Assembly (NCBI RefSeq): GCF_964199755.1
Contig: NC_133903.1
Location: forward strand, 53,497,239 to 53,561,238
Direction of reading: 5' to 3'
Source: Larus michahellis
Taxonomy: Eukaryota > Chordata > Aves > Charadriiformes > Laridae
Length of the DNA stretch: 64,000 nucleotides
The translations under genes and the position numbers were made by a program. A model generated the notes under the pieces. It saw only the letters and a list, made by a program, of their open reading frames with translations, did no database searches and was not told the DNA's origin. Positions 1 through 64,000 of this stretch are shown piece after piece (the stretch's first letter is position 1; every line of letters starts with the position of its first letter).

Positions 1-533
1 CAAGAGGGACATTGAGGTGCTGGAGCGTGTCCAGAGGAGAGCGACCAGGCTGGTGAGGGGTCTGGAGACCAGGGCATGTGAGGAGAGGCTGAGGGAGCTG
101 GGCATGTTTAGCTTGGAGAAGAGGAGGCTGAGGGGAGACCTCATTGCCCTCTACAGCTCCCTGAAAGGAGGGTGGAGAGAGGTGGGTGTTGGCCTCTTCT
201 CCCAGGGGAATAATGACAGGACCAGAGGAAATGGTCTGAAGCTGCGGCAGGGGAGGTTTAGGTTAGATATTAGGAGGAATGACTTTACTGAAAGAGTGGT
301 CAGGCCCCGGAACAGCCTGCCCAGGGAGGGGGTTGGGCCACCATCCCTAGAGGTGTTTAAGAAACGTCTAGATGTGGCACTTCAGGGCATGCTCTAGTGG
401 CAGAGATTGTAGGTTGTTGGGGTTTTTTTTGTTTGTTTGGTTGGTTTTTGTGTGTGTGTGTGTATGGTTGGACTCGATGATCTCAAAGATCCTTTCCAAC
501 CATGAAGGTTCTATGATTCTATGATTCTATGAT
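1..533 (+). mobile_element. CR1 LINE 3' end (copy 1)
   Basis: The open stretch 17-397 encodes the C-terminal tail of the CR1 reverse transcriptase, with the arginine-rich segment typical of the chicken repeat 1 family. It is followed by a short untranslated region with a GT run (about 449-463) and the typical CR1 end, where GATGATCTCAAAGATCC precedes several ATTCTATG units and no poly(A). The window starts inside the element. It is the duplicate of the CR1 at 15170-16302 and was present before the segmental duplication. Confidence 0.93.
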
Positions 534-1974
534 TTTTGTCTTTGGTTTTTAAGCACACTTAAGCATGAGCCTGTGGAGATGCACGTGTTCCCCTGCACTG
601 ACATGAGATGTTCCACTCAAAAAATAAACAAATTAATGCCTCCTTCGTTTGTGGTATGGGATCATTACCTTTAAAAATGGGGGAGGCAGTGGGGGCGTTC
701 CCAACAGATTTTTTTTTAAAAAAAAAAAGAAGAAAAATAGGATTATTTCAATCATTTCTTCTCTCTGTGAGTAGGGAAGGGAACTCTAAAGTAACAGGGA
801 AAGGCAAGTTTGAAATGGAAGATGGAAGGGATCAACATTTGTTTGCTAAGCTGGTGCAAATAATACAAACAGTACCCACATACCAGGGGTCAGACCTACA
901 GCAAAGCGATAAAAAAAATGGAGAGAAGCCAGTGTTTAGTCCTGCATGGCTTTGGAAACTTCATAGGTGAAAAAAAAGTCCACAGATCTTTTATGTTTTC
1001 TCTTTTAGAAAGGAAAAAACACCACCACGGGAGCCTATAACTGCGAAACATTAATTAAAAATGCAATAGGATTAAAATGATCAGTTAGAAGGACGGCTCA
1101 TTGACAAAATCCCTGTGTGCCCGGCGTGGCGGGGATGTGATGTGCAAAGGACTCTCCCATGTGGCACAAATCTGCCACTGCACAGCGATTGCTTTGTAAC
1201 GCGGCAAAGGCGGTTAATGCCAGAGATGGAGGCTAAAGACAGTGGAAATGAAGCTTGATTTAATCCTGTTTCCCTGTTAACTATTCAGTATCCTACATGC
1301 GCGCACACAGAAGAGTCACTTACGAGTGACTTAAAAGTGAGAAGAAACAAAACCAATCATCTTTGCTGTGACTAGATTCCAAACAAAAGCACGCAGGAGA
1401 CAGCCCTTCTAAGCATTAATGCTCGGTCACGTTAAATCGAAAAAAATCTCTGCAAGTTTCATATTTAATTAACTCTTTTCCAAAGAGACCCTGGTGTGGG
1501 CAGAAGCAGTGTCTCCATCGCAGGGGGTGCCATGCCCCCAGCCCACCTCCTCAGCCCCATGCTATGGACATGCCCCTCGTGCCCGGCCACCGATCTTCAG
1601 GAGAAGCGGAAGGGACGGGGGCGAGCTCGTGACTTCCCACCGCAAAGCCTCTGCGCCGACGTTTCCTTCCTGGCAGCCAGCAGTGAGCCGCCACGGGCAC
1701 GACCCTTCCGACACTTTCTGCTGCTTCTCGTTCTGTTGGGCTTCAGCTGACGCGCAACCGCGCGCAATTATTTTTTTTGCCACTTTTCTTTCCCATTGTG
1801 TATTTTACTACCACAGATCTTTTTCGATAAACCTTTCCTGCTCGTACAATTGCAATACTGCATTTTTATAGCCATGGCATGGATGCTGTGGCTCCTCATG
1901 CCATCCCACTTGGGCCGGCCTATGATAGAACCTGCTTCTACTACGCTGTAGCCTCCTAACTAAAATTTCCATAT
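534..1974. other. Gene-free stretch downstream of gene A
   Basis: This is AT-rich intergenic DNA duplicated at about 16303-17741. A short open frame at 608-970 is broken in the other copy by a change in the length of an A run near 715, which argues against coding function. A second open frame at 1494-1871 is intact in both copies but resembles nothing I recognise. An ATTAAA on the minus strand near 1464 could serve as a distant polyadenylation signal for gene A. I saw no AATAAA closer to the gene. Confidence 0.6.
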
Positions 1975-2222
1975 AATGGCTTTAAACTAAAGGAGGGTAG
2001 ATTTAGACTAGAAATAAGGAAGATAGTTTTTACAATGAGGATGGTGAAACACTGGCCCAGGTGGCCCAGAGAGTGGGTGGATGCCCCATTCCTGTAAACA
2101 TTCAAGTTCTGGTTGGATGGGGCTCTGAGCAACCCGATCGAGTTGAAGATGTCCCTGCCCATGTCAGGGGGGGTTGGATTAGATGACCTTTAAAGGTCCC
2201 TTCCAACCCAAACTACTCTATA
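1975..2222 (+). mobile_element. CR1 LINE 3' fragment (copy 1)
   Basis: A degenerate CR1 tail. The text 'aaaggagggtagatttagac' is followed by 'gtggatgccc' and by 'gatgacctttaaaggtcccttccaaccc'-type 3' sequence, the order found in CR1 3' ends. It lacks open frames. It lies 0.7 kb downstream of gene A's stop codon and is duplicated at 17742-17989. Confidence 0.85.
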
Positions 2223-2881
2223 CATGTATGAGATAAAAAAACGCATGATCATGCTGTGAGGATCTCTATTTCCATTGCAAAACAGCAACACGGTGGTGTG
2301 GGGTAAAGCGGGGAACGCATACGAAACAAAGGCCGAGGCCACCTGAACCTCAGGATTGGCCTTGGCCCCCTGGAAGTCCAAACTGGCGCTGAGACATGAA
2401 CCCAGAGCTTCTACGTCCAAGGCCAGCTGCTCCACTGACCAGGGAGACCTCAGAAAACACCAGCCCGTGGCCATTCAGGGTGCTGCAGATGTAAGGGTTG
2501 TGTAATGGTCTCTGAGTGGTGGACGTATCCCCTGTGGAAGAACCACTGTGGCCCCAACTATGCCCATGGTTTTTCAGCTGGAAGACACCTTACTGGGAGG
2601 TGTTAACAGTGGAAATGAAGTAATAAGGCTTTTAAATTCATGCATTTTGTCAAACTGATAGAGGGGAGGAGGCAGGAGGTGAAGGGAAGAGCCCCAAGGG
2701 TTGTCCTCATTGCAGTGTGCAGGATGTGGCCCTCCTGCCCATTCCACTGCCACCTGCGTGTTGGTGGGTGCTAGATGCCCCATCATTTTAGCCCAAAATC
2801 TGCGGGGCAGATGGGAGAAGGGACACTTTCTGGCTTGAGGAGGGCTGAAGCTGTGGGGTGCGGGGTGGCCCTACGCCAGCC

Positions 2882-5800
2882 TCAGTCGCGAGGCAGCGCT
2901 TGGATCTGGAAGGGCTTTGGGCAGCACGTGAGGCTGAGCGTGAAGGCGAAGGTCAGTGTGGTGGCCGCCGGCACCTGGAAGGTGAACTTCTGCAGGAGGG
3001 CTGTGAAGAAGATGAAGAGCTTGGTCCTGGCGAGCTGCTCCCCGGGACAAGCCCGCTTGCCTGGAAAAGGAGCAAAAATAACCCTGCCGAGTCCCGAGCG
3101 AGCTTCAACCGCCTCTCGGGCTCCTCTCGCGCACGCCGCATTGCACAAGCTGTGGGAGCTTTTCTTCCTCGAAAGGTTAGGTGGCAATGTTCACCCACAC
3201 ATTTTGCAGAAACCTTCCCCAGAAGTTTGCTGCTGAGCAAACTGCGACGGCTGCTCGGATAGACTAAGAGAGGAAACTAGGCAAAAAAAAAAAAACATTT
3301 ACGCAGCTTGCGCAAGAGGAAAAAGCCTTATTTTTTTTCATCCTACAATAACAAATTGATTTCCCTCCTGCTCTGAGCAGTCAGCATTAACTGTTACTGG
3401 GATTTTCACCATGGGGATGGGCTGAAAGCCGGACAAGGAGCAGTACCCCCTACTCTGGAGTGGGTGTCTTGGGGAAAAAATAAGCTTTGCAAAAAGGAAA
3501 ACCATCTCCCCATCCATCATCCTACCTGCAGAGAAGGGCAGAAAAGCCTCCCGCCTCCTGTACTGGCCGTTTTCCAGGAAATGTTCAGGATTAAAGGTGT
3601 CTGGAGTCTCCCACACGTTTTTGTCAAACATTATCGAAGTCAGGCTGGTCATCAGGGTGGTGCCCTGCAAGAGGTGGAGAGAACGGGTGATTATGCGAAG
3701 GAGAAGAGCCGACATGTTGTCAGACTAGTTTATTATTAGCTCTGTTCCACACACAATGTAAACTACATTTTTTTTTGAGGGCAAAATGTTTTTTCGTAAG
3801 CTATGTAATTAAATTAGGGTGAAAGCCTACAGGATTGTTCACTTCTGTGCTCCTCTATATATCACCATAGTGTTGATCCGTACCTTGCGCTGCTGTCACC
3901 GGCGATGTTCATATAAACCACCTTTAAATTGACAACGTTGTGTTCCCATAGGAATTTGAAGCAATTTAACTGAATAATTTTCAATTGATCCGCTTTATTG
4001 AGCTTTTTTAAAAAAAGCTGATCTGGTTTATCTCCACAACCTCCACCAGAAAAACAAAAATATTTTAATCAGTGTGGAGCAAATTGCCCGGGTTTTTTTC
4101 TTTTTAATTTTCCTTGATGAAACCAATCATATACATGGAAGAGACTAGGTATATCTAAATCTCATATTTGCTTTCATAATGCCAGAACTGTGTGTTCATA
4201 TCAACATCTATTACCTGGCTTTTATCAACGGCTACTTTTAATAGATAATTGTTAATACCCAAACTGTTTGCATTCCTATGTTTCTTGGCCCTCTATTCCC
4301 ATAATGCTTGGAGGACGTCTTGTATAAGATTTAAGGGATAAACCTTGTAAAACTGAAAATTTTCACAATTCTCCTCCACAAGGAGGTGAGACCCATAGGA
4401 GGAAGGCTTCTATTTTCTATATAACTGTGATATTTCTATAAGATCCTGCTGGTTGGTTCCTCTCCAGGTGAGATCTGGGACTTGGGCCATGAAGACCTCT
4501 CTCTGGTGGGGCAATGGGAGAGCTGGTGGTCTCCACATACTTTGGGCAGGTGGAAGCCTGCCAAGATGGTGTCGCTGGTGGACATCTTGGGCACTCCCAG
4601 CGGCACAACGTTGCCCATCCGCAGGACCTCACTCAGCACCGCGCTGGTGTATGGCATGTTCTCCTTGTCGGCCATGGTGGGCTGGCGGGACTGGCCGATC
4701 ACCGTGTCGATTTCGAGCTGCACTTTCTCTACGGAAAGCAAAAAAAAAAAAAGAATATCTGTGCTCAAAAGGTTCCCAATAAGAAACTTAGGGCTTAGGC
4801 ACGTCCAATGTGGAGTAAAGATGGACATAGCTCCATTTTCTGAGTTTTGCTTATCTGACTTTGGGCTAAACGAAGGACCCATCAGTGTTCCTACCTTGAA
4901 TGCGGGGGTACGCAGCCATGTAGAGCAGAGCCCAGCGGATGGCGGTTGCTGTTGTCTCAGTCCCCGTTAAGAAGAGGTCCAGAGTGGAGCACAGCAGGTT
5001 TTCCTCATGGAAATATGAGCTGGTGTCACCCTTAAACTTGGGGAAAAGCATAGCAATGAAAACTCTTATTAGGGAGGCGATGCTTTCAAGAACCCAGTCC
5101 AATACATAAGTCAAGTCCTGCTGCTATTTTATTATCCATCACCCCTGGGCTTGGAAATTTCTACCCCTTACTTTCATTGAATTTCAAGGCCTGTGAACAG
5201 CTTTGAAAGACACCCTATTTGCTGTAGAGTGACTTTTGAAAGCAGGTAGCGTTTTTAAATGTGAAGTTTCACAATAGCAAACACAGGCCTGTGAGCTCTC
5301 ATAGAAATGTGAACATGTTCCCCGAGAGTCCTCCTACGCCACATGACAGAATGAAAAATGGAAGAAGACAAAGTGTAAATACTTTCAAATGAAAAAAAAA
5401 AAAAAATCAGTATGTTTTCAAAGTGATCAGGCTCCTGCTGTTGCTAAAAAGTTTGAGTTTGACGGGGAAGAGGTAGGGAGGAGAAGGCAACGCAGGAGGC
5501 ATGGGCTCCTGTGACAAAACAGCTTTGAGTCCCGTCTGTTCATTTCTTGGGTTAAGATTTAGGTGGCTTTAGGTATTTCTCTCTTACTTTTTCTATTTCC
5601 TGCAGGTAACAGTCAATATAATCTCCTGCCTCGGACTGGTCCAAATCCTCCTTGTGCTTTGCGATCACTCCCTTCAAAAAATATTGAAGTTTCTCCTGGT
5701 GCCTGAAGATTTTCCTAAAGGGTCCTGGTAGCCATCTCATGATCAAAGGAAAAGCATTATACAGCTGGTGAGAAATCAAACAGAGCAAAAGAGCATTTCT

Positions 5801-8800
5801 TGAGTTGAAAAAAAAAAGCAGGTACCACAGTTGAGATGATAGTACAATTTTTTAGCTCTGCTTGCTACCAGGAAACAAATCAGTTTTGCTGCAAAGGTCA
5901 GTTTAGTTACACAGATGTAAACAAGTACAAACGAGATACGAATTGGCCAGATGTTTTCTGCTGATCAGGTTCTCTAATATTGGCTGGCCAAAGCTGTCAC
6001 CAGAGTCATAAGGCGGCCACCAGAGTCATAAATCAGCGTGGATGAAGAGGAGCCCCTTGGTGCTGGGATCTGTGGAGGGGACAGAGATCAGACCTGGCCC
6101 ATGGTGTGTGGCCATGCAGAATGGCTAGGGGCAGTCTGTCCCCAGATCCACCTGCTTGCGTCAGAAACCTGGACTCTCAGATGGTTTTGTCCTAAATAAA
6201 AGCTATTTGAGAAACTGTTTGGGAGAGGGGTAGGGGAAAAGAAGGGAACTTTCACCGACAGTGCTACTAATTGACTCTTCTTTTTGTAGAAACATAGATA
6301 TTTTTAAGGTTTTTCCACTGCTCTTCAGTTATGTTCAGGCATGAGATTGCTTTTACAACCCTGCAGTGGTTTTTCTCCGTGACCCTCAACAATTTTAACT
6401 TGCTTCCTTACTTTCCTGATGGATTTTGTGTATAAACCCAGTCTAAGGTAAAACAATACTCGTGGTCATTTCCCTTATAACATGACTCTTTTTCTACAGG
6501 GAAAAGCAGATTACATCTGCTTAGAAACTCCAGTTTCCGAGCTCTTACACGCAGCTGAAGGTAGAAAAGCATCCGACCGGTTTTACCTGGCCCCAGAAAC
6601 TTCCCATGAGCAGCAGCATTTCTGCCAGTGAATGCAGTAATTCCTGGAAACGGTTGTCATGGTAGTCAAAGCGGTTCCCAAAAGTTATGGAACAGATGAT
6701 GTTCGAAACAGCACTGTTAATTTTGTAATGAGGGTCAAATGGTTGTCCTGGAGGAAACAAAGTGAAAGACAGCTTGCTTTTTTTTTCTTTAAAATCTCAG
6801 TCTAACCCACGTGCTCTACCACATCAACAGTTGGGAAGTTGGGGTGAGACCTTACTTATTTTTCACCTATGGTGATGCTAAGGCTTCACCCCCTGTCTTG
6901 GGGTCCCCACCACCCCCATCACCTCCAGTGTCCCATTGGAGGTTGGATGTGTGCCACAACATCCGTCCTCTGAGGACATCCCCTCCCGTCTCCAGCTCAG
7001 GCTATTGGCACACACCAACGTTAGCACAGAGCTGCCGAAGCAGGGTTTGAACTGTTTTCCAGGGAAAACAACCAGTAGGATGCCACGCTATGGCTGTCGG
7101 GTTTGCATGCTCCAAAATGGCTTTGGTGCCAATTTTAAATGCCAAGAGAGGGTCCCTTGAAGCTTAGCCTGGGGCAGGGAGCCCAGGACTAACCACACTG
7201 CAAAAATGCCATTGCACTGGCCTCTAACTGTCCACCACAAAGAAATAAAGTGGGATGGGAGAGAAGGGAGAGGGTGAGGATTGCACGTCTTTGCGGCTGC
7301 CTATAAAGTCCAGCACGATCTCACATGGCCCATAGATATGGTGCACATCATAACTCCTAAAAATCTCAAAAAGAAGTGTGGTGTGACGTTTGTCACATCC
7401 GCATTTCTTGGGAGAACTACCAAGCTGAGACCACCATCTCCTAGGGCACGTTTAGGCAACCTGGAGAGCTACTTGCCATGATACGAGAGACTAACACCAG
7501 TAACTGATCCAGTCCAGCCCTGAGCTGCTGTCGCTACGCGTGGGAGCATCGCTTTGGGATGCAAGGCACTGCGCGCAGGGCTGCTCATCTCTCCGCTCTT
7601 CAAGAAAGTAATTAAACCGGGCTGGTGCTCAGATATTAGAGTGACGGACATGATCACTATTTGTCATTACTAATGGGAAGAAAGGCCCAAACCAGCAGCT
7701 TAATTAGTTTATTGATTAGGACTATAAAGGACTATAATCAATTGGCAACATGAAGTATTTGGCCTGTTCAGTGCAACGGCAATTAAAATGGAGCAAGTTC
7801 AGTATATAATTTCACAATTCCTATTTAGATCTTTCTTGTTTACTATATATAGCTCCATAGAATTATCTAAACCCCATCTGCTTCTATTTAAAGCTGAAGT
7901 GCAACATCACCCATGTACCAACATACAAATTATTCTTACTAATATCCCTCTGGCAGTTCTTAAAAGCTGGACCATAAAAGAGCAAGGCACACGCTTCATC
8001 TGTGCACGATACAAAAGGAAAGCCTGACTAAACAAGTTTTAAAATACTTTGCGAAACCAAGGACAAGCAGAGGTTAACTAAGCCTCGGAGCATACGTGCC
8101 TGATAGCAGGAGAGCTGCGTTTATTCCTCCGCAGAATACAGGAGAGACTTTCTTAGCTATATAAACATGCGAGCTTTAGCAAACGCCTAGTATCTATTTG
8201 CTTAATATTAATAAGGAAGAACTAAAATAGGAGGCCTGAAGTCTAAAAGAAGTGCCGAGAGGCACAGTCTGGAAGTGTAGGATAGAGATTTGAGCTATCG
8301 AAGAAATATTTTGCACGTTAGGAGCTGCATTAGAGTAAAAGTTTCACTTCTCATCATTAATTTAGCTGGAAGCTTTGGGCACGGTGCTGTACCTTAACCG
8401 CCCACCTTTCTCCTCCTCGATCGTCTCCACAAGGTACCGGCTCTCCTCTTGCACTTTTTCCTCAAAACTTACAGCAATGCTTTTCAGAGTTGCTGCAGCA
8501 AACTTCCTCTGTTGCCTCCAGATATGCCCGTTTGATGATATGAGCCCTGCAGGTGGAAAAAGACAAGCGAACGAACCTCACTCTGGGTCACGTATGAGCG
8601 ATAGGATTCAGAAATGGCCCTTTGTCTTGAACGAAAACCCCAAACCAAAGCAAACAAACCCCGCAGACGTTGAAAAACCATGGCTTTGCCTGGGAATTAA
8701 AATTCAAGAGTAATTGGCTCATGCCAAAGATCTAGCTTTATGGATTTGCTGTAATCTGCTACTTTGTCACTTTGCGTGGGAAAAAAAGGTGTAAGCCAAA

Positions 8801-10971
8801 ATACTATAAGTACTATCACGCTGTTGGCAGAGCTGCAGGCAGGAGCACCATACCCCGTCTCTGGAGCTATATGCAACCCAGGGGAGGAAAAGTAAAAGAG
8901 AAATTAAAACCAAGGGGAAACTCTTCAAGTGTATCGATCGCTGGGCAGCTTGCGCTTATTTCTCCTCTTTCATCAGGACCTGACTTTGATCCCATCATCA
9001 TCCCTAAGTCCCAGAGAGATTAAAATGTACATCTGTGAGATTATTAGACTCAATTCAATTCTTGTCTTCCTCTCTGCAAGCTTTTACGGGTGCAGTTACC
9101 AAGGACTGAATTCAGCCTCTTTCACTCTAATTGTTATCATTGCAAATAGACGAAAAAGAAATGTACCAAAATCGCCATAGCTGTGCTTACCAAAGCCTCT
9201 AAATATTTCTTGGAGAAGTGGAATATTTGGCCGATCTACAAATATTTCAGCCTGGTGGACAAGCGCTTCTCTCACCATTTGGTATCCGTTGACTACCACA
9301 AAAGTCAGACTTCCAAACTGCACGCTGAAGATGTTCCCGTACCGACCAGTAAGCTGGAAGAGAGTTCATCGCCCTCTGAGAGCAAGAAGATGGAGATTTT
9401 TCAAAACTCACCTGGACAAGGCCTCAAGAAATGGTTTATAACTTTGAATTTAGTCCTGCTGGGAGCAAGGGGACTTAAGAAAAACCCAAACCCAAGACTG
9501 CAGGTCACATCCAACCTAAACTAGTCCGTGAAGGTTGGAGATGGTGTAAAAAATGTTAGAGAGGTGTGGTGTGGGAGAGATGGTTTGCTTATATTTGTTA
9601 ACAGGTATGACCCGGGTTTCACCAGGCGGTTGCATCAATTTAACTTGTAAAAAGGACATTAGTTGCTTTGTAACTGATGGGCATCTGCTCCATCTCTTTT
9701 CATTACAGGAAGGGTACAAGAGCTGAAGGCACTTGTCCTTGCATGGACTTTGCTGGCATTATTGTCTCCTGTGCAGTGTTCAACTCACGATGTATAAGAG
9801 CAAAGGGTGATCATATAATGTCTTGTGCCCCACTCTAGCAAGGAGCTCAGGCCATCCTCTTCTTAATATGAGTCTACATGATAGGACACACATGATCATC
9901 CTGAACTGCCATGGTGACTCAGAAAACCAGTCTGGGGACCAAATGGGTGTCTCAGTCGTTGTGTGAATGTAAATGAATGTGACTGATTTTATTAATAATA
10001 ATTGTGTGCGTTGACAAAATATCCTGAGCATGCTGCCTCAGCCTTCCCCAAGGGTCCCCCTGGGGATACCCGTGCTTGTAGCCTGTGAAAACCCAGGGTA
10101 GGTAAGCTGGTGTCAGCCTGCTAAGTAAAACCATGAGACAAATAGTCCCTAGAAAGGGTATTTGCAACCAGCAAGTCAGAACTTTTCCTTTCGCGTTTTC
10201 AGAGAAGCATACTCAGCACGTATAAAATGTCACTCTCTTGTTGGCATTAGTGGGATTCAAAGCTCTGGAAACCTTTCCAGAGCAATCGCTGCCTCCTTCT
10301 GTGATGTAGGAGAAGCCACAGGGATGCTTAACTCAGGGTCTTAAATGTTTGTTTTAGATGTAATGGGGCAAATCATTGGCCTCTGGCCAAAGACAATGAC
10401 AATACAATTTCCAGAGGTGATATTCACAGTCCAAACCGTTCATTTGCCACACAGCACTTGCCATCCCTCCCCCAGCCTGGCCCAGCACCTCCAAACCCTT
10501 CCTGAGCTCCAGCAGAAAATGGTCGGGGTGGGAAGAAAGAGGAGGAGAACGTAAATCTTCCTCCATTACAAGTTTCTTTCCCGTTGAACCTTCCTACTCC
10601 CATGGAAGAGGAGGTGATAGTAAGAGATAAAACCAAGAAGGGGCGTCCCTCATGCATGGGTATTATATAGCTAGTCCTTCAGCCCTTGCTTCACAGGCTT
10701 GGTGACAAAAGTCACTGAAGAGGTAAAATATTGTTAGTAGAAGAAATGCCCATGGAGCTCTTACCTTCTGCAGCTCAAGATGGAGGGGCTGCTTAAAGTC
10801 CACAAAGGTTCCCACGAGAGGAAAGAGCCGTGGCCCTGGAGGGAAATTCTTGGGACGTCTCTTTTTCACAAGGTCAATAATCAAAAGAAACGTGACCAGA
10901 ACCACCAAAACAGTCTGCCCATTCAGCTTTTCCAAGAAAGAAACAAAATCAGGCCAAAACCGAAGCTCCAT
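2882..10971 (-). CDS. CYP2J19: Gene A: cytochrome P450 CYP2J, complete, nine exons (probable CYP2J19 copy)
   Basis: An ER-membrane heme monooxygenase of family CYP2J. Exons in gene order: 10765-10971, 9191-9353, 8406-8546, 6587-6747, 5588-5764, 4895-5036, 4541-4728, 3526-3664, 2882-3060. All introns are GT-AG with matching phases, giving 498 residues (human CYP2J2 has 502). Exon 1 holds the hydrophobic membrane anchor and the FPPGP hinge. Seen motifs: C-helix WRQQR (133-137), I-helix TGTETT (307-312, Thr where Ala or Gly is usual), K-helix ExxR (364-367), heme loop FSAGKRACPG with Cys444 as ligand. The start ATG is at 10969-10971; an in-frame GTG 18 bases upstream is not a plausible eukaryotic start. 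Odd points: exon 3 is three codons shorter than gene C', and residue 453 is Lys where gene B and the CYP2 family have Glu. The CYP2J call is firm. The CYP2J19 symbol, and thus a carotenoid 4-ketolase role, rests on synteny and memory. Confidence 0.9.
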
Positions 10972-12085
10972 CTTGGCTGATGAACTCACAGATTTTCATC
11001 CCAGGAAGGGACTTGGTGCTGGTGTTATATTTGCTCAAACAGGAGTAAGAAAAGACTAAAAAGAAAATGAAACAAGTTAAGATGCTGATAGCTTATTGGG
11101 GGCAGGACTTGCCATGGGTGAGCTGCTTTCCTATATACAGCTAGTGCCAGACCACCTGCTGAATAACTAATTTTAAACACTGGGATCTCCAAAACCAACC
11201 CCAAAACCTCAAATGTTTGGCCAAACAAAAGCAATCTTGCAACACTTAAGCTTTACATCTCTGCCAACTCCCTAATTTTCTTACGGAAGAATATTTCTCC
11301 CTTCTGCCCTTAACAAGGAGCTCCTTTATACAGACACCTAGCTGGGATTATAAGCATTACAAACATTTGAGGTTAGGTGAAAGCAGCTTACTTGGCTAAT
11401 TACATACAGTGGGAGTTGCATAATTTAAAAAACGGTAAGGCATCTGAGGTGATGGACACCATACAAGTCGTTAAGGGGCTGATCCTGTTAAGTGCTAAGC
11501 ACCGTCTGCGAAGGGCTGAATGCCTTCAGCGCCCACCAAAGCCTGCCCGGCTTGGCCAGAGCCAGCAGGTGAAGTTCAGAAGCACTGCGAGAGCCCAGGG
11601 CTCTGCCCAGCCACTTAAATGAGAGTTAAAGGAGCTTAATTGCGAGAGTGAGAACATAGGCTCACGCCCCTGCCAGCTAAAGGAGAGATTGGAATTTAGG
11701 CATTTAAATCTCCTGGGTTCTCCGAAAATCTCCTTCGAATAAAGCTTCGCTCAGTCCTGGGGGAAGGCTGCAGTGGACTGACCTTTGTGACCATGAATCA
11801 ACCTCATGTCGCTTGCCAATATTTTAGCTACATCTTGTTTCCAGCTTTTTTTTTCTTTTTTATTTTAAGGGATTTACTTTGCAAAAAAAATTTGGTATTC
11901 TCTAGTCTTTCACCGCTCTTAAAAGCTTTGCTGTCCATGTCTTTCATAACCTTCATGACTACAGTGCCAGCAGGAGCACACACAGGCTGTATGTCAGACC
12001 CGCACCTTAGTTATTGCAGGAGTTCCTTTAAAGGGTAATACCTATCTGCAACCCAACGCTTCTTGGTTTGAAATATTATTTACAG
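10972..12085. other. 5' flank of gene A shared with gene B
   Basis: About 1.1 kb of upstream DNA, nearly identical to 26702-27815. It contains the likely core promoter and no coding exon. Beyond 12085 the flanks of the two genes are unrelated, so this block is the largest cis-regulatory region the two paralogues can share on their 5' side. Confidence 0.8.
11025..11099 (-). promoter_or_regulatory. Candidate core promoter of gene A (TATA-like and CCAAT)
   Basis: On the gene strand an AAATATAA element (11025-11032) lies about 55 bases before the start codon, and a CCAAT box (11095-11099) lies about 65 bases further upstream. This is the usual order and roughly the usual spacing of a TATA/CCAAT promoter and would give a short 5' UTR of about 30 bases. 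Placement is by motif only. Confidence 0.4.
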
Positions 12086-13863
12086 ATTTCCGTCTCGTCG
12101 ATCAGCCGCAGCAATTTTTGGAAGTCCTCATCATGGTAGTCAAACCGGTTGCCAAAGGTGACAGAGCAGATGATGTTTGAAATGGCGTTGTTGATTTTAA
12201 AGTGAGGGTTGAAAGGGTTCCCTGGAGAAGGAAAAGGTAACAATCAATTCTCTTCCATCCTTCACAGAAAACGAGAAGAAAACACAGTTGTCGGAGGTAA
12301 AATATTGAACAAATATGACTGAAACGAGTGGCCCCTGATGGGCAACATTCTGTGTCACTGCTCTCCCGCGACACCTCGCCCCTCTATGAGCTGGCCAAGT
12401 GTGGCTGGGCAGCCCCAGTGTGGAGCAAACATCCCACCCTCGGTCCTGGTTCAATCAGATTATGGAGGTGTTTATTTACTTTGGAAAGCAAGGTCTGCAG
12501 AAGAGTGGACATCACTTGAATTCATTGGAAACACTGGTGCTTACGCACCCATGGGATTTTCCAGAAATCTCCAAGAGAGCAGTAGGCTGAAGGCGGGTTA
12601 CGAATGACACTTTGGATGTTTGAGGGCAAAACACCTGTAAAAGGGAGCTGGGATGCTGGATGCTTATGAGGCCCGTGGCACTCACCCTGCTCATCCCTAA
12701 ATGCATCCACAAGGCATTGTGACTCCTCCTGGATGCGCTCCTCCAGGCTCCTCTTCCCCAAGCCAAAGTTTCGGAGGGTGGTCAAGGTGAACCTTCTCTG
12801 CTGCTTCCACAAGTGCCCATTGGAGGAGACAAGTCCTGTCAGAAACATGCCACCGTGAGCCAAGGCAGATCCCTCCACCGAGGGGAAAAAGCTCCAGAGC
12901 TCTCCCTTATCTCCAGCCGTCTTGGACCTTTGCAGGGTCAATGCTTTGACCTTACAGCTGATCTCAGGGATCTGAGGGATAACTCACCCCTTTTGCTGAA
13001 GACCTCACTGTCGATAGGAATTTCAGGGCGATCCATGAAGTTTTCCGCTTGGTTTACAAGAACTTCTTTAATCAGTCGCAGCCCATTTACACACACAAAT
13101 GATGTGCTGCCCATCTGCATGTGGAAGATGTCCCCGTATTTTTTAGTAAACTGGAAGAAAGAGGAGAAATAAATAAAAGGGGTTTTATTTGCAATGAATG
13201 TGTCTGTTGAGACAGAGACAGCCCTGGCAGGGGAGACAGGTGAAAATACGGGAAGCCAAGAGACGGAGAGGAGGTGGGGTGTTTTCACAAGTATCTGCTT
13301 GTCTGCATGCAGTCTTTTTCCTTTTTTCCTGGATCACGGGTCAGGAGTTGGGGTTAGTCGGCCACAAATCAAGTGGAATTCTCTAGGTTTGATTTTTCCA
13401 TCCTGTGTTTTTCCAGCTTTTGTTTCACACCCTTCCAGTCCCTGGTCAGACCTACCGGGGTCCTACAGCTCCACGCTTGTCCCCCTCCTCGTACCCGGGC
13501 AAACTTCATCCACGTTGCTGCTGACTGAGGGTAAACCTCCTGACTACCCTGGGGTGAGCTCCACCGAGTCCTCATGGGCCATGGGTCTTGTGTTAACCCC
13601 CTCACCACGCTGCAAAGGTTGCGTAGCTGCAATTCCCTCCATCCCCTTCTCCATGGTGCCCACCACCCCTGTACCTTCTCCACCATGATGTGGGGATCGT
13701 TGAAGTTCAGCATGTGGATGTGCCCCACGAAGGGGAGGCGGAAGGGGCTGGGAGGGAAATGCTTCGGCTTTCTGTTCTTCATGTAGTCAGCGACGAGCAG
13801 GAAGACGACGAGGAAGATGAGGAGCATCTGGAAGGAGATGCTGTCCCAGAAGAAGCGCAGCAT
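12076..13863 (-). pseudogene. Gene C': 5' fragment of a second CYP2J gene, truncated in exon 4 by the duplication junction
   Basis: Exons in gene order: 13675-13863 (ATG at 13861-13863), 12988-13150, 12686-12835, and a partial exon 4 from 12221 down to about 12086. Splice sites and phases (0, 1, 1) match the CYP2 pattern. The product starts with a membrane anchor and an FPPSP hinge (Ser instead of the usual Gly), then C-helix WKQQRRF and the conserved NFGLGKRS segment of CYP2J proteins. Exon 4 reads normally to Glu-Thr and then runs into gene A's upstream DNA, meeting TAA at 12076-12078. Exons 5-9, with the I-helix, ExxR and heme cysteine, are missing, so the 215-residue product cannot be a P450 enzyme. 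The clean splice sites point to a recent break. The intact parent, possibly CYP2J40, should lie left of the window. Confidence 0.88.
12084..12092. other. Tandem duplication junction
   Basis: Left of this point the sequence follows the right end of the duplicated unit, as at 27800-27815. Right of it lies CYP2J exon 4 coding sequence. Both sides share TTTCC (12087-12091 and 27817-27821), preceded by a one-base mismatch, so at most about five bases of microhomology are present. No CR1 or other long repeat sits at the junction, which favours end joining or replication-based template switching over recombination between repeats. Confidence 0.85.
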
Positions 13864-15169
13864 GGGTGGATGGTGGGGCTCCACGGGGACGTGTCCCGCA
13901 GCAGGTCAGGGTAGATCAAGCTCACGGTGCACCGCTGAACCTCCTAGGGACAGGGGGAGAGGGACGATGTGCTGGCGCAGCTGTGGGCACAAACAGAAGA
14001 CAGCATGGAGTGGCTTTTGCTGACCTGGCGTGGAGGCTATGTTCAGACTCCTGCTTTCTCAGGTTTCAGCAAGGACCGTTTGGTTAAACCCTTTCTTGAT
14101 TAAGCTCATCCATTTCCTCTGATCTCATTTAAAAAAAACCAAACACAGAACAGAGCTCTCCTCCCCCTTCCCACTGCAGCTTCGCAAAACCCCAGCGCTC
14201 CACGTCCTTGTCTAAAGGACAGAAATGAGCTTTGCAGAGCCGGGATTAAAGCCTCCCGGCAGCCTGGCCGTGCCGTTCCCACGAGCCCCGCTCTCCCCTC
14301 CCTGTGGTGCCCTCACCGTGCCACGTCCCGGCGTTGGCTCCTCGGTGCCAGGGAGGCTCCAGCTGCTCTGAGCACCTTGCACTTTCCTCGTTTGCAGGAG
14401 CTCGTTGGCTGGTACAGAGTGTCACAGACTGAGCCCCAGGTCGGTGGGGGCATCTGAGATAAGGTTGCATAAACCTTTCGCAAACCACCTGACTCCTGGG
14501 TTGAGGTTTCAGTGGGTCAGGGTGCTATGGGCTGGAAGCAAACAGCCGTCCGGGATCTGCAGCTGTTTCTAGGCACTGTCATTTCCTGATCTCCCTCTGC
14601 CAGACAAGCGCAAGCAGAGCAACCTGCTCCGGCCATGAGGCTGGCCCTGCCCCGAGCCCTCCAGCCATCCCTTCCCCACCTTTGAGTCCGTGGCCCGCGC
14701 CAAAGCCGTGCCCAAAGCCCAGCAAAGCTGAGGTGGGCGCTGAAAAGCCGAAGCAGATGCCCAGCTCTGCAGGCTGTGGCCCTTCAGTGGCAGCTGGTGG
14801 CGGGCTGTGCTGAATTTTCCCATCTAAGAGGGGCCCTGAGGCAGGTAGCTGGTCACGCACGTACGCCACATTTGATCTGGACGTGTGTGTTGAGTTTTAT
14901 TGTAGAAGAAACAGGGGCATTCCCAGCAGCACTTTGCTATTGCCCCATACAGCCCCGCCACGGCTGTTTGTGGTCGTCAGCTCCCACCTCACGCTCCAGG
15001 GCATGACTTGGGTTCGTTTGCTCTCTTTTGGGGCCGTCGGTCTTGTCCAGTGCCAAAAACAAGCACAGAGGTGCAGCAGCGCTGCTGGAGCAAGAGTGAA
15101 GCTGCTGCATAACTGTTACACTTAAGAAACTTTAAAAAGTTAAATCACGTTTTATTGTGGAACTTGAAG
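13864..15169. other. Gene-free 5' flank of gene C'
   Basis: This carries the upstream sequence of the truncated P450 and is single-copy within the window. It is moderately GC-rich with scattered CpGs near 13900-14350 and 14640-14720. I found no convincing TATA box and no further exon. The left copy of this region is predicted to lie outside the window, in front of the intact gene C. Confidence 0.6.
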
Positions 15170-16302
15170 GGGATAAAACTGTTTTCGAGGAGGGTTAAAA
15201 ACTGGCTGGATGGCCGTGCCCACAGAGTTGTGATTAATGGGGTGAAATCCTCTTGGAGGCCGGTCACCAGTGGTGTCCCTCAGGGCTCAGTTTTGGGGCC
15301 AGTTTTGTTTAATATCTTTATCAACGATCTGGATGAGGGGATTGAGTGCACCCTCGGTAAGTTCACAGACGACACCAAACCAGGTGGGAGCGTTGATCTG
15401 CTTGAGGGTAGGAAGGCTCTACAGAGGGGCCTGGACAGGCTGGATCCATGGGCCAAGGCCAACTCTATGAGTGTTAATAAGGCCAAGGGCCGGGTCCTGC
15501 ATTTTGGTCACAACAACCCCAAGTAACGCTACAGGCTTGGGGCAGAGTGGCTGGAAAGCTGCCCGGCAGAAAAGGACCTGGGGGTTCTGGTGGACGGCCA
15601 GCTTAACATGAGCCAGCAGTGTCCCCAGGTGGCCGAGAAGGCCAACAGCATCCTGGCTTGTATCAGGAATAGCGTGGCCAGCAGGAGCAGGGAAGTGACC
15701 GTGCCTCTGTAGTGGGTGCTGGTGAGGCCTCACCTCGAGTGCTGTGTCCAGTTCTGGGCCCCTCTGTACAAGAGGGACGTTGAGGTGCTGGAGCGTGTCC
15801 AGAGGAGAGCTACCAGGCTGGTGAGGGGTCTGGAGACCAGGGCATGTGAGGAGAGGCTGAGGGAGCTGGGCATGTTTAGCTTGGAGAAGAGGAGGCTGAG
15901 GGGAGACCTCATTGCCCTCTACAACTCCCTGAAAGGAGGGTGGAGAGAGGTGGGTGTTGGCCTCTTCTCCCAGGGGAATAATGACAGGACCAGAGGAAAT
16001 GGTCTGAAGCTGCGGCAGGGGAGGTTTAGGTTAGATATTAGGAGGAATGACTTTACTGAAAGAGTGGTCAGGCCCCGGAACAGCCTGCCCAGGGAGGGGG
16101 CTGAGCCACCATCCCTAGAGGTGTTTAAGAAACGTCTAGATGTGGCACTTCAGGGCATGCTCTAGTGGCAGAGATTATAGGTTGTTGGGTTTTTTTTTGT
16201 TTGGTTGGTTGGTTTTTGTGTGTGTGTGTGTATGGTTGGACTCGATGATCTCAAAGATCCTTTCCAACCATGAAGGTTCTATGATTCTATGATTCTATGA
16301 TT
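15170..16302 (+). mobile_element. CR1 LINE, 5'-truncated, with reverse-transcriptase remnants (copy 2)
   Basis: The 15155-15526 frame encodes the reverse-transcriptase core, including [11 protein letters not shown] and an FTDD version of the catalytic FADD motif. The same frame continues past an in-frame TAA (15524-15526) and TAG (15713-15715) to the C-terminal part ending at 16165, followed by the CR1 3' end with ATTCTATG units. With its 5' end missing and two stops, the element is dead. Its 3' part is present again at 1-533. Confidence 0.93.
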
Positions 16303-17741
16303 TTTGTCTTTGGTTTTTAAGCACACTTAAGCATGAGCCTGTGGAGATGCACGTGTTCCCCTGCACTGACATGAGATGTTCCACTCAAAAAATAAACAAA
16401 TTAATGCCTCCTTCGTTTGTGGTATGGGATCATTACCTTTAAAAATGGGGGAGGCAGTGGGGGCGTTCCCAACAGATTTTTTTTAAAAAAAAAAAAGAAG
16501 AAAAATAGGATTATTTCAATCATTTCTTCTCTCTGTGAGTAGGGAAGGGAACTCTAAAGTAACAGGGAAAGGCAAGTTTGAAATGGAAGATGGAAGGGAT
16601 CAACATTTGTTTGCTAAGCTGGTGCAAATAATACAAACAGTACCCACATACCAGGGGTCAGACCTACAGCAAAGCGATAAAAAAAATGGAGAGAAGCCAG
16701 TGTTTAGTCCTGCATGGCTTTGGAAACTTCATAGGTGAAAAAAAAGTCCACAGATCTTTTATGTTTTCTCTTTTAGAAAGGAAAAAACACCACCACAGGA
16801 GCCTATAACTGCGAAACATTAATTAAAAATGCAATAGGATTAAAATGATCAGTTAGAAGGACGGCTCATTGACAAAATCCCTGTGTGCCCGGCGTGGCGG
16901 GGATGTGATGTGCAAAGGACTCTCCCATGTGGCACAAATCTGCCACTGCACAGCGATTGCTTTGTAACGCGGCAAAGGCGGTTAATGCCAGAGATGGAGG
17001 CTAAAGACAGTGGAAATGAAGCTTGATTTAATCCTGTTTCCCTGTTAACTATTCAGTATCCTACATGCGCGCACACAGAAGAGTCACTTACGAGTGACTT
17101 AAAAGTGAGAAGAAACAAAACCAATCATCTTTGCTGTGACTAGATTCCAAACAAAAGCACACAGGAGACAGCCCTTCTAAGCATTAATGCTCGGTCACGT
17201 AAATCGAAAAAAATCTCTGCAAGTTTCATATTTAATTAACTCTTTTCCAAAGAGACCCTGGTGTGGGCAGAAGCAGTGTCTCCATCGCAGGGGGTGCCAT
17301 GCCCCCAGCCCACCTCCTCAGCCCCATGCTATGGACATGCCCCTCGTGCCCGGCCACCGATCTTCAGGAGAAGCGGAAGGGACGGGGGCGAGCTCGTGAC
17401 TTCCCACCGCAAAGCCTCTGCGCCGACGTTTCCTTCCTGGCAGCCAGCAGTGAGCCGCCACGGGCACGACCCTTCCGACACTTTCTGCTGCTTCTCGTTC
17501 TGTTGGGCTTCAGCTGACGCGCAACCGCGCGCAATTATTTTTTTTGCCACTTTTCTTTCCCATTGTGTATTTTACTACCACAGATCTTTTTCGATAAACC
17601 TTTCCTGCTCGTACAATTGCAATACTGCATTTTTATAGCCATGGCATGGATGCTGTGGCTCCTCATGCCATCCCACTTGGGCCGGCCTATGATAGAACCT
17701 GCTTCTACTACGCTGTAGCCTCCTAACTAAAATTTCCATAT
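16303..17741. other. Gene-free stretch downstream of gene B
   Basis: Duplicate of 534-1974. It differs by a shortened T/A run near 16480 and a 1-bp deletion near 17200, plus scattered substitutions. No exon was found. Confidence 0.6.
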
Positions 17742-17989
17742 AATGGCTTTAAACTAAAGGAGGGTAGATTTAGACTAGAAATAAGGAAGATAGTTTTTAC
17801 AATGAGGATGGTGAAACACTGGCCCAGGTGGCCCAGAGAGTGGGTGGATGCCCCATTCCTGTAAACATTCAAGTTCTGGTTGGATGGGGCTCTGAGCAAC
17901 CCGATCGAGTTGAAGATGTCCCTGCCCATGTCAGGGGGGGTTGGATTAGATGACCTTTAAAGGTCCCTTCCAACCCAAACTACTCTATA
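17742..17989 (+). mobile_element. CR1 LINE 3' fragment (copy 2)
   Basis: Exact positional counterpart of the fragment at 1975-2222, carried along in the segmental duplication and not a separate insertion. Confidence 0.85.
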
Positions 17990-18648
17990 CATGTATGAGA
18001 TAAAAAAACGCATGATCATGCTGTGAGGATCTCTATTTCCATTGCAAAACAGCAACACGGTGGTGTGGGGTAAAGCGGGGAACGCATACCAAACAAAGGC
18101 CGAGGCCACCTGAACCTCAGGATTGGCCTTGGCCCCCTGGAAGTCCAAACTGGCGCTGAGACATGAACCCAGAGCTTCTACGTCCAAGGCCAGCTGCTCC
18201 ACTGACCAGGGAGACCTCAGAAAACACCAGCCCGTGGCCATTCAGGGTGCTGCAGATGTAAGGGTTGTGTAATGGTCTCTGAGTGGTGGACGTATCCCCT
18301 GTGGAAGAACCACTGTGGCCCCAACTATGCCCATGGTTTTTCAGCTGGAAGACACCTTACTGGGAGGTGTTAACAGTGGAAATGAAGTAATAAGGCTTTT
18401 AAATTCATGCATTTTGTCAAACTGATAGAGGGGAGGAGGCAGGAGGTGAAGGGAAGAGCCCCAAGGGTTGTCCTCATTGCAGTGTGCAGGATGTGGCCCT
18501 CCTGCCCATTCCACTGCCACCTGCGTGTTGGTGGGTGCTAGATGCCCCATCATTTTAGCCCAAAATCTGCGGGGCAGATGGGAGAAGGGACACTTTCTGG
18601 CTTGAGGAGGGCTGAAGCTGTGGGGTGCGGAGTGGCCCTACGCCAGCC

Positions 18649-21600
18649 TCAGTCGCGCAGCAGCGCTTGGATCTGGAAGGGCTTTGGGCAGCGCGTGAGG
18701 CTGAGCGTGAAGGCGAAGGTCAGTGTGGTGGCCGCCGGCACCTGGAAGGTGAACTTCTGCAGGAGGGCTGTGAAGAAGATGAAGAGCTCGGTCCTGGCGA
18801 GCTGCTCCCCGGGACAAGCCCGCTTGCCTGGAAAAGGAGCAAAAATAACCCTGCCGAGTCCCGAGCGAGCTTCAACCGCCTCTCGGGCTCCTCTCGCGCA
18901 CGCCGCATTGCACAAGCTGTGGGAGCTTTTCTTCCTCGAAAGGTTAGGTGGCAATGTTCACCCACACATTTTGCAGAAACCTTCCCCAGAAGTTTGCTGC
19001 TGAGCAAACTGCGACGGCTGCTCGGATAGACTAAGAGAGGAAACTAGGCAAAAAAAAAAAAAACATTTACGCAGCTTGCGCAAGAGGAAAAAGCCTTATT
19101 TTTTTTCATCCTACAATAACAAATTGATTTCCCTCCTGCTCTGAGCAGTCAGCATTAACTGTTACTGGGATTTTCACCATGGGGATGGGCTGAAAGCCGG
19201 ACAAGGAGCAGTACCCCCTACTCTGGAGTGGGTGTCTTGGGGAAAAAATAAGCTTTGCAAAAAGGAAAACCATCTCCCCATCCATCATCCTACCTGCAGA
19301 GAAGGGCAGAAAAGCCTCCCGCCTCCTGTACTGGCCGTTTTCCAGGAAATGTTCAGGATTAAAGGTGTCTGGAGTCTCCCACACGTTTTTGTCAAACATT
19401 ATCGAAGTCAGGCTGGTCATCAGGGTGGTGCCCTGCAAGAGGTGGAGAAAACGGGTGATTATGCGAAGGAGAAGAGCCGACATGTTGTCAGACTAGTTTA
19501 TTATTAGCTCTGTTCCACACACAATGTAAACTACATTTTTTTTTGAGGGCAAAATGTTTTTTCGTAAGCTATGTAATTAAATTAGGGTGAAAGCCTACAG
19601 GATTGTTCACTTCTGTGCTCCTCTATATATCACCATAGTGTTGATCCATACCTTGTGCTGCTGTCACCGGCGATGTTCATATAAACCACCTTTAAATTGA
19701 CAACGTTGTGTTCCCATAGGAATTTGAAGCAATTTAACTGAATAATTTTCAATTGATCCGCTTTATTGAGCTTTTTTAAAAAAATCTGATCTGGTTTATC
19801 TCCACAACCTCCACCAGAAAAACAAAAATATTTTAATCAGTGTGGAGCAAATTGCCCGGGTTTTTTTCTTTTTAATTTTCCTTGATGAAACCAATCATAT
19901 ACATGGAAGAGACTAGGTATATCTAAATCTCATATTTGCTTTCATAATGCCAGAACTGTGTGTTCACATCAATATCTATTACCTGGCTTTTATCAACGGC
20001 TACTTTTAATAGATAATTGTTAATACCCAAACTGTTTGCATTCCTATGTTTCTTGGCCCTCTATTCCCATAATGCTTGGAGGACGTCTTGTATAAGATTT
20101 AAGGGATAAACCTTGTAAAACTGAAAATTTTCACAATTCTCCTCCACAAGGAGGTGAGACCCATAGGAGGAAGGCTTCTATTTTCTATATAACTGTGATA
20201 TTTCTATAAGATCCTGCTGGTTGGTTCCTCTCCAGGTGAGATCTGGGACTTGGGCCATGAAGACCTCTCTCTGGTGGGGCAATGGGAGAGCTGGTGGTCT
20301 CCACATACTTTGGGCAGGTGGAAGCCTGCCAAGATGGTGTCGCTGGTGGACATCTTGGGCACTCCCAGTGGCACAACGTTGCCCATCCGCAGGACCTCAC
20401 TCAGCACCGCGCTGGTGTATGGCATGTTCTCCTTGTCGGCCATGGTGGGCTGGCGGGACTGGCCGATCACTGTGTCGATTTCGAGCTGCACTTTCTCTAT
20501 GGAAAGCAAAAAAAAAAACTTGGGGCTTAGGCACGTCCAGTGTGGAGTAAAGATGGACATAGCTCCATTTTCTGAGTTTCGCTTATCTGACTTTGGGCTA
20601 AACGAAGGACCCATCAGTGTTCCTACCTTGAATGTGGGGGTACGCAGCCATGTAGAGCAGAGCCCAGCGGATGGCGGTTGCTGTTGTCTCAGTCCCCGTT
20701 AAGAAGAGGTCCAGAGTGGAGCACAGCAGGTTTTCCTCATGGAAATATGAGCTGGTGTCACCCTTAAACTTGGGGAAAAGCATAGCAATGAAAACTCTTA
20801 TTAGGGAGGCGATGCTTTCAAGAACCCAGTCCAATACATAAGTCAAGTCCTGCTGCTATTTTATTATCCATCACCCCTGGGCTTGGAAATTTCTACCCCT
20901 TACTTTCATTGAATTTCAAGGCCTGTGAACAGCTTTGAAAGACACCCTATTTGCTGTAGAGTGACTTTTGAAAGCAGGTAGCGTTTTTAAATGTGAAGTT
21001 TCACAATAGCAAACACAGGCCTGTGAGCTCTCATAGAAATGTGAACATGTTCCCCGAGAGTCCTCCTACGCCACATGACAGAATGAAAAATGGAAGAAGA
21101 CAAAGTGTAAATACTTTCAAATGAAAAAAAAAAAAAAATCAGTATGTTTTCAAAGTGATCAGGCTCCTGCTGTTGCTAAAAAGTTTGAGTTTGACGGGGA
21201 AGAGGTAGGGAGGAGAAGGCAACGCAGGAGGCATGGGCTCCTGTGACAAAACAGCTTTGAGTCCCGTCTGTTCATTTCTTGGGTTAAGATTTAGGTGGCT
21301 TTAGGTATTTCTCTCTTACTTTTTCTATTTCCTTCAGGTAACAGTCAATATAATCTCCTGCCTCGGACTGGTCCAAATCCTCCTTGTGCTTTGCGATCAC
21401 TCCCTTCAAAAAATATTGAAGTTTCTCCTGGTGCCTGAAGATTTTCCTAAAGGGTCCTGGTAGCCATCTCATGATCAAAGGAAAAGCATTATACAGCTGG
21501 TGAGAAATCAAACAGAGCAAAAGAGCATTTCTTGAGTTGAAAAAAAAAAGCAGGTACCACAGTTGAGATGATAGTACAATTTTTTAGCTCTGCTTGCTAT

Positions 21601-24600
21601 CAGGAAACAAATCAGTTTTGCTGCAAAGGTCAGTTTAGTTACACAGATGTAAACAAGTACAAACGAGATACAAATTGGCCAGATGTTTTCTGCTGATCAG
21701 GTTCTCTAATATTGGCTGGCCAAAGCTGTCACCTAATGTAAGGCGGCCACCAGAGTCATAAATCAGCGTGGATGAAGAGGAGCCCCTTGGTGCTGGGATC
21801 TGCGGAGGGGACAGAGATCAGACCTGGCCCATGGTGTGTGGCCATGCAGAATGGCTAGGGGCAGTCTGTCCCCAGATCCACCTGCTTGCGTCAGAAACCT
21901 GGACTCTCAGATGGTTTTGTCCTAAATAAAAGCTATTTGAGAAACTGTTTGGGAGAGGGGTAGGGGAAAAGAAGGGAACTTTCACCGACAGTGCTACTAA
22001 TTGACTCTTCTTTTTGTAGAAACATAGATATTTTTAAGGCTTGTCCACTGCTCTTCAGTTATGTTCAGGCATGAGATTGCTTTTACAACCCTGCAGTGGT
22101 TTTTCTCCGTGACCCTCAACAATTTTAACTTGCTTCCTTACTTTCCTGATGGATTTTGTGTATAAACCCAGTCTAAGGTAAAACAATACTCGTGGTCATT
22201 TCCCTTATAACATGACTCTTTTTCTACAGGGAAAAGCAGATTACATCTGCTTAGAAACTCCAGTTTCCGAGCTCTTACACGCAGCTGAAGGTAGAAAAGC
22301 ATCCGACCGGTTTTACCTGGCCCCAGAAACTTCCCATGAGCAGCAGCATTTCTGCCAGTGAATGCAGTAATTCCTGGAAACGGTTGTCATGGTAGTCAAA
22401 GCGGTTCCCAAAAGTTATGGAACAGATGATGTTCGAAACAGCACTGTTAATTTTGTAATGAGGGTCAAATGGTTGTCCTGGAGGAAACAAAGTGAAAGAC
22501 AGCTTGCTTTTTTTTTCTTTAAAATCTCAGTCTAACCCACGTGCTCTACCACATCAACAGTTGGGAAGTTGGGGTGAGACCTTACTTATTTTTCACCTAT
22601 GGTGATGCTAAGGCTTCACCCCCTGTCTTGGGGTCCCCACCACCCCCATCACCTCCAGTGTCCCATTGGAGGTTGGATGTGTGCCACAACATCCGTCCTC
22701 TGAGGACATCCCCTCCCGTCTCCAGCTCAGGCTATTGGCACACACCAACGTTAGCACAGAGCTGCCGAAGCAGGGTTTGAACTGTTTTCCAGGGAAAACA
22801 ACCAGTAGGATGCCACGCTATGGCTGTCGGGTTTGCATGCTCCAAAATGGCTTTGGTGCCAATTTTAAATGCCAAGAGAGGGTCCCTTGAAGCTTAGCCT
22901 GGGGCAGGGAGCCCAGGACTAACCACACTGCAAAAATGCCATTGCACTGGCCTCTAACTGTCCACCACAAAGAAATAAAGTGGGATGGGAGAGAAGGGAG
23001 AGGGTGAGGATTGCACGTCTTTGCGGCTGCCTATAAAGTCCAGCACGATCTCACATGGCCCATAGATATGGTGCACATCATAACTCCTAAAAATCTCAAA
23101 AAGAAGTGTGGTGTGACGTTTGTCACATCCGCATTTCTTGGGAGAACTACCAAGCTGAGACCACCATCTCCTAGGGCACGTTTAGGCAACCTGGAGAGCT
23201 ACTTGCCATGATACGAGAGACTAACACCAGTAACTGATCCAGTCCAGCCCTGAGCTGCTGTCGCTACGCGTGGGAGCATCGCTTTGGGATGCAAGGCACT
23301 GCGCGCAGGGCTGCTCATCTCTCCGCTCTTCAAGAAAGTAATTAAACCGGGCTGGTGCTCAGATATTAGAGTGACGGACATGATCACTATTTGTCATTAC
23401 TAATGGGAAGAAAGGCCCAAACCAGCAGCTTAATTAGTTTATTGATTAGGACTATAAAGGACTATAATCAATTGGCAACATGAAGTATTTGGCCTGTTCA
23501 GTGCAACGGCAATTAAAATGGAGCAAGTTCAGTATATAATTTCACAATTCCTATTTAGATCTTTCTTGTTTACTATATATAGCTCCATAGAATTATCTAA
23601 ACCCCATCTGCTTCTATTTAAAGCTGAAGTGCAACATCACCCATGTACCAACATACAAATTATTCTTACTAATATCCCTCTGGCAGTTCTTAAAAGCTGG
23701 ACCATAAAAGAGCAAGGCACACGCTTCATCTGTGCACGATACAAAAGGAAAGCCTGACTAAACAAGTTTTAAAATACTTTGCGAAACCAAGGACAAGCAG
23801 AGGTTAACTAAGCCTCGGAGCATACGTGCCTGATAGCAGGAGAGCTGCGTTTATTCCTCCGCAGAATACAGGAGAGACTTTCTTAGCTATATAAACATGC
23901 GAGCTTTAGCAAACGCCTAGTATCTATTTGCTTAATATTAATAAGGAAGAACTAAAATAGGAGGCCTGAAGTCTAAAAGAAGTGCCGAGAGGCACAGTCT
24001 GGAAGTGTAGGATAGAGATTTGAGCTATCGAAGAAATATTTTGCACGTTAGGAGCTGCATTAGAGTAAAAGTTTCACTTCTCATCATTAATTTAGCTGGA
24101 AGCTTTGGGCACGGTGCTGTACCTTAACCGCCCACCTTTCTCCTCCTCGATCGTCTCCACAAGGTACCGGCTCTCCTCTTGCACTTTTTCCTCAAAACTT
24201 ACAGCAATGCTTTTCAGAGTTGCTGCAGCAAACTTCCTCTGTTGCCTCCAGATATGCCCGTTTGATGATATGAGCCCTGCAGGTGGAAAAAGACAAGCGA
24301 ACGAACCTCACTCTGGGTCACGTATGAGCGATAGGATTCAGAAATGGCCCTTTGTCTTGAACGAAAACCCCAAACCAAAGCAAACAAACCCCGCAGACGT
24401 TGAAAAACCATGGCTTTGCCTGGGAATTAAAATTCAAGAGTAATTGGCTCATGCCAAAGATCTAGCTTTATGGATTTGCTGTAATCTGCTACTTTGTCAC
24501 TTTGCGTGGGAAAAAAAGGTGTAAGCCAAAATACTATAAGTACTATCACGCTGTTGGCAGAGCTGCAGGCAGGAGCACCATACCCCGTCTCTGGAGCTAT

Positions 24601-26701
24601 ATGCAACCCAGGGGAGGAAAAGTAAAAGAGAAATTAAAACCAAGGGGAAACTCTTCAAGTGTATCGATCGCTGGGCAGCTTGCGCTTATTTCTCCTCTTT
24701 CATCAGGACCTGACTTTGATCCCATCATCATCCCTAAGTCCCAGAGAGATTAAAATGTACATCTGTGAGATTATTAGACTCAATTCAATTCTTGTCTTCC
24801 TCTCTGCAAGCTTTTACGGGTGCAGTTACCAAGGACTGAATTCAGCCTCTTTCACTCTAATTGTTATCATTGCAAATAGACGAAAAAGAAATGTACCAAA
24901 ATCGCCATAGCTGTGCTTACCAAAGCCTCTAAATATTTCTTGGAGAAGTGGAATATTTGGCCGATCTACAAATATTTCAGCCTGGTGGACAAGCGCTTCT
25001 CTCACCATTTGGTATCCGTTGACTACCACAAAAGTCAGACTTCCAAACTGCACGCTGAAGATGTTCCCGTACCGACCAGTAAGCTGGAAGAGAGTTCATC
25101 GCCCTCTGAGAGCAAGAAGATGGAGATTTTTCAAAACTCACCTGGACAAGGCCTCAAGAAATGGTTTATAACTTTGAATTTAGTCCTGCTGGGAGCAAGG
25201 GGACTTAAGAAAAACCCAAACCCAAGACTGCAGGTCACATCCAACCTAAACTAGTCCGTGAAGGTTGGAGATGGTGTAAAAAATGTTAGAGAGGTGTGGT
25301 GTGGGAGAGATGGTTTGCTTATATTTGTTAACAGGTATGACCCGGGTTTCACCAGGCGGTTGCATCAATTTAACTTGTAAAAAGGACATTAGTTGCTTTG
25401 TAACTGATGGGCATCTGCTCCATCTCTTTTCATTACAGGAAGGGTACAAGAGCTGAAGGCACTTGTCCTTGCATGGACTTTGCTGGCATTATTGTCTCCT
25501 GTGCAGTGTTCAACTCACGATGTATAAGAGCAAAGGGCGATCATATAATGTCTTGTGCCCCACTCTAGCAAGGAGCTCAGGCCATCCTCTTCTTAATATG
25601 AGTCTACATGATAGGACACACATGATCATCCTGAACTGCCATGGTGACTCAGAAAACCAGTCTGGGGACCAAATGGGTGTCTCAGTCGTTGTGTGAATGT
25701 AAATGAATGTGACTGATTTTATTAATAATAATTGTGTGCGTTGACAAAATATCCTGAGCATGCTGCCTCAGCCTTCCCCAAGGGTCCCCCTGGGGATACC
25801 CGTGCTTGTAGCCTGTGAAAACCCAGGGTAGGTAAGCTGGTGTCAGCCTGCTAAGTAAAACCATGAGACAAATAGTCCCTAGAAAGGGTATTTGCAACCA
25901 GCAAGTCAGAACTTTTCCTTTCGCGTTTTCAGAGAAGCATACTCAGCACGTATAAAATGTCACTCTCTTGTTGGCATTAGTGGGATTCAAAGCTCTGGAA
26001 ACCTTTCCAGAGCAATCGCTGCCTCCTTCTGTGATGTAGGAGAAGCCACAGGGATGCTTAACTCAGGGTCTTAAATGTTTGTTTTAGATGTAATGGGGCA
26101 AATCATTGGCCTCTGGCCAAAGACAATGACAATACAATTTCCAGAGGTGATATTCACAGTCCAAACCGTTCATTTGCCACACAGCACTTGCCATCCCTCC
26201 CCCAGCCTGGCCCAGCACCTCCAAACCCTTCCTGAGCTCCAGCAGAAAATGGTCGGGGTGGGAAGAAAGAGGAGGAGAACGTAAATCTTCCTCCATTACA
26301 AGTTTCTTTCCCGTTGAACCTTCCTACTCCCATGGAAGAGGAGGTGATAGTAAGAGATAAAACCAAGAAGGGGCGTCCCTCATGCATGGGTATTATATAG
26401 CTAGTCCTTCAGCCCTTGCTTCACAGGCTTGGTGACAAAAGTCACCGAAGAGGTAAAATATTGTTAGTAGAAGAAATGCCCATGGAGCTCTTACCTTCTG
26501 CAGCTCAAGATGGAGGGGCTGCTTAAAGTCCACAAAGGTTCCCACGAGAGGAAAGAGCCGTGGCCCTGGAGGGAAATTCTTGGGACGTCTCTTTTTCACA
26601 AGGTCAATAATCAAAAGAAACGTGACCAGAACCACCAAAACAGTCTGCCCGTTCAGCTTTTCCAAGAAAGAAACAAAATCAGGCCAAAACCGAAGCTCCA
26701 T
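18649..26701 (-). CDS. CYP2J19: Gene B: cytochrome P450 CYP2J, complete, nine exons (probable CYP2J19 copy)
   Basis: Exons in gene order: 26495-26701, 24921-25083, 24136-24276, 22317-22477, 21320-21496, 20627-20768, 20309-20496, 19294-19432, 18649-18827. The joined frame is 498 codons plus TGA, with every splice site intact. Relative to gene A the product has Lys279 (Gln in A), His328 (Arg), Glu453 (Lys), Arg485 (Cys) and Leu496 (Pro). Glu453 sits in the LARTELF segment of the L helix just after the heme cysteine. It is the family-typical residue, so B looks closer to the ancestral form at this site. Intron 6 is 36 bases shorter than in A, next to the exon 7 acceptor, but a T-rich tract remains. 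Gene B keeps the native upstream flank towards NFIA, and an intact and functional enzyme is the simplest reading. The symbol carries the same uncertainty as for gene A. Confidence 0.91.
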
Positions 26702-26754
26702 CTTGGCTGATGAACTCACAGATTTTCATCCCAGGAAGGGACTTGGTGCTGGTG

Positions 26755-26829
26755 TTATATTTGCTCAAACAGGAGTAAGAAAAGACTAAAAAGAAAATGA
26801 AACAAGTTAAGATGCTGATAGCTTATTGG
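26755..26829 (-). promoter_or_regulatory. Candidate core promoter of gene B (TATA-like and CCAAT)
   Basis: Identical in motif and spacing to the gene A promoter: AAATATAA at 26755-26762 and CCAAT at 26825-26829. Any expression difference between A and B is therefore unlikely to come from these core elements. Confidence 0.4.
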
Positions 26830-27815
26830 GGGCAGGACTTGCCATGGGTGAGCTGCTTTCCTATATACAGCTAGTGCCAGACCACCTGCTGAATAACTAA
26901 TTTTAAACACTGGGATCTCCAAAACCAACCCCAAAACCTCAAATGTTTGGCCAAACAAAAGCAATCTTGCAACACTTAAGCTTTACATCTCTGCCAACTC
27001 CCTAATTTTCTTACGGAAGAATATTTCTCCCTTCTGCCCTTAACAAGGAGCTCCTTTATACAGACACCTAGCTGGGATTATAAGCATTACAAACATTTGG
27101 GGTTAGGTGAAAGCAGCTTACTTGGCTAATTACATACAGTGGGAGTTGCATAATTTAAAAAACGGTAAGGCATCTGAGGTGATGGACACCATACAAGTCG
27201 TTAAGGGGCTGATCCTGTTAAGTGCTAAGCACCGTCTGCGAAGGGCTGAATGCCTTCAGCGCCCACCAAAGCCTGCCCGGCTTGGCCAGAGCCAGCAGGT
27301 GAAGTTCAGAAGCACTGCGAGAGCCCAGGGCTCTGCCCAGCCACTTAAATGAGAGTTGAAGGAGCTTAATTGCGAGAGTGAGAACATAGGCTCACGCCCC
27401 TGCCAGCTAAAGGAGAGATTGGAATTTAGGCATTTAAATCTCCTGGGTTCTCCGAAAATCCCCTTCGAATAAAGCTTCGCTCAGTCCTGGGGGAAGGCTG
27501 CAGTGGACTGACCTTTGTGACCATGAATCAACCTCATGTCGCTTGCCAATATTTTAGCTACATCTTGTTTCCAGCTTTTCTTTTCTTTTTTATTTTAAGG
27601 GATTTACTTTGCAAAAAAATTTTGGTATTCTCTAGTCTTTCACCGCTCTTAAAAGCTTTGCTGTCCATGTCTTTCATAACCTTCATGACTACAGTGCCAG
27701 CAGGAGCACACACAGGCTGTATGTCAGACCCGCACCTTAGTTATTGCAGGAGTTCCTTTAAAGGGTAATACCTATCTGCAACCCAACGCTTCTTGGTTTG
27801 AAATATTATTTACAG

Positions 27816-30297
27816 GTTTCCAGTTGGTATTAGGCATTAAATGGGGAGCAGTAATGGGAGAAACATCTCACATCAGTAGTCTATAAAGCGTATTTTACAC
27901 GTCACCGCAGCACAGCTGTGAGCAGCAGTGGTTGGACATGCTTTGCTTGTCCCCATGCTGGTGCACCCGTGATGCTCCTGTACAGATTTGCATCAACACA
28001 CCGATCCCACCCTTCCCGGTGCGGCAAGCCAAGCCTCACTTACCAGAGGCTAAATCAGGATAGTGGGCTTGTGCTCTTCATCCTGGCATCGGGGAGATGA
28101 CTCGGTTGGTGGAGGTGTCAGCCTACAGCATGCTCAAAGGGACTGTGATGATAAGGCGTCAACTTCTGCTAGCCCAGTTTCACTCCTCTGTTCTTCGCTA
28201 TGCCATATGATTTGTCAGCATGCACACAGAGTGCAGATCCCTCTACCACTTGTGGCTGCTGTGAATCGGGCTACGTGCAAAGCCAAGGTGTTAATGTGTT
28301 CTTCTGGGTGGTGTTGTGGGGGTGGATGCATCGTGGTTGACAGGAGAAATGTTATTTTTAGCAGGAGAAGCACATTTCGCATGTACTCACATGTGTCTTG
28401 TCAGTCAGAAACCTCAAGCCTATTACTTTGCCTTGAAGCTTCACATGTCCAAATGTACCTCTCCACAAAGTCCTTAACACGCCAGCTTTACTAAAAATTA
28501 GGGAAGAGCATTCCAGTATTACCAGGGCTCTCCTAACCTCAGTAGACAGTAACACCAGCCTGTTACCAAACTGCATTGCGATGATGCTGGTTTGGGTCCC
28601 AGGCTTTAATCAAATCTGTTCCCAGCACGTGGTGATGTGCAAATCCCTGAAGCACTGAGGAAGTCATATTGCTGCGGCGCATGGGCAGTGCAAGCGTCGG
28701 ACAATTCCTATTTTTGCAGTCTCGACGAGACCCTTAGCTGTGAGATCCTGGTCTCCTGGAAGATGTACCTCTGCCTCTGGCCATCACCACAAACACAGGA
28801 ACTTTGGTCTGCTGTGGTCCAAATACCAAAATGTGAATTAATATGAGATAGGATGTACCCCCACACGTCTAATAGGGAGCGGGATGTAAACCCACCTTCC
28901 CCAATTCTTCCTTGAAATACCTTTTCTGACCACAGTACACAACTTTTTGATCACCTCACCTGAGCTCATGGAGACTGGGTAGATAAATTGTGCCATATTG
29001 CATGGACACACGCACATCACTGCTCGAATATTAAGGCATCTTGAACAGCCAACAGACAGAAATTGGCCCATATGCTTTGTACCTTCTTCCCTGGCTAGAT
29101 GTCTAACTGTGTGCAGAAGGTTTTGAAACACAAAGAGAAACATTCTGTTAAAAATGCAATTACCATTTGTTTTTCAAGATATAGTATCCCATTATTTTTT
29201 CCAGAGAAGTGAAATTCAATAAGGTTACAACAGAATGTAGTCCAACAGTTACCGTACTTTCAGAGCATTATTTAAGCTACAGAATTTCTTAATGATTAGA
29301 AACATATGTAGGGAAAATCACATGCAAAATGAGAATGACTGGAGACAATTTTCCCTCTGAACACTTTTTTTTTCAGGCAAGTAACAGCTCACCCACCACC
29401 GCGGTTCCATCCACCACGTTGGAGGTGTGAGACCCCCGCCCACCTGGCGAGCCGTGTCCTCAGGTCACGTCAGCCGACAGGCTCCAGCGAAGTCCAAGGA
29501 CCCATCCTGATTTACATCGAGGAATATTTTCCTGCTTCTTTCCTCCTTATGTCAGACCCAAATGAGTGATGCCATTTTCACCGTGGGCAAGCTGGTGAAC
29601 AGCAGCGACCACCCCGATGTGCGCGTTAAGGCTACATCCCAGAGGGTTTTCACGCAGGTGCAGCTACCATTTCATGATCCAGCCCAGGTGAGTCCCGACG
29701 GACCTGGAGGCAACGGCCGTTTTGGACACTCATTTCCTTTCAGGATTTGGTTTACTGGATCAAATGAAATCTACAGGAGATTTGTAATTGCAGAAGGTGA
29801 GGAACGGAGAGTGCTGGGGCACCTGCACCTCCTGCAGCAAGCTCAGGAAAGACATGGTTGAACCCAGTCCTTAAGTTTCAGTTCCCAGCTTGAGGCGATT
29901 TCACTGGGACATAAGCGCTCCCATAGGAGGTCAGGGCTCAAATATCTCTGGAAGTCTCACTCCAAGCCCTGAAATCAGGGAGTCAAGTCCATATTCACTG
30001 CTGTGCATGCATGGCGAACACTAAAGTGCCTCCAATTTTGCATCTTCTCTCTTTATCCTACCTAAGACTAGATGCAAATATTCTCCACGTTTTCCTGGGA
30101 CTACGGCAGATCTCTCAACTATAGTCTCCTGGCCCCAACAACATTTCCAGCACTCATTAAAGCTACAAGGCAGGCAACTGTCACCATGAATGGGTAAACT
30201 GAGGCATTATGAGCTGCAGGGAGCACTCCCCATGCCTCCAGACCCTGGATCACCCCTGACTTTTTGGTCTTTGGGCCAAGAATTTATTCCCTACACA
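27816..30297. other. Single-copy flank 5' of gene B, no supported gene
   Basis: Unique DNA starting right at the duplication end. I found no P450 exon or recent transposon. A splice-like pair of segments ends at 29687 (donor GTGAGT) and spans 29744-29796 (TTTCAG acceptor, GTGAGG donor). The gap between them is only 56 bases and joining breaks the frame, so I do not call a gene. Distal control elements of gene B that gene A lacks would have to lie here or further right. Confidence 0.5.
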
Positions 30298-30545
30298 GCC
30301 CGGCGCTGCATCGCCTTTGCCATCCCCGCGCCCCCACACGGCAGACCCCATACTGACGTATGGAATCGGATTCTGGGGGTGCCGGGTGCTTCCCCCTGAG
30401 GGGGGCCGTGCTCCCGGCGCTGCCGGCGGCAGCCGCCCACGATCCCCCCGGCAAGACTCCACCGCCGTCTGCCGCAACCTGGCAGAGCTGGAGCTGCAAC
30501 CCGGGCTGTTCGCACGGGGCGGCTTCCCGCATCCGAGCTCTTCCC
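30298..30545. promoter_or_regulatory. CpG-dense patch (CpG-island-like)
   Basis: A hand count gives about 26 CpG dinucleotides in roughly 250 bases, against a CpG-poor surrounding. It contains TGACGTA, a CRE-like core, near 30354-30360. No start of a known gene is visible. It could be an unannotated promoter of a noncoding RNA, an enhancer, or just a GC-rich patch. Confidence 0.4.
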
Positions 30546-33500
30546 TCAGCTCTCCGAAAAACCTCTAAAATACTCTCCTTTCTAAGATGCACCTTTTCAG
30601 TATTCACAGAGAAGAGTACAGTCACATATTCCTCTCAAAGCCACAAGGACTTGACTAGAGCTAAAATGTCATTTATGTACATATCACAAGCGTTTTTCTA
30701 GGCACAGATGTCTTTCTGGTGCCAATATGCTGTTTATGTACTTATCTGTCACAAGCACATGTCTACATACATATGCCCTGCTGGCAGAGGCACAGAGCAT
30801 TTTGAAACTCTTATTAGACTGCTAATGAATAATACGCATACAAAGGAGAAAACAGAAGGTGGATCTATCAGGAACAGCCTCTTTCTTAACTACCTTTTAA
30901 TTGTAGGAGAGGAAGAAAAGAGATGAATTTTGATATGTTGGCATCTGTGAGGGCCTGCTTAGCAGCATCGAACGCCATCATTTTAAAAGCGGATTTTTCA
31001 CAGGTTTGGGTATTTTGGCGGGGGGCGGGGGGGTGTGTGTGTGGGGGGGGTGGGGGGAGATTTTTTTTTCTTTAAGAAAAAGAAAAAAAAAAAACCCCAC
31101 AAAATTTTGACACTGAGAGTATTGCAAATCCTGGTGCCAATGATGTACGATAGTGTGATTGTCACCATGGAATGCTGAAAAGCCCGAGCAGCTGTTTGGC
31201 ATATTGACAGTGCGAATTCGGAGCGTTTTAAATGCAAATGACAGTATTCAATTGATCGCACGAAAACAATGGGTCATAGCCTTACCTTTCCTTGGCTACG
31301 CTCCGAATAATCAGTCTGCAAATCCATGCACAATGGGGATATTGTACACGTTCTGGGGATTTTGTTCCCCGCGTACATGGGGGTCGATATGATGCTTCTT
31401 TTGGGCAGAGCTGAAAAAGAGGTGCTGCCGTGCTGCCCTGGGCACTGGGCTGGGGTGAGGTGAAGAAAGGGGCATAATTTGCTCCAAATCCACCACGTCC
31501 TAAGTGTCAGCCTGTTTTTCTTCACTTCTATCCTTTCCTGCTTGCTCTTTAATCATTCCCAAGGGTGGCTGGCTTTCTGCCTGACTTGTCTCCATTATAC
31601 CCTGCTGCAATCAATATGGCAAGCAGAAATCAGCAGGAGAAGGCATGTTCTGCTCTCGGTGAGAGCCGGTGGGAGGGAAGGAGATCAGGCCAGCCAGCTG
31701 CAGCCCCAGCCCGGCAGGCAAACCAAAATCCAGCCGAAAAAGCCCCTGCCAGACGCCTGGGTCTTGTTTTCCTTCATGGTGCCCCCTGCCCGGCAGCGAA
31801 CAGCAGGTAAAGGTCTTCCTCCCTCTCCCAGCCCAGGGAGGGCAGGCAGGAAAACCTAGCCGTGGTAAAATTTCCACTGAAAACAGCTTCTTTGCAGTGG
31901 TGGAAAGAAGAAGGAGAAGGGTCCTTCCAAACCAGAAAATTCCCGGAATGGGGAACCCAGATTTCATCCTGTGTAGGACTGTTACATATGGACAGTGCTG
32001 AGAGCTTGATTGTACTCACTGGTTCAGGTCTCCAAGGCTGGCCATGCTAAATTAAGGGCAGCCACTGCCACTCTTGAATATCTCTAGCCATAGCTTTTTG
32101 TTTTCGAGGCACAGATTTCTTTAAAAACAATTACAAAAACATGCAGGAGTGCTATGGGTGAGGACATCACCCAGGCAGTGCTATCTGCCCATGGCTTTAC
32201 CTTACAGCATACACATAGGACATCTCCCTCCAAGAATTTTAACTTGGTGAATTTCTTCCCTTTCCTTAATTTGTAAGACTGAAAGGTTTCCCTTTTCAGG
32301 GCTCCCATTCCTGCAATCCCCTGACTGCAGCTAAATTGTACCAGCGAGCAGTGCTTTTCTGTCTCCTGTGCTGCCATCCACCCTTCTGGTATTTCAGTCA
32401 TAAGCATTTTGTGTCAAGCTCTGTTTTTTTGCATCTCCTTGATCCATGGGTTGTGTGCCCTGAGACGGCTCCGCGTGCTTCTGCAATACAACTGATGCAC
32501 AAATAGCATCACAGTTACCAGAGCAGTTGCTGAGATGTCTGCGAGATGCCCATGCTCAGATTTGCATCTGGGATCATAAGGTTGAGTTGAACATCACGAA
32601 TCGCTGATGTTCTTGAGCCGTCTGAACGTGGGGCCTATGTGGTGGGCTCCTTGCACCAGAAATTGGCTTCTCCAGGGAGTTTGCCAATTAGGAAGTGTTC
32701 CATTTTAAATGGGGAGGTTCACGAGGAGTCGGAGGCTGGAGACCACACGGCTAATGTCATCCATTTATGGAGTCCTGTTAGGAGGCTCCACAATTTTTTT
32801 GGGCTTTCCCAATCTTTCCCAGCAATCCTTTCTGGGTATGAAAACCAAGTGACTTCTCTGTACAGCTAAATTACACCTATTTCAGTGTTCAGCCTTTCAG
32901 TCTCTGAAGGAAGGCAATGAATAAACCCCAGCATAATTATTACCTTTGCTTTCCTAAGATGAATCTGTTTACCTGTAAAGCAGACATATTAAAAAACAAT
33001 CAGCCAATAGAACTAATTAGTTACAACGTAGGCATGTGATTTGCTCAGCCTCTGGAACAGGATAGTGTCTTGCTTAGCTTGAACTCATTGCTGATGGGTG
33101 CTTGGTGAAAGATCTTGGAGACTACGTACTCAGCTAAACGCCCGGGGAGACAGAAAATGATTACTTCAGAGAGACATTGCTCAAGTCAGCTCTGCAAGAA
33201 ATTCATCACTAACAGCACTGGCACCACACATGAGCAGCGGCGTATGGAAATCGAAGTGTAAAAAGTAGCAAAATAAGTGAACTAAGGGAATATTGCATAC
33301 CATGAGCATGGGGGAATGCATCATTACCCACAGGGAGAAACGTTCTTATTTAGCGGACTTTTGTTTAGTTAAAGGAAACACTTGTATGGGGGGATTAAGC
33401 TGTGAACACAGGGCCTTTGTTTTCTGGGAACAAAGAGAACCAAACCAAGGTTAGTAATGGATAAACTTTTTATCAAAATATGCTGAGCTCGAAGGTAAAG

Positions 33501-36500
33501 CCTTGGGCTTGCTGTCAAACATGCGGGACTGGCCTCTTGTACCTAAAATCCCATGGCCCAAATAGTTGCCCTTGGAAGTAAATTTATAGCTCATTTCTAC
33601 TTAGCTCCAAGCGGCCAGAAGACCACCCGAAAATAAAGCCACTGCCAAGATGAGGAGGAGGGGCTGCTGCAAGAGGCATGCGCATATCTTAGCGAGATTC
33701 TCTTGTTAAGTATAAACCTTTAAAAGAAGTAGGTGTTGCACTTAGTCTGGAAGGCCAGTGCTTGGTATGAGTCCTTCTAGGGAGGTCCTCCTGCATGGAG
33801 ACCAGGAACTGGGGTCTCCTTTGCCCCGAACACTTTCTGTGAGCCCTTTTACCTGAAAGGTGGAGCACAGCAGTCTTCAAAGGCTCATGAACATGCAACG
33901 AAGTGTTTGACTTCATGTTGAATACAACAAAACCCCTCATTGTTTACAAATAGCTTAGCACATCTGGAACAAAAAAGAAGATGCCTTGTCTTTAGCTAAA
34001 TGGAGGGGCTGATCTCATTCTACCAGAAGGAGAAGGATAACAATAAAAGCACTCCACAATTGTCCCTTGCGATGACAGGACCAGTAGAATTTTTCCAGTC
34101 TTCCTCCTGCTGGCAAACAGTAGAAGGCAAAAGTCTTGTGGAGACAGAAGGAATAAAACCAAAATGTCTTGCAGAAGGCTAGAAAACTTTCCCAAAGCAT
34201 TTGTCTTTAAACTTAACCACATGATTTACAAGCTTATTATTAGTTCTCCCCCTCCTTACATAAAAAGAGAAATTTTAAAAGTGTAGATTAACACATTTTT
34301 GGATATCTTCCAAGCTCTCGATTCCTCTGCATAAAGGATTATTTTGACAAATCAAAGATCACTTTTTGGGTGGCCTGGAGATATGCAAATTTGTGCTCTC
34401 TTTGTAGCAGAAATGATAGCTCCTCGAAGAGTGCTTACTTGTGTCTCTCAACAATTACAGAGAGACAAATCCAGCCTAGCTTCTGATCTAGCTGCAATAA
34501 AATACTGCCTTTGATTCCGAAGAATTTTTTAGAGATTGGTCAAACCTGGGCTGGGGACTGCCTTGGGTACCTTAATCTCTGTCTGGTAAATACTTCAAAG
34601 CTACTAGGGTTCCTTCAGTGAAAGGAACCATTGGGAGGTGCTTCAAGACCATCTTCAGTGGAGGCCTCTACTGAGAACAGGCAGTTTATTTTGTGGTAAT
34701 TTATTCTTAAGTTTAAATTTATCTGCTTTGTATCACAAGCTGCTTGTGTGTCTGGATTGCCTGACAACTCTTTTGTAAAAGATGTCTGGCCATTGAACAA
34801 CACCTGGATGACACTAGATGAGTGCAGAAAATGCTCCTGAGTGGATGACAGAACGATGTTGTGGTGGAGAGCACCTATCATGGTAGAGAGCGATAGTTGG
34901 GCTGTCTACTGCCCTGCTTCTTCTGGTAGCAGCGAGTCCTATTTTGGTGTAGCAAAAAAGCAACATGCCTAAATTGACTCATCCCGTTGACCAAGAGCAG
35001 CACTACTGGAAATGCCCTGGTGTCATCCACTGTTGTGGTATCCAGGTGGACACCGTAATGCTATCCACGGGGCATACTGGGTTTCTCATCAGGATCTAGC
35101 TGCAGGTCACAGTGTAGCCCTGCTGCAGTCATCACCGTGCATTGGACAAGAACTCCTCGTGGCCTTAAAGCATCTGGTCATATCAATAGATTAAAGCGCA
35201 TATTGGAAAAGTAAATGGATCAGCAGAAAAAATGCCCAGAGTAGTTCAGAGAGGCAGTTTAAGAACAAATCAAACCACTGTGAAAGAAACAATTGTCCTG
35301 GAATGGAAAAAAAAAATATATATATTCACTTAAAGGCAATCTTCGTAAACAGGTTGAACAAGACTATGAGGCTGGAGGAACAGATGGGAAAATGGAACAA
35401 ACAGATGGAAAAACTCTATTTCTGAAAAAAAAAAAATCTATTTGTAAAACTATAGCTACTTTGAATGAATGCTTCAATGTTAGGGAGCTGAGGCATCAGA
35501 AAATCCATAACAAGGCCATAAATTCATACATCTGAGATCAATAGGATGGCAGGTCTTTTAGGCAGGTGAATAAGGTGCTTCTCAAACAGCCATATACATT
35601 ATTTATCCATACTCAATGCCTCCATCCACATGGATACCGTGTTGTCCATGTAGGCTATATCTTAGTCACTTTACAGTTAAAAAATATCTTTCAGATTTTC
35701 ATTAGCCATCACTGGCTAATATGTTAAAAGAAAAGGAGCATCTTCAGTTTGCTTTCGGTCATCTAATCACAGGAAAGAAATGGGCTTGATCTCACCAACA
35801 CTGGTAGAAAAGTCCTACAGACAAGGGGAGAAGGAGTGAGCCCTGTGGCTCAGTCCGCCAAATTCACAGGGAACTAAAGCCATCTCCATTAAATGCCTTC
35901 TATCCATCCAGCTGTCCTTGGTCAGCAATCTGTGTAGTTACAGTGGGGAAGATCCAGAGAAAAAGAGAGGGGAAAGGTCTGGCACTACACCCACTTCAGG
36001 AGGAAACCTTGCTTGCACCAACCAAGCTGCAATGCGCGAGATGAGACACAACCTTGCAGGAAAATATGGGTTTTGTTCTTCAGTCAAAGAACAACCACCC
36101 TGCAGAAATAAATCCAGGCAACACTTCGCACAGTGTTCCTAGGTGAAGATGGGTAAGATACTTACAGCAAAAATTTTGGGCCATGGACTAGGTACCCAGA
36201 AACTCCCCTTGGAGTAAATTACTTCCTCTGAACAGTGACTTGGATTAGCAATCACAAAAATGCAATACACAAAATACTAACTTATGCCGAGGACTCGAGA
36301 GATGGGTGGTTTGAGCTGGGCAGGCAGGGTTAATAGGTACTGGTTTATGATCTTGGCTTTAATCCCTCTGAATCGCAGCTTCGCAGCCGTGAGAAGGGAC
36401 AGTAGAAGTGTTCCAGCTCACTGGGGACATGAGAAGATTGAATTTTTAACTGAGTGCATTCAGCAGCAAGGGGGTAAAAAAGGACATTTGCTTTCAGCAC

Positions 36501-39500
36501 GGGGACTGCGATGGGGATACGGTGGTGGGGACCCACCTGCCAACAGTGTTTTGCTCTCTTCCTTATTTCAGGTCATTTCTTTTAAGTCAGTGCAGGGCTT
36601 TTAAGGCCTATGTCCCATATCTGGGTCTTAGCAGATTTGCCCACTTATTTTCCTGTGTGTGTTTCTGGGACACACAAAAGCGTCTTTAGTGCTCAAGTAA
36701 GTTCCCCTTCGAGGAGGGACTGTCAAAGACGGGCGCTAATGTCATTAGCAGGTTACAAGGGGGAAACGAGACAGAATTTGCTACAGATCCTCATTTCCAT
36801 AATCTTGCCTCGACATCCTCGTTTGTCAGTTCTTAACCTCAATTCCTTAACCTCCAAATCTGTGGAGTCGTTGACCTTGGGGATTTGTCTTCAAACTGAT
36901 TTCAAGTTTTAGGCAATCTAAATTAGGCTTCCTGTGACAGAAGACAAAACTTGGTCTTTGCACCCAAATGTGAAAGACAGGCCCAGAGTGCAAGTGAAAT
37001 CTTGCAATCATTTTTTCAAACCATCTGCCCATCTGCAGTCCCAGAACAATATCAGTTCGGTGTTGGCTTCCCTCTCTCCCTCACAGGAATAAAGAAATTA
37101 CCATAAACAAAGCAGATCAAGGGTCTATTTAAGCCAAATGCAGCCAAGACACATTGCTCCAGAAGGGAGCAGGAGAAAAAAAGAGCTACAGGGGAAGTTT
37201 CTTCCTACCTCCCATTAACTCCAGTTTGGCCAGTGATGCCGGACACGACAGTGTAATTTGGAGTGGATGGTGCTGTGTCCCCTCTCCATGGGCACTCCGT
37301 TTCCAGGGTATTTCTGCGGCAAACAAAAGTGATCACCACAAACCATTCTGGCCAAAGGAAAAAAAAAAAAAGAGAAAAAAGGCTGCAGAACTGCTCCCTA
37401 ACTGTGCAGAGGAGGGACAATACAAGAAAACAGGGAAATTAGGCTGGACACAAAGAGCTTTTTGGTCTCTCAGACCATTTCTGCGTTGCACGTGGCAGTC
37501 AAACCAATGCCTGAATTGTGCTATTTATTTCAGGGTGTAAAGCCACTGTGAAAAGATGCATTATTTCCAAGAGTGTACTCTGAGTTAGAGAGTCTGTGGC
37601 GAACTGGCAGGGCAGCTTGGCACAGGGACTTTCTGGAGCAGCAGGTAGAGATGAGCAACGGGAGCTGGACCAGTCCCCGCATGACGGGGAACCAGGGGAG
37701 GCAGGGAGATTAAATAATTCAGTGTCTAGGTTGACGTGATGCACGGAAAAATACCGCCAGAAGTCATGAAGCTAAATGCTCGGGTACCTCTTCAATGGAT
37801 CAGAGAGCAGGTTTTTGGGGGGTAAAGGGAGGGAAATGGGCACAACTGTGTTGGGGAGCAGCTTGTGCAACCGCGGAGCGAGCGGTGGCGTGTGGGGCCG
37901 TGCGTGCTGCAGAGAGGCTGCCCCCGAGGTGCCGAGAGGGGGAAGGAGATCTGCGGGAGCCTCAGCCTCATTATTTTTATGTTCAGCTGCCTAATTACTA
38001 CGTGTCAGCTGTCTGTTGGAAGGAACGAGGTACTGCAGCCTCTCGTTTGGGAATTTATAGTGATTAATGGGCCTGGAGGGAATGACTAACGAGGAAATGT
38101 TAGAATTAGTAAATATGCATCACCGTGCAATGAGTAAACCAGGGGACGTGACAAATGAGCCCAAGTATGTGAAGGATGTAAGCGTTTCAGAGGGACAGCC
38201 TCTGGGAGGCCTCGGGGACCCGCTGAGACCGAGAGGAACAGGAGGATGGGAGCAAACAGAGGTGTGATCCCATGAGTTGACAACAAACCAAGAAGGATCC
38301 TCCAAAGCCTTTCAGACAGTCCTAGACAGACCTGGAGGAACAGACTGACCCTGACACGGCACTGAAATAGGACTGCAACCCTGTTTCTCTTTCACACTGT
38401 GGAGCACAATAACGAGCACCAGTGTAATGACCCCATGTTGAGTGATCACAGTGATTGGTCCTACATCAGGACCTGGGTCTTTGAAGATACTTAGGTACTG
38501 CAAGACCTAAACCACCTAGTTTATCCATTGCACATGCAGAAATTGCTTTCAGTTTGTATTTGTCTACTGAATAACAGCTTTGTTGTGTGCCGGAGACCTG
38601 TCACTGGTCCAACACCCATGCGAAGTAACACCTGCAGGTTCAGTCTTATAGGCAAGGACAACAGGAGACAACATCATGGAGAGCCCTGAATTTTGGGGCT
38701 ACTTTCCTGTATATTCCTATAGACGAGAGATGTATAATCCCTCAGGAAAAATTCTACCGATTTCCGTAAATTCTATTAGAACCCATAAAATCATTCAAAT
38801 GAACATAGTTAAGGAAGAAAAGCAGCTCTATTACTTTCTTGGCCTAAAATCTCATTGAGGTCATCTGGCAGTCACTGGTCTGCTACATCTGTCCATCATC
38901 AGCATCTTCTGGTGAGACCACTCCCTGAGCAGTCTACTGTAAACCTTTGTGTCGATGTTGCTGTCTTTATGAGAAGAAACTAGAACCCCAGATTCAAACG
39001 TTCTTGAGTTTGGGGCCATGGAAAAATCTAGAATTATATCTGCCACAGAATTCTGAAATACGGTCTCATTTGCACCTACCAGATCAAACCCTCACTCCAC
39101 ATGGCTTTCCCATTTTATTTCAAGCACAGCAACATTATTCAAATTTCACCCAATTGAAAGATGCAGCTGTTTCTATTTTTGGTGCGTCCCTGTTAGAGAA
39201 TAGGAAACAAGCAACAATTCTGCACTGTGCTGGGTGATCAGCAGTGTTCTGGCTGTAAGATGTTTTTCACTCATTGGAAACAGAAGTCAGGGGAGCAATA
39301 GCTTAGGTGCTTCTGCCCTTTAAATACTGCAGAACAGCTGTAATGGTATATTTTCTCCACAACAGATGCTTCTGAAAGCTGAGACAATTTTCAGAGGACA
39401 TAACTAGACCATAGATAAGGCTATCGTTTTGGAAAAGATAATTTTCCTTCTCCAGCATGTTCAGAGGCAAAAAGAAAATTATTTATAGGAAAAAAAACAA

Positions 39501-39969
39501 CAAACCAAACATCCCACCACCACCACCAACTAACCTCCTTTTTGAAAACGAAATAATCTAAATAACTCTTGCCTTGGTTAGTGTGCACAATGCCTAAATC
39601 CCATAAAATGGGGGGTGAGAAAGGAGTGAAATAACCTCTGATAGTATATTGTCATTCAGTCTGTGTATTAGCACAGACTTAGCATGCACTCTGACTTGCC
39701 AAAAAACCAAGATGTAGCAAACAAGGAGAGTTGCACAAGCCCAGAAGAGAGCTCAGATCCCATGGGTTTAGGAGCCACATGTACACGCAGCTACGTAAAA
39801 CTGGTTTAACCACTGGATTAACCAGATCCAAACAGACCCGTTACACAGGGCTTGAGCTTCAGCGTCCACACCTTGGCCGGCCCAGGTTAGCTGCTCACTA
39901 GCTGGTCTGGAGGACTATGAAGCCACATGAAAGACTAAGATGGGTTAAAGGAGGACTGAATGCACAAAC
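30546..39969. other. Gene-poor intergenic DNA
   Basis: No coding exon, RNA gene or recent transposon was recognised. Contents are mixed-composition unique DNA, short A runs (for example near 35309 and 37360) and a modest CpG-rich spot at about 37870-37960. Confidence 0.5.
31020..31096 (+). repeat. G-run cluster followed by T/A inverted repeat
   Basis: Four runs of six to eight G (31020-31025, 31027-31033, 31043-31050, 31052-31057) with short GT spacers form a textbook G-quadruplex pattern. Directly after it, a T run with CTTTAAG and then an A run ending in CCCC can fold as a hairpin. Confidence 0.7.
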
Positions 39970-40085
39970 ATGGTAAATGGGGATGAAGTCACTTGGCCAT
40001 GTCCGTGCAACAAAATCGCCACGGACCCGGGAGGAGAACCCAGATTTCTTGCCTTTCAGGATTATGCTTTATCCACAGCACCATC
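39970..40085 (-). mobile_element. Ancient tRNA-derived SINE relic (MIR/CORE-SINE-like)
   Basis: Read on the minus strand, this has a B-box-like GGTTCTCCTCC, then a body containing GGCCAAGTGACTTCATCC and CCCCATTTACC. This is the order found in MIR and related amniote SINEs, in which a 'ggcaagtcactt' block precedes a 'ccccatttac'-type block or its variants. It is strongly diverged, so the family assignment is tentative. Confidence 0.5.
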
Positions 40086-41220
40086 ACTTAACCTTCGAAG
40101 AACTTCTCCAGTGAAGTTCATAAAGTGTTTTGTCTTAGAAAATGCAACTGTGGTAAAAAATGGTTTTAAAACTGTTTATTTTCACAGGATAGACCTAATT
40201 CTCAAACCCTACATCATGTAAGTAGACCTCTGAGCATAGCCTGTCTGTTCCTTGTATTTTACTTTTTTTTTGTTTTTCTCTTTTTCTTAAGTGTTCTCTC
40301 CAACTTTCTGCTCTAGTGTCTCCTGTTATCCCACTCATTAGTCTGACTAATGTACAGCCAGAGTTACTTTACTTTCTCTCCCTCCTGGCCTCATCACTTT
40401 GCAGTTGGAGCCTTGTGAACAGGAATCTTCCACTCTCCTGGGCTGCTGCAAAGGCAATGATTGAGAAGTACAACAGAAAGGACAAACCACTAATCGTTTT
40501 TAGGGAGATGAGGAGAGGAGGACTGATCAGAGGATGACTGTGAACTCCTACAGGCAGCAACAGGGTCGCTCTGTTTAGAAGCATTTTAGGGCTTTGAAAG
40601 CAAAGCAAAACCACCATTCCTGTCCACCTCTACGTGCTGAATGGATAGCAATGTTTTCTATAATTATTTTTTTAAAAGAACAAGTACGTACCTCCCTTGT
40701 TTGTAGAGATCAATACCAACAAATTCTTCATCATCTGCTTGACTCCGTCCATTCCACTGACCCCGCCCAATTGGTACCAAAATCACTTCCCTCCTTAAAA
40801 ACACTCACAAAGACAAGCTTGGCAAAATGAAGACCTTCTCCAGTGCTCCCTGCAGGCAATGGGAAGTATCTCGTGGACCCAAACATACCTTGAGGAGCAG
40901 CCCAACCCTACTCCTTTCTCTGGGAGCAATGATGTAAAACAGTAAATCCCAGTTTTAAATAATGACTTTCCCCTTTTCCATAGGTCTATGGCCTTGGCCA
41001 AATGCCACTTCCTATCACTCGTACCAGTGCGATGACCACTGTGCACCATGTGAAGGGAGAGGTCATCTCCCATAAGAAGGTACAGAACTGAACCACGGCT
41101 GTCATGTTCCCTGGTTTCACCACGGGCAAAAGCAGTTCAACACTTGGTTGAAACGATGGATAATAAAACATTTAGTTGAAATAGTATATACACACTAGTT
41201 ACAATCAATCCATCCCCAAA

Positions 41221-41290
41221 TAATCACAGAATCATAGAATCGTAGGGTTGGAAGGGACCTCTGGAGGTCACCTAGTCCAATCCCCCTGCA
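41221..41290 (-). mobile_element. CR1 LINE 3' stub
   Basis: On the plus strand ATCACAGAATCATAGAATCG is followed by GGTTGGAAGGGACCTCTGGAGG and CCTAGTCCAA. This is the reverse complement of the last 70 or so bases of CR1. No coding remnant is attached, so it is a heavily 5'-truncated insertion. Confidence 0.92.
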
Positions 41291-44200
41291 AATGAAATAT
41301 TTCATTTCAATTTTCCCGATGATGGCTTTATTTGGGGGGCTGTACATACAGGGAGAAAGGACTTCTATTTTTCAACAGCAAAATTTGATGTTTTTGAATC
41401 TACTTTTTCGGTTGGAAAATGACAGGATGGAAAATCCACAGCTATCTCTACTTGTAACACATCATGGTTAGGTGTGTGTGCATAGCACTTAACACAGCAT
41501 AAAACATAACATAGCACATAACACATCCAGGTGGGTGTGCATATGGCACGGGCGCAAAAAGTAAGTTTTAGAGACAAAGTTTGAGGACACAGAAACTATT
41601 GGAAAGGGAGGGTTAAATAGCATTCAGATCAGATGGTACAAAGAAAGCCGTATTTCCTTGATCTCAGGGAGGGTTAAAATACAAAAGCCAGTTCGTAGGT
41701 GACACTGAAAACGCTTGGAGTTGCCTTCATTTATGCTTGGCTATAGGGCGATCTGGTGCAAGAAAAAAAAATAATAACACAAAGTCATTTGTGCTAGGGA
41801 AACAATATCCAGCCCTCAGCAGAGATAAAACCCAGCTGATGTTTTGGAGACGGAAGCGAGTGCAACTGGTCAATCATGCCACACGCTTTCCCCCCTCCTC
41901 CATCTGAAAATAACACCTCTTCAAAATTTTCTGGGACCATGAAGATTTCAACAACAACAACAACAGCACCAACAGAGTTCCCCATATGCTGCGTTGTTTG
42001 CTTTTTGCGGGAAATTGTTGACTGATTTTCACGTTGCCACATGTGAGATAAAACACTCTACTACCCTTTAATTCAAGAAAATGTTTTAATATTCCAAGTT
42101 TCTCGTGTGATTCAGAAGGGAACTGTTTCTAAATGCCAGCCTTTCCTGCTGGGGGGTGGAAAATGCTTGTTTCTGGCTTGGTTTAGCGGCAGGCTGGCGG
42201 CAGATTGGCCTTTCCAAAGCAAGGTGCCTTGGGCAGCGACAGAAGAGAGGTGCCCAACCTTCAGCCAAAATAGACCTAAATATCACCCAGAACCAGGGGA
42301 GGAAATTTTTTAATAGCTCACCTGAAAAGGCAAAAATTATTAGCCGCATGTTCCAGCAATATCACGGTTAATGCAGACATTTCTGCTGGTAAACACGCGT
42401 AATTGCCTGAAGTGGGTCAGTTATTGTCCTGGGAACCGCTGGCCAAGCCTGACCTCTCCACCTAACACCTGGGTGTAATTTCCAGCAGCCCAGCCGCTGT
42501 TTCCAGTGAAATCAAAGCCCATGCAGCCGTTGACTCCTAAGATCTCTGATAGGGAGATCTCAGCTGTGGTTACCAGCTGGGCTCCGCAAGTGTCATTTTC
42601 CAAAAAACCCATCTGCCACATTGAGGCTCCAGTAGCCAAGAATCTGCTACTTGCTACCACAAAACTGCTCCAGATTTTCACAGAGGTAACTACCAGCATT
42701 TACATTTTGGGAGGGACAGAGAAGGTGGATTTTAGAAACTGTTACTTTTAGTGTTGAAAGGAAATTTTCATCTTCCTGCACTGGTCCAACCCTGCCTTTT
42801 TCTCTGCTGTTCACTTCTTGTGCTACCTTGTTTTTAGATAGGTGCCCTTAGCTTCCCAGGACTATGGGCCATCTCATAGCTTTTACCTTTCTCGACATTT
42901 TGCATCTGTTTTTTTTTTTGTCTCTAACTGCTGCCTTTGCCTTCAGCCTGGCTTCCCTTTTCTTGTATTCAAGCTTAGGGGCAGAGACAACCCATCTGAG
43001 ATTCACATCGCCGTGGATGTTGGATGTCTCTGGGGTTGATACCTACATTGGAGCTAGTGGTCTAGACTCCTTTTAGCATCAATGGAGAGAAATGAGTGGC
43101 TAAAGCATGATTTATCTGACCTACTTGAGGCCTCTGAACTTAGCAGGAGGTAATTCCTACCTCACAAGCATCTCTTTTCCTCAATTAGCAAGCGATGGAG
43201 AACTCAATGTCAGGAGACATGACTCCTACCCTGTATCACCGAAATCAGTTTTAAAAATGCTCTGAATGTGTCTTTCCTTTGGGAGGATCTTGTCCCTTCA
43301 GGGATACCTTTCTGTACCCCTTGGCTCAAATGATTTACAGGCACCTGCCTTCCCAGGTGATGCCACCAAGGCGCATGTACCTGGTGGTGGATTTCTGCAA
43401 GGTCTGGCAAATCTACCCACTGTTAATGCCAGGGTGTCTGGTGTGAGTTTTCTCCAAGAGGCCACGTGAAACCTAAACAACCGTCAAGAACCCTGTTTGA
43501 GGAGTATGGTCATTTACAGGCAGAGAAGTAAGCTGCAGAATGAAGGTTTGTTGGTAGAAAAGGAGATTTATCATGATGAATGAAGGGCATTTTTAGCTTG
43601 GGAGGCAGCTGGTTTCTCTGTGGCCAGATGGCCACAGGGTCCAGGCCAAACTTCGCATCTTGACCGTGCTCCAGTGTGATGATTACGACTGACTGAACTC
43701 AGAGTTTGGCCACCGTGCGAATATTAAACACCCCAGAACAATTTCTAAAGATTATTAGATTAGTGTAGCACCCAGCTCAGCATCTCATTTCCAAGCTCAC
43801 CACTGAACTTGGAAAAATGGGAAACAGAAATCAATAGCTTTAAAACAAAGGCGGTTATAAGAAGTGCTAAGAACGAAACACTGAGCCGTTCAAACTGCAC
43901 GAGAATGGAGATGCTGGAGCCCACCTAACATACAAGGAACTCTTAAAATGTACCAAATCTGAGCTCAGATCTGGATCCTCCTTTTACGAATGTGCATTTG
44001 ATCAATAAAAGTATTTTATCAAAAACATCTCAAGACCTTCTGGTTCTCCAAATTTGGCCTGGTAGTGAAATTCTGATTTTTGAGCCATCTCTATTAATTA
44101 CTCATAGACATGGCATGTGATTATCCAGAATTACATCCCAAATCACTGCCACTAAATTCAACTTGAGTTCCCCTTATGCTAAAAGTCTCCAAAACAGATG

Positions 44201-47200
44201 CGTGGAAACCTGTTAGCAGTAGTAATCTTTAGGCTAGTTTAGTAAAACAGCTGAGCATGGTGGCGTCTTAGGAACTTGCTGTCAAATAAATCCCTGTTTT
44301 GGGGAGGGGCAGGAGGAAGGGGAGAACCAGGTCTCTCCGAAGGGGCAGGATGAAGGTCTGGTATCTATCTTCTCTGGTTGTCTGGTATTAATCTGCAGCC
44401 AGGTATCTGTCAAAGCTCCCAAAATCTTTGTGTATCCTAGAGACAGACAAAAGAGATCGTGCATGAAAAGGAAGTCAGCTCTGAAATTGATCCTGTGCAC
44501 CCAAAAAACATGGCAACAGAAACCGCTCACTTTTCTGCAGAAAGGCAGACCTTATGCCTGTGTATAATATGTATTTTAAGAGCTAAACACAGGGACCTGA
44601 TGAACCATGCTAGCACAGAAAAGGAGAAAATAGGAAGATATATCGAAGTAAAACCCAGCTGAATTAATAGCGCTGACATGGTAAGCTATGAGGGTGACAG
44701 AGGAATAGAAGACCTCCTAGGGATGAGTAGTCCTACTAATAGCCAGCGCAACTTCTCCAGCCCGGGACGCCTGCAACCGGCTGCTGCCAAGCGCACAACA
44801 CGGCTCGGCGATGCATCCCGGTCCGGGGCTCATCCACGGAGGGAGGATCTTCCTCAATGCATCTGCACTTCGTTAGTAGTTTGTAGACTGTTAAATGAGC
44901 AACAGACCCCAGCATGAATACGCATTGTCTGAGCTCGGCTGATCACACTGTGTGATAAAAGGGAGTGTTAGAAAAAACTGCTGTTCTTCAGTAAACATTG
45001 GAAAAGAAGACTGAAGATTAATTCAAACAGCTTGGATAACTGAAACAAGAGAAACGAGCTGAATATTTCCAAATATGGGCTACCTTACTCCAGTATCAAG
45101 CCAGCAGAACCTTGGGGCATGCAAGCCAACCGAGCTGCAACTCCCTGGATAACAAGGCCTTAATTAAAAGCTAAATTGCACATACATAAAAAAACCCACA
45201 GGGCTCACTTCAGCCACAGAGGTCATGAAATCACAGGCAATCATATGACAAACATTAACCCAAAAGGGTCCAGGGAACAACTGCTCTGCACACACTCACT
45301 CAACACAAGCCACAAAAACACTTCGGAAAAATGCCATAACGAGCTTAAGGCTTCTAGTACAAATAAATAAAGCCACAAATAGTAACACCAAAGGAAGAGA
45401 GAAAAGGAACCACCAAGGGCTCTGGTCTTCTGTAGCGGGGATTTGTTCAGTGAAAATGCCAAATTAAGTCTAAGAGAGAGATTATATCTAGTGCCCCCCC
45501 ACCCCTCCAACGCCTCGCTTCTCCGCTTCACTCCCCCAACAGCTCCTGCTAATCTAATCTGGAGGAAAAAGTCTTCCCCATTCCAAATCTGGCACTCATT
45601 TTACCCTCACATATAATCAAAACATGCCAACCAGCACTTGAGATGTTTTTCTTTAATACCATTAGGAGCAATAACACACCATGTTCAACATCCCATCTCC
45701 AGCTGCTTTGGAGAAAAGCAGAAAACCCCAACTCAGACACCAAACTATGCACAGGGAGTGCAAGGAGAGGAATAATTAGCTGATTTATGTAATTCCAACA
45801 TTCAGCTCTGGGTTTTATTTCCAGAGATGCAGAGCACCGACCAGCACCCCGTGTTGGATGGTCTTGTCTCTGACTACCTTGAGCCCTCCTCCTGCCTGGC
45901 GAAGGGAGCAGCAGATCTCCCCGTGTGTACCGTGGCACCGAGGATGAGCACAGATGGTCCCACATCGCCATTGGATCCAGGAGGTCAGTGCAGGGTGATT
46001 TATCTCTCGGAGCACAGCAGACCTTGGGGCTCAGCTGGTGTAATCTGGGGGCAACCCAGCTCCTGCCATGGACATCTGCTGAGGATCTGCTCCTCTGTTT
46101 CTGCACTATTTTTGCCATTAAAGACCAGCAGCTTGCAAGAACAGCAGTAAGAAAACCTATAAAAGAGAGAACATTTATATAAGGTGCACCAGGTGTGCTG
46201 TCCCCATTGGTGTGCACTGACTTTCAATGAGAAGTGACATTCCTGCTTTGGCCACCAATGGCACGTTATGGTGCACAACCTGCCCTTGCTGACTCTAGAC
46301 TGCTAATTTTGACTCATGAACACCATTTAATGAACTTTCTTTGCCTTTCCCTTTCAGCTGGAGGCTTGCAAGACCTTTTCTTTTGGAAGAAACGCCAACC
46401 CAAAGCTCAGCGTGGTTCTTGGAGGTAGTGGGGTTGCAGGCTTCCTCTTAGCAGAAGGCTCCCTGTGCCTCCGGGTCCTTTGCCCGAGTTAAATACAGCC
46501 TTCCCAGATGGCTCATTGCATCTCCCAGGTGTGACACGGAGTGATAAGCGATTATCCCAGAGGACAGGCAAATGAGGAGTCTCATGGGAATGAGCGGTTC
46601 CGAGCAACTCCATGTCCAACTTTTGTCTGTAGGAGGGAACATGTCAGGATTACAAACACAAGGAAAAAAAAATAAAATCAGATTTTGCCAAAAATTCCTG
46701 AGCTTCACTGGGTGGAAGGCCAGAACCTTGCCGAGAGCAGGAAATGAGGATGTGGATGTATTCTTGAAATAAACAATGTCCTCTCAAATAGGCCACAAAA
46801 CAATACAATTAAACGCAGTCTGCCAGCGGAAATACACTTGGGACAATGCTTCCCAAGCCTCCCCTCTTCACCCACCACCATGTGCACGTTGTGGATGTGG
46901 GGTTTTTTGTTCTGGTTACTGAGATAGGAAGAAAGCAGCCCCAGCAGCATCACTGTTAGGGCTGGATCCGGAGGAAGCACCGAGCAATGCAGCTGGATTT
47001 TCCTCCGAGGGTCCAACCAGCGGGGATGTGGTCACACAGCTGTAAGTGAAGAAGCTGTAGCTATAAATGAGTGTTGTTCTCCATCTCCTGACGTCAAGGG
47101 AAGTTTTGCTGGTGAACCCTGCCAAGCGCTGAGCTCCGGAGAAGCTCTCCCACCCCACGCAGCCCCCACGCACCCAACGTGAGATCGCAGCCGTCTCCCT

Positions 47201-47929
47201 CCCAGCCGGGTGCTGGCACACCTCCGCCTCCTGGCCCCGAGCTGCTGGGGATGGGGGGGATGCTGCCAGTAGTTGCTTGCCCAAAAAGCCACTTTCCATC
47301 AGCAGCGCCTCATGCCGGACGCCAAATAGACGGAGGGAGTGGTTTGTGTCCTGGGGACCCCAGGGCAGGAGTGTCGCGAGCTGCCCCAATGCACGGCAGC
47401 GTGAGGGAGAGAAACCATCTTACCACCAGCTTTACCCTCTTTTGCTTTTCAATCAACACCTGGGTTTGAGTTGCTGCTACTCTTTATTTCTGTTACTGGT
47501 AGGGGATATGACACTGCATGGCTCCCCTTCACAGGGAGGGAGGAGAAGAGATCTTTGTGCCTCTTCCAGGAAAAAAAAAAAATAAAAAAAAATCTTACAG
47601 GTATTTCCTTCCGCAAATAGTCAGGACTGAGCTGGAGAAAAAGCGACGCCAGGAGAAGCAGGTAACCCTCCTGCAGCTGAGACACAAGATTAAAAAATGC
47701 CATTCCTAGCGTATCCTTAAACAAACCCATGAGAGAAGCCAAAGCCACCCCAAACTTTCCCCTTCAGCCTGTAATTTTCAGACAACAAACCGATCCTTTC
47801 ACTTTTCCAAAGGAGCGAAGAGAAAGACAGAGAATTGGAAAAACCCTTTATAGAAATATCAGCTGTTCCTCCTCATTCCCACCCCCAGTTCTGTTTTTTG
47901 ACAAGTTAAACTGAGGCCATAACTTACTC

Positions 47930-48260
47930 TGCTTTGTTCGACAGGGCTAATCACACGTGACTCTAATCACTCATGATGTTTTATTGATTTTAAGCACATT
48001 TAATCAGAAATTGGCTCTGAGTTAGATTCCTGCTAATTACTGAGAAGCAGCATTTTGAATGACTTCACAATTGGACTGCAGATTAGAATGGACAATATGT
48101 ACTAAAATAATGATTCATGCATTCAGCTCCCTGGATTTATTTTGTTTATATTGGATTTTTTAATCTTTAAAGACATAATTCTGCATATGGGCAAGCAGCA
48201 TTTAAAACCCTTAACAAAACGGGCTTAATTTAACAGGCTAGGCTTTAGCCAGAGATGGGA
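47930..48260. promoter_or_regulatory. Candidate conserved noncoding element
   Basis: Unique AT-rich DNA without long open frames or repeats but dense in transcription-factor-like words. It has CACGTG near 47954, several ATTA/TAAT and AATCA/TGATT words, and CTAATTACTG near 48034. The composition resembles enhancers in developmental gene deserts. Conservation itself was not tested. Confidence 0.25.
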
Positions 48261-51200
48261 TATGTGGGGAGCAGTTTATCCCCCGCCAATGCAATTCTTT
48301 CTCGGAAGGTCAGTGGAGGTGCCTTGCCCATGGTGACACCACACACCGCTGGGAGGTGGGAGGCTGCTGCGTGGGGCCCCTTTGGCATGCCCACGCTGCA
48401 CGTGGCTGATGGAGTACCAATGGGTGTGCTGCGCTTCGCAGCATCAGGAGAAGAATCCAGCGGTTCTTCTGCCCTGAAGTCAGGGTGAGCTCTTCTGATG
48501 CACTGTCCCTATTCCCAACCCCAAACCCTCCTGGAAGAGCAAATGGTTCGTTAAGGCAAGGGGACCCCAGCTCCGAGACGTTCCCACAGTGCAAAACCAC
48601 CACAGCTGAATTCAGCCACCGCCGGCCACATCACCACTCCTGAACAAATCTTTCAACAACAGGGGTTGAAGAGTTTATATTTTCATATTTCTCAACCTAA
48701 ACCCCACCTTTTTTATCAGATTATTTAGCAGATTATTACTGATCACACCCTGCTAACTCATTTATATATATGTAGCCACAAGCGTCTCCTCTCCACCAGT
48801 GTCTAGGCTGGACATCGGTGGCAAAGTGACTTCAAACACTCCAGTGACATTTTCCATCCTCAGAACCAGCCGTGGCCAAGCACGAACCGTTTCTCAGCTC
48901 TGCAAAGCTCCCATTGCCTCCTTGAAAACAATGATCCATGAAAACCAGGGAAGCCAGAGGCCAGCAGACAAGCCAGGCTAGAGACTACCAGCCATCTGAA
49001 CTGGCAGAAAACTTTCCTTCTAAATGAAAACAGAAACTTTCTACTTCCATCTATGCTATTTTATTTTTCTTAGAAAACAAGAAGCCACACTGAGGAAGGC
49101 TCCCACAGTTTTCAGCTAAAATTTTCAAGTTTTGAGTTTTAAAGTCAAAATTTTCCATGAAAAAAAAGCCTTTTTTTTTTTCCAACACGGCTGTACTAGG
49201 AATTCTTACAGCAATCTTGCCAGCCAATTGCTTTCAGACAAAAACAATCCCAAATTCCAAATGATGCACAGAATACTCTGCAATAACCGGAGTCTAAAAC
49301 GCAGCAGCTCTGAAGTCTCCCTTTCTGCTCCCACTCCTTTCCGTGGGTCCATGACACTACGATTTGGTGGGTGGAACTCGCTCACGAATGATGTGAAACC
49401 TCCTTTTCACAGAAAGCTGGGAAATTCACCCCAGAATCACCAGTGGCCTCCCAGGGAACCAGCCTGCCACCCTGTGCTACTTCATCCATCGTTGGGAAGT
49501 GGCGGAGATTTTTAGTCTTTAAGTACTGTTGCGCTCCTTGGATATAATATAGCAAGAATATACCCTTCCTGTAGGACTCAAATAATAGTAAATCCAATGT
49601 GTAATTCTAACTCCTTCCCGCTTCCCCACATCCCCACAACCCTCCCCATTCCCCACTGTACTATTTTATCATCACTGCAGAACAGGACTTAGAAGCAAAG
49701 GGAACTCTCACCTTGGTATAACTTCACAGGTTATAAAAAGGAAACAACTCTTTGAGTTGGGCCCCTTTAATCTTTTTTCTTTCCTTCTTTCTTTCTTTAT
49801 TTTATTTGTTCAGTCATTCTTTTGTTCCTTCTTTTGTTCTTTCAGCTGTCTTTCATTCTTTCTTCCCTTTGCATAAAAATCTAGGTTTCGAATGTGTTCT
49901 GCAAAAGCAAGAGGGTCTGCCTTATCCACATTACTTGACATGTCGTCGCCTGCAACAGCACTGAGCGTTGCAAAGCTGGTGTGCGTGACGATGTGATCAG
50001 GCCGTGCCCTGGCTGTGCAACTTCGTACCTCTCAAAACCAAGCGAAGCCCTGAGGAATATTCTACTTCTTTCTGAGAAGTCAAGGTCAGCTTATCTGTTT
50101 CCAGTTCCTCCCTGCATGCCATCAAAATTGACTTCAAGGTCTTTACCAGGGCTTCAGAAGACAAAGACCTAGGAAGGTGCAGTGTAGGTAGCACCAGTTC
50201 ACCACACATTGAGAAGAGCTGCAGAGAGGAAGCCACTGGGTCCCAGGATGCACAATCTCAACGTACCAGTTTCAGAGGCCCTGTGGATGCCCCTGGCCTG
50301 AGCCTCAGCTTGCCTGTACGGACATTGCTCCCATGCACAACGTGGTGCTGCCCAGGCAGCAGGGCACGGAGAAGAGGAGGAAAGACCCCCCTGGTCTGAT
50401 GTTCAGTAGGTCAAGACTCACCCACAATGGTGTCGTGGTGCACTGCGATGGCAAACCATCCATCAGGACAGGGAAGGTTAAGGTCCCAGCACCTACTGAG
50501 GGCACCCACCTCCCTCCACCAACTATAGAGACAAGGCTTGGAAAACAGCGTCTCAGAGCTGCCGCCAGCCATCAGGATTATCCCTAGGAGAACTCCAACG
50601 GAGACGTGACCTCCCTACACCTCCCTGGTGTATGGTTGGTATACCCCTGGGGAAAGCATAGCGGAAAGCCCTGGAGTAGGAGCCAGCTCTGGTATTACTG
50701 CATGGGAATACACATCTGACCTCAGCGCACCAGGACAAACCTTCTCCCAACGTGAGCTTGCAAAGGAAAGTCACCTACCAATGCAGCTAGAAGATAAATA
50801 AGCAACAGAGGACCGATCCTCTGAAATATTTTTCCTTAGGAAATCTATGCAAAAGGGATTCTGCACCAACTATAAAACTCACCTCGTCCAGCATTACCAG
50901 GTGTAGGTGTTCACAGCCCTGAGATGTGTCGCTTTAGTAGTTTTCTGAATGGGCACACGTGACACAAAAACAAATCTGCGTTCTTCCACTCACTGGTTGA
51001 CTCCAACTTCAGAGTCTTCAGTGAAAAGTACAGGCTTGAAATTATTCTGAAGTTACAGCACCTACAAGACTTTTACCAGATGGAAACCTGAAAAAAAGAT
51101 TACTTCTCAGATGCATTGCTCATTTGTTCAGAGTAATTAGTAGATGTAAAACCAAAAATAGACGCTTTTCCTTTGATCCTCTCCAGTTGGATTCTGTGCG

Positions 51201-52089
51201 TGACCACCTAGAGCACGTCTTGATATTCTGCACTGAAACTGCTGCAGTTTTCATTCAAAACCCAACCAGCGCTTCACATCTCACCTACAAAAATGCAAAT
51301 GAAGACAAGCCGCGTCAAAGGACACCAGTGAGCATCAACCTGTCCCAACCCCTCACATTTTGCATTCTCCTGGCAGAAAGAAATCACAGCTGGGCTCACT
51401 TACAAAATTTTAAGCATCTCAATGATGAACCTGTACTGTTCTCCTGTGGTTATTTAATAATCTGTTAAAAATCCACCCTGAAGTGAGCAGCTAAGGTCCT
51501 CGCAGTCTCCTCAAGTCAATGGCAGCTCTTTCTTTGACACCACTAGCTTTGGGATTAGCCCTTTATATATAGCCTAGGGCAAAGGGTGAGGAAGAAGAGT
51601 GGTTTCCAGGAGACGGGGATGAAGAGCGGAGCAGATGGGGCCAGGGCAGATCTTGGCAGCAGGTGCCCGCGTGTGTGAGAGAGCTGAGGGGAGAACTGGC
51701 AGCAGGAGCTCGGGGGGTGCCGGGGACGGGCTACGACAGGAATACTCAACGCTACCAAAACGACCCAAGAGACACAGTTGGTTGCCTGGAAAGACTTGTC
51801 CTCCTCGGGTGGCTTTGCTCCCCTTCGATGGGTAATGCAGTACCAAGAGCTGGACTGGCTACACAGCCAGGGCCGAAACAGAGAATGGGAAAGCTGGAAC
51901 TCACACTGCTGTACAACCCTCTTGGCTTGTAGCAAAGCTCCAGCACAAAAATAGAGTCCCAAATAACAACCAGCAGTAAATATTTCACCTACCCAAGGAG
52001 CTGAGGCCGGTCAGCAGACAGCAGTGCTGCTCACACCGGACCGGTGGGGGCACGGTCGTGTTTCCAGCTGTACGTTTAATAAAGCCTCG

Positions 52090-52370
52090 TTCTTTATGCT
52101 GAGCATTAGCAATGATATCCTGCATTAGAGATTAGGGTAATACTGTACATTATTTCCAGCAAGGGATTAATTAAACCTTAACATTTCTGAGAGGCAACCT
52201 GTATAAAGGAAACCATTCATTTCAGCGAGATCCAAATTAACAAGTTTCTCCTTTGTTTCTAAACTTGCTCTGTGGTGGAATGAAATGTAAGCTGGGAACT
52301 GCCTCTTGCAAATGCTTTAAAATGACTAATAATAATATGGATTATCTACCTCCAAAGGGGCTATGTGCCA
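52090..52370. promoter_or_regulatory. Candidate conserved noncoding element
   Basis: A second unique AT-rich block with GGATTAATTAAACC near 52164-52177, ATTAGAGATTAGGGTAAT near 52125, and AAATTAACAAG near 52234. No repeat or exon signature. This call rests only on motif density and composition. Confidence 0.22.
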
Positions 52371-53640
52371 AACACCACTCCTGCCTCTCCAGGTCCCGCT
52401 GTAGGCTGTCTTCCTGGCACCCACAGATCCCTGCCGTTACTGCAACAGCCTCTGCTCTGCCCTGAGAGCTGGTCCCAAATGCGACAGCAATGTCCCACCC
52501 AGCAGCCTGCCCAAACAACCTCTGCAGTGCTTTGTTCCTTATGTTCCTTGGGCTGGAGGGAGGGAGCGCCAAGTCCATGGCACCATGCTGGGAGCGAAGG
52601 AAAGCCCTGTTTGAGGCTTAGGAGGATGAGGGGAGACAAGGGGGGACAGGACCATGTATGTTGCTCCATCTGTCTGTAAACAGGGGGGTGTGGAGGAGAC
52701 CCAGCAGGGATGAGGCAGCAGAGCCCTGTGCCCTGCGGATGTGAAGTGGGAGGCCACCAGCCAACATCTTCAGGGGGATTTTTCCCAGGAAAATGGGACT
52801 GCCTTCATCAGGAAGCCCCAAAGCTGAGCAAAACACCGGCTTCACAACAACTCTTCACTGGCAAAATTGTTCACTGATTTATGTGTTGTCCTCCTTTGTC
52901 CATAGTGCTCATGGTCATATACATACGGCTATGGAGAGACCTGGTGCCATTCACCACCACATGGCATTTTCTGTGGTTTCTTGGCTTTTTCCAGGGCCGC
53001 TCAAACAGCTGGGGCTGCCTGTGGCTGCTCACTTTGCTTTCTCAATATCTGCTGTTTCTTGTTTGGGCTTGTTTAAACTCGCTTTCTTCCTGTTCACTTT
53101 TATTCTGCTTTTCGTCATCAAAGTCCTGATTGGGCCGATGAGGGCTTTTGAGACCTGGAGGGTTTCCATGGGTCTGGCTTGTATTAGAGGGGGGCAATTT
53201 CCCAACCGCCGGCTGAGTTTCAACATTCCCGCTCTCCTTGCCGTACTGAGGAAAACCAGGGGCACACATGCAGCCTCCTGCAAAGACTTTCTCCCTTTCC
53301 AGCGGGATGAAACCGAGGTGGGGAAATTTTGACCATTGCTCAATGGAGTGGGTTGGACTGGAGAGCTGTCACTGGCGTGCTTGGAGTTGAGACTTTCAGC
53401 CCGATGATTTGCAGCTCATCCTCCTTGGCGGTATGGAGTGTTTCACCCCCTACGTGCTGCTTGTCCAGGCAGCAAAGATGCTGCGACCGCAAGAGAGGGG
53501 TTGTTGTGGGTCCCCCTGGTCTGGGGTGGCTCACGCAGCCCCTGGGGAGCCCGTCCCCACGGCGGGAGGACCAGTGGGTGGGCTGCAGAGAGCACGCGGT
53601 GCAGGTGGGGAGCTCTGTGCTCGCAGCCTTGCCACCATCC

Positions 53641-53765
53641 CTCCTTGCAGCCACGACCCCACGCTCACAACCTCGCAATTCCTCCTTGCAATCACAACCC
53701 CACGCTCACAACCTCCCAACCGTCCCTCCTTGCAACATCAGCCCCGCGCTCGCCTCCTTGCACAG
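53641..53765. repeat. Minisatellite, about 41-44 bp unit
   Basis: The word CTCCTTGCA recurs at 53641, 53682, 53726 and 53754. The first two units share CACAACCTC and ACCCCACGCTCACAACCTC. Unit spacing is 41, 44 and 28 bases, so the last copies are shortened and diverged. Confidence 0.8.
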
Positions 53766-54449
53766 CGGGGCTCTTGCACAGCCCATTGCCTCGCCGAGCT
53801 GATTTTAGGCCTGGAGGTTTTATTACCTGGGGATGAACGCTGCTGGCACACGTTGAAATGAATTCAAGAGCACAGTTTTTGACAGACTTTTATAAACTGT
53901 AGGTGCAAGGCGTGTCCACAGGACTAAACATCATGGTAGGCTTCATGAAAACTGCACCTTCGTGTAAGTAGAAACAGTAGTGTAGGTCAAAGTCAGTGAC
54001 CGTTTCCCAAACCAGTACCAGTGCCACGATGGTAATGTAATAAACATCACAAATCTGGTTTTTGCCCTTCACGGTTTCCACGCAGCTCAAACTAATCAAA
54101 GTAAAATGATGTGAAAACCAGTCAAATCTACAAAAAAAAGCAATTGCATAGACATGAGCCAGCTGTACGTCCTACCCTAAATAACAGCCCTGATGTCTTT
54201 CACCATTTAGAGGACACTGTGCTCCCGGTCCTTCCAATGGATCAGGATCAAGCCCACCACCCCGTTTGCACCTGCAAAAGCAAAACCCATCGGGAAACTA
54301 CCTCCAGCGTCCGTGTAACGCAGAGGAGTGAGCAACGGAGCCCTGGACGAGGGCCCACACGTGTACGGCAACGCGAAAGGCAGCGCTGAGCCCCGCCAGG
54401 GCACAAATCGTAACCGCGCTCCCCCCATCGCCCCCTCCCCAGCTTCACT

Positions 54450-54640
54450 GTTACAGGTCCAGCTACGCAATATTAATTGCAATTACCCATGTACCTCATG
54501 TGCGTATTACGTTTTAATAGGTGTCACCGTGCAATTAAGCACCGGCGGCGCGAGGCAGGCGTTCTGCAGTGCCAGCAATTTTTGCAAAAAACCACGAGAT
54601 GGCGATGCAATAGAAATTTCAATCGAGAAAAAAAGCACTT
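54450..54640. promoter_or_regulatory. Candidate regulatory element with CTCF-like core
   Basis: The block holds a TATTAATTGCAATTA cluster (54469-54483), a second CAATTAAGC, a TTTTTGCAAAAA dyad near 54580, and CCACGAGATGGCG at 54592-54604. The last differs at one position from the degenerate CTCF core. It lies in unique DNA with a fair number of CpGs. Confidence 0.3.
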
Positions 54641-54740
54641 GGGGGTTATAGAGGAAGGCCCGAACCCCCCGGCTGCTGAGCCCACCACCAGAAAGCGCAA
54701 AGCCTGAATGGAGAAGTGAAGTTTTACATTATTTTCCTTC

Positions 54741-54771
54741 TTTTTTTTTTTTTTTTTTTTTTGGGGGGGGG
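54741..54771 (+). repeat. T22 run followed by G9 run
   Basis: T from 54741 to 54762 is followed directly by G from 54763 to 54771. It is likely unstable in length and prone to sequencing error. Confidence 0.85.
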
Positions 54772-56914
54772 CATGCGTATGCTTGTTCTGCATTTATTGT
54801 GTATTTTTAAAGGTCCGAAGCATAGCACGGTTTGTATTTTCTTAAAAGATTAGTAGCTGCCTTGAAACCTCCTGTTAGAGCAGCAGCTCGATCCTGCCGT
54901 GATCAAAAAAGTCCACACGAAGGGGCAGGGAACTGCAGCCCTTTGGAGTCTGCTGCGTAATCGCCTCTTAAAAAAGGGATCTTTCCTCCCTCGAGCAAAC
55001 TGCCCCATTTCCCAAGAGATACGTCCATCAGTGATAGTCACGCTGAAAGGAATTTTGACACGAGGTGAAACATTAATTAAAGGTTTTTAATTAAAATACA
55101 GGAAGGCATGGAAAACGCAGAGCTGGCCGATGCAGCGCGTGCGGTTGCAATGCCTTTACCCTCCGAGCTCCCCCCTTCCCCCCGGGATGGTGTGACTGGG
55201 ATGTGTAAGGTGGGATGAAAAAGCGTGACTTGAATGTACAAGTTGGATGTAAAGATAGATCTGAATATTGCTACTTAAAAAAAAACCCCTGCTTTATCAC
55301 CTCATTTTTGTTTATAGTCTTTCCCCCTTCCTTACTGCAAACATATATCCATGGGCAGAGGTGCAGTCCTTTTTTATTTAATAAACGAATATTGAGTGTC
55401 ACTATGGACAGGCTTCAGGGTTTGGGGTTCTACATGGCACTGCCCCACCCTCAGGGACTCGATAGGGTCGTACCTGCTCCCCTGCAACCCCAAATTGAGT
55501 GGCTTACGTCCTGCCTAGCCCTGCTGTCAGGGATGGGGTGTCAAAGAGCAGCACACGGGACAGGGGCCTGGAAACCTCCTTCCCATCTGTCCTCTGGTCC
55601 AACAAAGGCCCCGTTGTTGTTCTTGTGACTATTGTCGGCACCAAAGACTAATGTCAACAGTTTTATACGAGGAGAATTAAAACAACAAATATTGAGCTGT
55701 TTTCAAATGTTTGCGAGATGGAAGACACACATTCAACACCTCCATCCTCCCTCTAAAAACCCTCAGGGAACAAATACTCAAACCCTAAAGCCATCAGCCA
55801 ACGGCGGATTTTTTTCTGTGACTTTTAGCGCAATCCCGTAGAAAAAAAAATGCCTGCCTCTTCTCTGGGTCTCTGCTCCCCCCCCGGCTCCCACGGCACG
55901 GGGCACAGCTCTGGACGATGCTACTACGAAGGTGGTGGGCACACGCTGATGGCCAGCACTTCCACTTTACCCTGTTTGCCCTCAAAAGCAACCCAAGCAA
56001 CCCTTACCTGCTCATGGAGAAACACCCGCTTCCCAGCAAACCCTTCGGCACTGCGCAGGGACAGGGCGGCAGTTTTCACTTTCCCTCTCCAGGGGAGCAA
56101 TATTTCTCCTGGCAGCCCCAAATTCGGGGATGGGTGGCTCTGCAGGGCTGTTTCTCTCCATTTTACGGCACCCGTTGAGCTGAATGAGGATAAAGCACCA
56201 AATTTTGAGCCCACAATTCAATTAGGATTTGCACAAATGCAGCTTCAAAGCGCCCTCGTGCAAATTTGCCCTGCATATCAAAACTCCCCTTTGCAAATCT
56301 GCCCTTTAGGTTCCTACTCGAAAAGGGGATGGAAGACACTTTGCGGAGATTCATTTTTCCTCTAGTTTATATATAACTTGCTAAGCTTTTTATTTTTTAA
56401 ATGAGCTTACTATGTCCAATTTAAGTCAAAATTTAATGATCCCTGCAGTAATTCATTTAAGGATACAGCTTCAATAAACGCCATGGCATAAGTCAGGGAA
56501 TAACTGTCCTTGTCCGCAGCACAATGATTAATCAACTTTATTAAAATTAGGATTGACTGAGGATATTTGCATAATATGAGAAGACTTGGAGCCTTCTCCA
56601 GGACTAAAATGGCCCTGAGACCAACCTTTGGGGCTTTCCTCCCCACTTTTCCAGGCCCCCTGGCCCCACATAGCTTGGGAGCATCCCAGTCCAGAGTGGC
56701 CGGTTTGGCTCGCGCGTGGAGTTGGACAGTGGTCCTAAAAAGGGTTAAAAAATACCAATAGTCCTTGACACAGACAAAAAGGTTGTGATGCGCTTTGGGC
56801 AGGAAGGAAATGTGGGAAACATCCTCTATTTCTGTTGGTTTAAGAGGTGTTTCTCAACGCTTTGGTGTAGGGATGCTTTCTGGGTGAAGCATTCATAGGA
56901 GCAACCACCTGGAG

Positions 56915-56963
56915 TTATTTTATGTTATTTTGTATTATTTTATGTTATTTTATATTATTTTAT
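56915..56963 (+). repeat. 10-bp tandem repeat of TTATTTTATG type
   Basis: Five near-perfect units, with variants TTATTTTGTA and TTATTTTATA, form a short AT-rich microsatellite-like array in unique DNA just left of the CpG-dense patch at 57000. Confidence 0.85.
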
Positions 56964-56999
56964 CTCCCCCTGGAGTTGGTCAGGGCCCTGGATGCCCAC

Positions 57000-57240
57000 T
57001 CTGCTTAGCCGGCGACCCGTGCCACGCCACGGCCAACGCTCAGAGCAGCTTAGCCCCCGTGGCAGGTCAAGGAAAGCAAAAGCAGCCCTAGCTGCCGGGG
57101 GGGGGGCTCTGCACCCCCGGCTCCGCAGAGCAGCACCCCGGCACGGCACGGGCCACGGTGCCAGCACAGCCCCCTGCCACCGGGCTGCCAAGTCGAGCCG
57201 ACCGAGCCCCCGCGGAGCCCACATTACCACCGCGATGACC
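57000..57240. promoter_or_regulatory. CpG-dense patch (CpG-island-like)
   Basis: About 23 CpGs in roughly 240 bases by hand count, with a G9-type run near 57099 and the repeat GGCACGGCACGGG. It joins directly onto the candidate conserved block to its right. No gene start is recognised. Confidence 0.4.
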
Positions 57241-57720
57241 CTATATGTAACACCGGCCAACCATGAGGGACCAATTAGATTTCTGGATCCAATTAGCAGC
57301 AGCTGTGATTTGTGCGCATCCCTCTGTACATATGGCTACGCTGAACTTTCCCTCAGTTTCAAATGTCCCCGTATAGCGCAGGCGAAATGAGAGGAAGGGC
57401 CATTTGTCTCGTTTTTTTCGAGAGCCTTTATTATGATGGACGAGGAACCTTTTACATCATTCACCAACTTGCAAACAAATTAGCTACCTTCATCACCTTC
57501 CCCTGATAGCGGAGCTGGCAAGCGATGGCCCGATGAGCTGTCGGGGAGCGGGTAATGGGTGCGGGGGTGGGGGGGTGTACAAGTGTTTCATTGGACATGA
57601 TCAACTAAGTTTGCTGGAAATAAAATATAAGTGAAGTCAGATGCTGAGGGCTTAAGTGTCCATGCATTAACCAAGATGGTTTCCATCTTGTGAAGCAATT
57701 TGGGCTCTGGCCATTTAGGG
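57241..57720. promoter_or_regulatory. Candidate conserved noncoding element with YY1-like dyad
   Basis: A unique, non-repetitive block next to a CpG patch. It contains AATTAG words near 57276 and 57291 and a perfect inverted repeat CAAGATGG-TTT-CCATCTTG at 57672-57690, in which each arm carries AAGATGG, the YY1 core. Function is inferred from motifs only. Confidence 0.3.
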
Positions 57721-58963
57721 CGGGACAGGAATTGTTACTCATTTTAATGGATGCTGGGCATCCAAATCCCTTCGGTGGGACTGAAAAATCTCATCCCTAA
57801 TTTCAATGTGCCTCAGTCCCTCACATGCAGCCAACTCTCACAGGGTGCTCCCGGAAGCCGGATAAAAGTGTTACTGGTATTACCCGTAACGATCTTCCAT
57901 TTCCTTGAAGAGATCAGAGCAGGAAAAAGAGAAAGGAAGGTCCAAGGCCTGTTGACAAAATGACAGGCAGATGAATAGAGCTGGCTCCTTCTTCCCTATC
58001 AGTGGTTTCAGCCCAGAGATAGAAGGTCCCATCAACTGCAGCCCAGCAGAAGTCCCCTGCTCAGGACCGTGCATGCAACGAGACCGCAGCACTGATGGCT
58101 GCAGAAGCGCGTGATGCAGATCAGTGCAGGTCCTGCCACTAACGAGCCTGGTAAGGGCAGTGATGCTGCGAGCACCGGGCAGCAAGGCTGTGATAAATGA
58201 CTGGGAGCTAATGGCGAGGTGTTCTGCAGCATTGCCCGAGGGGTCAGCCCCTTTCTCCTCCATCTGCGGGGCTTTTAACGGCAGGCCGCCGTTCCTGGCA
58301 GGAGGTGTCGATAATGGAGCTGATCACCAGCTCCAGCGCGAAGGTAGAAGATAAAACCATTTTACAGTGTGCTTTAAAAAAAGAAGTCGTCTTAGCTGGA
58401 AAGTGTCGCTTAAAAAACAGGGCAGCATTGGAGGAGAGACCCCTACACACATGCATAGCCTTGACAAAATTGTGGTAGAAAAGAGGCACTGGATCATTTT
58501 AGTGCACAGTAAACAACTCGGTATCTCTGTCGCCTGCAAGGTTTGGAAACGAGCCCTTTTACTCAGCAGCCAGCCAGCTCCGGCTCCTGGGGACGAGCAC
58601 GGGGAGGGGTTGAGCGTAAATTAGGAGAGGAGGAAAGGGGCTGAAGGTTGCGTGATATCACGCCAGATCGTGTCTGAAAAAACCCAAGAGTTTGGCCCTG
58701 TTTGGCTGAAAAGCGAAGGGGACAGACCTGGTGGTGACACTTCCCCATCCCTCCTCTTACAGCTGGTTGAACCTGTGTTTCCTTGGTGGGGAGCAGGTAA
58801 AGTCAGGCGACATCACCTGTCCAGGGGAAGGATAAACTGGATGATGTTTTCCATGGAAGTGGAAAATTCAGCGTAATTAAACTTGATCCTTGGCAGAAGA
58901 TAAACATGTTTGAAAACCCAGCCGAAACGCCGAAGTTACAGTAGCTGATCCACAGAGAGGAAG

Positions 58964-59110
58964 AATGGTTTTGTGGTTAAGGCGCTTCACTGTGATCTGA
59001 AAAATCTGGGTTTAATTCCATCAGCCACAGCCTCCCTGTGTGCTCTTGGACAAATCGCTTCATATCTTTCTGCCCAGCTCGGTATACAAAATGAGGGTGA
59101 TAGCTCATCC
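58964..59110 (+). mobile_element. Ancient tRNA-derived SINE relic (MIR/CORE-SINE-like)
   Basis: A tRNA-like head with A-box-like TGGTTAAGGCG (58974-58984) and B-box-like GGTTTAATTCC (59009-59019) is followed by a body with CTGTGTGCTCTTGGACAAAT and CAAAATGAGGGTGATAGC. These correspond to the MIR-type blocks 'tgtgaccttgggcaagt' and 'taaaatggggataata'. The order of all four blocks makes this the clearest SINE relic in the window. Confidence 0.65.
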
Positions 59111-59987
59111 TTTTCAAACAGACAGTCCTTACCATGAAGAGTTTGCAGTCGCGGCTAAATCTACACGTCGCGGATCGAAGCAACAAGTTTCAGGAGCGTA
59201 TCACCTTGATAATGATGGCAACGTTTTACTCTCCGTTGTGGAAGGAGCTGAATTCCCAGCTTGAAAGCAGAGTATTATATCCACAATCCACTCCTCTTCA
59301 TGGGTCAGGCATCGAAACTAATTTCTGTATTAAAAAAAAAAAAAAGAATCGCAGCACAAAAATGGCTTAATTAGCTTTGTAGACAGCCAGTGTGAGTACA
59401 GAATACCCCGAGCGAGGGTCCTCTCCAGCCAAATACCGTCCTTTAGGGAACTTGGCATTCCTTCCAGGCTGTGTGTCAAGGAGACTGAGCAACTTTACAT
59501 CAACACAACATGGATTTTCCTTCTACCAAACTACTCTGCAATCTGTAATTCTTAACCTCACAAGTTTGAGATTGTACCTTAACATTTGCAGGAAGCAGAT
59601 GGCTTCTGCATACTGCCAACCTGTTGTTACAAAAGCATCTTCCAAGAATTGTTTTCTACCCACAGTCGCTAACCATAATTAACCTTTCATATGATTTAAT
59701 AAACAGGAAAAAATATTTGCCATCTCATATTAATAGAGAGAGCTCTTCAGGACATTCCCCCCCCCCCCCTTCTAGAACATAGAAACCGTGGTAATTTTTT
59801 ATGTGCGCTTATTTTATTGCCTTTCAAACTATTTAGGGATGCAGCTTACCTATGCAGATTAAAGCTGCGAAGGACAGCATAATAGTGGTTGCGCAGGGCA
59901 CCTTCTGGCATGGCACAAAATGACCTCTTATTTGAGGGCAAAAAAAAAAGCGAGAGCGAGTGAGAAGAACGAGTGCTAAGCCCGGGG

Positions 59988-60031
59988 CAGAGATGGAGAG
60001 CAGAGATGGAGAGCAGAGATGGAGAGCAGAG
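59988..60031 (+). repeat. 13-bp tandem repeat, three units plus a partial
   Basis: The unit CAGAGATGGAGAG starts at 59988, 60001 and 60014 and continues as CAGAG at 60027. The units are identical, suggesting recent expansion. Confidence 0.9.
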
Positions 60032-60254
60032 CTCACCGACAGCCCCGGCGATATCAAGGGAGCCACATATATTTTACGCTTTCCCACACTCATAATTTTA
60101 ATGCCTTGCAAAGTTTTAAGTGATAATAATAGAGTCCTGTAGTACTTTGACCTTTTTAATATTCGGAAACTTTACTGACCCGTCATTTTTGGATGGAGGG
60201 CCCTCTCTATATACACACCACAGGGACAGACACCTCCAAAGTGTCTAGGAGCAA

Positions 60255-60400
60255 GCTAAGTGTAAAGTGGTATTATTATCCTGATTTCACTAATGAAAGA
60301 AAATGAAGATGTTGGCTAAGACTTTCCCCCACATTATGGGGGAAATTAAATGACAGACGTAAGTAAAAAGCTGGCATGGGGGACCAAAGTACGTCTCTCA
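60255..60400 (-). mobile_element. Possible MIR-like SINE relic
   Basis: Plus-strand text GTGGTATTATTATCCTGATT, then words resembling 'gaggttaagactt' and a 'gctggcatggggg..ccaaagt' end, follows the reverse order of MIR-type SINEs. It is more diverged than the copies at 58964 and 62480. Confidence 0.3.
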
Positions 60401-61728
60401 GTTCCTGATGGGTAGTTGCTTTGGCTTAGGACATCAAAGGCTTTCTGAAGAGCTGAAACTATAAAGGAAATATTCTCTTGGCTTAACCAATTTCCATAAT
60501 GGGGATTAGGGAACACTCTCCCTGCTAGGACAGGAGAACTTCTTTTTTAATTAATGTTTCTTGGAACTGTTGAGTGGTCATCATCCATTAGTATGATAAT
60601 GCACCCTTGAAATTACAAATACAATTATGGTGATAACTGCTTGCCTATAAAAAATAAAATAAAATCATATACATACAAAGACTGCGCCGCAGTCCGGCAA
60701 CGGATTCCAGGAGACGACCCCAGGTTTTCTGTTTTGTCCCTGGTTTTGCTGGTACGGCGGAGTTTGCGGAATGGCGTTTCGCTCCCGTTTGCTGTCGGTA
60801 TGCTGCCCGGATCGAAATGGATCAACTTGAATTAAGATGGACGCGCATCAAACTAATGCAAACCTAAGGAGACTGACTTTGTAGCTGAAAACCAAAAAAG
60901 GAATAATTAAAAAAAAACCCAAAAAACAAACGGTTTTGTTTTCTGAGGCTAGGAATTGAACAAGCGAAACCAAAGATCTCAAAGAGGCAACTCTTGTTTT
61001 TCAATAAGAATAAAAACTCTGTCTTTATATATATAATACGCACCTGGAAACCACCTAGCAGTCGCAGTTTCTTTCATTATTTTCAGTAATTAATTCTCCA
61101 GTTATATCAGACTGTGGGTACACTCCTTACTCTGCTCCCTTTTGTGATGATTTTGTCCTAGCCTTGGTTTAGAGAATTTTTTTTTTCTAGCGTTCTCAGA
61201 TTTTCTCTAGGTTAGAACGGCTTTTTAAAAAATTATTCTCATTAAAAAATTGTTATTTCCCCCCAGAAGCTGTGATCACAAGCATGCATTGTGATAGCAA
61301 TAAACATTTAAAAAATTCAAATATGGCTTTTACTTTTGTAGATCTCAGTGAGGTACAGGGTAGAAGAAAACCAGGATGAGTAATCTTTTAGATGACACCT
61401 TATCTTCGTGCATGATACCTTAAATTCATTTCAGCTCAAGGTGCCCCCGCCGACTATGACAATGCAGAGGTTTGGTGCTGCTGGTGTCCTTGGAGGGCAC
61501 TTTCCTTTTTTAAGCCCCAAACCCAGTTTACAAGGTCTGACCAATTGAATTTCATTTTCTTTTCTTTCCAATCCAGTTTAAGATTCAGGCTGAGGTTTAG
61601 CCTTTGACCTTTTGAATTTCCTTTGTCCTGCTCAGTGTCTCAATGTTGTAATTATTTTAATACAAAGATTTTTTCTTGCTGTTGTTCCTTGTTTTGCTTT
61701 TTAGGTTTGTTTAGCTCTTTCTTTTTTC

Positions 61729-61749
61729 TTTTTTTTTTTTTTTTTTTTT
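61729..61749 (+). repeat. T21 homopolymer
   Basis: An uninterrupted T run within a longer pyrimidine-rich segment (about 61675-61755). No adjoining retroelement body was recognised. Confidence 0.8.
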
Positions 61750-62479
61750 CCCCTACGGGATGGGTTAAACATTTGCTCTGAGCACTTTTTGGATTCATTG
61801 GATCCAGCCCAAATCCACAGGACAAACATTTTGCTGCCCCAAGAGCCCCGAGGATCTGTAATCTGCGGCTCCTTTCACTCCCCTGGCAGCCGTTTCAAGT
61901 CAGGGCGTGTTTGACGGGGTTTTTTTTGGGAGAACGCGTTTCCATTCAAGAGATGTTACAGCAAAATTTGAGCAAGGTCTGCGGTGGTCTGTGTCCGAAG
62001 GCAACAAAGCCAGCTTTCTCTTCTGGTTTGGGTTTCTTTTCAACACTTACCAACTTTGTCTCACAACACCCTTGAGAAGGCGAATGAGCTTTTTGTTCCT
62101 TTATTAACAGGCGAGGGAACCGGGACGTTAAAATCCCAGTTTTGCAGGGGGAGGCAGCCCTGGGGGATGCTCCACGGGGCGAAGTGGGGGGGGTTTGGGT
62201 GGGATGCCCCGGGTACCCCTCAGCCCCTGCTCACCTTACCCACCCTAACCTCCTCTCATAAATTTATTTCCCTCAAAATTGAGAGTCACGAAGCTTTGGG
62301 AGCGCTGCCGCGGCAGGAAGGCAGAGGATTTATCTGCCGTTAACATCTTTGGGGAATTATTTTTTGTTCCTCTCCAGCCTGCACAGGGCCCTGCCATCGC
62401 TGCCGCCCCTCACCAGTTTTAAGACATTTATTTCTAGAGATCCCCGTGGAGTAAACAGGCTCTTTTCATCCCCTATTGC

Positions 62480-62590
62480 AGGCAGCAGCTACAAGAGAGG
62501 AAGATTTATGTCGCTTGCCCAAGTTCGCCCTGGAAGTCTTTGGCAGAGATTTGCACCCTGGTCTCCAACCTCACGCTACAATTAGGGACC
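62480..62590 (-). mobile_element. Ancient tRNA-derived SINE relic (MIR/CORE-SINE-like)
   Basis: Read on the minus strand, GGAGACCAGGGTGCAAATCT (B-box region) is followed by TTGGGCAAGCGACATAAATC and CTTCCTCTCTTG. This matches the SINE order of promoter B box and then the 'cttgggcaagtcacttaa' block. Confidence 0.55.
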
Positions 62591-62869
62591 ATCGCTCCTG
62601 TCTGCCCCTGGCTTGGCTTCAGCCTCTCTCAAAGCAAGGATGAGGACCATTGCCATCTTCCGCCATTTCGTCACGGATCTCATGACATTTTATCAATTTT
62701 TTATATTTTTTAAACTCCCTCTCTTTGAAGTGGTTCGAGGGTGTGGGAAACTTCACTTTCATTAAAAGGAAAATTAATTTCTGGACAAAAGGCTGAAGCA
62801 GAAAGACTAGAAACTGTAATGCTAGCAGAAACAATTCAACATTTCTTAAAAAAACCTGCTGCTCCGAGG

Positions 62870-63110
62870 GTCATCCCGTGATTTGCATGGAGTGACTCAT
62901 GATTTTCCAGCACAGTTGCTGGGCAGACCTTAAAGATCCGCCGCCTATGTGGAAATACTAATTTTAAAAAGCATTCAGCTCCTCATCAGATGTTGAGGAG
63001 CACGGCGCGTTTTCATTTTTCCTGCACATTAGCCAAATTAAATCAAAATAAATATCAATGAAAATATTGCACAGGACATAAAACCCCATCCATTTGCGCT
63101 CTATCCATAT
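62870..63110. promoter_or_regulatory. Candidate conserved noncoding element with octamer and AP-1 sites
   Basis: ATTTGCAT (62881-62888), the reverse complement of the POU octamer, lies four bases from TGACTCA (62893-62899), a consensus AP-1 site. Further right, AAATTAAATC and other TAAT-type words occur in unique AT-rich DNA without repeats. Confidence 0.28.
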
Positions 63111-63649
63111 GCTGCTTTATGAGACGCTGGGTTTCACTCCTGCTCCGGCTCTCCGCTGCCAGCCCGGAGAGCGCAGCAAGGCGTGGAGTCCCCGATGTGC
63201 TTTAGGCATTCATCCCTCAAATACCGCACCCCGGGGCCTGCCTGCGTTTTTTGTTCTCACCACACATCTTCGCCAGGCTTCTTTCTGCCTGCGGGCAGCA
63301 GCAGTGGCCGGGCTAACGCTTGCCAGCCTGGCTCCAGCCCCTGCCGCCGCCACGGGATCAGCCGTAAGGTACATTTCTGCCAGCGAAAAGTACAGTTGCT
63401 AAAAGGTGCTTCGCTCGTTAATTATCGTAGGGTGGTTTGGACGAAGCAAGGAAGCCCGGGAAGTTGTTTCTTAGGGATGCTGGCGTGTTCACGCCAGGGT
63501 CCCTCGCCGTACATCTGCATGGGAGACGCCGGTGCTCCCGGCGTGCCTGCAACCCGCCCGCAAAGCCAAGCGCCAAACACCCGCTACAGAAACCATAAAC
63601 CAGAACTCGGGATCAAAAACCGCAACCAGTTCGCCTCGTCTCGGAAGCA

Positions 63650-64000
63650 AGTATAGCGATTTCTGCTTCTAAAACCAGCGCAGTTTAGGGTAATGTGATT
63701 AGAGCTTCAACATTTTCCCCTCTCATTATTATTTAGCTCCCTCATTTGAATGCGCAGGTTTAAGGGAAGGGGGATTGCTTGGAAATTACACACGCAGCCA
63801 AATTTCTTCCTTCCCCTTTGACAGGGCAGCGCTGATGGTTATTGTTCTTTTCTAGCTGCATTACGCTGTCCTTGATTTTTGTTTCAAGCAGTCTAATGGC
63901 ATGATGTCAAATCCTGCTAATTGGTTTAGGATTAAAATGCAGGGCCACATCACTCTCTTGATTAACCAGCAGCAAAACTGCTTTTGTCTAACGATCGTTT
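63650..64000. promoter_or_regulatory. Candidate conserved noncoding element at the window edge
   Basis: Unique DNA with TAATGTGATTAGAG, CTAATTGGTTTAGGATTAAAA and TTGATTAACC words and no open frame longer than chance. The composition is like that of the blocks at 47930 and 52090. The element, if real, may continue past the right edge. Confidence 0.22.

Follow-up and report, generated by a model that had tools for sequence, protein, structure and literature searches.

A recent tandem duplication probably doubled a CYP2J19-position gene and cut a copy of its neighbour in Larus michahellis

P450 genes at the locus

The window analysed here is a 64,000-nucleotide stretch of Larus michahellis DNA (contig C12, positions 53497239-53561238 of a 1.4055-Gb assembly). 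It carries two intact P450 genes, A and B, and a half-gene, C'; an intact gene C lies to the left of the window, where coordinates are negative. The left-to-right order is intact C, A, half-gene C' and B, and the genes are placed as follows:

2882..10971, minus strand: gene A, an intact nine-exon CYP2-type P450 of 498 aa in the CYP2J19 position
12076..13863, minus strand: half-gene C', a 215-codon frame without the heme-binding half
18649..26701, minus strand: gene B, a copy of A with all nine exons intact (498 aa, 5 residues different)
From -1908, left of the window: gene C exons 1-3
-3647..-3807, left of the window: gene C exon 4
-3968..-4144, left of the window: gene C exon 5
-4406..-4541, left of the window: gene C exon 6
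-4686..-4873, left of the window: gene C exon 7
-5374..-5512, left of the window: gene C exon 8
-6265..-6440, left of the window: gene C exon 9, with the stop at -6440

Genes A and B both have open frames of 1497 nt with GT/AG sites at 8/8 introns. Nine coding positions separate the two, with five residue changes (Q279K, R328H, K453E, C485R and P496L, A to B); of the nine differences, 5 are non-synonymous and 4 synonymous (ratio 0.36), too few for judging selection. Gene A matches Pfam PF00067 over positions 1-461 of 462, the best solved relatives of gene B are CYP2B4, 2R1, 2B6 and 2C8, and an NCBIfam search with gene A gave matches that were all far below the cut-offs. The P450 heme motif follows the pattern FxxGxRxCxG and reads FLPFSAGKRACPG in A and B and FVPFSLGKRSCLG in C. 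Gene C is intact across nine exons (1479 nt, 492 aa, no internal stop), the start of exon 6 having been chosen as the sole fitting acceptor. The Pfam scan covered A and C', and C was classed by comparison with A, to which it is 55% identical.

HOOK-family exons lie at C12:53.474-53.484 Mb, ~7 kb past the end of gene C, and NFI-family exons at C12:54.05-54.11 Mb, ~0.5 Mb past B, giving the gene order HOOK - C - A - C' - B - NFI; which HOOK and NFI paralogues these are was deduced from position. In birds, CYP2J19 sits between CYP2J40 and NFIA, according to the available portion of one published account (PMC7534441). At this locus, A and B lie between the CYP2J40-place gene and NFI, and C adjoins them on the HOOK side, the paralogue being by position HOOK1. 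The published avian order is the same, which puts C in the place of CYP2J40, a name given by gene order only, and makes A and B, likewise by gene order only, probably CYP2J19. Some published dimensions differ from ours, which counts against these names, as far as the available text of the two sources gives them: the C frame of 1479 nt compares with 1482 bp for CYP2J40, the A/B frame of 1497 nt with 1431 bp for CYP2J19 (the published frame may start elsewhere), and the 4.8 kb that separate the stop of A from the start of C (~1.1 kb of this being a retroposon) with a distance within 4 kb (all PMC5812113). From start to stop, gene C spans 4.5 kb and gene A 8.1 kb; the published length of cardinal CYP2J19 is 8,982 bp (PMC7534441). 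The literature text available on primers or residues that tell CYP2J19 from CYP2J40 held no usable letters.

Related genes were also seen elsewhere in the assembly. At C10:50946013-51085616, ten copies of another CYP2-type P450 stand in tandem at a spacing of 15.08-15.12 kb, and long matches in the portions of this array that were compared, namely two to three copies at its start and its end, are 99.5-99.9% identical. HOOK-family exons occur on C41, which also has NFI-family exons, and on C38. These copies are likely gametologs on Z and W, and the animal is therefore probably female. C38 also holds a COX1-like fragment (24834303-24834839), the sole COX1 match, with 8 TGA codons, which specify tryptophan in the mitochondrial code; it is probably a nuclear mitochondrial insert. 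The transferrin family, which lies on chicken chromosome 9, gave at least 24 matches, on C10 and C17 and with none listed on C12, so a GGA8/9 fusion of C12, as assumed for a parrot, was dropped.

Two head-to-tail units with one joint

Genes C (in part), A, C' and B lie on two units, identified by self-alignment, that meet at a single joint:

-3778 to 12091 (1..12091 in the window), unstranded: duplicated unit 1
12090..27821, unstranded: duplicated unit 2
12090..12091, unstranded: joint of the units, with a shared CC (right end GTTTCC/AGTTGG versus left end GGCCAACC/GTCTCG)

Self-alignment of the window, counting matches of ≥120 bases, gave two rows, in which 1-4750 corresponds to 15769-20518 (99.4%) and 4778-12091 to 20510-27821 (99.6%). 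Extension to the left adds -3778..-3209, which corresponds to 12090..12659, and -3109..4750, which corresponds to 12662..20518 (both 99.3%). The units are 15.7-15.9 kb long, are arranged head-to-tail and are 99.5% identical. At the right edge the copies are alike up to 12091/27821 and diverge completely beyond, and unit 1 has its left edge at -3778, as the joint predicts. The joint reads ATTTCC/GTCTCG, with a microhomology of 2 bp. No N bases occur in the window or in 60 kb of fetched flanks. The locus has the marks of a tandem segmental duplication: copies head to tail, a single novel joint and, among the assembly matches listed, a unique flank on either side.

A sequence-only reading of the window had proposed that the duplicated segment begins in exon 4 of gene C, ends 1.1 kb upstream of A/B and thereby creates a half-gene, and it had foreseen a complete gene C whose exon 4 would lie ~3.7 kb beyond the left edge of the window. 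These proposals hold. Measured from the start codons of A and B, the unit stops 1,118-1,120 bp upstream, the joint falls inside C' exon 4, and a 40-kb left extension contains exon 4 of C at 3.65-3.8 kb, with the second copy of exons 1-4 followed by exons 5-9 through to the stop. An intact gene C elsewhere was not found among the assembly matches listed.

The assembly search scores the best candidates, so its row counts are lower bounds. With the C' stretch it gave at least 17 rows, of which 3 at 99-100% identity are C' and C (the latter in two pieces) and 14 are paralogue rows at 74-82%; with the 3' half of C it gave at least 7, namely C itself and 6 paralogue rows at 74-84%. Among the matches listed there are two copies of the 5' half of C and one of the 3' half, and a query with 26600-29800 returned two rows, itself and a match stopping at the unit edge. 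Together these results form the pattern of one tandem duplication. We consider it very probable that the locus arose by a recent tandem duplication with breaks in gene C exon 4 and 1.1 kb upstream of A/B.

The half-gene C'

On the minus strand, C' comprises exons at 13863-13675, 13150-12988 and 12835-12686 and the cut exon 4 at 12221-12090. Exons 1-3 have normal splice sites and are identical to those of C (0/502 nt differ). Exon 4 is cut at ~131/161 nt (130-132, with the end at 12090-12092, by placement of the shared CC), close to the ~135 bases given by the sequence-only reading, which had also seen that C' turns into the upstream flank of B and meets a stop 10-20 bases on. Past the joint the frame continues as GAA ATC TGT AAA TAA (Glu-Ile-Cys-Lys-stop), and the stop (12078-12076) begins 12-14 nt beyond the joint. 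The predicted protein has 215 aa, of which the first 211 are those of gene C, and it matches the Pfam p450 domain at positions 1-180 of 462 only; the heme-binding C-terminal half is absent, the stop falling after 215 codons.

C' keeps the upstream DNA of C, and its expression would be expected to follow that of C. With the splice donor of exon 4 gone, C' most likely yields a short transcript, and what this encodes would be, at best, an inactive 215-aa fragment. One candidate signal for the transcript end was read:

11859..11864, minus strand: AATAAA, a possible poly(A) signal for the C' transcript (motif only), 212 bp past the C' stop

This AATAAA is a weak guide to where the transcript would end, because C' itself contains three further AATAAA/ATTAAA motifs (13189, 13072 and 12476) and the 1.4 kb past the A stop, scanned likewise, contains none.

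A different fate for C', itself compatible with a tandem duplication, is that the half-gene remains active: transcribed from its own promoter, exons 1-3 would be spliced to exons 4-9 of A to yield a chimeric CYP2J40-CYP2J19 protein. The two genes share a strand, with C' immediately upstream of A, C' exon 4 lacks its splice donor, and a fusion of C' exons 1-3 with A exons 4-9 stays in frame (495 aa from 1488 nt, with a single stop at the end); a junction to A exon 3 is also open, with exon 3 then present twice. However, the first acceptor that such a transcript would reach is that of A exon 2, where the frame is shifted and a stop follows at codon 203, and the AATAAA at 11864 comes before A. 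We regard a chimeric product as unlikely and favour the inactive fragment.

Divergence between the units

The units differ at 79/15,730 aligned columns (0.50%; 81 substitutions were first counted, and 2 just left of the breakpoint were dropped) and by six indels, including one of 97 bp that is present in C and missing from C' intron 3 and one of 36 bp that is present in A and missing from B. The substitutions are unevenly spread, with 24/1,131 columns in a retroposon that we take to be CR1-type from its end repeat and 55/14,599 elsewhere. The retroposon copies and the longest unchanged stretch are:

About -590 to 540 (1..540 in the window), unstranded: CR1-type retroposon of unit 1, bounds by eye
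15178..16308, unstranded: CR1-type retroposon of unit 2, 2.1% from the unit 1 copy versus 0.38% elsewhere
6314..9807 (22044-25537 of unit 2), unstranded: stretch without substitution, spanning A/B exons 2-4

In a permutation test that left out the CR1-type element and collapsed clusters, the longest gap of 3,498 columns among 47 events was significant (P = 1.4e-4, 100,000 permutations), and the identical 3.5-kb stretch of A and B is likely the product of gene conversion after duplication. Birds accumulate 2-3 substitutions per site per billion years; at 0.4-0.5% divergence this places the duplication at roughly one million years, as a rough figure. Two local features were also seen. The divergence between the CR1-type copies is >5x that of the rest of the unit and includes several adjacent-base changes, so the element has perhaps been overwritten by conversion from another copy. 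At 6000-6010 / 21734-21740, a substitution cluster accompanies a 2-bp indel where A has a second copy of a short motif that also stands 20 bp downstream; this cluster looks like a small template switch.

The same divergence bears on whether the two units could instead be two haplotypes of one locus that the assembly laid end to end. A value of 0.50% is possible between two haplotypes, differences of 0.5% fall within the allelic range in birds, and identical stretches beside diverged ones would also fit, in which case the identical A/B stretch would reflect shared ancestry rather than conversion. Against this, the joint stands in continuous sequence without N and with an overlap of 2 bp only, and an overlap-based assembler should not build such a joint from haplotypes unless a read crosses it. 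The copies are further separated by the 97- and 36-bp indels, and an extra copy of the 5' half of C elsewhere was not found among the assembly matches listed. A heterozygous or false duplication is unlikely because the joint has no N and, beyond the shared CC, no overlap, and we rate the end-to-end haplotypes as improbable. The tandem duplication remains the preferred reading.

Origin of the joint

A shared sequence of ≥2 bp arises in 16% of random joins in the region, so the microhomology at the joint is at chance level. No repeat of ≥80 bp was found at both unit ends, as judged from self-blast rows of ≥80 bp and from the joint sequence. With only 2 bp shared and no long repeat at the ends, end joining or template switching is favoured over repeat recombination. 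The two breaks, in gene C exon 4 and 1.1 kb upstream of A/B, would have been joined with ≤2 bp shared, either by end joining or by replication template switching. Unequal crossing-over, whether involving homologous repeats or the paralogous fourth exons of C and A, is extremely improbable: one break does lie inside exon 4 of C, and exon 4 of C' is 79% like that of A over 98 bp, but the other break lies 1.1 kb upstream of A/B exon 1 and not within exon 4, and the unit ends share no repeat of ≥80 bp in the self-blast rows. A repeat-mediated (NAHR) origin was also considered and is ruled out by the joint sequence.

Possible consequences for A and B

The native upstream flank is kept by B, and A keeps the proximal 1.1 kb only. 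Since B retains this native upstream control DNA, it would be likelier than A to bear the original expression pattern. Position 453, just after the heme motif, is lysine in A and glutamate in B, C and CYP2B4; as Lys453 replaces a residue shared by all three, gene A may be impaired. A more far-reaching idea, to which we assign a low probability, is that B, with its full native upstream DNA, keeps an eye role and that A, severed from distal control and behind the C' promoter, gained the CYP2J40 expression domain, possibly as an in-frame chimera. If true, the duplication would have split the functions of a redness gene in a bird lineage other than that of zebra finch.

Comparison with known systems

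Partial duplicates at the edges of tandem duplications form a general class, in which one copy is intact and one is cut. The pair C and C' is no different in principle. An annotation or marker drawn from the 5' half of the CYP2J40-place gene would count two genes where one exists.

In the portions of the literature available, the red ketocarotenoids of bird eyes, as well as those of red beaks and feathers in several birds, are described as requiring CYP2J19 together with BDH1L. A survey of 70 bird genomes, as its available text has it, recovered full-length CYP2J19 in 43 species and duplicates only in zebra finch (PMC5812113). For woodpeckers, the available text of a later study reports that the downy woodpecker reference contains three CYP2J2-like genes and that read depth hints at copy-number change in flamebacks (PMC12456116). 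Unlike at the present locus, that text does not describe a breakpoint or a cut copy, and its marker gene was judged nearer CYP2J40 (PMC12456116).

The closest known system is the zebra finch CYP2J19A/CYP2J19B cluster (Mundy et al. 2016, via PMC5812113, PMC7534441 and PMC12456116), located at 3.18-3.20 Mb on chromosome 8 (PMC7534441; the present locus is at 53.5 of 58.4 Mb on C12), where, as far as these sources describe it, two copies lie between CYP2J40 and NFIA, as they do here by position. In zebra finch, an insertion of 11,322 bp on the downstream side of CYP2J19 accounts for the extra DNA (PMC7534441, available text), whereas here it is a 15.7-15.9-kb unit that includes half of a CYP2J40-position gene. 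CYP2J19 duplication is thus already known from zebra finch, and the locus described here is probably a further case, of an ordinary kind of recent duplication; with its base-exact joint, such a case would permit a direct test of whether CYP2J19 duplication repeatedly frees a copy for coloration.
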